Below, piece after piece: positions 1 to 46,390 of a stretch of DNA of 46,390 bases. How positions within the stretch are numbered: position 1 is the stretch's first letter; each line of letters begins with the position of its first letter. The notes beneath the pieces are model-generated. The model was not told the DNA's origin and searched no databases. It was given only the letters and a program-made list of their open reading frames with translations. Position numbers and translations under genes: made by a program. The DNA is taken from assembly GCA_946497955.1 (NCBI GenBank), contig CAMMMH010000012.1, positions 1-46,390 on the forward strand, written 5' to 3'. Origin of the DNA: an uncultured Mycoplasmatota bacterium. GTDB lineage: Bacteria > Bacillota_I > Bacilli_A > RF39 > UBA660.

Positions 1-363
1 ACCATACAATGCCTGATACTCTTCTTTTGCAGTTGTTATCAAACTTATAATTTCTTTACAATTTTCTTTTGCTAATACACGTTCATTTGTTGCAACATCA
101 CATCCATAAGTTGCTTGATGTGTGCTTAATTTATTATTTTTAAATATTTCTATAATTCCGTTATAATTTTCATTTCCATTACTATTAAGTTTTTCGCTAG
201 AATATAAGTATATTAAAGAAATTCTATTATTTATATCAACTGAACTAATAATATTCTCATAAATTTTTTCATCTTGATTTAATAACAAAGATAAATTAAT
301 CTTTCTTATAACAATTTTATTTTCCTCTACATATTTTTTAATTATTTCTAATACTTCAAGCAT
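1..363 (-). CDS. Hypothetical protein, 3' end beyond the window
   Basis: An open minus-strand frame of 121 codons starts at the ATG at 361-363 and runs off the left edge, so its C-terminus is missing. A good ribosome-binding site (AAGGAAGTGAG) lies just upstream of the ATG. The visible part begins MLEVLEIIKKYVEENK and ends near TTAKEEYQALYG. It is hydrophilic, with no signal peptide, membrane segment or motif I recognise. It is read in the same direction as the interrupted transglutaminase-like gene to its right, separated by about 120 AT-rich bases in which I see nothing. Confidence 0.6.
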   Translation of the reverse strand, partial: MLEVLEIIKKYVEENKIVIRKINLSLLLNQDEKIYENIISSVDINNRISLIYLYSSEKLNSNGNENYNGIIEIFKNNKLSTHQATYGCDVATNERVLAKENCKEIISLITTAKEEYQALYG

Positions 364-487
364 ATTTCTCACTTCCTTATTTCGATATTGTAATATAATG
401 CACCTTCAATGTAAATAAAGTTTTTTAAATTTATAATTTTTGTAAGCATACTAAAGTAGTAGATAGCATATATACTTAAAAATTAAT

Positions 488-706
488 TTAATTCATTCCA
501 CCAGTCATTATTCTAAATTTAGTATTATTATTCCATATTTCTACTAACTTTTCAAAGTTAGTATCAGGATCTAACATTAATCTAGCAAGATTATCTAACT
601 CAACATATTCTTCTTTACTTAATTCTAGATTTTTATCAATAATATATTTTGGTAAATGCAAAAATATTATCTCATTATTCATTAAAGAATGGAAATCATA
701 AAACAA
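488..706 (-). CDS. C-terminal remnant of transglutaminase-like protein
   Basis: This 72-codon frame would begin at a TTG without a clear ribosome-binding site. It lies in exactly the same frame as the upstream transglutaminase-like gene, separated from that gene's TGA (719-721) by only four codons (Ala-Leu-His-Gly). The sequence FYDFHSLMNNEI looks like a continuation of the same protein: from memory, related proteins of about 300 residues have a comparable C-terminal tail. I therefore read it as the detached C-terminal third of one gene and doubt that it is expressed alone. An internal ATG (LMNNE) could give a shorter product. Confidence 0.45.
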   Translation of the reverse strand: MFYDFHSLMNNEIIFLHLPKYIIDKNLELSKEEYVELDNLARLMLDPDTNFEKLVEIWNNNTKFRIMTGGMN

Positions 707-718
707 CCCATGAAGAGC

Positions 719-1396
719 TCATTTTAAACCATAAGCTTTAGGTGTTGAAGAATAGTAAATTTCTTTATCAGATAATTCTTTATTTCTTAACTTTAAATAT
801 GCTTCTGCTCCAAAGATAAAGTTATCTCTAGGAATATCTAATAAATTAAAATCTATTCCATATTCTTTTAAAGTTTCATCATCAAAATACATATCAGCAT
901 CTACTAAAACCCATCTTCCTTTTTCCTCATTATAATACTCTGTAATCCAGTGGTCTCCTGCTCCATTACCTAAACAAGCATAGTTTGCAAAACCACTTCT
1001 TACTCTTGCAGGTATTTCTTTAGCTTTTAAAATTGATGCTAATAATATAGCTTGCTCTCTACAACAAACGTGTATTTTATCTTCTATAGGTCTATCTATA
1101 GTATAATTTTCATTTCTTCTTAATAGTTCTGCTAGTATGGAAATTGCAGTAGGAAATAGATCATTTTCAAAACATAGGCTTGTTTCTTCTATTTTAGTCA
1201 TATCTCCATAGAAGGAATTAGCATTATTTCTCTCTTCTTTATCTTTCATATCAAAAGGATGAATAATCTGATGCCTTTGAAGATAACATAATTCTTTAAT
1301 ATCATTAGGTAAAGATCTAGCAAAATCTTTATATAATCCTAAATCAGTATATAGACTAGTTTTTTTATAAAAATTAAGTATTTCTTTAGTAACCAT
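719..1396 (-). CDS. Transglutaminase-like (papain-fold) protein, prematurely stopped
   Basis: A 225-residue protein with a transglutaminase-like core. The probable catalytic triad is Cys in HVCCREQA (residues 110-117), His in GDHWITEY (about 147-154) and Asp in VLVDADMYFD (about 163-172). Members of this fold cleave or cross-link amide bonds, but the substrate cannot be inferred. There is no signal peptide, so it is probably cytoplasmic. The ATG at 1396 has an AAAGGTAGG ribosome-binding site. The frame ends at a TGA and continues in phase into the 72-codon frame at 488-706. This suggests an ancestral product of about 302 residues cut by one nonsense mutation. The core is complete, so residual activity is possible. 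Confidence 0.7.
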   Translation of the reverse strand: MVTKEILNFYKKTSLYTDLGLYKDFARSLPNDIKELCYLQRHQIIHPFDMKDKEERNNANSFYGDMTKIEETSLCFENDLFPTAISILAELLRRNENYTIDRPIEDKIHVCCREQAILLASILKAKEIPARVRSGFANYACLGNGAGDHWITEYYNEEKGRWVLVDADMYFDDETLKEYGIDFNLLDIPRDNFIFGAEAYLKLRNKELSDKEIYYSSTPKAYGLK

Positions 1397-1431
1397 ATAA
1401 TAACCTACCTTTCTAAATATATCACTTTGTT

Positions 1432-1845
1432 TTATTCTTTTAATTCATAAATGTTCTCCAATAATTTTATCCATCCAAGTTTTAACCATAAATTAATTTC
1501 TTCATAACTTTGTACATTAATACTTGGCATTCTTAATATTACTATTTGAATATTTTTATTATAAATTAAATTTTGCATTAAAGCGAAAGTTAATTCAGCA
1601 AAAGTTTCTGCACCAATATAACCATCTATTTGTTCTTTAGTTTCATTCATAACAAATAACATATCTGCCCTTGTTATATTTTCAAAAAAATCTTTATGTA
1701 TTTTAGGATATAGTCCCATAAATTTTTCTTTTTCTATTGGTCTAGGATAATCCAATATATTAAAGCCTTTATTTTCAAAATATTTTATCCAAAAGTTTAT
1801 ACTATCTTGAAGTTTAGCACTTCCAGAAATAACTACTCTTTTCAT
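1432..1845 (-). CDS. Nucleoside 2-deoxyribosyltransferase-like protein
   Basis: A 137-residue protein that begins with a short beta strand and glycine loop (MKRVVISGSAKL). It has a central acidic strand (ADMLFVMNE) and a helix carrying GYIGAETFAELTFA. This order (ISGS, then ADMLFVxN, then GxxGxExxxE) is typical of the nucleoside 2-deoxyribosyltransferase-like Rossmann fold, where the Glu in GAET is the usual nucleophile. The role would be nucleotide salvage or a related N-glycosidic reaction in the cytoplasm. Its ATG overlaps, as ATGA, the end of a small broken frame upstream. It probably belongs to a minus-strand operon starting near 2440. Confidence 0.6.
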   Translation of the reverse strand: MKRVVISGSAKLQDSINFWIKYFENKGFNILDYPRPIEKEKFMGLYPKIHKDFFENITRADMLFVMNETKEQIDGYIGAETFAELTFALMQNLIYNKNIQIVILRMPSINVQSYEEINLWLKLGWIKLLENIYELKE

Positions 1846-1934
1846 TTATTTTCTCCTTTAACTCTTTCTTCTACTTCAAAATATTTAACAAATAGTTCAT
1901 CTCTTAATTCTTACTTATCATTATTATTTTTCAT
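1842..1934 (-). pseudogene. Small ORF interrupted by an in-frame TAA
   Basis: From the ATG at 1932-1934 (AAGG-type site just upstream) the frame reads MKNNNDK, meets TAA at 1911-1913, and then continues for 22 sense codons (ELRDELFVKYFEVEERV and onwards). It ends at a TGA that overlaps the next gene's ATG as ATGA. The coding-like residues after the stop, and the exact stop/start overlap, suggest a small gene of about 30 codons broken by one nonsense change. With so few codons this is tentative. Confidence 0.35.
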
Positions 1935-1945
1935 TACCTTACCCT

Positions 1946-2440
1946 TTATTTTATTTTCTTTATTTCTTCTATTTCATTTTGGGATTCCTTTAACTTCTCA
2001 TTATATTCTTTCATAATAGAATAAAAATCTTGTCCAATAGAATAGAAATCTATTTTTATATGATTATTAATCTTTCCTGTTTCTTCATTTATACTTATAG
2101 CATCCATTCCTCTTCTACTTATAGGAGGCATACTCTTAATCTCAAAAAAATGAGTTACTCCCATAATATTATCTTTAGCAAACCTATCAACTAAGTCAGT
2201 AGTAAACTGTTTGGTAAAAATATCACTATAAATACTTGGAATACCTAAATTTAAGTGTTTTTCAGTATTATTATTTAACATAATATATACAGTACACATT
2301 TTCTCTTTTTCTCCATCTATTTTATTAGAACTAAAAATCATATTACCTGATATGTTATCATCACTTAATATTTGCTCTAGATATTCTATCATTACTCTTG
2401 ATTTATCTATAGCAATTAATTCTGCTTCTTGTTTTTTCAT
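1946..2440 (-). CDS. Hypothetical protein
   Basis: I do not recognise this 164-residue protein. It is hydrophilic, has no membrane segment, and ends in a strongly charged helix (about residues 138-164, EYNEKLKESQNEIEEIKKIK) likely to form a coiled coil. The start at 2440 is supported by AAAAGGAGAG, 7 bases before the ATG. It is the first gene of a minus-strand group (this gene, the broken small ORF, the deoxyribosyltransferase-like gene, the transglutaminase-like gene). It diverges from the kinase/HD pair to its right across a 114-base AT-rich gap. Confidence 0.6.
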   Translation of the reverse strand: MKKQEAELIAIDKSRVMIEYLEQILSDDNISGNMIFSSNKIDGEKEKMCTVYIMLNNNTEKHLNLGIPSIYSDIFTKQFTTDLVDRFAKDNIMGVTHFFEIKSMPPISRRGMDAISINEETGKINNHIKIDFYSIGQDFYSIMKEYNEKLKESQNEIEEIKKIK

Positions 2441-2554
2441 TTTTTATCTCTCCTTTTCTTGATTTTATCATATTAGTTTAATTTTTACTACAATATAGAA
2501 AATAATTAATTTTTATTATATAATTTTAATATCAGAAGTATTGGAGGATTAGTT

Positions 2555-3130
2555 ATGAAAAATATAGCAATATTTGGAAGTTCAAGATCTGGAAAATCCA
2601 CTCTATCAAAAATGATTTGTAAAAAATATCCTCAATATCACATTATTATTGGTGATGATATTAGATATGCTTTTCAAGTTGTTTTACCTAATAACCAGAT
2701 TAGTAATAAAGGTGGAAATGGTATGAAAGATGACTTTCCTAATTTTCTTGCCTGTCTATTTTATAAAAGCATAAAGAGAAATAAAGGTATATTTAATTAT
2801 ATAGTAGATACCTGTAATATGACTCCTGAGAAAGCTAAAGAGTTATTTAATAGAGATGATACTATCATATTATTTTTAGGAACGCCTAAACAAACTATTA
2901 AACAACATTTTGACGAAGTAAGAAATTATGAAACAAATAAAGATTGGACTTATGATAGAACTGATGAAGAAATAATAGAACACTCTAGACATTCTATAGA
3001 AAAAAGTATAGAACAAGAAAAAGAATGTAAGAAGTTAAATATTTGGTATGTTGATACTTCTTTTAATAGAGATGAAGTATTAAAAGATACTTTAAATACT
3101 ATAGAAAAAATGATTATAGAAAAGAAATAA
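2555..3130 (+). CDS. P-loop kinase / AAA-type ATPase
   Basis: A 191-residue protein with an N-terminal Walker A motif (GSSRSGKST, residues 8-16) followed by an adenylate-kinase-like layout. There is an acidic GDDIRYAF segment at about 33-40, then a strand with a Walker-B-like aspartate (YIVDTCN, about 88-94) and a late helical lid-like segment. Proteins of this shape phosphorylate small molecules, often nucleosides or cofactors; the substrate is not evident. TTGGAGGA lies before the ATG. The stop is 12 bases before the HD-domain gene, so the two are almost certainly co-transcribed and perhaps act on related nucleotide substrates. Confidence 0.65.
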   Translation: MKNIAIFGSSRSGKSTLSKMICKKYPQYHIIIGDDIRYAFQVVLPNNQISNKGGNGMKDDFPNFLACLFYKSIKRNKGIFNYIVDTCNMTPEKAKELFNRDDTIILFLGTPKQTIKQHFDEVRNYETNKDWTYDRTDEEIIEHSRHSIEKSIEQEKECKKLNIWYVDTSFNRDEVLKDTLNTIEKMIIEKK

Positions 3131-3142
3131 TGGAGGTAGAAC

Positions 3143-3796
3143 ATGAATATTGATTTAGAAAATATATTTGATAAATGTATATTATATAAAGATAAAATTA
3201 AAAATAAGAGCTTAAAAGAGTGTTGTGGAAGGATATTAATAGACTACAAAGATAAACTTATTAAAAAGCCTGGTACAACGACATCTCATCACTATTTTGA
3301 AGGTGGACTTTTATATCATACCTATTGTGTAACTAGAAATGCTATAACTATATTGGAATTATATCCTAATTTAAATGTAGATTCTGATTTAGTTATATTT
3401 GGTGCATTGTTGCATGATATTGGAAAAACTAAAAATTATACTGATTGGGATAATAAGTCTGAATATAAATATAATGGATCTCAACTTTTAGGTCATTCTT
3501 ATGAAGGTACACATATAGTGGAAAACTATTTATCAGAATATGATTTGAATGAAGAATTTAAAAATCAAGCTTTACATATGATAGGCAGTCATATGACTGA
3601 ATTTAGTGATTGTGGAACACTTGTTTTACCAAAAATGTTAGAAGTTATCATTATTCACTTTGCTGATAAAATTGATTCTACTTTAGAACCAGCACACAAT
3701 GTAATAAACCAAGTAGGAAAAGGAGAAAAATATAAAACTTGTAATGGTCCTAGAGATTACTATAAATCTCTTAATCCTGAATACAGAGATTTTTAA
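3143..3796 (+). CDS. HD-domain phosphohydrolase (YhaM-type HD core)
   Basis: A 217-residue HD-superfamily metal-dependent phosphohydrolase. Visible metal-binding motifs are SHHYFEGGLLYH (about 49-60), GALLHDIGK (the HD pair, about 87-95), LLGHSYEGTHI (about 115-125), a GSH segment at about 151, and a late HFADKIDST segment with a conserved Asp. This pattern resembles the HD domain of the YhaM 3'-5' exoribonuclease family, but the N-terminal OB-fold of YhaM is absent, so RNase activity should not be assumed. TGGAGGT precedes the ATG. It forms a two-gene plus-strand operon with the upstream P-loop protein and ends at a strong convergent terminator. Confidence 0.75.
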   Translation: MNIDLENIFDKCILYKDKIKNKSLKECCGRILIDYKDKLIKKPGTTTSHHYFEGGLLYHTYCVTRNAITILELYPNLNVDSDLVIFGALLHDIGKTKNYTDWDNKSEYKYNGSQLLGHSYEGTHIVENYLSEYDLNEEFKNQALHMIGSHMTEFSDCGTLVLPKMLEVIIIHFADKIDSTLEPAHNVINQVGKGEKYKTCNGPRDYYKSLNPEYRDF

Positions 3797-3839
3797 TGAC
3801 TATAACTATTTTCTTCATATAATTTACACAGTATATTAA

Positions 3840-3895
3840 AAAGAACTTAATTATGATGTGAACCCCATTTGGGAGACATCATAATTAAGTTCTTT
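3840..3895. terminator. Bidirectional terminator between convergent genes
   Basis: A perfect inverted repeat of 20 bp (AAGAACTTAATTATGATGT and its complement, plus an outer A-T pair) surrounds a 16-base loop that itself can form CCC/GGG pairs. T-rich tracts follow on both strands. It lies between the plus-strand HD gene and the minus-strand gene ending at 3911, so it can serve both. Confidence 0.85.
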
Positions 3896-3910
3896 CTTTA
3901 TATTATACAA

Positions 3911-4480
3911 CTACATTTTTGAAGATTTACCATCATTAGAATAATCAAATTCATCAAAACTATTGTCATCATAATCATTATTGTATTCTCCCATGGACAT
4001 CTCATCAATAATTCCACCACCTAATAATTCAATAACACTTCTAGCTTCTGCTTCTCCTTTTTTATCAATTAATTGTTTTAATAAAGCAGGGCCACCTAAA
4101 GCATTAATTACAGTTTTAGGATATGCCTGTACCCAGTCAGGTAATGAAGAAACATCTTGTTTTTCTGAAGAATCAAATGAAAGTTCATCTTTTTTCTGCT
4201 CTTTTAAAAATAAACTTGTAGATTCAACTGTAGAAATTTTTTCTCTTAACTCGTCAAGTTTATCACAGTTTTCTTGTGATAATCTTTCTTCTTCTCCCCA
4301 TGCATAGGCATTTATTCTATCTTTATCTAATACCTCATACATAAAATTTTGAACTATAGGCATTAATTCTTCATCATCAGCAAAAGTGTTAGCAACTAAT
4401 TGAATATACCCATCTAATGATGTAACATCTTTAGTTTCAGGTTCTCCACCATATCTACTACTCATCTCTTGAAACAGCAT
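3911..4480 (-). CDS. Hypothetical acidic protein
   Basis: A 189-residue acidic protein that I do not recognise. The C-terminal tail (about 160-189) is rich in Asp, Asn and Ser. No membrane segment or catalytic motif is seen. The ATG at 4480 has no well-placed ribosome-binding site. The frame is open upstream for 19 further codons that look coding (ERYNRDDIGIPE) back to the TAA of the preceding gene, which is in the same phase. Either the true start is a non-ATG codon there, or this and the next gene are two halves of one protein of about 308 residues split by a TAA. Confidence 0.5.
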   Translation of the reverse strand: MLFQEMSSRYGGEPETKDVTSLDGYIQLVANTFADDEELMPIVQNFMYEVLDKDRINAYAWGEEERLSQENCDKLDELREKISTVESTSLFLKEQKKDELSFDSSEKQDVSSLPDWVQAYPKTVINALGGPALLKQLIDKKGEAEARSVIELLGGGIIDEMSMGEYNNDYDDNSFDEFDYSNDGKSSKM

Positions 4481-4537
4481 TTCAGGAATACCAATATCAT
4501 CCCTATTGTATCTTTCACTTTCTTCATTTGAGTTTGT

Positions 4538-4837
4538 TTAAAATACATTACCATGCTGTTTAGATATATCTACCTCTTCATAATCTCCTTCACCATCAAT
4601 TTCCATAGTTATTGAATCGCCATCTGGCATATAAGATAATAGCTTACTCATATCCTCATCAGCAGAATACCAACTTAAATTTCTAGTACATGATAACTCA
4701 GTATAATTATCACTCATTTCACAATTATCAAAATCAAACCGTATTATAGAATTAGGAATAATCATTTTAGCTAATTTGTGAAATTGTTTAGGATGTCCTC
4801 CTTTATATTTTATTTGGAAATCTCCTCCCCAACTCAT
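4538..4837 (-). CDS. Hypothetical protein, possibly N-terminal part of a split gene
   Basis: A 99-residue protein starting MSWGGDFQIKYKG behind a very strong ribosome-binding site (AAAGGAGG, 7 bases before the ATG). Family not recognised. It contains GHPKQFHKLAKMIIP and ends HGNVF at a TAA. The sequence after that stop stays open in the same phase through the downstream 189-residue frame. The strong initiation site here and the lack of one downstream favour one ancestral gene, but two translationally coupled genes remain possible. Confidence 0.55.
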   Translation of the reverse strand: MSWGGDFQIKYKGGHPKQFHKLAKMIIPNSIIRFDFDNCEMSDNYTELSCTRNLSWYSADEDMSKLLSYMPDGDSITMEIDGEGDYEEVDISKQHGNVF

Positions 4838-4955
4838 ATTTATAACCTCCTTTGAAGACTTCTTATATCAAGAATAACATAATACACATATTTTTAATTT
4901 ATTAAAGCATTTTATTTACATAAATTTCACATTTAGGAACCTTTTTCACTATCAA

Positions 4956-5513
4956 CTACTTGTTAGAAACAAAATTATATATTTCTTCCCAAGAATATAC
5001 TCTATCTAATTTTGTTTCAACATTCATATTACTTTTACTAGTAAATAATAAAGTTTTTATACCTAACTCACTAACTTTATTGCAATTATCAATAGAATCA
5101 TCAATAAATAGATCTATATTTTCTTTCTTACAAACTTTATCTTTATCAAAACTACAAATTAGTTTATCATAATTAATATTATTATCTTTTAACTCTTTAA
5201 TGGTTGTCTTATATTCATCAGTATATAATGATTTATTTCTTGCTGTAATGATTATTATTTCATGTCCTAAATCTCTTATCTTATTAATGTATTCAGCAAC
5301 TTTAGGTTTAAATGGTGTATTAGGTATAACATCATCATAATATGTTTTAGCAAAAGCTAATTCTTTTTTCTTCATCTCTGATGGGAACGTACTATAAGAA
5401 ATATTATTATCTTTTAGATAATTAATATCTACTTTAAAATATTCTGCTATATATGGCATTAAATAATCAAATGTGTCGGTCATTGTATCATCTATATCAA
5501 TTCCTATTTTCAT
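4956..5513 (-). CDS. HAD-family 5'-nucleotidase (NT5C-like)
   Basis: A 185-residue haloacid-dehalogenase-type phosphatase. Motif I is the start of the protein (GIDIDDTMTD, residues 4-13, nucleophile Asp7 and acid Asp9). Motif II is IIIITARNKS (about 90-99). Motif IV is DLFIDDSIDN (about 133-142). The spacing and the DIDDT sequence match the NT5C group of 5'(3')-deoxyribonucleotidase-like enzymes, which remove phosphate from nucleoside monophosphates. GAAAGGAGAG lies upstream. The gene follows the MFS gene ending at 5551 by 37 bases and is probably the last gene of the transporter operon. Confidence 0.75.
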   Translation of the reverse strand: MKIGIDIDDTMTDTFDYLMPYIAEYFKVDINYLKDNNISYSTFPSEMKKKELAFAKTYYDDVIPNTPFKPKVAEYINKIRDLGHEIIIITARNKSLYTDEYKTTIKELKDNNINYDKLICSFDKDKVCKKENIDLFIDDSIDNCNKVSELGIKTLLFTSKSNMNVETKLDRVYSWEEIYNFVSNK

Positions 5514-5550
5514 AATTCAAACTACTCTCCTTTCATTTATCAATAGCATC

Positions 5551-6735
5551 TTACTTTGCACTTTCTAGATACTTTTCTGTTTTCTGTAAGTAATAAGCAG
5601 ATACTATTAAAAAGAACATTGATATTGAAACTATTATTGATAAGATATTAACATTGTAAAAATATGTATAAAGAACATAAGCGACAGAATAACTAATAAC
5701 TTGTCCTATTAACATATAGATATTAAAGAAAATATCATGTTCTCTATTATACTCTTTTAGTTCTTTATTATCTATAGAGGCATAAACAATACTACAACTT
5801 TCTGACTCTATAACTGTACCTAAAGTGTTCATAAAAATATAATATAACATTAGAGTTATAAAACTAGGATAATAAACTAGTATTACTGATGCTATAAAGC
5901 TTAAGATAGATATTGGTACATAAAACTTCTTTGACTTATTTTTCTTATTTACTATCTTTAAAAGAGATAAAGCAAATATAGAAAGAATTGCAAATAAAGT
6001 ATTATATGCTCCAACACTTAACTCCGAATTAAGTCTTAAAAATAGTATTACAGGTAATAAGTCTGTTATAACTCCTTGAGATGATATTCTTCTAAAGAAC
6101 ATACAATTATAAATATCTTTAATATGAGGATATTTTTTTATTTTGTGATAAAATCCTTTTAAATCCAATTTTTTATCTGCTATATAAAAGTCCTTTAATC
6201 TTGTAGATATTATAATAATTATTAAAGCTTCTATTCCTAAAATAACAAATAACATATTATAAGAGAAACTTTCAATAATAAAACCAGAAAATACAGGTGT
6301 TAGAATAGTTGCAAGTGATGATAAGATATTAACATTAGCAAGAAAATTACTCATTGTTTTTTTATTATTAGATCCCATTATAATCATTTCATAAGGTGCT
6401 GCATAACTTACTTTTTCTAAAGCATATAATATTCTAAATAGATAAATATACTTATAGATATTTTCTTTTAAAGTTAGCAGTAAAATAATACAAACAATTA
6501 ATTCTATAAAGCTAGAGTTATATATAATTTTAGCATTTTTATTATTAATAAATCTAAGTATTAAAAAATTAAAAATAAATTCAAAAATAATTCCTACTAA
6601 ATTGTATTTAATTACTAATCCTACATCATTAACAATAGATAAAACATAGATATTTAAAAATAAAGAAAAGAATACTGATATAAACTTTCTAAAAAACACT
6701 ATTAAAGCAATGGTATTGTTATTTTCTTTATTCAT
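5551..6735 (-). CDS. MFS-type membrane transporter
   Basis: A 394-residue, strongly hydrophobic protein with about 11-12 predicted membrane helices. A positively charged central cytoplasmic loop (around residues 195-205, DLKGFYHKIKKYPHI) divides it into two halves, the usual major-facilitator layout. The substrate cannot be told. The start at 6735 overlaps the end of the GNAT gene by 8 bases, and TTGGAG lies 8-9 bases upstream. It looks like a distant paralogue of the transporters at 7196-8338 and 9609-10841, which share the same size and topology. MFS proteins next to acetyltransferases often handle export or resistance, but that is inference. Confidence 0.75.
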   Translation of the reverse strand: MNKENNNTIALIVFFRKFISVFFSLFLNIYVLSIVNDVGLVIKYNLVGIIFEFIFNFLILRFINNKNAKIIYNSSFIELIVCIILLLTLKENIYKYIYLFRILYALEKVSYAAPYEMIIMGSNNKKTMSNFLANVNILSSLATILTPVFSGFIIESFSYNMLFVILGIEALIIIIISTRLKDFYIADKKLDLKGFYHKIKKYPHIKDIYNCMFFRRISSQGVITDLLPVILFLRLNSELSVGAYNTLFAILSIFALSLLKIVNKKNKSKKFYVPISILSFIASVILVYYPSFITLMLYYIFMNTLGTVIESESCSIVYASIDNKELKEYNREHDIFFNIYMLIGQVISYSVAYVLYTYFYNVNILSIIVSISMFFLIVSAYYLQKTEKYLESAK

Positions 6736-7180
6736 TATTAGACTCCAACATATACCTAGTCTTTATCTTCTTCATACCTAAAGTTTCATAAAAGTAGTTA
6801 GCAGGCATCTCATACCAACATTCTAACTCTATTCTATAGTGTTTATTTTGTAATTCTTTTATTATTTTTTTACCAATACCACTTTTTCTATACTCTTCTA
6901 TTATATATAAAACATTAATATATAATATTTTACTATTATCAATATCTGACTTGGTAATTTCATATTCTAAAATACCTATATTTTTATTATCTTCTTTAAT
7001 AAGAAACTGATGATAATTCTTATTATTTAAATGTTTTAGAGCATCTTCTTTATTATATCTATCTACTTTATTATCAAATAATCCTAACTCTTTAGCATAC
7101 TCTTGATGGAGTTTAATTAAATCTACTTTATATTTTGCAAACAACTCTACATCTTTTTTTGTTTTTAACTCTTGTAACAT
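6728..7180 (-). CDS. GNAT-family N-acetyltransferase
   Basis: A 150-residue GCN5-related acetyltransferase. Motif A, which binds acetyl-CoA, is seen as INVLYIIEEYRKSGIGKKII (about residues 88-107, with RKSGIGK as the RxxGxG/A loop). The usual C-terminal motif (NYFYETLGMKKIKTRYML, about 128-145) follows. It would transfer an acetyl group to an amine, substrate unknown. It is sandwiched in one operon between two MFS transporters (15-base gap upstream, 8-base overlap downstream), so a role in modifying the transported compound is plausible but unproven. Confidence 0.8.
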   Translation of the reverse strand: MLQELKTKKDVELFAKYKVDLIKLHQEYAKELGLFDNKVDRYNKEDALKHLNNKNYHQFLIKEDNKNIGILEYEITKSDIDNSKILYINVLYIIEEYRKSGIGKKIIKELQNKHYRIELECWYEMPANYFYETLGMKKIKTRYMLESNNE

Positions 7181-7195
7181 ACTATCACTACCTCA

Positions 7196-8338
7196 CTATA
7201 ATACTTTTTTATTTATTTTAAATGGTACAAAACCAGACAAAACTAACAATCCTATGCAAAAATACATTAATTTTGGTAAGCTTCCAGTTAAGAAGAAACC
7301 TATCACTAAAATAATTGCACGAGAAGCATTTAAAAAGAAAGCATTACTACATATATAAGTTGTCTTATCTAAATCATAACCTAAAAGATAATAGTTATTG
7401 TTAGAAACAATACTGAAAAATTGTTTTATAAATCCCTCTATTAAGACAACAACTAATACTACTTCTGTAGTAATATTTATTTTAAATAAATAGACAAGAC
7501 ATAATAAAATCGTACTTAATAATAAATAGCTTTCTCGTTTCTTATCTATTTTATTAGATATAAAATAAATAAAAATAATACTTGCTAAACCTAAAAGAAA
7601 ATTTGTAAATCCTGCAAAAGAATAGGTATTTGAAACATAGATATATAAATATATTGAAAAGAAATTACCCATTACAGTTGATGCTTCTCTTAAAAACATA
7701 TGAAAAAGTGTTGTTTTAGGTACTACTTTAAAATATGTTAATAGTGAGCCTTTAGGTTTTTTCTTTCTTTTTTCATCTATTTTAAATACATAAAAAACTG
7801 CTATAATCATAAAAATACTAGAAGTAATAAATAAAGGTATAATACTAAAATAATCAAGAATAAAAGATGATATTAAAGAAGATAATATTTCTGCTACTTG
7901 ACCTATAATTAAGATTATTCCTACCTTCTTCCCTACTTTTTTATCGTCTAAAGTATTAAACTCAAGACTGTGTTTTAAATTCCAATAAAATGTTGCATAG
8001 GTAGTAAATAAAATAGCATTTAGTATTAAATCTATAAATGAATTTAAATAAAATATTAATTGTGTATATGTAAGTATAAAAAATAATAAAGACATTGATA
8101 TTAATATTTTATTACTAAATCTATAACTAAATTTAAGCGATAAAGGTTGTAAAATTAAATAGCATAAATGTACTATTAATTGCCATAATGCTAATTCTAC
8201 TAAAGAAAAGCCATGCTTATATAAATAAATTAAATTAAACATGCCCATAAGATTTTTAGAAAGAGATGATAATAATATAAATATTCTAGAATAAATAATA
8301 TTTTTACTATTAGTTGAACTTACTAGAGTATTTACCAC
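7196..8338 (-). CDS. MFS-type membrane transporter
   Basis: A membrane protein of 380 residues with about 11-12 hydrophobic helices and a basic central loop near residues 190-200 (KIDEKRKKKPKG). The longest frame opens at a GTG at 8347, but that codon lies inside the ribosome-binding site (AGAGGTGG). The GTG at 8336-8338, 5 bases after it, is the likely start, giving MVNTLVSSTN. It heads a minus-strand operon: MFS, GNAT, MFS, HAD nucleotidase. A TATAAT lies about 40 bases upstream without a convincing -35. Substrate unknown. Confidence 0.7.
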   Translation of the reverse strand: MVNTLVSSTNSKNIIYSRIFILLSSLSKNLMGMFNLIYLYKHGFSLVELALWQLIVHLCYLILQPLSLKFSYRFSNKILISMSLLFFILTYTQLIFYLNSFIDLILNAILFTTYATFYWNLKHSLEFNTLDDKKVGKKVGIILIIGQVAEILSSLISSFILDYFSIIPLFITSSIFMIIAVFYVFKIDEKRKKKPKGSLLTYFKVVPKTTLFHMFLREASTVMGNFFSIYLYIYVSNTYSFAGFTNFLLGLASIIFIYFISNKIDKKRESYLLLSTILLCLVYLFKINITTEVVLVVVLIEGFIKQFFSIVSNNNYYLLGYDLDKTTYICSNAFFLNASRAIILVIGFFLTGSLPKLMYFCIGLLVLSGFVPFKINKKVL

Positions 8339-8415
8339 TCTTACCACCTCTAATCTTTGTATATTGATAATTATATTGTACTATAGAATCATTATTTTTA
8401 ATATATTTATATTTT

Positions 8416-8886
8416 TTATTCCATAAATGAACTTGGATGATATGCTGTTATTCCTAACCCTTCTGCTTTTCTTAAGACATCTAATCTATCATCTACAAAA
8501 ACTACATCTTCTTTATTAATATTTAAATGTTTACAATATTCTAATATTACTTCTGGTTTTAACATTGTAGATGAGATGAAACAGATATTTTCATGTTTTA
8601 TATTAGGATAATTTTCTTTTAACCAAGTATATTTTTGTTCTATTTCATTATTAGTTACAATTGTTCCTAATATAAATACTTTATTAGAATCTAGATTACT
8701 AACTATCTTTTGCATAGTTTTTAATGGTCTTGCTTTCGAGAAAAGATTAGAAAATAATAAATCTTCTAAAGTTTGACATCCTAATTCAGGACAACCTCCA
8801 CTATATAATTTATCATTATATCTATACTCTGATAATGTTCCATCAACATCAAAGAATACATATTTATCTTTTAATTTTTCTAACAT
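8416..8886 (-). CDS. HAD-superfamily hydrolase
   Basis: A 156-residue HAD phosphatase. Motif I is VFFDVDGTLSEY (residues 10-21, nucleophile Asp13), and the C-terminal acidic motif is DVVFVDDRLDVLRKAE (about 127-142). A Thr in GTIVTNN (about 74-80) probably serves as motif II. There is a short cap containing three Cys (GGCPELGCQ and a later CFISS). Substrate unknown; a sugar- or nucleotide-phosphatase is likely from size alone. AAAGGAG lies 8 bases before the ATG. It is transcribed toward the MFS-GNAT-MFS operon and diverges from the GNAT gene at 9075. Confidence 0.7.
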   Translation of the reverse strand: MLEKLKDKYVFFDVDGTLSEYRYNDKLYSGGCPELGCQTLEDLLFSNLFSKARPLKTMQKIVSNLDSNKVFILGTIVTNNEIEQKYTWLKENYPNIKHENICFISSTMLKPEVILEYCKHLNINKEDVVFVDDRLDVLRKAEGLGITAYHPSSFME

Positions 8887-9012
8887 AACTTATACTCCTT
8901 TAACATATTCAATTATTTTAATTTCTCTTTAATTATATAACATTTAATGTTTTTGTAAAATAAAAAATTAAAATATAAAAGTATAAAAAATTGACACACT
9001 CACTATTCTAAT

Positions 9013-9041
9013 TTGTAAATGATAATAACAAGTGATATAAT
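9013..9041 (+). promoter_or_regulatory. Sigma-A promoter with extended -10 for the GNAT gene
   Basis: TTGTAA (9013-9018), a 17-base spacer and TATAAT (9036-9041), preceded by TG at the extended -10 position. The start codon of the GNAT gene is 34 bases downstream. A TTGACA further up (8991-8996) has only a weak -10 partner. Confidence 0.75.
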
Positions 9042-9074
9042 TTATTTACTTAAAATAATAAATGTGAGGTAATT

Positions 9075-9569
9075 ATGAAAACAAAAATTTTAACTAAAGA
9101 TGAAGTAAATGATTATATTGATGATATAGATAAAATTCATTTAGAAAATGCTTATCCTAATGATTATTTAATAGATGATGATTATATAATTAATGCTGAT
9201 AAGATTTTTTTAGTATTTATGGATAATATAGTTGTAGGTTATGCTTCTATTAACAAACATGAATTAATCCCTGATGAGGGTAGTGATTTTAATATTGAAA
9301 TATCTCCAAACAACATAAAAATAATGCAATTAGCTATTAAGAAAGATTACCAAAACAAAGGCATTGGTACATACTTAATCACCTATATAAAAGATTATGC
9401 AAAGATTAATGATATTGATTATATTTATCTATACTCTATGAAAGATAATGAGAAAGGAAAGAATTTTTACTTAAAAAATGATTTTGTTTTAAGTGGTATA
9501 TGGAGTACAGACGAATATAAAGGCATAAAAGATTTCAAATCTTTTTTCTACTCATATAAAGTAAAGTAA
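9075..9569 (+). CDS. GNAT-family N-acetyltransferase
   Basis: A 164-residue acetyltransferase. The acetyl-CoA-binding motif A is IMQLAIKKDYQNKGIGTYLI (about residues 94-113, QNKGIG as the pyrophosphate loop). A C-terminal strand-helix (IYLYSMKDNEKGKNFYLKND) follows, the usual GNAT motif B region. The N-terminus (about 1-60) carries many Asp and Asn residues. TGTGAGGT lies before the ATG. It is transcribed alone from the extended -10 promoter just upstream and converges on the MFS gene at 9609 through a shared terminator. Substrate unknown. Confidence 0.8.
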   Translation: MKTKILTKDEVNDYIDDIDKIHLENAYPNDYLIDDDYIINADKIFLVFMDNIVVGYASINKHELIPDEGSDFNIEISPNNIKIMQLAIKKDYQNKGIGTYLITYIKDYAKINDIDYIYLYSMKDNEKGKNFYLKNDFVLSGIWSTDEYKGIKDFKSFFYSYKVK

Positions 9570-9572
9570 AAA

Positions 9573-9598
9573 AGAGACATTTATATATAAAATGCTCT
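9573..9598. terminator. Bidirectional terminator between GNAT and MFS genes
   Basis: An inverted repeat AGAG-(A)-CATTT / AAATG-CTCT with one bulged base and a 7-base AT loop. A-rich sequence precedes it and T-rich sequence follows on the plus strand, so it can end transcription from both convergent genes. Confidence 0.7.
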
Positions 9599-9608
9599 AT
9601 TTTTTTAC

Positions 9609-10841
9609 TCAATAATTATATTTAATATTTTTCTTTAATATCTTATATATTTCATAAACTATTACTAAACTAAAACAAGAAAGCCCTAATAAAAATACCA
9701 TTACATAAGTAAGATTATCTTTTAAAAGTATTAAAGTAATTAAACCACTCACTATTAATTTTCCTAATTTTCTAGTGAAGTTTAGTTTATTCATCATAAC
9801 TTCATGGTCACTAGGATTAGTATTATCAAGTAATAACTCTTTAATATAATTATCAAAAGGATCTCTTATAGCAAGAAACATACAAAAGCCTATGCTCATT
9901 AAAATGATACCAAATATTTTAAATGGTAGAAAGTTTCCTATTAAGATAAGAGTAAATGATATAAGCAGACTATATCCTATAATAGATAAGATTTTACTTT
10001 TATACTTTTCATAAATTGTAATAAAGAAGTAATTAGCAAGAACTCTAGCAATTCTTGAAGCACTTATTATTATAGTTAAAATAATAGAAACATTTTCAAG
10101 TGTTAAAAAACTATCTAGTTTGTACTGAATAAAAAGTTTACTATTGTTCTGTCCTAAATCAATAATAGAATAACCAATAGCAAAAAGAAGTAAGAGTAAG
10201 AAAACAAGATGGGTAATTTTAACTTTTCTTTTATCTTTCTTTATTACTTTATTATTAGGTGTTTTAACTTCATATAGAAAGTTTACTAAGAATAAGTTAA
10301 TAACGCAGAAGATTAAGCAACCTATCATTGGTAAATAAGGATTTATATTGAAAAGAAAGCCTGATATGAAAGCAGTAAACATAGTGACAACTGCATAAAT
10401 TAAAGTATATTTATTTTGTATTTCTAGAAATCTATCTTCCTCTTTTAAAAGGGTTAAATTTTTTCTAAGTATAACTGCATCCATATATTTAAAGTAAGCA
10501 TACGATTCATAAAGAATAGAGCCTATTAAAATAGTAAAATAATTATTCCCAACAGTAATTAAGAAAGCCCCTATAAAAAGAACAGTAACACCTACTTTTA
10601 CAGAGTTTAAAGCACCTATTTTGTTAATTATCTTCATAACTAAAGGGTTTAATAGAAGCATAACAAATATACTAATTGTTGTAAGAGAACTTATCTCTAA
10701 AGCACTAAAATGTTTAACTTCTGTTAAGAATAAAGTATTAATTGCAATATAGAAAATTAAATCCCCACTTAAGCCTGCAAATAAAGGATATATTTTATTA
10801 CTTAAGATTATTCTTCTTTTGTTTACAATCATAACTAACAT
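9609..10841 (-). CDS. MFS-type membrane transporter
   Basis: A polytopic protein of 410 residues with about 12 hydrophobic helices, a basic central loop at about residues 195-210 (NNKVIKKDKRKVKIT) and an arginine in RDPFDNYIKE near 318-327. This is the standard MFS two-half design. The first ATG (10841) lies only 2 bases behind AAGGAG. The ATG at 10832 (residue 4) is 11 bases behind, so the exact start is uncertain. It is monocistronic or follows the conjugation operon; its 5' side abuts the last conjugation gene (stop at 10885) after 43 bases. Substrate unknown. It may mark the start of cargo or of flanking chromosome. Confidence 0.7.
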   Translation of the reverse strand: MLVMIVNKRRIILSNKIYPLFAGLSGDLIFYIAINTLFLTEVKHFSALEISSLTTISIFVMLLLNPLVMKIINKIGALNSVKVGVTVLFIGAFLITVGNNYFTILIGSILYESYAYFKYMDAVILRKNLTLLKEEDRFLEIQNKYTLIYAVVTMFTAFISGFLFNINPYLPMIGCLIFCVINLFLVNFLYEVKTPNNKVIKKDKRKVKITHLVFLLLLLFAIGYSIIDLGQNNSKLFIQYKLDSFLTLENVSIILTIIISASRIARVLANYFFITIYEKYKSKILSIIGYSLLISFTLILIGNFLPFKIFGIILMSIGFCMFLAIRDPFDNYIKELLLDNTNPSDHEVMMNKLNFTRKLGKLIVSGLITLILLKDNLTYVMVFLLGLSCFSLVIVYEIYKILKKNIKYNY

Positions 10842-10884
10842 TACTCCTTACTATTATCTCTTCAAGTATAACATAAAAACGAAT

Positions 10885-12525
10885 TCAGGAGACTGTAAAA
10901 TAATTAAATTTTGATGTTTTACTAACTTCATAAGCATTCCACATATTATTATGATTAGAACCTGGATCTGCCATTAATATATCATTACCATTAATTCCAG
11001 TTACTGCAACCCAGTGCTGATTACCTGGAGTTGCTCCTTTAACTTCAACAGTAAGAAAATAACCACTATTAAAATATTGTGTAATTAATTGTAATTTTTC
11101 TTCTTTTGTTTTATTTTGTAAATTAACTTGTCCTCCATATTTAAAACTAGGTATTATTTTATTAATAGCATTATATTGTAAATTACCATTGCTATCAAAA
11201 CCATTTTCCTTATTTAATGCCTCTACAAAAGTACCAGGATTAAAAGGATTAATACCAGTTTCAATACCAGATTTATCTATTAATATTGCAATAGATGTAA
11301 CCAAACAACCTATATCTTTAATTGTACTATTAGTATTACCTATTTTAACATTAGCCCACTCTATATCAGTTTGTTTCCAACTACTATAGTTATCACTATA
11401 CCCAAGTCCATATATGACACCATTCCACAAAGAATCATACTCTGAACTATCAAGTTCTCTTAATTGACTAACCTGTGTTGGATTTAAATTATATTGTAAA
11501 ATCATTTCATCCAACGTTTTAGATGTAATAGTTATATGAAGTACTCTCTTTCTTACCTCTTTAGGAGTTTCTAAACTATTAACTCCTTGCTCTATTACTT
11601 GTTCTTCTCTAACCTCAGAAGATAAAATATTCATATCCCAAAATATTTGCTTAAAAGACATTTTTTTAACCTCATCAACAGTTATTACTTCTTTTTCATT
11701 TATCCCACCTGTTTGAACTACTGCATAAATGATAATAATATCTTTCCAAGAAGCCATACTACCCTCTAAAACATAATCATCATGAGGATTTTGACTTTGT
11801 ATTGCTTCTAACCTATTAGTAAATTCTAGATTACATTCTGAAATAACATCACTAATAGTAAGAGCATTTTCACTCGTCTCTGCACCACTTAAAAATATTC
11901 CAAAAATTGAACTACATAATAATCCTATTAAGCATATTACTATTACAATTACTACAATAATCCATCCTCCAGCAATTAAGGCAGTGATTAAAGCTTTAGT
12001 ACCTAAAATAATAGCTTTAGCAGAATTAACAAAAGCCTTACCTGTTTTCTTTAATGTTGAAAGTTTATTTTTAAATTTAGATATTTGTAACTTTCTTCCC
12101 ATTTTACTTACATTGTTATTCTTAACTAAAGAAAATGCTTTTTTCTGATTTAATACATCATTTTTTAACTTTATTGATTTTACATTCATCTTATCTGAAA
12201 TATCTTTTATTTTTTTCTTTTTAATCTGTTTATTTCTTATATCCTTTATCTTAACTTTAGCTTTCGTAATATTATCTTTTGTTGTTTTAACAGACTGATT
12301 ACCTTTTTGTTTTATCTTACCTGAATTATTATAAATATATTTAGCAGAATCAGTAATTCTATTAATAGCATACTCACTAGCATCATTTTCTTTACTTTGT
12401 ACTGTATCTTCACTTTTCTCTTTAAATTTTGTAATATTATCTTTTGTTTTTTGAGTAGCGATTACTCCTTTATCTAACTTTTTTATTGTACCCTTTATTA
12501 TCTCTCTATTCTTTATATCAGACAA
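10885..12525 (-). CDS. T4SS wall-hydrolase-like protein with C39-like domain (CD1108 family)
   Basis: A 546-residue protein. Residues 1-165 are Lys/Asn-rich and helical, about 178-212 form a membrane anchor, and the rest is extracellular. A middle domain (about 220-350) precedes a C-terminal cysteine-peptidase-like domain with IKDIGCLVTSIAIL (Cys at about residue 411), GNQHWVAVTG (His, about 511) and an Asp in ILMADPGS. That is the C39/papain-like triad order. Such proteins open or anchor in peptidoglycan for the conjugation channel (VirB1-like role). The start is a TTG behind CCAGGAGA; the stop is TGA. It is the last gene of the transfer operon, directly after VirB4. Confidence 0.75.
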   Translation of the reverse strand: MSDIKNREIIKGTIKKLDKGVIATQKTKDNITKFKEKSEDTVQSKENDASEYAINRITDSAKYIYNNSGKIKQKGNQSVKTTKDNITKAKVKIKDIRNKQIKKKKIKDISDKMNVKSIKLKNDVLNQKKAFSLVKNNNVSKMGRKLQISKFKNKLSTLKKTGKAFVNSAKAIILGTKALITALIAGGWIIVVIVIVICLIGLLCSSIFGIFLSGAETSENALTISDVISECNLEFTNRLEAIQSQNPHDDYVLEGSMASWKDIIIIYAVVQTGGINEKEVITVDEVKKMSFKQIFWDMNILSSEVREEQVIEQGVNSLETPKEVRKRVLHITITSKTLDEMILQYNLNPTQVSQLRELDSSEYDSLWNGVIYGLGYSDNYSSWKQTDIEWANVKIGNTNSTIKDIGCLVTSIAILIDKSGIETGINPFNPGTFVEALNKENGFDSNGNLQYNAINKIIPSFKYGGQVNLQNKTKEEKLQLITQYFNSGYFLTVEVKGATPGNQHWVAVTGINGNDILMADPGSNHNNMWNAYEVSKTSKFNYFTVS

Positions 12526-12526
12526 A

Positions 12527-14842
12527 TTATTCTCCTGGCTTTGTTGTCATTAATTTGTATAATCTAGTATTTTTTGGAAATCGATTTATAAAAGGTACAA
12601 GTGAACTTCCATATCTAATCAACCCACACCCTGCTTCTGAATTAGTAATATATGACATTTGCTCGTCAGAAATATTTAAAAGTTGTGCTAATCTCTTCCT
12701 ATCACTAGATGCTTGATTAAGCATAACTATAAACTCACTATTAGATAACATTGTAGAAGCTTCTACAGATGATAATAAATATTCTACATTTTGTGTTATT
12801 GCTGTTGGATAAGCATTTCTTTTTCTAAACTGTCTCCATGCAGAATTAAAGAATGTTGCTGAATATTCATTTTCAAAAAGAACATGAATTTCATCAATAA
12901 AAATATGAGTTCTTTTACCTTTTCTATAATTTTCTGATACCCTATTTATTAAAGCATCTGTTATAACTAGTAAGCCCATAGTCTTTAACTGTTTTCCTAG
13001 TTTGTAAATGTCATAAGATATTATTCTACTATTAGTATCTACATTAGTTGGATGTGCAAATACATTTAATGATCCACTTGTAAATAATTCTAGTGACAAA
13101 GCTAACTCATGAGCCTCTTTTTCATCTTGTTCTAATAATTTTTCTCTTAATGTTATTAAAGTTGGCATTTCGCCAGTTTTATTATAATCATCATATACTA
13201 AAGCAGTACATCTATCAATTATAGATTTTTCTTTAGGTCCTAATCCTTTTTTATCTAGTTGTTCAAACAAAGATAAAATAAACTCTGACTTATCTACAAC
13301 TGGATTAACTCCATCGCCATACCCTTCAGTCATATCCATAGCATTTATATGGTCACGACTACTAGCAGAAATACTAATAACTTCTCCTCCTAAAGCTTTA
13401 ACTAATTCTGAATATTCTCCCTCAGGATCACAAATTAAAATATCATCTTCTGTAGATAAGGCTAAAAATGTTATTAACTCTTTTGCACTAAAAGATTTAC
13501 CACTACCAGGTACACCTAATAAAAAAGAGGACTGATTTAATAAGTTCTCTTTATTGACTAAAATTAAATTATGACTAATTGCATTCTCACCATAATAAAT
13601 ACCACCTTTATCTAATATTTCTTGTACTCTAAAAGGATTTAAAACAGCAAGACTTTCTGTAGTCAAAGTCCTTAAATTATTAATCTTTCTAACCCCTATA
13701 GGCAAAGCTGTATTTAAGCCATTCATCTGTTGATACCTCAAAGGTACTATCTGACACAAATGTTTTCTAGCAACAATTAATATTGTTTCTGTATCTGCTT
13801 CTAATTGTTCTTTAGTATCAGCAGCAATAACCAATGTTAAGTTTGCAAACATCATTCTTTGGTCTCTTGTTGTTAAGTCATCTAAAAACTCTTTACTTTC
13901 TTTTCTTTGTTGTTCCATATCATAAGGTACAACAGCACTAAAATTATTGTTAGCATTTTGTTTTCTTTGCCAGTTGGTAATATTAGTTTCAACACCTAAT
14001 AATCTATTTTCTACTTCTTTAACAGCTTCATCAGTAGGTATAGGAATTATATCTATACTCATCATCATATTTTGATTCATATCAGTAAGTTCTGCTATCA
14101 TACTATCTTTTATAAAACTAGCATATTCTTTTAAGAAAAAAACTCTGCCAAATTTTTTCCCCATCTCAAAATAATCACTTTTAAAGGAAAAGCCATCTGG
14201 ACATATATAATCTTTAAAGTTATGTCCTCTTTTCATCATTTCATGAATATCTAGATTATAATTAGTTTCTTCTCCTATTCTATAAAAATCATGAAGTAGT
14301 TTTAATTTCTCATAAGCATTTAACTCTACACATTTACTACCTAACTTTGCAAGATGTGAAACTATCTCATTACCAATTCTTCTAAAATAATTCTTTGCTT
14401 CTTCATAATCTTTCTTTACAACAGAAACCGTTAAATAAATTTCTCTTTTCATTCCATTAGCACCAAGTGCTTTATCTAATAACATCTGATTATATTCTTG
14501 TCTATATATATCTAAACCATCTTGTTTAAAAGGTAATAGTATTTCTTTTTCAAAATCTTTTTTATTAATTCTTCTTAATGCAATAGTAATCTTTGTTGTA
14601 GCTCCGCTATCAAAACAATTTAAAAGTTCTGAATAGTTTAAGAACATTGATTCTTTATCTTCTTTTGAAGCAACTGCATAATTTATATCACTAAATTTAT
14701 AAGTGAATGAATATTTATTTTTCCCAACTAAAAAAATACCATCATCATATATTCTTTTGATAGGTATTGACTGTTGAACGTTTTTAGGAACACTAAAATC
14801 TTCTCTTTCCTGTTTTTGCATAGTTAATAACGATTTAATCAT
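12527..14842 (-). CDS. virB4: VirB4-family conjugation ATPase
   Basis: A 771-residue cytoplasmic ATPase that powers type IV secretion channel assembly. It has an N-terminal VirB4/CagE domain, then Walker A GVPGSGKSFSAKE at about 440-452 and Walker B HIFIDEIHVLFENE at about 640-653. The C-terminal RecA-like part contains a TAITQN segment. The length is normal for TraE/VirB4 of Gram-positive elements. It overlaps the PrgI gene by 4 bases (ATGA) and is followed at once by the hydrolase gene, so the three are translated as one coupled unit. Confidence 0.92.
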   Translation of the reverse strand: MIKSLLTMQKQEREDFSVPKNVQQSIPIKRIYDDGIFLVGKNKYSFTYKFSDINYAVASKEDKESMFLNYSELLNCFDSGATTKITIALRRINKKDFEKEILLPFKQDGLDIYRQEYNQMLLDKALGANGMKREIYLTVSVVKKDYEEAKNYFRRIGNEIVSHLAKLGSKCVELNAYEKLKLLHDFYRIGEETNYNLDIHEMMKRGHNFKDYICPDGFSFKSDYFEMGKKFGRVFFLKEYASFIKDSMIAELTDMNQNMMMSIDIIPIPTDEAVKEVENRLLGVETNITNWQRKQNANNNFSAVVPYDMEQQRKESKEFLDDLTTRDQRMMFANLTLVIAADTKEQLEADTETILIVARKHLCQIVPLRYQQMNGLNTALPIGVRKINNLRTLTTESLAVLNPFRVQEILDKGGIYYGENAISHNLILVNKENLLNQSSFLLGVPGSGKSFSAKELITFLALSTEDDILICDPEGEYSELVKALGGEVISISASSRDHINAMDMTEGYGDGVNPVVDKSEFILSLFEQLDKKGLGPKEKSIIDRCTALVYDDYNKTGEMPTLITLREKLLEQDEKEAHELALSLELFTSGSLNVFAHPTNVDTNSRIISYDIYKLGKQLKTMGLLVITDALINRVSENYRKGKRTHIFIDEIHVLFENEYSATFFNSAWRQFRKRNAYPTAITQNVEYLLSSVEASTMLSNSEFIVMLNQASSDRKRLAQLLNISDEQMSYITNSEAGCGLIRYGSSLVPFINRFPKNTRLYKLMTTKPGE

Positions 14843-15201
14843 TTTTTCTTCAACTCCTCCTTTTCTATTTTTTCAAAATAAGGTTTAACTGCCTCATAAT
14901 AAATATTTTCTGATTCGAACTTTAACTGCCTAGGAGTTAAAATTTCAGAAACAAAAAAAGCCATAAGAAATTGTTCTAATGGCATTCCATTAAATTTAAA
15001 AAAGCCTAACCCTGCAAAAGGTAAAGCTCCTAATATACAAATCCAAGAAACAATTTCTTTATTTAGATAATCACTTGTTGCAAAATATAACACTACTGCA
15101 ATTGCACAAGCACATATAGAAAAAAAGAACTGTCGTAAAGACAGTCCAAAGAATATACTTTCAGTATAATTTCTAATTTCTCTATTTATTTTAACTTCCA
15201 T
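14839..15201 (-). CDS. PrgI-family (VirB3-like) membrane protein
   Basis: A 120-residue protein with two adjacent membrane helices (about residues 25-45 and 51-70) and a cytoplasmic C-terminal helix. This is the layout and size of the PrgI/VirB3-like partners of VirB4 in Gram-positive conjugation systems. The N-terminus MEVKINREIRNYTESIFFGL and the LTPRQLKFES segment match this family's style. The gene ends in an ATGA overlap with virB4, the normal arrangement. Confidence 0.85.
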   Translation of the reverse strand: MEVKINREIRNYTESIFFGLSLRQFFFSICACAIAVVLYFATSDYLNKEIVSWICILGALPFAGLGFFKFNGMPLEQFLMAFFVSEILTPRQLKFESENIYYEAVKPYFEKIEKEELKKK

Positions 15202-15204
15202 TTT

Positions 15205-15504
15205 TTATCTATTCCTTTCTTTATCTTTGTGAGTTTTTTTCCTCTCCTCTTCTCTTTCATAATCAAAATCTAATTCTATCCCCATAATATTATTATCTAT
15301 TGTTCCATCATTGAAACGAACAATATATCTGTCATTAAAAACATCTTTTCCCTTTAAAAGTCCTATTACTTCTACAATTTCTCCATTGTGATGAAAATCA
15401 GAAGCAAATTTAGTTTTAAATAAAGCTTTTTCATTATTATAGTTTTCAAAATTATCATTATCTTCTATATAAATATATAAATCTTTCTCTTCAATTTTAC
15501 TCAT
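15205..15504 (-). CDS. Hypothetical ICE protein
   Basis: A small, very acidic protein of 99 residues with a central beta-rich part (HHNGEIVEVIGLLKG, then DRYIVRFNDGTIDNNI) that looks like a short barrel or SH3-like domain. The C-terminus is charged (KTHKDKERNR). I cannot name a family. It lies between the paralogous unknown pair and prgI with gaps of only 9 and 3 bases, so it is co-expressed with the secretion genes. Confidence 0.65.
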   Translation of the reverse strand: MSKIEEKDLYIYIEDNDNFENYNNEKALFKTKFASDFHHNGEIVEVIGLLKGKDVFNDRYIVRFNDGTIDNNIMGIELDFDYEREEERKKTHKDKERNR

Positions 15505-15513
15505 ATATTTCTC

Positions 15514-16458
15514 CTACCTTTCTTTATTTATAAAAACATCTGCTAAATTGCCACCATTAAGTACATTATCATAACTTTCTATAGCTTTTTCTTTATCTTT
15601 ATCAAAATAATAAGCATAAGCCCAACTTAATTTATCTTTATCTTCTTGATAATGAAAAGCTATTATATATTCTTTTTGATTTCCAATTGTTTTTTCAAGT
15701 AATGCAACTTTATCAGTCTTTCTATAACCCTTATCTATAATAATAGTATTTCCATTATAAACTTTTTCTTTATATCCTATAGTTTGCCTATACAACTCTT
15801 CAATATCTGATTTATTAATATCTACCCATAATTCTAATTGTGAATATGCCTGTTTTGATTTATTTTGATATTCACGAGACTCCATAAATTTTGTGGCTAG
15901 ATTAGAACAAAATTCATAATTAATGTCATTTTCTTTATAATCATATTTTTTTATTAAATCAGATACTAAATCACTACCTAAAATAAATATATAGTATGAC
16001 TTTTCAAGTGGATCTTGATAATAATGCATAATATTTGGAGTTCTTCCCTTTATTGCATCATCAATTGTCTCTTTAGTAATATTATTATTTTTACAATATT
16101 GTAAATATTTTTGAACTCCTAACTTGTTATTAATATCAGTTGGATACATTTCATCTATTACGTTCCATAACCCATAATTTGAATCCATACTTATATATTC
16201 AATATGATAACCATCTTCTAATTTTCCAAAAAAATCATCATCATTAAAAAGTGCCTCAAAAATTTCACAATAATCCATTGATGATTTTTTTATATTAGAA
16301 TTAAATTCTAAAATTTCATCATAGTTAGTAGCAATAGCATGAACATCACCTGTTTTAGAATTTAATAAAATATAATCTATTTCTTTATCTCTGTGGTCTT
16401 CACTCTTTTTTAATATTTTTTCCATTTTGTTTTTTAACTTCTCTATAGTTTTATCCAT
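15514..16458 (-). CDS. Unknown ICE protein, paralogue of the adjacent upstream gene
   Basis: A 314-residue soluble protein of unknown function. The N-terminal 140 residues align by eye with the preceding gene: DKEIDYILLNSKTGDV against DKEINIIFYNPHTKEK, EDGYHIEYI against EQGYEIEFI, and INNKLGVQKYLQYCKNN against IDNKIGLEKYLNYYKEN. Both also contain a later DYDDW- or DINKSD-like segment and a final domain. There is no membrane segment. It ends INKER, where the Glu-Arg codons form the next gene's ribosome-binding site. It sits inside the secretion operon between virB6 and prgI. Confidence 0.65.
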   Translation of the reverse strand: MDKTIEKLKNKMEKILKKSEDHRDKEIDYILLNSKTGDVHAIATNYDEILEFNSNIKKSSMDYCEIFEALFNDDDFFGKLEDGYHIEYISMDSNYGLWNVIDEMYPTDINNKLGVQKYLQYCKNNNITKETIDDAIKGRTPNIMHYYQDPLEKSYYIFILGSDLVSDLIKKYDYKENDINYEFCSNLATKFMESREYQNKSKQAYSQLELWVDINKSDIEELYRQTIGYKEKVYNGNTIIIDKGYRKTDKVALLEKTIGNQKEYIIAFHYQEDKDKLSWAYAYYFDKDKEKAIESYDNVLNGGNLADVFINKER

Positions 16459-16461
16459 AAA

Positions 16462-17364
16462 TTATCTTTCTATGTCTCTTTCTTTTTTTAATTTTCTATC
16501 ATCATTAAAAGAGGTAGCCAAATCAGCATAACCCAAAATTTTATATTCACCATTATCAGTTTCTAAAACACTTTTTAAATTATATTGCTTTATCTCATTT
16601 TTCAAACAATCAACATCTTTTTCTGTATATCTATTAGCAAATGACTCCTTCCAGTCGTCATAATCAACATAGCACATAGAGCAATTAGATATACAAACTT
16701 CATCATAAATTTCTTTTAATAATTTTGAACACTTTGAAATTTTTGGTAGATTAACATATTTATTAAAGTTTTGGCACACTAACATTGTAAGTATATCGTT
16801 AGTACTATTATTTTTGTTTTTACTTAGTGCATTAACTATTTTTGGATCAAAACTTGCTATTATATGTGCAAGTGCTTTGTTATCTTGATATAAAATAGCC
16901 TCACATCTAACATCTCCTAAATCACTATCTAAAATTCCAAGTACTTTTACTGATCTTAATTTAGTCTTTTTTTTATATGGATTATTATAATATTTTTCAT
17001 CAATATTTTCTTTATAGTAGTTTAAATATTTTTCTAATCCAATTTTATTATCAATCTCTTCTTTTTCTACTACATCAATTAATGATAATATACCATCATG
17101 TAGTTCTTCTTTTATAAATTCAATTTCATAACCTTGTTCTAAATAATAAAAAAAATCAGCATCTAAATCAAAGTCCCAGTCTAAAATCATTTCAAATTTA
17201 ATATTAAATTCATTTTTAAATGGACCTATTTTTACCACTTCTCCATTATCATCATTTGCTATTACCACTTTTTCTTTTGTATGCGGATTATAAAATATAA
17301 TATTGATTTCTTTATCATATAAATCTTTATTATGTTTTAAAATATTATTAATTGTTTCTATCAT
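16462..17364 (-). CDS. Unknown ICE protein, first of a tandem paralogous pair
   Basis: A 300-residue soluble protein of unknown function, related to the next gene (shared motifs DKEI, GYEIEFI, NKIGLEKYL). The two arose by tandem duplication. This copy has a Cys-rich stretch (about residues 205-230, containing SKCSKLL and CISNCSMCYVDYDDW) missing from its partner, which might bind metal. AGGAGGTGATAAGGTAAG precedes the ATG. It ends RDIER, coupling to the next start 3 bases away. The position in the secretion cluster suggests an accessory role in transfer, but nothing in the sequence proves it. Confidence 0.65.
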   Translation of the reverse strand: MIETINNILKHNKDLYDKEINIIFYNPHTKEKVVIANDDNGEVVKIGPFKNEFNIKFEMILDWDFDLDADFFYYLEQGYEIEFIKEELHDGILSLIDVVEKEEIDNKIGLEKYLNYYKENIDEKYYNNPYKKKTKLRSVKVLGILDSDLGDVRCEAILYQDNKALAHIIASFDPKIVNALSKNKNNSTNDILTMLVCQNFNKYVNLPKISKCSKLLKEIYDEVCISNCSMCYVDYDDWKESFANRYTEKDVDCLKNEIKQYNLKSVLETDNGEYKILGYADLATSFNDDRKLKKERDIER

Positions 17365-17418
17365 CTTACCTTATCACCTCCTAATTTCTTTGATTTTTTA
17401 TATATCTTTTAATTATTT

Positions 17419-18267
17419 TTATAATCCCATCATCTCCCTTATAATTCTGTCTGACATTTTAACAGTACCTACTAACACTAACATATTAAATATTAACTCA
17501 CATACATAAGACCACACTTGAGTAACTGCCGATGCACTAGGATCAACTGCTGGTGGACTTGTCGCAAATAAAGAAAATATTATACAAGCCAATACTATTA
17601 TTGCTCCCTCTAAACATACTGCTGTAAAAGATTTTGCAAAACTTTTTCCTACATTTTGTGTAGGCTCTCCTGCAAAAGTTGATAAAGGAATAGGAGCTAA
17701 AGCAACATACATATACAATTTAAAAAAACGTCCATAAACTGTTAAAATCATTATAAATGATAAAACTGTAATAAATAGACCACCTATCAATGTTACTGCC
17801 CACAAAGGTATCGAATCGAAAAAATTACAACTCTCTATAGCAGTTATAATCTCATTAGGTAGTACAGTTTGTGTCATTGTTGTAAAACCTGCTGTTGTCA
17901 TAATAGTTGACATTAACCCCTGTACTATTTTAAATATTGCTAACATTACATCCAAACCATAAGTTACAGCACCCTTTGCAATAGCAAATCTTACAAATAA
18001 TTTAACAGCATGTTCTGGCTTTTTAACCTCTGAAAAAGAGCCACAAGTTTTAATTACCCCAGATAAAAAAAACAATACCAATAGTGCTAAACCTATCGCT
18101 TGTACTGCACCATTTATTTTAAGTATTACAGTCCATATCTCTCCGCCTTTAAAAGCCTCTGGTGACTGAGTAATTAAGCTCCATATTTCCCCTAATTTTT
18201 CATTCCATGTTTGTAAAGCATTATTTAGATTATCAGTCACCCAATTGCCACTTAAAATAAACAACAA
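17419..18267 (-). CDS. VirB6/TrbL-like conjugation channel membrane protein
   Basis: A 282-residue polytopic protein with about five to six membrane helices after an amphipathic N-terminal segment. It shows the VirB6/TrbL pattern: hydrophobic stretches near 55-75, 95-115, 155-180, 185-205 and 220-240, with a polar GEPTQNVGKSFAKSF loop. It would form the inner-membrane part of the secretion channel. The start is TTG (tandem TTG TTG) behind a strong AAGGAGG. It follows the VirB2-like gene by 26 bases. Confidence 0.8.
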   Translation of the reverse strand: MLFILSGNWVTDNLNNALQTWNEKLGEIWSLITQSPEAFKGGEIWTVILKINGAVQAIGLALLVLFFLSGVIKTCGSFSEVKKPEHAVKLFVRFAIAKGAVTYGLDVMLAIFKIVQGLMSTIMTTAGFTTMTQTVLPNEIITAIESCNFFDSIPLWAVTLIGGLFITVLSFIMILTVYGRFFKLYMYVALAPIPLSTFAGEPTQNVGKSFAKSFTAVCLEGAIIVLACIIFSLFATSPPAVDPSASAVTQVWSYVCELIFNMLVLVGTVKMSDRIIREMMGL

Positions 18268-18293
18268 ACCACCTCCTTATAGAATAGTAATAG

Positions 18294-18608
18294 TTATCCA
18301 GCTATTAAGTTTAAAATAGTCTCTGCAAACATAATAATTAAACCACCTGCAAAAAACATAAAACCACTTGCTCTTTGCGAAGCATCATGGCTTGTAAAAG
18401 ATAAACCAATTTGTACTATTGAATAGCCAACAATGATACCTCCTATAACTTTAGTTAATTGAAATAAAAAACTAGATAAGTTGTTTACTACTGAAATAGG
18501 ATCACTATCTGTAGCAAAAACATTAGGAGTAATGATTATCATTACTCCCATCATAAATATAAATAATGCAAACATTTTAACTCTTTCTTCATAACTTAAT
18601 ATATTCAT
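18294..18608 (-). CDS. VirB2/Maff2-like small membrane protein
   Basis: A 104-residue protein with a signal-peptide-like first helix ending near VFATDSDP (about residues 14-34). Two more hydrophobic helices follow (about 50-70 and 80-102), separated by a short polar loop (SHDASQRASG). This is the size and shape of VirB2-type pilin-like or Maff2 family proteins found between VirD4 and VirB6 in these elements. Its ATG overlaps the TGA of virD4 (ATGA), so translation is coupled. Confidence 0.8.
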   Translation of the reverse strand: MNILSYEERVKMFALFIFMMGVMIIITPNVFATDSDPISVVNNLSSFLFQLTKVIGGIIVGYSIVQIGLSFTSHDASQRASGFMFFAGGLIIMFAETILNLIAG

Positions 18609-20404
18609 TTAAAATCCCTCCTTAAATATTCATCCATATCTTCACTAGAAATAAATTCATAATTGCTATCATCATTTTTAATATTAGTAAAACTATAATT
18701 GCTTATATCATAGTCAATAGTTATACTGGCAACTGCATTATTAATTGTTCCATGTTCGTATGCTTCACTTTTACCATCAGTTGTAAAATATATATTAGGA
18801 TGTTTTAAGATATTATATTTAAAGTCTTTAATCGGTCTTTCTCCTCTTATAAATAAAAGAGCATACTTATTGTCCAACATTCTTACTTCATCTGGTGTAA
18901 GTAAATCTCTTCCAGTCTGCTGATAATTTGTTGAAAAACTACCATTTCTTCCATGACTCTTACCATAAGTATTTAAATCCAAATTTTCTTTACCCATAAG
19001 TTCACTTACGTACTTATGAGTAGATTGCTCATTTCCTCCAAGATAAAGAAAACTATCACAATTTCCTACTATTGATTCCCATTGTTTTTCAAACAAAGCC
19101 TTTAACTGTGCTAAATTTTGCAAAATAATACTAACTGATACTTCTCTACTTCTCATAACCGATAAAATCTTATCAAAATCATCTGGCAAACTAACGTTCG
19201 CAAATTCATCCATAATAAAATGTACATGAACTGGCAATCTACCTCCATATTTATGATCTGCTATATAAAAAAGTTGTTGAAATAATTGTGTGTATAAAAT
19301 ACTGACCAAAAAATTAAATGACGTATCATTATCAGGAATAAGAGCAAATAAAGCTGTTTTCTTCTCACCTAGAGTTTCTAGTTCTAATTCATCCGTCATT
19401 GTCAACATTGATAAACTCTTTAAATTAAACTTTTCTAACCTAGAAGCAAGAGTTATCTGTATTGACTTTAAAGTTTTAGCAGAACCACTATGATAATCAC
19501 GATAATATTTTAAAGCAATATGTTCTGGATTTTTCATTTCTAACTTTTCAAATAAAATATCAAGAGGACTTAAATACATATCATCATCTTCTCTAACATC
19601 TCCTGCTCTTAACATCTCCATTACCATTGAAAAGTTCTGTTCATCTTCTGGGGCTTCATACCAAAGATAAAATACTAAAGATAACAATAACATGGAAGCA
19701 GCCGTATCCCAAAAAGGATCATTAGACTGACTTCCTTTAGGTGTAGTAGATTTAAATAAATTAGTAACTAACTTTTGTACATCATTATCATTTTTTAGAT
19801 AAACAAAAGGATTATAGCAATGGCTTTTATCCATATTAATTAAATCTAAAACTTTAACATTATAACCTTGCTTTTCTAAAAGTCCACCAACATCTCTTAT
19901 TAATTCCCCTTTTGGATCTAGTACAACATAAGAACAATTACATTGCATCAAATTAGGCTTAGCATAAAATCTAGTCTTACCTGCACCACTACCTCCACAA
20001 ATTAAAACATTAAGATTTCTCCTGTGCTTTCTTCCATCTAATCCTAGTCTAAAATTTTGTGTTAGTATTTTATTGCAAAAAATATTTTTATCTTCATACT
20101 TTTTACATATTTTCTTTACATCTCCCCACTTAGCAGAGCCATATTCCTCATTTCTTCGATAATTCTTTCTTGTAGAAAAATATACTCCAATTGCAACAGC
20201 ATAAATAAGCAATAAAAAAAAGATAGTTTTTAAGCTATCGTCACACCAAGAAATATTGAATGGATGATTTAAAGTATCGCTTATATTCTCTAATATTTTT
20301 ATAAGTCCCCCATCTACATAAGGAGCTATCAATAAACCAAACCATATAACTGGTATAATTCCAAATATGCTAAAAACTATCTTTTGATGACTAGAACTCG
20401 ACAT
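18605..20404 (-). CDS. virD4: VirD4/TraG-type coupling protein
   Basis: A 599-residue ATPase that hands the relaxase-DNA complex to the secretion channel. Two N-terminal membrane helices (about 10-30 and 58-75) anchor it. Walker A is CGGSGAGKTRFYAKP at about 136-150, followed by VLDPKGELIRD, and Walker B is HFIMDEFANVSLPDD at about 400-414. The length is typical of TraG/TcpA-class coupling proteins. It starts just behind the stop of the small gene upstream, whose last codons (GAA AGG TAG) supply the ribosome-binding site. Its TGA overlaps the next ATG. Confidence 0.92.
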   Translation of the reverse strand: MSSSSHQKIVFSIFGIIPVIWFGLLIAPYVDGGLIKILENISDTLNHPFNISWCDDSLKTIFFLLLIYAVAIGVYFSTRKNYRRNEEYGSAKWGDVKKICKKYEDKNIFCNKILTQNFRLGLDGRKHRRNLNVLICGGSGAGKTRFYAKPNLMQCNCSYVVLDPKGELIRDVGGLLEKQGYNVKVLDLINMDKSHCYNPFVYLKNDNDVQKLVTNLFKSTTPKGSQSNDPFWDTAASMLLLSLVFYLWYEAPEDEQNFSMVMEMLRAGDVREDDDMYLSPLDILFEKLEMKNPEHIALKYYRDYHSGSAKTLKSIQITLASRLEKFNLKSLSMLTMTDELELETLGEKKTALFALIPDNDTSFNFLVSILYTQLFQQLFYIADHKYGGRLPVHVHFIMDEFANVSLPDDFDKILSVMRSREVSVSIILQNLAQLKALFEKQWESIVGNCDSFLYLGGNEQSTHKYVSELMGKENLDLNTYGKSHGRNGSFSTNYQQTGRDLLTPDEVRMLDNKYALLFIRGERPIKDFKYNILKHPNIYFTTDGKSEAYEHGTINNAVASITIDYDISNYSFTNIKNDDSNYEFISSEDMDEYLRRDFK

Positions 20405-20406
20405 TA

Positions 20407-20715
20407 CTACCTTTCTTTTTCATCTTTAAATTTACCCAGAGTATCAATTAATTGTAATATTAAATTATTTATTTTATCTCTAGGTTCATCAGCAACTATT
20501 AATTCATTTCTTTTGTCATCTAATGCAGAAATAAGTAATCTAGTATCAAAACGAGTTAATGATACTTCATTCGTATTATCTAATTTTAGTAATAAATCAT
20601 CAACACAAGAAATATCAGACTGATACTCTATTCCTTTATTTCTATACTTATTCAGAGCTTCTAATATTATAGATTTATCATCATCATTAAATTTAAAATG
20701 CGATATATCTTTCAT
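20407..20715 (-). CDS. Hypothetical ICE protein
   Basis: A 102-residue, wholly helical, hydrophilic protein that I do not recognise. It has regular leucine spacing (VDDLLLKLDNTNEV, INNLILQLIDTLGKF) and no membrane segment. It is placed between an ArdC-like gene and virD4 with gaps of 3 and 2 bases and ends DEKER, where the last codons are virD4's ribosome-binding site. It is certainly part of the transfer operon. Confidence 0.65.
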   Translation of the reverse strand: MKDISHFKFNDDDKSIILEALNKYRNKGIEYQSDISCVDDLLLKLDNTNEVSLTRFDTRLLISALDDKRNELIVADEPRDKINNLILQLIDTLGKFKDEKER

Positions 20716-20718
20716 AAG

Positions 20719-21582
20719 CTATCGCTCCTGTTCCTTATTTTTTGTTTCTCGTTTATTATCTAAATACTGTCCTATTCTAGTATTAATATCTAAAGCTACC
20801 TCTTTCATTGAAGTAAGTTCATTTGCTATCTCTACATTTTCCATTTTAGAAAATTTTGAAGCTAAATTATTAATACCTTCAGCAGAAGATTCTATTCCAT
20901 ACTTTTGACATATCATATAACTAATAAGATTAGCCTTATCATCATCTAATTCATTTGTATTTTCATATAAGTTAATTTTTGCTATTTCTGTAGATATTGC
21001 TTTAATTGATTCATCATAATTATTACTCCTACATATATAAATAGCTTTATCATTTTGATTCCATTCACATTTTTTTCCGCTATCTAAACTATCAACTGCT
21101 TTAATAGTAATAGGGCATTCATGAAATAAAGATTGTAACAATAACTTCTTATCATAAAACCTAGTAGTAGGCTTCATATTAGTTTCTGAAATATCTATAA
21201 CATCTTTTGCATATATAGGTGTTACCTTTTTACCATCTTTATTAGTATAAGGCTCTCCAGGTTCAATTATAGTAATTCTATTTTGTTTTGGGCTTTTAAA
21301 ACTGGCTTTTAAATCTATCCAATCCTTTTTTGACTTTAGTTGTACAGCTCCTGGTAATTGCTTCGCAATTAAAAGTGCATTTCTTGGTGAATACATATCA
21401 AATTTACTTTGTACTTTTAAATATTCAAGAAAGAAAGACTGATTAGTCTTTAATTCATCTAAAGCATCATCAATCATTTGATAAGCATTATCTAATTGTT
21501 CTTTTTTTCTTTTTTTATAACTCTCTTTATCATAACTATTATTACTATTAGCTTTTTCAATTATTTCATCAATCATACTCAT
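20719..21582 (-). CDS. ArdC-like protein (ssDNA-binding N-terminal domain)
   Basis: A 287-residue protein resembling ArdC-type antirestriction proteins. The N-terminal part has the family's pattern FDMYSPRNALLIAKQLPGAVQL, followed by KKDWIDLKASFKSP and IIEPGEPY (about residues 58-110). The C-terminal part corresponds to the metallopeptidase-like domain, but the usual HExxH is missing: the aligned helix reads AISTEIAKINLYE. The domain is probably inactive as a protease. ArdC proteins bind single-stranded DNA and protect incoming DNA. It overlaps PcfB by 4 bases and ends KNKEQER, a junction repeated near 37535. Confidence 0.65.
   Translation of the reverse strand: MSMIDEIIEKANSNNSYDKESYKKRKKEQLDNAYQMIDDALDELKTNQSFFLEYLKVQSKFDMYSPRNALLIAKQLPGAVQLKSKKDWIDLKASFKSPKQNRITIIEPGEPYTNKDGKKVTPIYAKDVIDISETNMKPTTRFYDKKLLLQSLFHECPITIKAVDSLDSGKKCEWNQNDKAIYICRSNNYDESIKAISTEIAKINLYENTNELDDDKANLISYMICQKYGIESSAEGINNLASKFSKMENVEIANELTSMKEVALDINTRIGQYLDNKRETKNKEQER
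20720..20742. repeat. 23-bp exact repeat at a gene junction (copy 1)
   Basis: Identical to 37535-37557. It covers the last codons of the ArdC-like gene (Lys-Glu-Gln-Glu-Arg) and the stop, and contains the AGGAGC ribosome-binding site of the next gene. Outside the 23 bp the two genes do not look related. Confidence 0.7.
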
Positions 21583-22502
21583 CTCTCCTTCGCTTTGTTT
21601 TTATTCTTCTTATTTTTTGATGCATAATAAGTTGTAATTTTTTTCTTATCTGCATCTACAAATATAAAATCTTCACCTTTTTTTAAATAATCTTTAATAT
21701 ATTCAGGTGCTGTCATATTTCTTAATTCATTCTTTATTCTATTCAATAGCTCACGAACAGAAGGCTTCTTATTATCAGAAGCCACCCCTAAGTCTTTTTT
21801 GCTCTTTAAGGAAGGCTCTGACAGAGGGCTTTTTTCTGCCTCGCCTAACTGGGGGTTTTCTACATCATTCTCAATTTCTTCTTGTGATTTAGACATAACA
21901 TCTTCGACTAATTTTTCTTCATCAGATATATCTTGCACTTTACTATCTTCTTTTTCAGACAGTAAAGAAGCTTCTATTTTACTATCATCTTTATCAATAG
22001 GTTTTGACATGACATCTTCAACTAGTTTCTCCTCGTCAGATTTAACATCAATTCCACGTTCTTTGGCATCCTTTATCATTTCTTTAATCTTATCATTCTC
22101 AATTTCTGTTTTAATAGAAGCTATATCAACAGCAGATAATTTAAATCTCTCAACAATACGATTAATCTTAGGTGCATCTTCTGCTCGCACCATAATATCC
22201 ACCATTCCATCTAAATCAGTTTGTTTTTTATCAATTAAAGCAGTATATAATACCCCATATTTTTTTGTTTCTTTATGAAATTGTTCTAGTTCTTCCCTTT
22301 TTAATGTAAAAATTTTAAGAGGGCTACCAGACTTTAACATATTATTTAAAGATGTTTTACCTTTAGTCGTTTTAGTTTCTTTAGATTTTGCTAAAAGATA
22401 CATTGCTACTCTTTCGGCAATTCTTCCAGTAATTCTTACAGCAACATCTACTCCCTCTAATGTCATTTTTACTACAGCTTCTGCTGACTCACTCGAATTC
22501 AT
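21579..22502 (-). CDS. PcfB family protein (DUF3801)
   Basis: A 307-residue protein whose first 120 residues match the PcfB/DUF3801 style: AEAVVKMTLEGVDVAVRIT, then AERVAMYLLAK, then LPLKIF-type and YGVLYTALIDKK segments. The second half is an acidic low-complexity linker in which the phrase EEKLVEDVMSK occurs twice (about residues 165-177 and 200-210), and it ends in a basic tail. PcfB-type proteins accompany the coupling protein in Gram-positive conjugation and are thought to assist relaxosome docking. The ATG follows AAAGGAGAG. Confidence 0.8.
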   Translation of the reverse strand: MNSSESAEAVVKMTLEGVDVAVRITGRIAERVAMYLLAKSKETKTTKGKTSLNNMLKSGSPLKIFTLKREELEQFHKETKKYGVLYTALIDKKQTDLDGMVDIMVRAEDAPKINRIVERFKLSAVDIASIKTEIENDKIKEMIKDAKERGIDVKSDEEKLVEDVMSKPIDKDDSKIEASLLSEKEDSKVQDISDEEKLVEDVMSKSQEEIENDVENPQLGEAEKSPLSEPSLKSKKDLGVASDNKKPSVRELLNRIKNELRNMTAPEYIKDYLKKGEDFIFVDADKKKITTYYASKNKKNKNKAKER

Positions 22503-22565
22503 TATTCATCTCTCCTTTCAATTTTATTGATTTTTTATCTATAACTTCATTGCCTTTTAAAGGCA

Positions 22566-22589
22566 CAAAAAAAAGCAACTTATGTTGCT
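22566..22589 (-). terminator. Intrinsic terminator after dinG-like gene
   Basis: On the minus strand the stem AGCAAC / GTTGCT (4-base loop) starts inside the TAG stop codon of the helicase gene and is followed by eight T residues. A second small palindrome (GCCTTTAAAAGGC) lies just beyond it, ahead of pcfB. Confidence 0.8.
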
Positions 22590-24591
22590 AATTAATATTG
22601 TTCTTTTCTACAAACTTTTTCACTTCATCTATAGAATAAACAAAGTTTTTTATAGGTATTGTTTCTTTTATAACTGTTTCATACTTTGGTAATCTAGAGT
22701 CTAATATACAAACAATTCCTTTATCAGTTTCACTTCTAATCAAACGTCCTACACCCTGCTTTAACTTAATAAGCATTTCTGGTATATAAACCTTTTTAAA
22801 GCCATTTTTATTATATAGGCTTTTTTTATACTCAATAACTGGATCAACTACTGGAAAAGGTAGTCTTGCAATAATTAAATTAGATAATGATTCTCCTTTT
22901 ATATCTATACCTTCCCAAAATATACCAGTACTAAATAAAACAGAATTAACATCATTTTTAAAATCATTTTTTACTTTATCTTGTGAAGAGCCATCATTTT
23001 GAATAAATATATTAATATCATTTAGCTTATTACCTATTTTATGATAAACATACTGCATATCAGATTTAGATGTAAATAAGACTAATGCTTTACCATTTGT
23101 AATTTTGATTAATTCTTTAATCTTTTCAGTCAACTGCTCTAAATAATTAACTCTATCCTTTGGATTAGCAAGTTCACTACAACAATATAATAATGTATTT
23201 TCATCATAATTATATGGCGACTCATAAGAATTTTCTAATGTTAATCTAGGGGTATTTTCATTAACACCTAAACTATTCATAAAATAAGAAAAATCATTTT
23301 TACCAACACTTAATGTGGCAGAAGTAAATATAAAGGTTTTATTAGAAAACAACTCTAAAGATGAAATATTATCGCCAAAAAACATATTATAGGCAATTTC
23401 TGAAATATTTTTAGGAGCATAATAGATATAATTTCTTTTTCCTCTTCTTTCTATCCAAAAAAGATAGTTACTATTTTCTCTTTCAGAAATAATCTCAAAC
23501 ATTGCACTACAGTCATATAGTTCTTCTTCTATTTCATCTGTATCTCTTTTTGAAAACATTTGTATTTTATCATTAATATCATTTAAGATAGTTAGCAATT
23601 CATTAGATAAAGATGTAGTTACTTCATCAAATTTAAACTCCAAACCATTACAGTCATCAATATCAATACCAGCTAATTTAAGTTCTTTTATTTTATTTAA
23701 AACATTTTTATTAATATGATTAGATAATTCATCTATCTTAGATTTTATATTATGATACTTATACTCATAATTACCAGATTTTTCTAATAAAATAATTGCT
23801 TGCTTAACAATATTTTTAACCTGCATTAATTTAACTTCTTTAGTTTTAGCATTTCTTATTTTACTCTCTAAATTATGAGCCTCATCACATACAATAAACT
23901 CTACATCTTTAAATAGTTTTTTCCCATAAAAAGGATTTCTAGATAAATCTTCTATAAGCAAATCATGATTACATATAATAATACCTCTTATATTTTTCAT
24001 TAAATTTCTTCTTTTATAAAACTCACATTTTTTACAATTATCACATCTTGAATATATACAACCATCAACACTAATATTCTTCCATATATTATCTTTAATA
24101 CTTGGATAATCTCTTCTATCTTGTTTATCAATATCAAAAAGTTCATCATATCCTTCATCTTTATTGTTTTCTAAAAATGTTTCTAATCTATTTAAACAAA
24201 GAAAATTACTCATACCTTTTGCTACTACAACCTCTAATGGTATATTTAATTGTTCTGAAATATTCTTAATATCTGCTTCTAATTGTTCCTGTAATGCAAT
24301 AGTAGATGTAGATATAATAAAAGATTTTCTAAAATATTTATAATAATAAATTAAAGGTATTAAATAGGCAAATGATTTACCTATACCTACACCAGCTTCA
24401 ATAATTAAACTATCGAAAGACTCAATAGCATCAAAGACACTTAATGCCATATCTACTTGTCCTTCCCTACGTTGCAAGCCATATTTTTTACAGTTATCAA
24501 AATAAGCTTCAATATCTTCATAAATTTTTTCTAAATCTTTTTTTCTAAATGAATGATACCACTTTTCTAATTCTTCTGTTCCTTTAAACAT
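22588..24591 (-). CDS. DinG/XPD-type ATP-dependent DNA helicase
   Basis: A 667-residue superfamily-2 helicase. Walker A is EAGVGIGKSFAYL (residues 65-77), and the DEAH box is VCDEAHNLE (about 234-242). Between them lie Cys132, Cys178, Cys183, Cys186 and Cys189, of which four would hold the Fe-S cluster of the XPD/DinG family. The C-terminal helicase motif is KQGVGRLIRSETDKG (about 612-626). It would unwind DNA 5' to 3'. It has its own extended -10 promoter and its own terminator, so within the transfer region it looks like a separate transcription unit. Confidence 0.85.
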   Translation of the reverse strand: MFKGTEELEKWYHSFRKKDLEKIYEDIEAYFDNCKKYGLQRREGQVDMALSVFDAIESFDSLIIEAGVGIGKSFAYLIPLIYYYKYFRKSFIISTSTIALQEQLEADIKNISEQLNIPLEVVVAKGMSNFLCLNRLETFLENNKDEGYDELFDIDKQDRRDYPSIKDNIWKNISVDGCIYSRCDNCKKCEFYKRRNLMKNIRGIIICNHDLLIEDLSRNPFYGKKLFKDVEFIVCDEAHNLESKIRNAKTKEVKLMQVKNIVKQAIILLEKSGNYEYKYHNIKSKIDELSNHINKNVLNKIKELKLAGIDIDDCNGLEFKFDEVTTSLSNELLTILNDINDKIQMFSKRDTDEIEEELYDCSAMFEIISERENSNYLFWIERRGKRNYIYYAPKNISEIAYNMFFGDNISSLELFSNKTFIFTSATLSVGKNDFSYFMNSLGVNENTPRLTLENSYESPYNYDENTLLYCCSELANPKDRVNYLEQLTEKIKELIKITNGKALVLFTSKSDMQYVYHKIGNKLNDINIFIQNDGSSQDKVKNDFKNDVNSVLFSTGIFWEGIDIKGESLSNLIIARLPFPVVDPVIEYKKSLYNKNGFKKVYIPEMLIKLKQGVGRLIRSETDKGIVCILDSRLPKYETVIKETIPIKNFVYSIDEVKKFVEKNNIN

Positions 24592-24615
24592 ACTCTTCTC
24601 CTCAATAATGAAATA

Positions 24616-24624
24616 ATTATATCA
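24616..24624 (-). promoter_or_regulatory. Extended -10 promoter of dinG-like gene
   Basis: On the minus strand TGATATAAT (TG at the extended position, perfect TATAAT), 24 bases before the ATG at 24591. The -35 is weak (TTTCTA at 17 bases), as is common with extended -10 elements. Confidence 0.6.
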
Positions 24625-24652
24625 CAGTTACTTTTATATAGAAACATTATAA

Positions 24653-26008
24653 TTATTTAAGCATATCTTTTTCTCTATCAGTGGTATTTTCTATTTCTTC
24701 TATATTTTTTTCTATAACATTACTTCTACTTTCTATACCATTACAAAGTTTTAGTTCTTTCTTCTTTAAATTAATAGTTTTAGAAATAGTATTTATTTCT
24801 TCTTTAATAGATATTCTAGTATCTTCACCTTTTGTTTTATTATACTTTTTCCAAAGATATTCTCTTTTACTGGATAACTCTTTAATATCAGTATCGAGAT
24901 TTTCTTTATAAAGTAATAATTGTTCATAAGTTTTAATTTTATTATTTAAAAGTAGTTTTGTCTGCTCTGAGATTTTATCCATTTCTTTTACTTCTTTTTG
25001 TAATTCCTTACTTAAAAATTTTCTAGGATTTTTTTGTGGATACACTTTTAATAAATAACAATAATAATTAAATAACTTTGACATATTTTTATTGGTATTG
25101 CTTTTCTTTTTAAACTTTACTTTTTGTTTATTATTAGAATTTAATTCTTCTAGAAAAGGAACTCTTGGTAACAGTGTATTTTCTATTCTTTTTTCTATTG
25201 CTTCAATAGTATAATCACTTCCAAAAGCACGTTCAATACGAATATTTTTCTTATATGGCTCTTTTCGTATACTTATCTTTCCATATCTAATATTTATTTC
25301 ATATCCCATCTTTAACATTATATTTTCAAAGTCATTATAGGAATAAGCCATACCAATTGCTCTATCAATATCAGCTTTAGTAAGAGTATGATAATTATCC
25401 CTACTCACATATCCTTTATAATAATTATCATAGTTTACTTTACTTTTTAGACTGCTCTCTTTTTGAACTACACTTAATCCATATTCTTCACATAGTGAAT
25501 CTGATATATTTCTCATTATAGAATAACTTTCATGGCTATCATGATATTTTTTTCCGTCTTTAAATGAAACAGAATTAATAACGAAATGATTATGAATATG
25601 ATTAGTATTAACATGAGTTGTAACAATAACTTCAAACCTATCTCCCCACATTTCTTCTGCTAACTTCAAACCTATTAAATGAGCTTTATCTGCACTTATC
25701 TCTCCCTCTTTAAAAGACTGAAAGGCATGATAGCCTAATATTTTATCCTTTTTATTATATTGTTCCTTTGTAAACATCATATCTTTATATGCATTATGAG
25801 TTGAACAATTAATTGAAGATACATAGCATAGTTCTTCTGTATTACAGTCTAATTTTTCATATTCTTTCATATTATGGAGTTCTTTATAACTATTAGCATT
25901 AATTGTTTTATCAATATTAGTAACATAATTTATAACATGATCTAACCTGGTAGTTATTTTCCATATTCCTGTTGTAGCCATTAATACACCTATATCAAAG
26001 ATTATCAT
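24653..26008 (-). CDS. Conjugative relaxase (MobA/VirD2-like, MOBP type)
   Basis: A 451-residue relaxase that nicks oriT and leads the DNA strand into the recipient. The three-histidine metal site is seen as THVNTNHIHNHFVINS (His132, His137, His139). An N-terminal RLDHVINYVTN segment holds a candidate catalytic Tyr28. The C-terminal third is lysine-rich and coiled-coil. The ATG at 26008 overlaps the mobC stop (ATGA). The family usually begins MATT, which here is the ATG at 25981 (residue 10) with a weak AGGTG site, so the start may be there. It pairs with MobC and lies downstream of a candidate oriT. Confidence 0.88.
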   Translation of the reverse strand: MIIFDIGVLMATTGIWKITTRLDHVINYVTNIDKTINANSYKELHNMKEYEKLDCNTEELCYVSSINCSTHNAYKDMMFTKEQYNKKDKILGYHAFQSFKEGEISADKAHLIGLKLAEEMWGDRFEVIVTTHVNTNHIHNHFVINSVSFKDGKKYHDSHESYSIMRNISDSLCEEYGLSVVQKESSLKSKVNYDNYYKGYVSRDNYHTLTKADIDRAIGMAYSYNDFENIMLKMGYEINIRYGKISIRKEPYKKNIRIERAFGSDYTIEAIEKRIENTLLPRVPFLEELNSNNKQKVKFKKKSNTNKNMSKLFNYYCYLLKVYPQKNPRKFLSKELQKEVKEMDKISEQTKLLLNNKIKTYEQLLLYKENLDTDIKELSSKREYLWKKYNKTKGEDTRISIKEEINTISKTINLKKKELKLCNGIESRSNVIEKNIEEIENTTDREKDMLK

Positions 26009-26331
26009 TTTTTTTCAAATAGTAAAAACTTTGATTTTATTTCATATATAAAATCATCTAATTTTTCTACTTCTTTTTTATATGCTACTTCATCAATGAA
26101 ACCATTTAGGTTAGCCCTTTTTGCTAGCTGATTTAAATTATTAGACGTATTTCTCAACATCTTCATAGTTTCATAGAATCGTTCATCAGGCTTTTCTTTT
26201 AATTTATAACCCATAATTACTTTTCTAATATATTCACTTTCAGTAAGTCCTGCTTTTAGCGAATTATCTTTTAAAGCTTGGCATTCTTCATCATTAAACC
26301 AAAATTGTTTTTTAATATTTCTTATCCTCAT
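26005..26331 (-). CDS. mobC: MobC-like relaxosome accessory protein
   Basis: A DNA-binding relaxosome protein of 108 residues: an N-terminal ribbon-helix-helix-like region (RNIKKQFWFNDEEC, GLTESEYIRKVIMGYK), then the MobC signature NTSNNLNQLAKRANLNG and a helical tail. Such proteins bind oriT and help the relaxase nick. A longer frame starts at 26343, but that ATG lies within the ribosome-binding site GGAGG. The ATG at 26331 sits 5 bases after it and is chosen. The TGA overlaps the relaxase ATG. Confidence 0.85.
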   Translation of the reverse strand: MRIRNIKKQFWFNDEECQALKDNSLKAGLTESEYIRKVIMGYKLKEKPDERFYETMKMLRNTSNNLNQLAKRANLNGFIDEVAYKKEVEKLDDFIYEIKSKFLLFEKK

Positions 26332-26350
26332 AAATACCTCCATTTCAAAA

Positions 26351-26380
26351 TAAAAAAACTAGAAATCAATATATTCTAGT
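26351..26380 (-). terminator. Terminator-like hairpin directly upstream of mobC
   Basis: On the minus strand ACTAGAA / TTCTAGT (7-bp stem, 9-base loop) followed by seven T residues. The mobC ribosome-binding site begins only about 8 bases later, leaving no room for a promoter between. It may be an attenuator or a processed 3' end. Confidence 0.65.
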
Positions 26381-26426
26381 CAATTATTTAAATTCCACTA
26401 TATATTAGTATAATTAATTTAACTTT

Positions 26427-26828
26427 TTACAGAAAGTAACCATACTTCTCTAAATTTTGATAATTGTCTTTAATCCATGGATTATTAACAACTGTTTTAT
26501 TTAGTTTCATAACTATATTCATTGAAGTTGTTTTAATATGCATTTCATTTTCTAATAATCCTTTCTTTATTTTAAAAGAAGAAATATCAGACCAAGGAAT
26601 ATGCAATTGATTAGCAATATCCCAGTCACCCTTAATAGGAAATAAATCTACACCTTTATAAGAAAAACCAAACAAATATGAAGTAGCTTGTTCAAAAGCC
26701 ATTACATTAACTATCCCTGTAGGTAAAACCCATTTAACTTTGGATTTTGTATGACCACATAAAATATTATCGTTATAATCATAATTATATTTTTTCAATT
26801 CACTTTTAACCTTTTCTAAACTTAACAT
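26427..26828 (-). CDS. Hypothetical protein, possibly PH-like fold
   Basis: A 133-residue protein of unknown family. The strand-rich second half (PWSDISSFKIKKGLLENEMH, then TTSMNIVMKLNKTV) has the rhythm of bacterial PH/GRAM-like domains, which is only an impression. No membrane segment is seen. It has its own promoter at 26878-26906 and a terminator-like hairpin after it, and it lies between the candidate oriT and mobC. It could therefore be an early-entry gene expressed soon after transfer. Confidence 0.6.
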   Translation of the reverse strand: MLSLEKVKSELKKYNYDYNDNILCGHTKSKVKWVLPTGIVNVMAFEQATSYLFGFSYKGVDLFPIKGDWDIANQLHIPWSDISSFKIKKGLLENEMHIKTTSMNIVMKLNKTVVNNPWIKDNYQNLEKYGYFL

Positions 26829-26877
26829 CTCTTATCTAATTCTCCTCTCATATACTAGTTATTGCTATCTTATAGAC

Positions 26878-26906
26878 ATTATATCATTAAAACTAGTAAT
26901 TATAAA
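26878..26906 (-). promoter_or_regulatory. Promoter of the gene at 26427-26828
   Basis: On the minus strand TTTATA (26901-26906), a 17-base spacer, and TATAAT (26878-26883) with TG at the extended -10 position. It lies about 50 bases before the start codon and right beside the candidate oriT. Confidence 0.65.
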
Positions 26907-26910
26907 CTAT

Positions 26911-26980
26911 TTATGGGGTTAGGGGTATCCCCTATTATTGGCAAGTTGGCGGGAGTAAACTTGCAGTGCTGGCTAAGACA
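26911..26980. other. Candidate origin of transfer (oriT)
   Basis: This intergenic patch is much richer in G and C than its surroundings and is packed with symmetry. AGGGG-TAT-CCCCT is a perfect palindrome (26921-26933), and GCAAGTT / AACTTGC form a 7-bp stem around an 11-base loop (26941-26964). It lies between the primase gene and the operon leading to mobC and the relaxase, the usual site of an oriT. No nic site is assigned. Confidence 0.5.
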
Positions 26981-27025
26981 ATGTTTTCTTCCTTACGAAA
27001 TCATTAATAGTTAGAGTTTTAAATC

Positions 27026-27997
27026 CTATCTATAATAATCATAATTCTTATTATTAGTTTTACCTAAAATAATACATAAATAATCATTATAATCTTTACC
27101 TATTTTAGGTGGATTATCAATTATTTTATAACTGTCTGGCAAAGAAAACTGTATTGCTTTAGTGGCTAATCTACCAGTTTCATCATTATCTAAATGCATA
27201 ATTATAGTATCAATATTAGGATTATTTTTTAAATAAGTAGATAATGCTTCAGGAGTTTTACTATCAGTAATAATCTTCGCAGGTCTATACACACCTGCTA
27301 AAGATAGCAAGTTCTCTTCATTAAATAACTCATTATTTAATTCTTTTAAAGTTGCATAAGAAAGCAAATCAATTGCACTTTCAAAAAGATGTACAGAATT
27401 TCTTTTATAAATTGAATTTATTTTAAAAGAATATGCTTTATCACTACAATAAGCTTCATACATAAATCTTTTTGATGTAGTTCCTCTTATTCCAGCATAT
27501 CTTGGAATATTATTATTATCACATCCAAGAAACACAACATTATTACAAGAATCTTGATAAATAGATCCGTTTTCAATGCACCATTCTATAATATTTTTAC
27601 TTATTCCTCTACCTTTTAAATAACTTATTGCTCTATTATTATTAAGGGCCTTTACTGGTAATTTAAAACGTTTTATTTTTTCTTCTTCAGTTAATTCTTT
27701 CTTTTGAGGTTTGATTACTTCCCTTTTTTCTAAACCTTTTTGATTAAGCAAGTGACTAACTGCATCTGTAAATGTATAACCTTTAACTTTAATTAAATAT
27801 TCTAATGCTGTTTTACCTCCAATTCCGCGAGAAAACCAATGCCAAAGTCCATTACTTATTTTTAAACTATCATGTTCTCTGGTACAATATGAATTTCTTG
27901 ATTCATGAACTAATTCATCTGGATCATGTTCCTTTAGATAAGTATATAAATCTATTTCTTTAGCTTTTGAAATTTGTTCTTTAGTAAAATATGCCAT
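27026..27997 (-). CDS. DNA primase-like protein (DUF3991 plus Toprim)
   Basis: A 323-residue protein with an N-terminal zinc-finger-like/DUF3991 region (NSYCTREHDSLKISNGLWHW, then GGKTALEYLI, about residues 33-70). A Toprim-like C-terminal domain follows, with HLFESAIDLLSYATL (about 203-217, the glutamate motif) and IIMHLDNDETGRLA (about 266-279, the DxD-type motif). These primase-like proteins are common on Gram-positive ICEs and probably make primers on the transferred strand. It is the last gene before the candidate oriT. Confidence 0.85.
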   Translation of the reverse strand: MAYFTKEQISKAKEIDLYTYLKEHDPDELVHESRNSYCTREHDSLKISNGLWHWFSRGIGGKTALEYLIKVKGYTFTDAVSHLLNQKGLEKREVIKPQKKELTEEEKIKRFKLPVKALNNNRAISYLKGRGISKNIIEWCIENGSIYQDSCNNVVFLGCDNNNIPRYAGIRGTTSKRFMYEAYCSDKAYSFKINSIYKRNSVHLFESAIDLLSYATLKELNNELFNEENLLSLAGVYRPAKIITDSKTPEALSTYLKNNPNIDTIIMHLDNDETGRLATKAIQFSLPDSYKIIDNPPKIGKDYNDYLCIILGKTNNKNYDYYR

Positions 27998-28064
27998 TAT
28001 TTTAACAAACTTCTAACTTCTTTTATAATTGCCTTTTTTATATTTTGAATTTTAATAATTACAT

Positions 28065-28316
28065 TCATGCTTCACGTTCACTTTCCATAAACATAATTGC
28101 AACTGCTATACTTCTTTTATTATCTTTATTTTCTGTCATTTTTGACTTCACAGAAGCATTTTTCAGATAATAGTTAACTTCATCTAATACTAATAAAGAA
28201 TTATTTTTATTAGAGTTCATTTCATTCTTTGCTAATTTAGTAAATCTTTCAATAAGTTGAATATAAAAATAATTCTTTTTAATAGCAAGTGGATATTTTA
28301 AATTTTCTTTCATCAT
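28065..28316 (-). CDS. Small hypothetical ICE protein
   Basis: An 83-residue helical protein without a recognised motif (KKNYFYIQLIERFTKLAKN; late segment IAVAIMFMESEREA). It lies between the DUF3848-like gene (31-base gap) and the primase gene (67-base gap), all on the minus strand. The ATG at 28316 is followed by a second ATG; the upstream site is a weak GGAAAA. Function unknown. Confidence 0.55.
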   Translation of the reverse strand: MMKENLKYPLAIKKNYFYIQLIERFTKLAKNEMNSNKNNSLLVLDEVNYYLKNASVKSKMTENKDNKRSIAVAIMFMESEREA

Positions 28317-28347
28317 TTTTTCCTTAAATAGATATTTTTTAGTTGCA

Positions 28348-28968
28348 CTATCTTTCTATCGTTTCTTTTATTTTAAATTCTTCTTTCAATTTAGGCAATA
28401 TTTTTTCTTCAACATTATTGTTTTTTAATATTTTTTCATCAGCTAAATAATCAATATCAACAACTTCACATAAATAATAATATAAATCTTTTATACCTTT
28501 TCTATCTTTCAGAATTAAATAAACTATCTCATCAGAAAATTCTTCAACATTAAATTTTTCTTTTATAAAATCACAATTATTATTATCATCTAAATAATTT
28601 AATACTTCACATATATCTTTAATTAAATCAAGTTTTGAAAATTTATTCATTTTTTCTTTTAATATAGTCATATACCTATCTGTTATTTTGTTAATAGTAA
28701 TTTCTGTTACATAAGATAAACTTACATCGTCATATTTTAACCAATTTCTGTAAAAGCTTTGTAATAAATTAGGTTCTTGTGATAATGCTTTTAATTCTAA
28801 TATATTGCAATCTACATTTATAGAAAATTCTTTAAATTCATTAATAACAGCTATTTTATATGAATTATTTATTATTTCTTCTTTAGATAATTTAAACATT
28901 TCATTAATAAAGTCATTATATTCTTTATCAATTTTTTTATAAATTTGTTCTTCTAAACGTTCTTTCAT
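28348..28968 (-). CDS. DUF3848-like ICE protein
   Basis: A 206-residue, wholly helical acidic protein. The N-terminal half (KIDKEYNDFINEMFKLSKEE, a KIAVINEF segment, then EPNLLQSFYRNWLKYDDVSL) resembles the DUF3848 family often carried by Tn1549-like elements; I rate this match as moderate. Function unknown. TTTGGAGGTGGAG precedes the ATG. A terminator hairpin lies directly upstream, and the gene ends with the KETIER pattern seen in many of this element's genes. Confidence 0.6.
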   Translation of the reverse strand: MKERLEEQIYKKIDKEYNDFINEMFKLSKEEIINNSYKIAVINEFKEFSINVDCNILELKALSQEPNLLQSFYRNWLKYDDVSLSYVTEITINKITDRYMTILKEKMNKFSKLDLIKDICEVLNYLDDNNNCDFIKEKFNVEEFSDEIVYLILKDRKGIKDLYYYLCEVVDIDYLADEKILKNNNVEEKILPKLKEEFKIKETIER

Positions 28969-28984
28969 AGCTCCACCTCCAAAT

Positions 28985-29011
28985 AAAAAAGTAATGTCAT
29001 ATCAACATTAC
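28985..29011 (-). terminator. Terminator-like hairpin abutting a stop codon
   Basis: On the minus strand GTAATGT / ACATTAC (7 bp, 7-base loop) begins right after the TAG of the upstream gene and is followed by six T residues. The next gene's ribosome-binding site starts within about 5 bases. Confidence 0.75.
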
Positions 29012-29329
29012 CTATTCTTTTAACAAATCCATATTCTTCAACAATATATAAAAATATTTAGCACCTGTATAGAAAAGCAATTTGCTTTTCATTTCTTCCC
29101 TATCTTCGAAAGAATCAAGATATTGAATTAAGCCTTTAACTTCTTCTACATTTAATGCAATAGCCTGTTTATCTTCGCATACTGCTCTTACATTAGGATA
29201 TTCATCAACTATCTCTGCACATTTTTGAACTTTATCTTTATATTCTTTATTATTTTTATACAGATTAGATGAGATTTCATTTATAATCTCACCATATAGC
29301 GATTCAAAAATATCTAAATATTTTTCCAT
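29012..29329 (-). CDS. Small hypothetical ICE protein
   Basis: A 105-residue helical protein beginning MEKYLDIFESLYGEII. A longer frame opens at 29398, but the ATG at 29327-29329 lies behind a clear GGAGGTGA site and is chosen; the extra 23 residues look non-coding. There is a single Cys-centred segment (VQKCAEIVDEYPNVRAVCED). Family not recognised. It follows the SSB gene and is bounded downstream by a terminator hairpin. Confidence 0.6.
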   Translation of the reverse strand: MEKYLDIFESLYGEIINEISSNLYKNNKEYKDKVQKCAEIVDEYPNVRAVCEDKQAIALNVEEVKGLIQYLDSFEDREEMKSKLLFYTGAKYFYILLKNMDLLKE

Positions 29330-29430
29330 ACATTCACCTCCAATAGCAGAATAAAATATATAGAATTTAATTTCAAATGTACAAATTATCTTATACATTT
29401 TTATTTATACATTTGACTAACTTCTAACTA

Positions 29431-29784
29431 CTATCTTTCAACATCTCGTTCTTTTTTGGGGGTTGATTTATTTTTTCCTAAAAAAGTAACTTTATCTGCA
29501 ACTACTTCTAAAGCATATCTAGAACCATCATCAGTCTTTGTAACATTACTTTGAAGTCTGCCTCTAATTCCTACTATATCTCCAACTTTACAATATTCTT
29601 TAGTTAATTTAGCTTTTTCTTCCCAAAGAATACAATTAATAAAATCAGTTTCATATAGTCCATCTTTATTTTTAAAAGAACGTGGGACTGCTAACGAAAG
29701 TGTTGCAACTGTCTTACCAGTTTCTAGTTGCTTTAATTCAATGTCCTTTGTTAATCGCCCTACTAAAATTAAACTATTTAACAT
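29431..29784 (-). CDS. ssb: Single-stranded DNA-binding protein
   Basis: A 117-residue SSB with the standard OB-fold order: MLNSLILVGRLTKDIEL at the N-terminus, then VATLSLAVPRSFKN, DFINCILWEEKA and VGIRGRLQSN. It protects single-stranded DNA during transfer and replication. The acidic C-terminal tip typical of chromosomal SSB (DDDIPF) is missing; this copy ends in a basic KKERDVER, normal for element-encoded forms. It directly follows the giant helicase gene by 18 bases. Confidence 0.9.
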   Translation of the reverse strand: MLNSLILVGRLTKDIELKQLETGKTVATLSLAVPRSFKNKDGLYETDFINCILWEEKAKLTKEYCKVGDIVGIRGRLQSNVTKTDDGSRYALEVVADKVTFLGKNKSTPKKERDVER

Positions 29785-29802
29785 TTAATCATCCTCCTTT
29801 CA

Positions 29803-32800
29803 TTATCTAACAAATTCACGATTACTTTTAGAAAAATTAATATTATCGTCATTATCTTCTTCAAACTCTATTATTTCTTTATTCTTATTTTTATTATTAA
29901 GATTTAACATAACATTTAATTTATTTAATCGTTTTGTTTTTTCTTTTAATTCTTCTTCCTGCTTAAAAGGTTTCTTTACTTCCTCTTTAGCAATATTATA
30001 TTGTTTTATAGTTTCTTTTAAATCATTTTTAGTACTTTCTAGCTTTTCCTCTATTCTTGAAAGTAAATTATCAATACGAGTAATATTGCCTATTGCATCA
30101 TCACCAAGATTAGTTTCGTAAGACAAATTGTTTTTTAAAATTATTTCATAATCCTTAGAAGTCGTATCATAAGCAATTGCCATTTTAAATTTTTTATATT
30201 CACCTATCTCTACTTCTTTAGTATTTGTTAGTGATTTACACAAATCTAATATTTTCTTACCTGCTAATGCCTTATCAATTATTTTATCATTATTTATAAT
30301 CATTCCTATAAACTTATCAGACACTATATTACTTTTAAGCAATTTAAAGTCTGCCTCTAATTTACTAATTTTAGTTTCTTTATTTTTTATTTCAATAGGG
30401 TAAAACTTAGCTATTTTATCTTCCAATGAATATTTCTGACTTTCATAACTTTGTTTCAAAACTTTTAGTTTTGCAACTTCAGTGTCTAATTCTGTTTTCT
30501 CAATAATTAGAGGATTACCTGCGGCTAAAGCTTTAATTTCTGCATAAGATAATGCAGTTTCATCTATATCTTCTGCTTGCCTAACTGGATTTTTAGAAGT
30601 AAAAACTTGAGAAATAAATCTTTGCTTATTTTCTATTAACTGATATGAGTAAGCATCAAAAGTTCCTTCTGTGACATATCTATAAATATAGACTTCTTTA
30701 TTTTCATTGCCTTGGCGAACTATTCTTCCTGCTCTTTGTTGCAAATCAGATGGTCTCCATGGACAGTCAAGGTCGTGTAATGCAATTAATTTATCTTGAC
30801 AGTTTGTCCCAGCACCCATTTTTTGTGTACTTCCCATCAAAGCTCTAACAATTCCTTTTCTAACTTTTGCAAATAATTCCTTTTTCCTTATATCTGTATT
30901 TGCATAATGAATGAATTGAACTTCTTCTTCTGGGATTCCTTTCAATTCTAATTTTCTTTTAAGTTCATCATAAGCATTAAAATTTCCATCATTTTTGGGT
31001 GTTGATAAGTCACAAAAAACTAATTGTGTTAGTTTTTTATCTTTATACTTATCCCATATTCTATATATATTATTAGCACAAATTGATATTTTGTTATTTT
31101 CATCATCTGGTAATTTATTATCATATAACCTCTGATCTAAGGCAACCTTTCTTCCATCATTTGTGATTTTCAACAAATTATCAACATCAGGTCTAACCTC
31201 ATTGTTTCTTACAGCTTCAGCTCTTTCACCAAGACTTTCAACTATTTTCTTTTGCATTTCAGTAGGCTTTACTACTATATTCTCATAATTAGCTTTAGGA
31301 ACAGGTAGATTAAGCATATCAGCTGTTTGAATATCTGCTACTTCTTTAAACATTGCCATTAACTCAGGTAAATTATAAAACTTTGCAAAACGTGTTTTCG
31401 CTCTATAACCTGTTCCCTCTGGAGCTAGTTCAATAGCTGTTACTGTCTCGCCAAAAGTTGATGCCCAAGCATCAAATGTTTGCAAATTTCTTTTCTCTAA
31501 TTCAGCATATTGTAAGTACCGTTGCATAGTATATAGCTCTACCATACTATTAGAAATAGGTGTTCCTGTCGCAAAAATAATTCCTCTGCCCCCAGTTAAT
31601 TCATCTAAGTATCGACACTTCATAAATAAATCGCTGGATTTTTGAGACTCTGTTTGAGAAATACCACCTACATTTCTCATTTTTGAAAATACATATAAAT
31701 TTTTATAATAGTGAGCCTCATCAACAAAAAGTCTATCGACACCTAATTCTTCAAATGTTACAACATCATCTTTTCTACTTGTATCATTTAACTTTTTCAA
31801 TTTGGCTTCTACTTGTTTTTGTACCTTCATTAGCATTTTAATAGTTGTATGTTCTCCTCTATTGTCTCGCAAATTAGTAAGACTTTTTACAACATCATCT
31901 CTTTGTCTTTCTAATAATTCTTTTTGCCTTCCATATGACATTGGTATTTTTTCAAATTGGCTATGAGATATTATCACTGCATCATAATCTCCTGTTGCTA
32001 TTCTTGAACAAAACTTTTTTCTATTAGCAGTTGAGAAATCTTTTTTTGTTGTAACAAGAATATTAGCACTCGGATATAATTGCAGAAATTCACTAGCAAA
32101 CTGTTCTACAATATGATTAGGTACTACAAACATACTCTTATTACATAGCCCTAGCCTCTTACTTTCCATTGCAGAAGCAACCATAGTAAAAGTCTTACCT
32201 GCCCCTACTTCATGAGCAAGAAGTGTGTTGCCACCATAAAGTATTCTTGCAACCCCATTCACTTGATGATCCCTTAATTTTATTTCTGGATTCATACCAA
32301 AAAACTTAATATGAGAACCATCATATTCACGAGGCCGAATAGAATTAAATTTTTCATTATAAATCTTACATAATTTTTCTCTTCTATCTATATCTTTCCA
32401 AACCCACTCTACAAAAGCATTTTTTATTTGTTCTTGTTTTGCTAGAGCTATAGCAGTTTCTTTTTTATTTAATTCTTGCTTTTTAACTCCATTAATATCC
32501 ACTTTATAATCATATACTTTAACATCTCTTAAATTAAGTGTAGTTTCAATTATTTTGTAAGCATTAATTCTATGTGTCCCATATGTAGAGTTGACCTTTA
32601 CATTTCCACTATCAAAATTTTTATTTTCTATATTCCATTGTCCTATACTCTTCATAAAATGAACTTTTATTTTATCTTTAGCATACCAAGAAGGCTCTAA
32701 TAAATCCCATAAAAACTCTTCAATTATTTCAACTGGTATCCAGGTAGCACCTAACCTTACAGAAATATCACTTGCATCTAACTCTTTTGGCATAGATTCT

Positions 32801-35800
32801 TCTAAATATTTTACATTTATTTCAAAAAATGAATCTGTTTCTGCATACTTCTTTGCAATTTTCAATTTTTCTCTTATATCACCAGATAAATATTCGTCTG
32901 CTGTTACCCAAACTTCTTCTTTATCAAATGATGGGACTTTAAAAATTTGTCCTCTTAATTCTTCTATTATTTTTTCATATTCCATACCTGTTAATTCTTT
33001 AATAAAATTAATATCAACTTTAGCTCTCTCTGATATAGATACTATTAGTGCCTCTTGAGCTGTATCTACCCTTGTAATTTCTCTATTAGGATTAATAGTT
33101 CTCTTGAAAAACATATCAGCTTTACTCTTTAATTCTTTATTTTCATCTAGAATTTCTAATGAGCAAAGTAAATAGAAACTACTATCATTAGAAAAAGCAG
33201 AGGTGTTAGCTCTACTATTTATAAGACCATATTTTTTTGTAAAATTATCATATAAAACATTTAGTTTATCTTGTTCCTGCCTTATTTCTTCATCAGAATA
33301 GTTTTCTACTTGAAGTTCAATTAAATATCTTACACAATCTCTAATTTCAATTAGTCCTTTAATTCTATTTTGTGTAGTTAAAGCCACTTCCTGTAAATAC
33401 ATTCTGCTATTTTCACGATAATATATCTTATCATCTATTATAGCATAAGAAAAATTTCTAACACTTGGATCAGCTTCAATAGAATTATCTTCTTCTTCTA
33501 ATTCTTCTAATTCATAGTTATTAATTTCAGCATGAATATTCTCTATTGCATTATTTAGTAAATCTTCTATATTTTTATCTTCATAAGAAATACAAGCAGA
33601 CACATCACCATATTGTGAAGGAATCATTTCCATTTTTCCTAAAATCATATTCGGATTATCAACAAAATATTTATTCATTGTAATTCCATTTGAGTCTGTA
33701 TTTAAGTAAACCCAGTCTGGCTCTATATCTGTTATAGAATCACGTTTTTGCAAGAATAGAATATCAGTAGTTACAGTTGTTCCAGCATTTCCTTGAAAAA
33801 TATTATTAGGTAAACGTATTGCACCTAATAAATTAGCTCTTTGAGCAATATATTTTCTAGTTCTTTCATCTTTTTTATCAAGTGTTCCTTTTGATGTAAT
33901 TAATGCTATTATTCCTCCAGGACGTGTTTTGTCTATTGTCTTTGCGAAGAAATAATCATGTATAACAAAGTGATATTGATTATATTTTTTATCAAAAACA
34001 GGAAAATCACCAAAAGGTACATTTCCAACTACAACATCAAAAAAGGAATCTGAATAATTCATATCTTCAAAACCTTGAATAGCAATAGAACTTCTTTGAT
34101 ATAATTGTCTAGCAATTCTACCACTTAAATCATCTTTTTCAACTCCATATATTTTTAATTTATCATTATTAGGTAACATTCCAATAAAATTACCAATACC
34201 ACAAGACGGCTCTAAAATATTACCTTTTTCAAGTCCCATATTCTCAAGAGCTTTATATATATATTTAATGATAACAGGTGGTGTATAAAAGGAAGTTAAA
34301 GTAGAAGTCATTGCTTCATTAAATTCATTTTCAGTTAGTAGTTGTTTCAACTCTTGATATTCACTTAACCAATTACCATTTTTATCAAAAGCTTCCGATA
34401 AACCACCCCATCCAACATACTTTGCTAATACTTCTTGTTCTTCTTTTGTAGCATATCTATCTTCACTTTCACAAAGTTTCAAAACCTTAATTGCATTTAT
34501 ATTATTTTGATAACGTTCCTTTGCTGTTCCAGCTCCCAAATAATCATCATGAATTTGATAATTTATCCGTTCTTCAAAAGGCACTTCCGGATGCAGTACA
34601 TAATTAACAAGCCTATTTTTTCTAATTCTCTTTTGTTCTTTAGGTTTAGGATTATCAATTATTGCAACATTTTCATTATCATTAACATTAGAAAGCATTT
34701 CATCATTACCAATACTTAAGTCCAATATCTTATCATCAAATTTAAGATAATGAACTATTAATAGATCTGGTGTAATTGCTATGGAAAAATCTTCATCTTT
34801 ACTTAAATATTTAAATAATGAATTTGTTTGAACACTTTCTCTTAATACTATTTCATCAGTTTTATCTTTATTAAATTGAGTAAAACTAGTTTCATTATAT
34901 CCAGTACACTTATCACTTTTAATAACAACAGTTAAATTCCTTTTTTTAGAAGAAATATGATCCCATTTTGCTAACTCTATTTTATCTATATAAAAGGTAT
35001 CTTTATATTTAGTATCTAATTTATTAAATTCTTCAACAATTCTATCAGCAAACTCTTGTTCTTTTGTAGCAAATAATGATAGTTGCTCAGTATCACCAGT
35101 TTTAATTGGTATTTTTTCTTTTTCAGTCAGTTCTTTTGAAGCTTTCTCATCTTCAATTGCACTATACTTTTTACGATATTCCTCTAATCTTCTTAAATCC
35201 TTATCATCAACATTTGATACACTACCATCCTCATTATACTCAAATAACTCATTAAAAAGAAAAGAATAAAATTCTTCTCCTTCCCATACATTATTACTAT
35301 CATCATTAGCTATGATAACCTCGTCTTCGTTAAAGTCCATGATAATATCATGTATTCCATAACTTGATAAAATATGGTCTATTAAATCAATTTCATCATT
35401 ATATTCTCCATAGTAATTATCTGTAACATCTTTTATTGAGACAGTTGTTTTCAGATGGTCATTTGCAGGATTTTCTCTTAATTTATTTTCAAAATCAACT
35501 ATACCCATTTCCCTACCAATTAATGGTAGCTGTGGATTATACAACTCGACATTAAATAATCCAACTTTTTCTATAATATACTCATCTAATCCTATAAATA
35601 CTTTATCGCCCTTTTTATAATCATACTTATCTTCATTAGAAAAAAGAATACCATTATTGATATTCTCTTCTGCTTCTTCTTCTAAACGCAAATCAATTCT
35701 TTCATTATTATCTCTTCTGCTTGATTCTTGATACTGTTCATCATTCCAGTCCACTTCATCTGATTTTTCAATTTCAATTCTTCTGTCACTTGAAGTTCTA

Positions 35801-36864
35801 CTTTCATCTGTTCCATTATCAATTCTACTCGTTTCTGTGATGTTTCCTCGACCTCGTTCAGATGATTGATTAAAGTCCCTTTCATCAACATTGCTTGATA
35901 CATTCCCCTCTTTTGACTCTTTAGATACTCTAATCTCATCATTCCATACTTCCCTCTTATCATAGTCTCCTCTTTGGTCACTAAGTTCGGTAGTAGAAAT
36001 CCTTCTCTCTCGATATAAGTCATCATTATCGCTCCTTTCTTTGCTTTCATTATCAGAATATATCAAATTATCTTTTTTCTCAAATGTACGAATTTTTTCT
36101 ATCTCTGCTATACGTATATTTTTTAAAGATAAATATATTTCTTGAAGCCCCATTCCAGAAATATCACTTATTGCTGTACCTAATTGACTAATCGTTTCTA
36201 TGTCTTGAAAAAAAGATATATTGCTGAAATCAGTATAATTAAAATAAGAAGTAGGCTCAATACCACTTCTATTAATAATCATAAAAGCAATACTATTTAT
36301 TAATAATTCTTTATAATTTTTTTCAATAACATCATTAGAAATACTTTCTAATCTAGTATTTGCTTTACTTGCAATTAAGTCATTAAAATAATCACTATAA
36401 TTATCATCTGTTAAATGAATTGCTAACGACTTTATTGCTTCAACAAAATTATCTTTATTTTCTATATAGCCAAACTTATTTTCCAAAGTTTCAATAACTT
36501 GTTCCTCATACACTTTTGGAACAGACCATAATTTTAACTTTTTACCTTTTCTTCCATAAATGCTATGAGTATCATTTAATCCCCAAACGTATTTAATATG
36601 AAAGCTACCATTATTTTCTGTTAATAAACCAATTCCTGGGCAACCTGTATTAACAAACCTTTTATATGTCCCATTCCATGTTGTAATTTCAGCACAAGCT
36701 ACCGCTTCTTTCCTTTGAGCGTAAATAAGTAACTGTTCACTAAAACCATTAGTATAGTTCATAGAAGCAGTTTTAAGAAAATCTAACCATATTTCAGGAT
36801 CAGTTGTTATATTATCAATTGTCTCTTGATAAAGTTCATTGATTAACTTAACTGTGGTCGCCAT
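29803..36864 (-). CDS. Giant methylase-helicase of ICE (SNF2-like, N6-methylase motif)
   Basis: A 2353-residue protein of the kind found on Tn1549-like elements. Residues 1-250 form an ArdC-like N-terminal domain (NGFSEQLLIYAQRKEAVACA). About 270-400 is a charged Ser/Arg/Glu linker. About 850-1010 is an adenine-methylase-like domain with LEPSCGIGNFIGML (near 883) and VVGNVPFGDFP (near 945; NVPF replaces the usual NPPY). An SF2 helicase follows: AHEVGAGKTFTM (near 1550), DEAHYYKN (near 1714), GTPISNS (near 1765) and QRAGRIVRQG (near 2040). The rest is coiled coil. It probably protects and processes transferred DNA. The frame is intact. Confidence 0.9.
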   Translation of the reverse strand: MATTVKLINELYQETIDNITTDPEIWLDFLKTASMNYTNGFSEQLLIYAQRKEAVACAEITTWNGTYKRFVNTGCPGIGLLTENNGSFHIKYVWGLNDTHSIYGRKGKKLKLWSVPKVYEEQVIETLENKFGYIENKDNFVEAIKSLAIHLTDDNYSDYFNDLIASKANTRLESISNDVIEKNYKELLINSIAFMIINRSGIEPTSYFNYTDFSNISFFQDIETISQLGTAISDISGMGLQEIYLSLKNIRIAEIEKIRTFEKKDNLIYSDNESKERSDNDDLYRERRISTTELSDQRGDYDKREVWNDEIRVSKESKEGNVSSNVDERDFNQSSERGRGNITETSRIDNGTDESRTSSDRRIEIEKSDEVDWNDEQYQESSRRDNNERIDLRLEEEAEENINNGILFSNEDKYDYKKGDKVFIGLDEYIIEKVGLFNVELYNPQLPLIGREMGIVDFENKLRENPANDHLKTTVSIKDVTDNYYGEYNDEIDLIDHILSSYGIHDIIMDFNEDEVIIANDDSNNVWEGEEFYSFLFNELFEYNEDGSVSNVDDKDLRRLEEYRKKYSAIEDEKASKELTEKEKIPIKTGDTEQLSLFATKEQEFADRIVEEFNKLDTKYKDTFYIDKIELAKWDHISSKKRNLTVVIKSDKCTGYNETSFTQFNKDKTDEIVLRESVQTNSLFKYLSKDEDFSIAITPDLLIVHYLKFDDKILDLSIGNDEMLSNVNDNENVAIIDNPKPKEQKRIRKNRLVNYVLHPEVPFEERINYQIHDDYLGAGTAKERYQNNINAIKVLKLCESEDRYATKEEQEVLAKYVGWGGLSEAFDKNGNWLSEYQELKQLLTENEFNEAMTSTLTSFYTPPVIIKYIYKALENMGLEKGNILEPSCGIGNFIGMLPNNDKLKIYGVEKDDLSGRIARQLYQRSSIAIQGFEDMNYSDSFFDVVVGNVPFGDFPVFDKKYNQYHFVIHDYFFAKTIDKTRPGGIIALITSKGTLDKKDERTRKYIAQRANLLGAIRLPNNIFQGNAGTTVTTDILFLQKRDSITDIEPDWVYLNTDSNGITMNKYFVDNPNMILGKMEMIPSQYGDVSACISYEDKNIEDLLNNAIENIHAEINNYELEELEEEDNSIEADPSVRNFSYAIIDDKIYYRENSRMYLQEVALTTQNRIKGLIEIRDCVRYLIELQVENYSDEEIRQEQDKLNVLYDNFTKKYGLINSRANTSAFSNDSSFYLLCSLEILDENKELKSKADMFFKRTINPNREITRVDTAQEALIVSISERAKVDINFIKELTGMEYEKIIEELRGQIFKVPSFDKEEVWVTADEYLSGDIREKLKIAKKYAETDSFFEINVKYLEESMPKELDASDISVRLGATWIPVEIIEEFLWDLLEPSWYAKDKIKVHFMKSIGQWNIENKNFDSGNVKVNSTYGTHRINAYKIIETTLNLRDVKVYDYKVDINGVKKQELNKKETAIALAKQEQIKNAFVEWVWKDIDRREKLCKIYNEKFNSIRPREYDGSHIKFFGMNPEIKLRDHQVNGVARILYGGNTLLAHEVGAGKTFTMVASAMESKRLGLCNKSMFVVPNHIVEQFASEFLQLYPSANILVTTKKDFSTANRKKFCSRIATGDYDAVIISHSQFEKIPMSYGRQKELLERQRDDVVKSLTNLRDNRGEHTTIKMLMKVQKQVEAKLKKLNDTSRKDDVVTFEELGVDRLFVDEAHYYKNLYVFSKMRNVGGISQTESQKSSDLFMKCRYLDELTGGRGIIFATGTPISNSMVELYTMQRYLQYAELEKRNLQTFDAWASTFGETVTAIELAPEGTGYRAKTRFAKFYNLPELMAMFKEVADIQTADMLNLPVPKANYENIVVKPTEMQKKIVESLGERAEAVRNNEVRPDVDNLLKITNDGRKVALDQRLYDNKLPDDENNKISICANNIYRIWDKYKDKKLTQLVFCDLSTPKNDGNFNAYDELKRKLELKGIPEEEVQFIHYANTDIRKKELFAKVRKGIVRALMGSTQKMGAGTNCQDKLIALHDLDCPWRPSDLQQRAGRIVRQGNENKEVYIYRYVTEGTFDAYSYQLIENKQRFISQVFTSKNPVRQAEDIDETALSYAEIKALAAGNPLIIEKTELDTEVAKLKVLKQSYESQKYSLEDKIAKFYPIEIKNKETKISKLEADFKLLKSNIVSDKFIGMIINNDKIIDKALAGKKILDLCKSLTNTKEVEIGEYKKFKMAIAYDTTSKDYEIILKNNLSYETNLGDDAIGNITRIDNLLSRIEEKLESTKNDLKETIKQYNIAKEEVKKPFKQEEELKEKTKRLNKLNVMLNLNNKNKNKEIIEFEEDNDDNINFSKSNREFVR

Positions 36865-36894
36865 ATCTCACCTACCTTTCTTTTCAGATTATAA

Positions 36895-37227
36895 TTACTG
36901 ATTTTTTCTTTTTTCTCTATTACTTACTAAAATAGAATAAAAATCTTTAGTATTATCATCTAGCGATTCATTTCTAATTAATAATTGCCATATCATATCA
37001 CTAGCTTCATTTGGAAAGAATCTTATATCAACATATTCCTCCCCTTTGTCATTAACTCTTGGAACACTATAAGTTAATAATTTATCTTTCAATTTATTAG
37101 CAACTAAAGAAAAATCTTCTTCATCTACATTTAATTCGATATTTAAATCTAGTACACCTATCAACTTATTAAATAATTTTTTATCTACTGATACTTTTAT
37201 AGAAGGTTTTCTATTTTGCCATGCCAT
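36895..37227 (-). CDS. Hypothetical ICE protein
   Basis: A 110-residue soluble protein (MAWQNRKPSIKVSVDKKLFN; later DKGEEYVDIRFFPNEASDMI). No family recognised. It overlaps the OB-fold gene upstream by 17 bases and precedes the giant helicase by 30 bases, so it is co-translated with DNA-processing proteins. Confidence 0.65.
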   Translation of the reverse strand: MAWQNRKPSIKVSVDKKLFNKLIGVLDLNIELNVDEEDFSLVANKLKDKLLTYSVPRVNDKGEEYVDIRFFPNEASDMIWQLLIRNESLDDNTKDFYSILVSNREKRKNQ

Positions 37228-37534
37228 TATTTTTTCCTCCTTTCATTATAGACTTGGGATTAATAAATAAATCTAATTTTTTACTACCATCTTCATTGCA
37301 ATTCCCAATTATTTCTCCTGTTATTTCAACAAAACTCCCTTTTCTTAAATTAGCAAAGTCTTTATCTAATCCTATCAAATTAAAAGACATATAATTATAT
37401 TCTTGTTCACATATACCTCCATTATAAATTTTAAGATTTATTGGTAATGCTAACACTACATTTAAAATAAGAGAACTTTGTTTATCTTTTGTTTTTTTTA
37501 TTACTTTTCCATATAGCTTAATAGTATTATTCAT
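37211..37534 (-). CDS. OB-fold, SSB-like ICE protein
   Basis: A 107-residue protein with the strand pattern of an OB-fold: NTIKLYGKVIKKTKDKQSS, a middle YNYMSFNLIGLDKDFANL and a GSFVEITGEIIGN strand that parallels the VGIRGRLQ strand of SSB. It may bind single-stranded DNA, but this is inferred from pattern alone. It overlaps the next gene by 17 bases and shares the base at 37534 with the previous gene's stop. Confidence 0.6.
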   Translation of the reverse strand: MNNTIKLYGKVIKKTKDKQSSLILNVVLALPINLKIYNGGICEQEYNYMSFNLIGLDKDFANLRKGSFVEITGEIIGNCNEDGSKKLDLFINPKSIMKGGKNNGMAK

Positions 37535-37752
37535 TATCGCTCCTGTTCCTTATTTTTATCTTTTGATTTAATATCTACATTCATTTGACTTTTCTTTATT
37601 TCAACATTATTATCTCTACTTAATTTGTCTTTAAGATCCTTTACTGTAATACTATCAATAGTATCATTTAAAATTCTTAAAGCTTCTTCTTTACTATCGG
37701 CAACAACTGTTACTTGCATTTTTCCATACAAATTAACATTAAAATCATACAT
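37534..37752 (-). CDS. Small hypothetical ICE protein
   Basis: A 72-residue protein. Its first 45 residues (YDFNVNLYGKMQVTVVADSK, then EEALRILNDTIDSI) have a beta-beta-alpha look; the tail is charged and ends KNKEQER. The final codons are part of the 23-bp repeat shared with the junction at 20720. Family not recognised; operon position only. Confidence 0.6.
   Translation of the reverse strand: MYDFNVNLYGKMQVTVVADSKEEALRILNDTIDSITVKDLKDKLSRDNNVEIKKSQMNVDIKSKDKNKEQER
37535..37557. repeat. 23-bp exact repeat at a gene junction (copy 2)
   Basis: Identical to 20720-20742. It holds the codons for the C-terminal Lys-Glu-Gln-Glu-Arg and stop, and the ribosome-binding site AGGAGC for the following OB-fold gene. 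Confidence 0.7.
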
Positions 37753-37754
37753 AG

Positions 37755-37982
37755 TTATTCCTCCTCCCTTTCTTGATTACAACTTAAAAAAGCAATTATT
37801 CTTTTATTTTTAATTGCCTTTTTTAATTCAATAATGATAGTTATTTCAACTGATGTTACATCTTGTATTTTTTCTAAATCATCTAATTTAATAGCAAGAA
37901 TGCTTTTTTCATCATTAAACCCAGCTTTAAATAACTTATCAAGTGTTTTTGTTATTTGATTTAAATTATATTTTTCTTTCAA
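37755..37982 (-). CDS. Small hypothetical ICE protein
   Basis: A 75-residue, mostly helical protein (NLNQITKTLDKLFKAGFNDE; then IKLDDLEKIQDVTSVEITII). The middle suggests a helix-hairpin-helix-like element. No family is assigned. It follows the sortase gene with no gap (stop and start 2 bases apart) and ends QEREEE, whose codons form the next ribosome-binding site. Confidence 0.55.
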   Translation of the reverse strand: MKEKYNLNQITKTLDKLFKAGFNDEKSILAIKLDDLEKIQDVTSVEITIIIELKKAIKNKRIIAFLSCNQEREEE

Positions 37983-37983
37983 G

Positions 37984-38640
37984 TTATTCTACCTCCAATT
38001 CAAAAATAAAAACTATTTGTTTATTTTCGTTGTCTTTACAAGTAATTAAAGTTAAAGCACTAATATCTGAATCTTTAATGATTAATGCTTTACCAGTTTT
38101 TTCCACTTCATATTTATCAATTAAATTATATTTATACTTATTATTTTTATAATATATATAAGCAGAATCTCCTAATTCTAATTTTTTTAAATCTTTAAAA
38201 TAAGCATTATAACCAGTACCAGAGTGTCCTGCTAGAATAAAATTCCCATTAGTTACATCTGGCATATCAGACTCATTTAAAAGCATTATATTTTTATCAA
38301 CATTATTGTTTTTTGAATTTATTGAATATATCCCTTTTTTTAAATCAATTTTAGGTATTTCTAATACTGCTATAAAACCCTCATTGCTTTGAGAACTACT
38401 TTTCTCATTTTTATTTGAGAAAGAACTTGCTAATGAGCTAGTTTCATTTTCAACATCAGTTTGTTCATTAAAAAATATATCAATTTTAGTAGTCTCTTCT
38501 TGATCCAAATTATATTCATAAAAATATTTACATACAATTATTCCAATACCAATAATTATAAGAAGTAAAGAGCCGACTTTTAATAGCCGACTCTTAGTTA
38601 ATAATTTTGTATTATTTTTTCTTTTTCTTAACATATACAT
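37984..38640 (-). CDS. Sortase (surface protein transpeptidase)
   Basis: A 218-residue sortase with an N-terminal membrane helix (about residues 22-40), a Ser/Asn-rich spacer, and the sortase barrel from about 88. The catalytic His139 is in ILAGHSGTG and Cys201 in ALTLITCKD. No arginine occurs after Cys201; the sequence KQIVFIFE has Gln where most sortases have the catalytic Arg. It overlaps the surface-protein gene by 29 bases. Its likely substrate is that protein's VPDTS signal. The start may be residue 1 or the ATG at residue 3. Confidence 0.85.
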   Translation of the reverse strand: MYMLRKRKNNTKLLTKSRLLKVGSLLLIIIGIGIIVCKYFYEYNLDQEETTKIDIFFNEQTDVENETSSLASSFSNKNEKSSSQSNEGFIAVLEIPKIDLKKGIYSINSKNNNVDKNIMLLNESDMPDVTNGNFILAGHSGTGYNAYFKDLKKLELGDSAYIYYKNNKYKYNLIDKYEVEKTGKALIIKDSDISALTLITCKDNENKQIVFIFELEVE

Positions 38641-40096
38641 ACATACCTACACCACTAATTATTGCTATACAACCAATTATTTCAAAAATATGATAATCTA
38701 TTGAAGATGTATCAGGAACTTCAACAATTCTTGAATCTTTCATATTAACTTTAATTATTTGTCCATCTTCAGTTATAGAAAAATACATTCTGTCAGGATT
38801 TAACTCATAACCCTCTGGAGCTTCTTTTTCTAGAATGTAATAATCTCCATACTCCATATTCTTTATAATTATATAGCCATCTTCATCTGTTCTACCACTA
38901 AATACTAATTCATCAGTATTGGCGTCATAAATTTCAATTAATGTGTTAGGAAGCCCAAGATCAGTAGAAAAGTCTGTTTTAGTAAATATTAAGTCTGATT
39001 TTATCTTTTCATTTTTAAACATAACATTTATCTTTGTTTGTGTAGCAGTAACCTCAAATGTATAATCTTCAATAAATTTATAACTTTCAATTCCTTTTAT
39101 TTGATGTAAGCGATACTTCCCAAACCCAAGATTAATATTCATTGCACCATCTGCATCAGTAGTTAGTGTTTCTATTAATTCACCTGTACTTTCATCATAA
39201 AGTTCAAAAACAGCTCCCTGTTCTGGAATATATACTCCTGTATTTTCATTACCATAATATTTTGTACCTGTAAAAGGAACATTAGCATAAATTTCTAAAT
39301 AAGCCAATCCTGCAACTGGATCTCCTGCTGAAAGACAATATTGATTTGCTCCTTCATACAAAATTGGTCTGTTTGTATTTTCTTTTGTTGTAAGCATTAT
39401 TTCCCCTTCATATCCAGTTTTAGCAGTAATAACTAAATTATTACCATCAATATTTGCAGAATAATTATCTGTTTCTACTCCTTCATAATATTTTGATAAT
39501 ACTCCATTTGTATCAGTTAAAGTAATAGTATTACCAGCAGTCATTTCAACTTTCTGACCATAAAAGCTAGGTTGAGTTGTATGATTATCCACTAAAGAAT
39601 TAATTTCTGCATAATAACTATCATAACGATTTGACGGAGTTAAAGTTGAATCATTATCTTCTATTGCATAAATATAGCCAGGATTTGTAATCTGCCATAT
39701 TAGCATTTGGGTTGCATAGTACCACTCTGGACTAGTATGGCTTCCATACCCATAGCCATAATAAGCGATTAATCTTATCCTATCCATTTGTTCCTTACTT
39801 AAATTAGTCATACTTACCATTGTATCTTCATCAACAATACCATTAACTACTCCAGATATTAATTTTATATCAGCTTGAATACAATAAACAGGAGCATTAT
39901 CAGATTTTCTTCTAATCATTTTTTCCTGTGTTTTTACTCTATCTGTTGTACCCCAATTATATGTGGCTACCCACCACTGATAATCATAATCAATAAACAA
40001 TTCATCTTGAATCGTTTGAGCATTTACTTTCATAAATGCAAACACATTAAAAATAGCTAATGCTATTAATAAAATCTTTGTTATATTTTTTCTCAT
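38612..40096 (-). CDS. Thioester-domain / SpaA-type surface protein with sortase signal
   Basis: A 494-residue secreted protein with a signal peptide at about 1-26. A thioester domain has Cys72 (APVYCIQAD) and a partner Gln130 (YYATQMLIWQI), a pair that in such adhesins forms an internal thioester able to bind host or cell surfaces covalently. Two SpaA/Cna-B-type domains follow (about 275-362 and 368-455, the second with YILEKEAPEGYEL). The C-terminus is VPDTS, a hydrophobic helix and a lysine tail, the sorting signal for the adjacent sortase. It probably mediates cell contact for mating or colonisation. Confidence 0.85.
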   Translation of the reverse strand: MRKNITKILLIALAIFNVFAFMKVNAQTIQDELFIDYDYQWWVATYNWGTTDRVKTQEKMIRRKSDNAPVYCIQADIKLISGVVNGIVDEDTMVSMTNLSKEQMDRIRLIAYYGYGYGSHTSPEWYYATQMLIWQITNPGYIYAIEDNDSTLTPSNRYDSYYAEINSLVDNHTTQPSFYGQKVEMTAGNTITLTDTNGVLSKYYEGVETDNYSANIDGNNLVITAKTGYEGEIMLTTKENTNRPILYEGANQYCLSAGDPVAGLAYLEIYANVPFTGTKYYGNENTGVYIPEQGAVFELYDESTGELIETLTTDADGAMNINLGFGKYRLHQIKGIESYKFIEDYTFEVTATQTKINVMFKNEKIKSDLIFTKTDFSTDLGLPNTLIEIYDANTDELVFSGRTDEDGYIIIKNMEYGDYYILEKEAPEGYELNPDRMYFSITEDGQIIKVNMKDSRIVEVPDTSSIDYHIFEIIGCIAIISGVGMYVYVKKKKK

Positions 40097-40118
40097 TTTA
40101 TCATCCTTTCTTTTTGCA

Positions 40119-40150
40119 TAAAAAAGACTTCAATTCTAATATTAAAGTCT
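40119..40150 (-). terminator. Intrinsic terminator-like hairpin before the surface-protein gene
   Basis: On the minus strand AGACTTTAAT / ATTGAAGTCT (10 bp with one G-T pair, 6-base loop) followed by six T residues. The surface-protein ribosome-binding site follows within about 15 bases, so the hairpin lies in the leader of that gene. Confidence 0.8.
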
Positions 40151-40170
40151 AAGTCTTATTTTAAATATTT

Positions 40171-40860
40171 TTAATTAAATCCCATTGCCTTTGCTTGGCT
40201 ATAAGAATACTTTACTCCATTGATGTTAACATTTAATCCACATCCTATGTATGAATGTGTATATTTACCAATAACATCATAGGAATTGCCTCCAGATAAA
40301 CCTTGTTTATAATATTTAGATTGAAGCCTATCAATTTCTGCCTCACATACTGAAATATCACCAGAAAATGCAACTTCGTCTCCAGCAATTAATGGAGTGT
40401 TATAGTACTCTTCTTTACTTATGCCTAATTGTTCCCAAGCAGTAAGTGGTTGTTGCTCTTGTGGTGGAGTTTGGCTCTCTGTTGGTGGTGTTTGAGGAGT
40501 TGATGGAGTTTCTTGTGATGTAGAAACACTAGAAGAATTATTTGTAGTTTGAGACTGTGAATTATAACTTGAACTATTACTGCTATTATCACTTTTTGAA
40601 TCATTTGAACTAACAGTATTTTCTTCTTCATTTTCTACTGATGAATTATCAGTACTTTCTTCTTTCACTTCTTGTTCTTCCGAACTTTCTTCTTTTTCTT
40701 GAATTTTCTTCTTTGTATCATTATCTTTACTCTTCTTTTCTTCTTTGGACTCCACTATTTCACTATTATCTTGAAAAAAGATTTTATTAACTCCAAAGCC
40801 TATAACACAAAGCACTAATACAGAAATTACTACTAAAATAACTATTTTTTTCTTTTTCAT
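40171..40860 (-). CDS. Membrane-anchored Ser/Glu-rich extracellular protein
   Basis: A protein of 229 residues with a single N-terminal membrane helix (about 5-28). A long Glu/Lys then Ser/Asn/Gln and Pro/Thr-rich linker follows (about 35-140), then a small C-terminal domain (WEQLGISKEEYYNTPLIAGD and a final SYSQAKAMGFN). There is no sortase or lipobox signal. The first ATG lies on the ribosome-binding site (GAGGA), so the ATG at 40860 is chosen. Its own promoter is at 40885-40913. It may span the wall next to the surface protein that follows. Family not recognised. Confidence 0.65.
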   Translation of the reverse strand: MKKKKIVILVVISVLVLCVIGFGVNKIFFQDNSEIVESKEEKKSKDNDTKKKIQEKEESSEEQEVKEESTDNSSVENEEENTVSSNDSKSDNSSNSSSYNSQSQTTNNSSSVSTSQETPSTPQTPPTESQTPPQEQQPLTAWEQLGISKEEYYNTPLIAGDEVAFSGDISVCEAEIDRLQSKYYKQGLSGGNSYDVIGKYTHSYIGCGLNVNINGVKYSYSQAKAMGFN

Positions 40861-40884
40861 AAACATTCCTCTTCTCTTGCCTAC

Positions 40885-40913
40885 ATAATAACATCAATAT
40901 CTATATATGTCAC
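40885..40913 (-). promoter_or_regulatory. Promoter of the surface-protein operon
   Basis: On the minus strand GTGACA (40908-40913), a 17-base spacer and TATTAT (40885-40890). The start codon lies about 25 bases downstream. Confidence 0.7.
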
Positions 40914-41019
40914 TAGTACTATTTCAGAAATGTTTAGTTTTATTTTTTTCAGTTAGTAATATAGCTAGTATTTAAGGGTAGGTTATAGGAAGGGATTTTT
41001 TTAGATAACATACTCCCAC

Positions 41020-41979
41020 TTATCGAGCTTGCTCATTTCTTTCCTTCAATTTTTTTTGATGTTTGTCATAAAATACAACAGCCTTTATAACATAATCCTC
41101 CCTTTCTTTATCATTTTTTAAATTACTTGGGAGTACAGGTTTAAGTTTATTCATACTTACTTTTAAAGCAGGAGTCTGATTAGGTTTTTCAACATCTAAT
41201 ATTTTTTCCATTTTTTCTATTGTAAATGTATTAGACTCACTCATCTTTTTTAATTCTATTGCTTGATGTTGTGATGGTGTTATTTGATTAAACTCTATAT
41301 AGTCAAGCAAACTTTTCTGTTCTTCCCTTTTTAAAAATGAAATTTCAACTGCTGGGCTTAATGCAATAGATAATTCTTCTGAATCTTTAATAACAGAATT
41401 ATCAACATACTTTAAAAGTTTAGGTAATAGATAAGTTAATCTAATATATCTTTGAACTTGTCTGCCACTTTCATTATTACCTTTCCCTATTATATCAGCT
41501 GTTATCGACTTCTCGACAACTTGTCGAGAAGTTATTTTACCTTGATGACTTAAAGCTTCCATTTTTAACTTATAAGCAAAAGCTTTTTCACTAGGCAATA
41601 ATTTTTCACGTTGCAAATTACTATCAACCATAATTATTGTCGCTTCATCATCACTTAAATCACGAACAATACAGGGAATAGTATCTAAATCAGCTAATTC
41701 ACTAGCTTTTTTTCTCCTATGACCAGAAATCATTTCATATTTACCATTTTCCTTTTTTCTTACAATGGCAGGTACTAATACTCCTTTTGATTTAATACTT
41801 TCTACCATTTCATCCATTTCTGCATTTTTTATAACTTGAAAAGGATGCTGTGGGAAATCATCAATATCAGCAATTTTTATATCTACAACTTTCTCTAAAT
41901 TAGCATTATCTCGTTCTTCTTGAGTAGTAAATAAATCATCTATCGTAGGAAGGTGCATCTTGCTTTCTTGTTTTGCCAT
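41020..41979 (-). CDS. parB: ParB-family partition protein
   Basis: A protein of about 319 residues. The N-terminal ParB domain shows the CTP-binding motifs MISGHRRKKASE (about residues 86-97, GxRRxxA) and MVDSNLQREKLLPSEKA (about 118-134). A central helix-turn-helix follows (TSRQVVEKS region, then GRQVQRYIRLTYLL), and then a helical tail. It would bind a parS site and with ParA keep an excised or replicating element. AAAGGAGG lies 3 bases before an ATG at 41985 and 9 before that at 41979; the latter is chosen. The gene overlaps the end of parA. A 25-bp palindrome lies inside it. Confidence 0.88.
   Translation of the reverse strand: MAKQESKMHLPTIDDLFTTQEERDNANLEKVVDIKIADIDDFPQHPFQVIKNAEMDEMVESIKSKGVLVPAIVRKKENGKYEMISGHRRKKASELADLDTIPCIVRDLSDDEATIIMVDSNLQREKLLPSEKAFAYKLKMEALSHQGKITSRQVVEKSITADIIGKGNNESGRQVQRYIRLTYLLPKLLKYVDNSVIKDSEELSIALSPAVEISFLKREEQKSLLDYIEFNQITPSQHQAIELKKMSESNTFTIEKMEKILDVEKPNQTPALKVSMNKLKPVLPSNLKNDKEREDYVIKAVVFYDKHQKKLKERNEQAR
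41508..41532. repeat. 25-bp perfect palindrome inside parB (candidate parS)
   Basis: ACTTCTCGACAA, a central C, and TTGTCGAGAAGT: 12-bp arms, every base pairing. It encodes Thr-Ser-Arg-Gln-Val-Val-Glu-Lys just before the DNA-binding part of ParB. Partition sites are short palindromes often found in or near parAB, so this is the best candidate here. Confidence 0.55.
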
Positions 41980-42757
41980 CTTCATCTACCTCCTTTGCAA
42001 ATTGTAAGTAAGCATCTGCAACCTTACTTCTTTTGTCATAAGAAAAAATACTTTGTCCCACTTTTGTTGACTCGGCAACTTTTATAGCTGTTGGAATTTT
42101 GGTATTATATATTTTTATAATACTCCCGTAGCTTTCTTGCAAGGCTACCTTTGTCTCTTTTGACAGTTTTGTCCTCTCATCAACTAATGTTAATAAAATT
42201 CCTCCAACACTTAAATTAGGGTTTATTTGTCTTTTGACCTTTGATACTGTACCAAGTAATTGCCCCATAGCTTTAGCAGCTAAATATTGAGTTTGCACTG
42301 GAATAATGACTTTATCGGAACAAGATAAAGCATTAAGTGTAATCATATCTAAACTAGGATTACAATCTATTAATATATAATCGTAATTTTTCTTAATATC
42401 TTTTAAACAATTCCTCATAGTATATTCTCTACTCATTGCACTTACTAATGATAAAGATACAGCAGATAAATCTAAGTTTGATGGAAGTAAATCTATATTT
42501 TCTTTATGGTGTAGAATTATACTTTCGGCATCTATATCATAATCATTAATCGAAGCTTCCATTAGATTAGCTATTGTAGGAATGTTATCAGTATCATAAT
42601 AACCCAAACAAACAGTAAGGTCACCTTGAGGATCTGCATCGACTAATAATACCTTCTTACCTAATTTAGACAATGCAACACCTAAATTAAATGTGGTAGT
42701 GGTCTTACCAACGCCTCCCTTTTGATTGGCGATTGAAATAACTTTACAATTAGACAT
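41936..42757 (-). CDS. parA: ParA-family partition ATPase
   Basis: A 273-residue deviant-Walker ATPase. The Walker A is NQKGGVGKTTTTFN (residues 11-24, KGGVGKTT), the A' motif LLVDADPQGDLT (about 37-48) and the Walker B YILIDCNPSLDM (about 125-136). It moves ParB-bound DNA over the nucleoid. There is no N-terminal helix-turn-helix, so it is a short (type Ib/Soj-like) form. AAAGGAGGGAG precedes the ATG. It is the first protein-coding gene inside the element's right end, with a palindromic operator over its promoter. Confidence 0.92.
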   Translation of the reverse strand: MSNCKVISIANQKGGVGKTTTTFNLGVALSKLGKKVLLVDADPQGDLTVCLGYYDTDNIPTIANLMEASINDYDIDAESIILHHKENIDLLPSNLDLSAVSLSLVSAMSREYTMRNCLKDIKKNYDYILIDCNPSLDMITLNALSCSDKVIIPVQTQYLAAKAMGQLLGTVSKVKRQINPNLSVGGILLTLVDERTKLSKETKVALQESYGSIIKIYNTKIPTAIKVAESTKVGQSIFSYDKRSKVADAYLQFAKEVDEDGKTRKQDAPSYDR

Positions 42758-42772
42758 TCTCCCTCCTTTCTA

Positions 42773-42814
42773 ATAGTCATCCTATCTTAATAAGATGACT
42801 ATGTATGACCACAA
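42773..42814 (-). promoter_or_regulatory. parAB promoter with overlapping palindromic operator
   Basis: On the minus strand TTGTGG (42809-42814), a 16-base spacer and TATTAA (42787-42792). The -10 lies in the centre of a perfect 9-bp inverted repeat ATAGTCATC / GATGACTAT (42773-42802), with an inner ATCTTA / TAAGAT. Binding of a repressor, perhaps ParB or an element regulator, would block initiation. Confidence 0.55.
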
Positions 42815-42843
42815 AAAAAGAACTGATATAATGATACAGTTCT
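42813..42843 (-). terminator. Terminator of the tRNA-Arg gene
   Basis: On the minus strand AGAACTG / CAGTTCT (7 bp, 11-base loop) followed by seven T residues, 36 bases after the tRNA's CCA end. It separates the tRNA from parA; its T tract abuts the parA -35. Confidence 0.8.
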
Positions 42844-42878
42844 ATATGTTATTTATAATTTTTATTTAAAAAAATATA

Positions 42879-42957
42879 TGGTGTTCCCGAGTGGAATCGA
42901 ACCACCGCAAAACCAGGCTTCGGGGACCTGTGCTCTATCCAACTGAGCTACGGGAAC
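42879..42957 (-). tRNA. tRNA-Arg (anticodon CCG), probably element-encoded
   Basis: A complete cloverleaf on the minus strand: acceptor GTTCCCG / CGGGAAC, D stem GCTC / GAGC, anticodon stem CAGGT / GCCTG with loop CCCCGAA (anticodon CCG, reading CGG), and T stem GGTGG / CCACT with loop TTCGATT. The discriminator is A, with an encoded CCA. The variable region (GTTTTGC) has 7 bases rather than the usual 4-5, giving a total of 79 nt. An extended -10 lies just upstream and a terminator downstream. A broken tRNA with the same anticodon sits 180 bases away. Confidence 0.9.
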
Positions 42958-42966
42958 ATCTATACC

Positions 42967-42975
42967 ATTTTAACA
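42967..42975 (-). promoter_or_regulatory. Extended -10 promoter of tRNA-Arg
   Basis: On the minus strand TGTTAAAAT (TG, one base, TAAAAT), about 10 bases before the tRNA 5' end. There is no clear -35. The orphaned host tRNA promoter further upstream could also transcribe this tRNA. Confidence 0.45.
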
Positions 42976-43041
42976 TAAAAATATAAAAAATGATTTTATT
43001 TTTTTAAAATTTGTTAGTATTTTTTTAAGATAGATAAATTT

Positions 43042-43062
43042 ATTCGCGACAGATTCGCGACA
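43042..43062. repeat. Tandem direct repeats, 11-bp period (candidate integrase arm sites)
   Basis: ATTCGCGACA occurs twice, at 43042-43051 and 43053-43062, separated by one base, so the copies are one helical turn apart. They lie about 75 bases inside the inferred crossover in the broken tRNA. Tyrosine integrases bind such direct repeats with their N-terminal arm-binding domain. Confidence 0.55.
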
Positions 43063-43136
43063 CTTATTATCTTATATTTCTATCTTTTCTTATAAAATAA
43101 AGGTTTAATTAATAATCGCTATACTTTAACCAATTT

Positions 43137-43176
43137 CTTCGGAGGGAAACGCTCTATCCTACTGAGCTACGTGAAC
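43137..43176 (-). pseudogene. 5' half of a disrupted tRNA-Arg (CCG)
   Basis: On the minus strand a tRNA begins GTTCACG TA GCTC AGTAGGATA GAGC G TTTCC CTCCGAA G, with anticodon CCG at 43140-43142. After the anticodon loop the sequence leaves tRNA structure: the expected GGAAA half-stem is not completed, and there is no T arm or acceptor 3' strand. The promoter is intact. It aligns with the complete tRNA-Arg at 42879-42957 over the D arm and acceptor 5' strand. I read it as the host gene cut by the element. Confidence 0.8.
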
Positions 43177-43184
43177 ATAACTAA

Positions 43185-43213
43185 ATTATAGCATTGCTCC
43201 CTTTATTTTACAA
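43185..43213 (-). promoter_or_regulatory. Promoter of the disrupted tRNA-Arg, now reading into the element
   Basis: On the minus strand TTGTAA (43208-43213), a 17-base spacer and TATAAT (43185-43190) with TG at the extended -10 position. Transcription should begin about 43178, at the tRNA 5' end, and would now enter the element toward the intact tRNA-Arg. Confidence 0.8.
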
Positions 43214-43230
43214 TTATTAACATCTGTAAT

Positions 43231-43260
43231 TTGACAAACTTATGAAAATTAACATAAACT
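43231..43260 (+). promoter_or_regulatory. Promoter of glmS
   Basis: TTGACA (43231-43236), an 18-base spacer and TAAACT (43255-43260). Transcription would start near 43267, about 35 bases before the ribozyme. A perfect 8-bp inverted repeat ATAAGTTA / TAACTTAT (43271-43297) lies in the short leader upstream of the cleavage site. Confidence 0.6.
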
Positions 43261-43300
43261 ATTATTAAGGATAAGTTAGATGGAGGTAATAACTTATTTT

Positions 43301-43428
43301 AGTGCCAGAACCAGTTTGGTTGACGAGGTTGATAGTTATCGAAAATTCGGCGGATACTATCACGGCTACTAGTCGTAAGGTATATGACAAAAAGTAAAAT
43401 CAAGATTACAACAAAACATATATCAAAG
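43301..43428 (+). ncRNA. glmS ribozyme / GlcN6P riboswitch
   Basis: The conserved glmS ribozyme core is present in order: AGTGCCAGAAC, then GTTGACGAGG, TTATCGA, TTCGGCGGAT, CACGGCT and GTCGTAAGG. A TATATG / CATATA stem (43381-43386 with 43417-43422) enclosing GTAA / TTAC follows. Self-cleavage should fall between A43301 and G43302 when glucosamine-6-phosphate is bound, lowering glmS mRNA. The first core bases are AGTGCC rather than AGCGCC; the change keeps a G-U pair with GGCG. Confidence 0.93.
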
Positions 43429-43443
43429 TAGTAAGGAGTTTAT

Positions 43444-45246
43444 ATGTGTGGAATTGTTGGGGCAGTTTCTAAAAATAGAAATATATTGCCTATTTTAATA
43501 ACGGGATTAAAAAATCTTGAGTATAGAGGTTATGACTCAGCAGGGGTCGCATACCTTAAAAATAATAAAATAAATATTGTAAAAACAAGTGGTAAAGTAA
43601 GTAAACTTGAAAATAAACTTAATAAGAGTGATGAAAGTAATATAGGTATAGCTCATACTAGATGGGCTACTCATGGGAAAGCGAATAGTGTTAATGCTCA
43701 TCCTCATAGAGTTAATCATATTACTATTGTTCATAATGGTATAATTGAAAATTTTAAAGAGATTAAAGATATGTTAGAAAAAGAAAACTATTCTTTTAAG
43801 TCTAGTACAGATACAGAAGTAGGATGTGCTTTATTAAATTACTATTATGAAAAGTTTAATGATGTAGATAAGACTATTAAAGCTTTTATGAATAAAGTTA
43901 TTGGTAGTTATGCTATTCTTATGATTATTGATAATGACTTAGATAATCTTTATGTAATGAAAAAAGAAAGTCCTTTAGTAATAGGAATTACTGATAAGAC
44001 TAATATTGTCGCTAGTGATATTAGAGCGATATTAAAATATACTAATAAATACTATATATTAGATGACTTTGAATATGCTAGAGTTAATGCTAATGAAGTT
44101 GTAATTAAGTCCGTTAAAGGAGATATTTTAAATAAAGAATTACATACCATTGATATAAAAGATAGTGATAATTATAAAGGCCATTATAAACATTATATGT
44201 TAAAAGAGATAATGGAACAGAAAACAACTATTTTAAAGACAGTATTACCTTTTATAAAAGAAGGACTAGATTCTTTAAAGACTTTACCAGATTTAACTAA
44301 GTATAAAGAAATCACTATTGTTGGTTGTGGTACTGCTTACCATGCCGGACTAGTTGCAAAATATCTTTTTGAAGAAGTTACTAATACAAGATGTAATGTT
44401 TATCTAGCTAGTGAGTTTAGATATCAAAATAACTTTTTATCTAAAGATACTCTAACTATCTTTATCTCTCAGTCAGGAGAAACAGCCGATACTATCGCTG
44501 CTTTAAAGCTTGTTAAAAGTAAAAACTGTCCTACTTTAGGTATTATTAATGTAGAAGATAGTACTATATCTTATTTAGTAGATACTTGTCTTTATACGAA
44601 AGCAGGAAGTGAAATAGCAGTAGCATCTACTAAAGCTTATACTGCTCAAGTAGCTCTTCTTTCTATTCTAGTACTTTCTCATGGACTAAGGAATAAAACA
44701 ATAAGTAGAGATAGAGCATTAGAGGTAATAGATGAATTTAAAAGTATAGAGAAACTAATCACTCCTCTATTAAATGATAAAGATACATATCTATCTATTG
44801 CAAAAAACATCTATAAAGAAGAAGATTTCTTCTATATAGGAAGAGGCCTTGACTATTATCTTAGTATGGAAGGTGCTTTAAAATTAAAAGAAATATCTTA
44901 TATTCATAGCGAATCATATTCTGCAGGAGAATTAAAACATGGTACTATTTCTTTAATTAAGAAAAATACTCCTGTACTTGCTAGTGCCACTAACTCTTGT
45001 TTAAATCCTAAAACTATTAGTAATTTAAAAGAAGTTCTAGCAAGAGGTGCCGATATATATTTAATATGTAATGATAATTATAAGGATGATACTTTCACTA
45101 TCATAAATATTCCTAGAACAAGTGAATTTATTAAAACTGTATTAGTTATAATTCCTTATCAATTAATCGCTTATTATACTGCCACTTTAAGAGGAACTGA
45201 TATAGATAAACCTAAAAATTTAGCAAAGTCTGTTACTGTTGAGTAA
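43444..45246 (+). CDS. glmS: Glutamine-fructose-6-phosphate aminotransferase
   Basis: A 600-residue full-length GlmS, which makes glucosamine-6-phosphate from fructose-6-phosphate and glutamine at the entry to peptidoglycan amino-sugar synthesis. The N-terminal glutaminase domain has the Cys nucleophile (MCGIVGAV) and HTRWATHG (about 71-78). The C-terminal part has two SIS domains, with FISQSGETADT and ASTKAYTAQ, and ends LAKSVTVE as usual for the family. GTAAGGAG lies 5 bases before the ATG. It is controlled by the upstream ribozyme. Ordinary chromosomal gene, intact. Confidence 0.97.
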   Translation: MCGIVGAVSKNRNILPILITGLKNLEYRGYDSAGVAYLKNNKINIVKTSGKVSKLENKLNKSDESNIGIAHTRWATHGKANSVNAHPHRVNHITIVHNGIIENFKEIKDMLEKENYSFKSSTDTEVGCALLNYYYEKFNDVDKTIKAFMNKVIGSYAILMIIDNDLDNLYVMKKESPLVIGITDKTNIVASDIRAILKYTNKYYILDDFEYARVNANEVVIKSVKGDILNKELHTIDIKDSDNYKGHYKHYMLKEIMEQKTTILKTVLPFIKEGLDSLKTLPDLTKYKEITIVGCGTAYHAGLVAKYLFEEVTNTRCNVYLASEFRYQNNFLSKDTLTIFISQSGETADTIAALKLVKSKNCPTLGIINVEDSTISYLVDTCLYTKAGSEIAVASTKAYTAQVALLSILVLSHGLRNKTISRDRALEVIDEFKSIEKLITPLLNDKDTYLSIAKNIYKEEDFFYIGRGLDYYLSMEGALKLKEISYIHSESYSAGELKHGTISLIKKNTPVLASATNSCLNPKTISNLKEVLARGADIYLICNDNYKDDTFTIINIPRTSEFIKTVLVIIPYQLIAYYTATLRGTDIDKPKNLAKSVTVE

Positions 45247-45277
45247 TTTGTGATACAATAGATAACGGAAAGTAGTG

Positions 45278-46003
45278 ATGCAGATGGAATTTTACAATAC
45301 TGATAACAAAAAAATTATAATTAATGATGAAATATTTGGTAATGCTATAAAATCAGGAAAATGTGGAACTGTTTATCATTATAATGAAGATTTATGCTTT
45401 AAATTATATAATCAAAAATATACTGAATATCAATATAGATTAAGTATTTATCTTTATGATATATTAAAGAACATCGATAATCCTAATTTAGTAGATATAA
45501 AAGAACTATATTTTAAAGAGGATAATAAAGCTCGTTGTAATTCAGATGCATATATGAGCAAGTATTATAAAAAGAAATATAGTGATATATTAGAAGTACC
45601 TGTTGACTATCTATTAAACAACGTCGAAAGACTATTAATGTTAGGAGAAACAATAAGTAGTAAAAAAATAATATTTAATGATTTAAAAGTAAAAAATTGT
45701 ATTATGACTGATAATGATTTTGTATTACTTGATCCAGATCTTTGGGAACACTCTCATAATAGCAAAAAAGAAATAATCGAATATAACATTAACTACCTAT
45801 CTTATTTTTTTAAAGAATATGTTAAATATTCTTTAGAAAATAATCACCATGCATTTATGGTAGAAAATGGCCTATATTCTCGTGAAATTGAACGCAAATT
45901 GTTTCCTATTACTGATAATCCTAAAAAAACAATAAAAGTTTTAACTAAAAAACTTAGTGGCTATAAAAGGCCAATAGATTATATTTATAGTATGAAGAAG
46001 TAG
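45278..46003 (+). CDS. Protein-kinase-fold protein
   Basis: About 241 residues with a protein-kinase-like layout. A glycine-rich segment (KSGKCGTVYHYNED) is followed by a Lys-containing strand (LCFKLYNQ). A catalytic-loop-like IIFNDLKVKNCIM has Asp and Asn at the right spacing but Phe-Asn instead of His-Arg before the Asp, and a metal-binding segment reads FVLLDPDLWEH. It may phosphorylate a protein or small molecule, or be a degenerate kinase. Starts at GTG 45275, ATG 45278 or ATG 45284 are possible; GGAAAG sits 5 bases before 45278. It follows glmS by about 30 bases and may be co-transcribed. Confidence 0.6.
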   Translation: MQMEFYNTDNKKIIINDEIFGNAIKSGKCGTVYHYNEDLCFKLYNQKYTEYQYRLSIYLYDILKNIDNPNLVDIKELYFKEDNKARCNSDAYMSKYYKKKYSDILEVPVDYLLNNVERLLMLGETISSKKIIFNDLKVKNCIMTDNDFVLLDPDLWEHSHNSKKEIIEYNINYLSYFFKEYVKYSLENNHHAFMVENGLYSREIERKLFPITDNPKKTIKVLTKKLSGYKRPIDYIYSMKK

Positions 46004-46026
46004 TATTTTAAATATTACTTCTTCAT
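45992..46026 (+). terminator. Long hairpin over the stop codon of the kinase-fold gene
   Basis: ATGAAGAAGTA / TACTTCTTCAT with inner pairs gives a stem of about 16 bp and a 3-base loop. It begins in the last codons and includes the TAG stop. The following T tract is weak, so it may be a terminator or a 3'-end stabiliser. Confidence 0.6.
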
Positions 46027-46096
46027 TACTGTATAATTTTACAAGATAAGTTAATAATATAATTAGGTATCACTTATGAAAAATAAAAAAAATATA

Positions 46097-46125
46097 TTGT
46101 CAAGCCGAAAGAAATATGTTAGAAT
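46097..46125 (+). promoter_or_regulatory. Promoter of tRNA-Met
   Basis: TTGTCA (46097-46102), a 17-base spacer and TAGAAT (46120-46125), ending 19 bases before the tRNA 5' end. Confidence 0.8.
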
Positions 46126-46144
46126 TAATATGTTAATCTTTTAT

Positions 46145-46221
46145 GGCGAGATAGCTCAGTTGGCTAGAGCGCTCGGTTCATACCCGAAAGGTCGAGGGTT
46201 CGAATCCCCCTCTCGCTACCA
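46145..46221 (+). tRNA. tRNA-Met (anticodon CAT), elongator type
   Basis: A complete cloverleaf: acceptor GGCGAGA / TCTCGCT, D arm GCTC / GAGC, anticodon loop TTCATAC (CAT), T arm with GGTTCGAATCC, and encoded CCA. The overall sequence matches the elongator tRNA-Met pattern of Firmicutes (GCTCGGTTCATACCCG). It lacks the initiator features, the mismatched 1-72 pair and three G-C pairs of the anticodon stem. It has its own promoter and terminator. Confidence 0.93.
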
Positions 46222-46235
46222 ATTTTGATTATTTT

Positions 46236-46260
46236 ACTAGGTTTTAAGCCTAGTTTTTTT
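46236..46260 (+). terminator. Terminator of tRNA-Met
   Basis: ACTAGG / CCTAGT, a 6-bp stem with a 7-base loop followed by six or more T residues, 14 bases after the tRNA CCA. Confidence 0.85.
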
Positions 46261-46262
46261 AT

Positions 46263-46296
46263 TGGGAATATCTAAACAGGTATTCCCATCTTTTTT
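46263..46296 (+). terminator. Second, tandem terminator
   Basis: TGGGAATA / TATTCCCA, a perfect 8-bp stem with a 10-base loop, followed by TCTTTTTT. It lies directly after the first terminator and before the next gene's promoter. Confidence 0.8.
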
Positions 46297-46310
46297 ATTT
46301 TAAGAATAAA

Positions 46311-46319
46311 TGATATAAT
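46311..46319 (+). promoter_or_regulatory. Extended -10 promoter of the right-edge gene
   Basis: TGATATAAT with TG at the extended -10 position and a T-rich stretch in place of a -35, about 42 bases before the ATG at 46361. Confidence 0.5.
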
Positions 46320-46360
46320 TATCTAAACAATAAATAGTAATTTGTAGAGAGGATTAGAAA

Positions 46361-46390
46361 ATGAATTTAGAACAATTAAAAAAAGATTGC
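46361..46390 (+). CDS. Start of an unknown gene, cut by the window edge
   Basis: An ATG behind GAGAGG (8 bases) opens a frame beginning MNLEQLKKDC and runs off the right edge after 10 codons. Too short to identify. Confidence 0.5.
   Translation, partial: MNLEQLKKDC

What the first reader, a model, noticed from the sequence alone, without database searches (positions are those of the whole stretch)
42879..43176. Element appears to disrupt host tRNA-Arg(CCG) and supply its own replacement
Seen directly: a promoter-bearing 5' half-tRNA with anticodon CCG stops right after the anticodon loop at 43137, and 180 bases further in is a complete tRNA-Arg with the same CCG anticodon. CGG has usually one dedicated tRNA in AT-rich Firmicutes, so losing it would be costly. 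Known biology: tyrosine integrases often recombine in tRNA anticodon loops, and most elements restore the tRNA 3' half. Inference: this element does not restore the gene but carries a full substitute, a form of addiction in which excision and carriage are tied to an essential tRNA.
Basis: partly seen in the sequence, partly recalled or inferred. Interest (0 to 1): 0.85.

Follow-up and report, generated by a model that had tools for sequence, protein, structure and literature searches.

The report
Conjugative element swaps host tRNA gene
A mobile DNA element of uncultured, probably gut-dwelling bacteria cuts a host tRNA gene for one arginine codon in two and brings along a complete tRNA gene with the same anticodon, a trick so far described mainly for bacterial viruses.

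Summary
The window is one contig of a MAG and carries the right end of an integrative conjugative element (ICE) in the anticodon loop of tRNA-Arg(CCG) beside glmS. The missing 3' half and a tyrosine integrase lie on another contig; the halves pair perfectly. Relative G022 shows the empty site. Both ends share only 8 bp, so the tRNA is not rebuilt. The complete tRNA-Arg(CCG) at 42879-42957 is the only CCG tRNA found in the genome.
Ten genomes show a complete element-borne tRNA-Arg beside a severed host tRNA-Arg; the anticodon matches in 10 of 10 (1 CCG, 9 CCT). In G009 the element is gone but its tRNA has replaced the native gene. Conjugation genes were checked in two of the ten; the related integrase was found at attL in five.
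The mechanism is published for phages as tRNA-dependent lysogeny (2024). New here: use by a conjugative element, an anticodon that seems to have followed a change of target, and a fossil replacement. The "addiction" claim needs correction: precise excision should rejoin the native tRNA, and essentiality is untested.

The parts
43137..43176 (-). Severed 5' half of the native host tRNA-Arg(CCG), ending in the anticodon loop
   Evidence: pairs 7/7 (acceptor) and 5/5 (anticodon stem) with the 3' half on contig C9
43137..43144 (-). attR common core CTCCGAAG (8 bp), the anticodon loop plus one base
43044..43060 (.). Arm-type repeat pair TCGCGA-N5-TCGCGA, also at the attL end (C9:17899-17915)
42967..42972 (-). 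Putative -10 box (TAAAAT) of the carried tRNA; TGTTAAAAT or a close variant stands before the other carried tRNAs
   Evidence: read by eye, not tested
42879..42957 (-). Complete element-borne tRNA-Arg(CCG), with encoded CCA, C at position 33 and a 7-nt variable region
41936..42757 (-). ParA of the ICE
   Evidence: Pfam AAA_31
41020..41985 (-). ParB of the ICE
   Evidence: Pfam ParB_N
24653..26008 (-). MobA/VirD2-type relaxase
   Evidence: Pfam PF03432, 129.4 bits
18605..20404 (-). VirD4-like coupling protein, CD1115 family
   Evidence: NCBIfam NF045973, 524.6 bits, cut-off 250
12527..14842 (-). VirB4-like conjugation ATPase, CD1110 family
   Evidence: NCBIfam NF045971, 1026 bits, cut-off 325
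43290..43434 (+). Host glmS ribozyme, flank of the insertion
   Evidence: Rfam RF00234
43444..45246 (+). Host glmS, flank of the insertion
   Evidence: ORF; named from its place after the ribozyme and its conservation in relatives, no family search made

Best explanation
An ICE integrates through its tyrosine integrase into the anticodon loop of the host's tRNA-Arg(CCG) gene. Its two ends share only the 8-bp loop CTCCGAAG, so neither junction gives a tRNA. The ICE carries a complete tRNA-Arg with the same anticodon about 180 bp inside attR, apparently with its own promoter, and this tRNA takes over decoding of CGG while the ICE is integrated. Shown by sequence: the split, the pairing of the halves, the empty site, the carried tRNA and its uniqueness in the assembly, and the same arrangement in other genomes. 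Inferred: that the carried tRNA is expressed, charged and needed. It works like tRNA-dependent lysogeny of phages, but in a conjugative element.
For: The 3' half at G000:C9:17716-17762 lies beside an integrase ORF. Halves pair 7/7 and 5/5 in 7 of 7 genomes where both ends were found. Cores are 7-10 bp and core-to-carried-loop distance 208-222 nt in those 7. Empty site: G022 locus L039 has the C9 left flank (91.6% over 1,491 bp), an intact tRNA and glmS together. One CCG tRNA among 34 tRNA hits. Ten complete carried tRNAs all match the severed or native anticodon. Within one genus G000 lost CCG and carries CCG, while G010 and G006 lost CCT and carry CCT, each with the other native tRNA intact. 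G009 lost the element and the native tRNA but kept the carried one. ICE genes.
Against: No expression or essentiality data. CGG is very rare (24 of 96,020 codons). G023, a genus-mate, showed no CCG gene by the pattern search. The carried CCG tRNA has C33 (U33 being near-universal is recalled) and only one assembled copy. C9 and C12 are separate contigs of a 92% complete MAG, so this ICE is not seen in one piece (a related one is, in G040:C7). The integrase family was not found in G010, G006, G009 or G034 and only as distant matches in G366 and G260; the gene beside attL in G006 is not an integrase. AGG can probably be read by tRNA-Arg(UCU) through wobble (recalled), so the nine CCT cases may be helpful rather than essential.
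Confidence: 0.87

Rival explanations
1. The carried tRNA serves another purpose, such as matching the ICE's own codon usage or resisting tRNA-cutting defences, and its anticodon matches the broken gene by accident.
For: AGG is more frequent in ORFs of the window's ICE part (50 of 11,771 codons) than in ORFs of other contigs (256 of 96,020). Phage tRNAs are proposed to evade tRNA-targeting defences (a reference title and one discussion passage seen).
Against: Anticodon matches in 10 of 10, and no other tRNA was found in the sequence fetched at these ends. ICE ORFs in the window hold 4 CGG in 11,771 codons and the C9 part 0 in 8,922. G009 kept only the tRNA end after losing the element.
Confidence: 0.07
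2. Ordinary tRNA-targeting island in which a later event broke the restored tRNA; the second tRNA is a leftover host or older-island copy.
For: Restored-type relatives exist: direct repeats containing the 3' half of 70 bp in G157, 45 bp in G056 and 49 bp in G043.
Against: Seven of seven two-ended cases share only 7-10 bp. Carried tRNAs lie inside the att sites, and the same one (77/77) sits in two genera beside different severed host halves.
Confidence: 0.03
3. Misassembly or binning error joins unrelated pieces.
For: Fragmented MAG of 81 contigs.
Against: The same junction is in G034, another assembly whose glmS flank differs; 7 of 7 halves pair; a related element lies entire in one contig, G040:C7.
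Confidence: 0.02

Closest known systems
tRNA-dependent lysogeny (Guerrero-Bustamante and Hatfull 2024, PMC10865867; outline with abstract, sections 10 and 11, and passages read)
   Same: Tyrosine integrase; attB in a tRNA gene; core of 8-17 bp in its Table 2; tRNA not rebuilt; [quoted passage not shown] related integrases of the rebuilding type exist.
   Different: Those are temperate actinobacteriophages; here a conjugative element in uncultured bacteria of another group. Targets are tRNA-Arg(CCG) and (CCT), which are not in their Table 2. The need for the tRNA was tested there, not here.
Lactobacillus johnsonii prophage Lj965 (as cited in PMC10865867, discussion read)
   Same: Said to fail to rebuild the tRNA and to encode a cognate tRNA.
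   Different: Prophage; original papers not read.
Sinorhizobium meliloti phage-related sequences (PMC11476347, passages read)
   Same: Inactivated tRNA-Leu(UAG) said to be replaced by an element-borne one resembling that of other species.
   Different: Phage-related sequences in Alphaproteobacteria; no conjugative element in the passages read.
Canonical tDNA islands (Islander, PMC4383910, start of abstract seen in listing)
   Same: Integrase splits a tRNA gene at a precise site.
   Different: There the island's own sequence restores the gene; here it does not.

Membership tests
tRNA-dependent lysogeny | Tyrosine integrase recombining at an attB inside a host tRNA gene | tested here: met
   Pfam PF00589; attL and attR halves and empty site. 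Recombination itself not observed
tRNA-dependent lysogeny | Short shared core, tRNA not reconstructed at either junction | tested here: met
   8-bp core in G000, 7-10 bp in 7 of 7
[quoted passage not shown]
   10 of 10
tRNA-dependent lysogeny | Carried tRNA required for survival of the integrated state | not testable with these tools
   Needs a deletion experiment; G009 is only suggestive
tRNA-dependent lysogeny | Element is a temperate phage establishing lysogeny | tested here: not met
   Relaxase, VirD4 and VirB4 present. PHROGs scan of 10 proteins gave integrase, ParA/ParB-type families, a few other named non-structural ones and families without function, none named structural; the other ORFs were not scanned against PHROGs
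Integrative and conjugative element | Integrase, relaxase, coupling protein and VirB4 ATPase between two att sites | tested here: met
   on C12 and C9, which were not seen joined. On one contig between both ends in G040:C7: integrase, VirB4-type ATPase, relaxase (its coupling protein was not looked for). Not annotated in the other eight genomes
Integrative and conjugative element | Self-transfer by conjugation | not testable with these tools
   Indirect: near-identical element ends in two genera
[quoted passage not shown]
   Core of 8 bp only

The most novel reading that the evidence does not exclude
A group of conjugative elements drives replacement of host tRNA genes. The carried tRNA belongs to the element's own lineage, changes its anticodon when the integrase changes target (CCT to CCG), may be controlled by an operator-like palindrome over its promoter, and stays behind as the host's only copy when the element decays. 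ICEs would then be an engine of tRNA gene turnover, and cells could become permanently dependent on a tRNA of mobile origin.
Probability: 0.45. Interest if true: 0.75.

Novelty: new variant of a known kind. Interest (0 to 1): 0.63.

Why it matters
The phage paper says that it is unclear how tRNA-dependent systems relate to canonical rebuilding ones and how widespread they are outside actinophages. Here a replacing and a rebuilding element with related integrases lie in tandem at one site (G043), and the replacing kind is a conjugative element in an unrelated bacterial group. One genome caught after loss of the element shows a way by which a core tRNA gene is replaced by a foreign one. This makes the question testable by comparative genomics.

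Tried and rejected
Integrase search in viral contigs gave no relative. In phages (772 records) and plasmids (183 records) all matches were under 60% identity and none covered 80% of the query; the 30 rows listed are 24-32% identical. An exact search for the carried anticodon arm in viral contigs found nothing. ParA as a marker of attR gave one useful end, G040:C7, among 12 loci. Trans-splicing of the halves was dropped because a complete tRNA is present; no search for leaders was made. The predicted minimum-energy fold of the carried tRNA is not a cloverleaf, nor is that of the G036 CCT tRNA, while the native CCG tRNA is; I give this little weight but it is not in favour. G035 (99% integrase) and G034 could not show their carried tRNA in the assembled contigs. 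A first small host sample held 0 CGG in 9,173 codons; the larger one 24 in 96,020.

Limits of the counts. The arm pattern matched 39 of 385 genomes, but the reversed control pattern also matched in 17 by my count of the table, so many of the 39 are chance. Ends were found through the arm pattern, so 10 of 10 describes ends found, not a random sample. The gene count pattern demands CTCC[GT]AA and a GTTYRANNC T loop and misses other loops; a full tRNA inventory was made only for G000. In the ten genomes I dropped 8 of its rows as not tRNA by eye, and ARAGORN then found no tRNA at any of the 8. As a control, 8 of 10 genus-mates chosen without a seen insertion had one CCG and one CCT gene; G023 lacked CCG and G030 lacked CCT. 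Genomes with an attL half but no attR found: G035, G037, G039, G041, G068, G289, G371, G388; in G041, G068 and G289 the pattern found no complete CCT gene at all, in G035 no complete CCG gene, and G388 has two complete CCT genes. These are unresolved. I lowered the novel case from 0.50 to 0.45 and the main confidence from 0.88 to 0.87 after the integrase re-search.

Full report
What is there. The window is the whole contig C12 (46,390 bases) of a 1.72-Mb, 81-contig assembly, 92.2% complete. A complete tRNA-Arg(ccg) lies at 42957-42879 on the minus strand. A 5' half with the same anticodon lies at 43176-43137 on the same strand. To its right are the glmS ribozyme and glmS.

The 5' half is the native gene, broken. 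A genus-wide search with 43120-43700 matched 34 of 35 genomes, the window's own included. Of the 29 fetched loci from other genomes, 28 hold an intact tRNA-Arg(CCG) there; the 29th, G034, has the same break. Five genus-mates gave no locus to check (G005, G013, G031, G032, G023).

The missing half and the integrase. Searching the window's own genome with an empty-site relative's tRNA and flank found the 3' half at C9:17716-17762. Beside it, reading towards it, is a 585-aa tyrosine integrase ORF. The halves pair 7 of 7 in the acceptor stem and 5 of 5 in the anticodon stem. The two junctions share only CTCCGAAG (8 bp). The same arm-type repeat pair lies at both ends. In relative G022 the C9 left flank (91.6% over 1,491 bp), the intact tRNA and glmS lie together in one locus, which is the empty site.

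It is an ICE. The window encodes a MobA/VirD2 relaxase, a VirD4 of the CD1115 family and a VirB4 of the CD1110 family (the last two above NCBIfam cut-offs), ParA, ParB, a sortase and an adhesin-like protein. C9 beyond the integrase holds transporters and a nucleoside hydrolase. C9 and C12 were not seen joined; if all of C9 beyond attL belongs to it, the element is at least about 75 kb. In G040 (apparently the same contig as G356:C7) a related element of about 33.5 kb lies in one contig with integrase, VirB4-type ATPase, relaxase, ParA/B, carried tRNA and both severed halves. Conjugation genes were looked for in these two elements only.

No other CCG tRNA in this genome. All 34 Rfam tRNA hits were examined with ARAGORN; the Arg anticodons are ACG, TCT, CCT and the carried CCG. 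CGG occurs 24 times in 96,020 codons of 223 mechanical ORFs of at least 200 aa on other contigs, in 20 ORFs. One of these looks like DNA topoisomerase I by its first residues (recalled, not searched).

The same arrangement elsewhere. The integrase found nine close relatives (53-99% identity) among 11 loci in named MAG contigs; the nine are titled Bacilli, Clostridia or Erysipelotrichaceae. All nine are followed by a tRNA 3' half that starts in the anticodon loop (in L078 the contig ends there): one CCG, seven CCT, one with a CGT loop. A search of 385 order-level genomes for the arm repeat matched 39, many surely by chance. Reading the ends so found and the places from a tRNA pattern search of 34 chosen genomes gave ten complete carried tRNAs beside a severed host tRNA-Arg: G000 (CCG) and G356, G260, G010, G006, G366, G036, G038, G043, G009 (CCT). 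An eleventh, G034, is cut by the contig end. The anticodon matches in 10 of 10; for G009 the severed loop has one changed base and the match is to the intact gene of its sister G002. Among the ends I read, none with a severed 5' half and assembled sequence past the arm lacked a carried tRNA. The pattern search found no second complete gene of that anticodon in these ten genomes, after eight non-tRNA rows were set aside and checked; it can miss unusual loops. In the 7 genomes with both ends (G000, G356, G366, G036, G038, G043, G006) the halves pair 7/7 and 5/5, cores are 7-10 bp and the core-to-carried-loop distance is 208-222 nt.

The integrase is not always there. A re-search with an alignment of nine integrases found strong matches at attL in G000, G356, G036, G038 and G043. 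G366 and G260 gave only distant matches on other contigs, and G010, G006, G009 and G034 none at 1e-20. In G006 the gene beside attL is not an integrase. So these ends share arms, core and carried tRNA, but for about half of them the enzyme is unknown; contig gaps, a different integrase or help in trans are all possible.

Within one genus the pattern is reciprocal. G000 has lost CCG and keeps native CCT. G010 and G006 have lost CCT and keep native CCG. The carried tRNAs of G006 and G366, from different genera, are identical (77/77). Their element ends are 99.3% alike over 268 nt and 98.8% over 1,129 nt, both alignments ending at or near the att core, while the severed host halves differ. So the tRNA travels with the element.

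Anticodon follows target. In a tree of 32 carried and other tRNA-Arg genes, the carried CCG tRNA of G000 groups with the carried CCT tRNA of G036 (support 0.969; 81% identity, the next best being 73%; the best native CCG gene has 70%). The integrase of G036 (66%) is the nearest after the 99% copy. The simplest reading is a CCT lineage that moved to the CCG gene and changed its anticodon to match. This rests on one event.

A fossil. G009 and its sister G002 are 96.8% and 96.6% identical on the two sides of the tRNA-Arg(CCT) locus. G002 has the native gene. G009 has the native 5' half with one changed loop base, then the arm repeat and a complete carried tRNA-Arg(CCT), then host sequence; the rest of the element and the native 3' half are not there. 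No integrase of this family was found in G009. The cell therefore appears to live on the carried tRNA.

Rebuilding relatives. Direct repeats of 70 bp (G157), 45 bp (G056) and 49 bp (G043, a second element in tandem) contain the 3' half. Related integrase sequence is shown for the G043 tandem element and for a short C-terminal piece in G056; none was found in G157.

What it works like and what it is. The published phenomenon is tRNA-dependent lysogeny (PMC10865867: outline with abstract, sections 10 and 11, and passages read). Three sequence features of that system are met here; the need for the tRNA is untested; being a temperate phage is not met. S. meliloti phage-related sequences (PMC11476347, passages) and Lj965 (cited in the phage paper) are further cases. 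Among 18 papers holding the phrase 'tRNA-dependent lysogeny' (listing) no title or abstract start concerns ICEs, and the listings of the other literature searches showed no ICE case; their full texts were mostly not read. I therefore rate it a new variant of a known kind.

Limits. The named relatives are MAGs, and the window's own genome is a fragmented assembly. Function, expression and essentiality are inferred. The carried CCG tRNA has C33 and only one assembled copy, and its predicted fold is not a cloverleaf. The CCT cases may not be essential, since tRNA-Arg(UCU) may read AGG (recalled). Addiction in the strict sense is not shown; precise excision should restore the native gene, so the trap is against loss of the carried tRNA by deletion.

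Noticed in passing
window 42919-42925 (anticodon loop of the carried tRNA): The carried CCG tRNA has C at position 33 (loop CCCCGAA) and a 7-nt variable region. It could be an error, a weak decoder, or protection of the carried gene from its own integrase, whose core is CTCCGAAG.
   Followed up: partly
55 bases upstream of carried tRNAs, e.g. window 42958-43012: An inverted repeat of 10-14 paired bases lies upstream of 10 of 10 carried tRNAs, in 9 of them ending a few bases before the tRNA over the -10 region, with different arm sequences; 4 of 14 native controls reach 10. Shuffle p values run from 0 to 0.065; in G000 it is placed elsewhere (p 0.065). Possibly an operator. The ten are not independent.
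   Followed up: partly
window about 43027-43087 and the same place in other attR ends: A GATAGA...TCTATC-like inverted repeat (GGAYAG...CTATCC in others) flanks the arm pair in several attR ends, seen by eye; possibly further integrase or excisionase sites.
   Followed up: no
L138 (G006:C36) and L140 (G366:C57): attL ends 98.8% identical over 1,129 nt with no integrase beside them; the gene next to attL in G006 looks like a sugar dehydrogenase (by eye). Which recombinase moves these elements is unknown.
   Followed up: partly
L192 (G043:C31) 161-15200: Two related integrase regions, each followed by an identical tRNA-Arg(CCT) 3' half, 13.7 kb apart: a replacing and a rebuilding element apparently in tandem; part of the second integrase reads with stops.
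   Followed up: partly
L073 (G000:C9) about 16748-17684: About 0.94 kb between a host acetyltransferase-like ORF and the tRNA 3' half is absent from relative G022; another small insertion beside the site.
   Followed up: no
window 29803-36864: 2,353-aa SNF2-type helicase protein with weak matches to antiphage families (DISARM DrmD, phospholipase D-like), all far below the curated cut-offs.
   Followed up: no
window 37984-40096: Sortase next to a thioester-domain and SpaA-type surface protein inside the ICE; the G040 element also has a longer SpaA protein beside its ParB region.
   Followed up: no
L074 6995-15197 (G000:C9): Four consecutive ABC exporter genes and an MFS transporter on C9 beyond the integrase.
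   Followed up: no
L147 (G226:C4): A tRNA-Thr(CGT) variant: intact tRNA at one end, a displaced 3' half about 7.5 kb away and a related integrase end (51% over 159 aa), so a rebuilding type with another target.
   Followed up: partly
G000:C2:6510-6584 (L067): ARAGORN calls a tRNA with an undetermined two-base anticodon here; not looked into.
   Followed up: no
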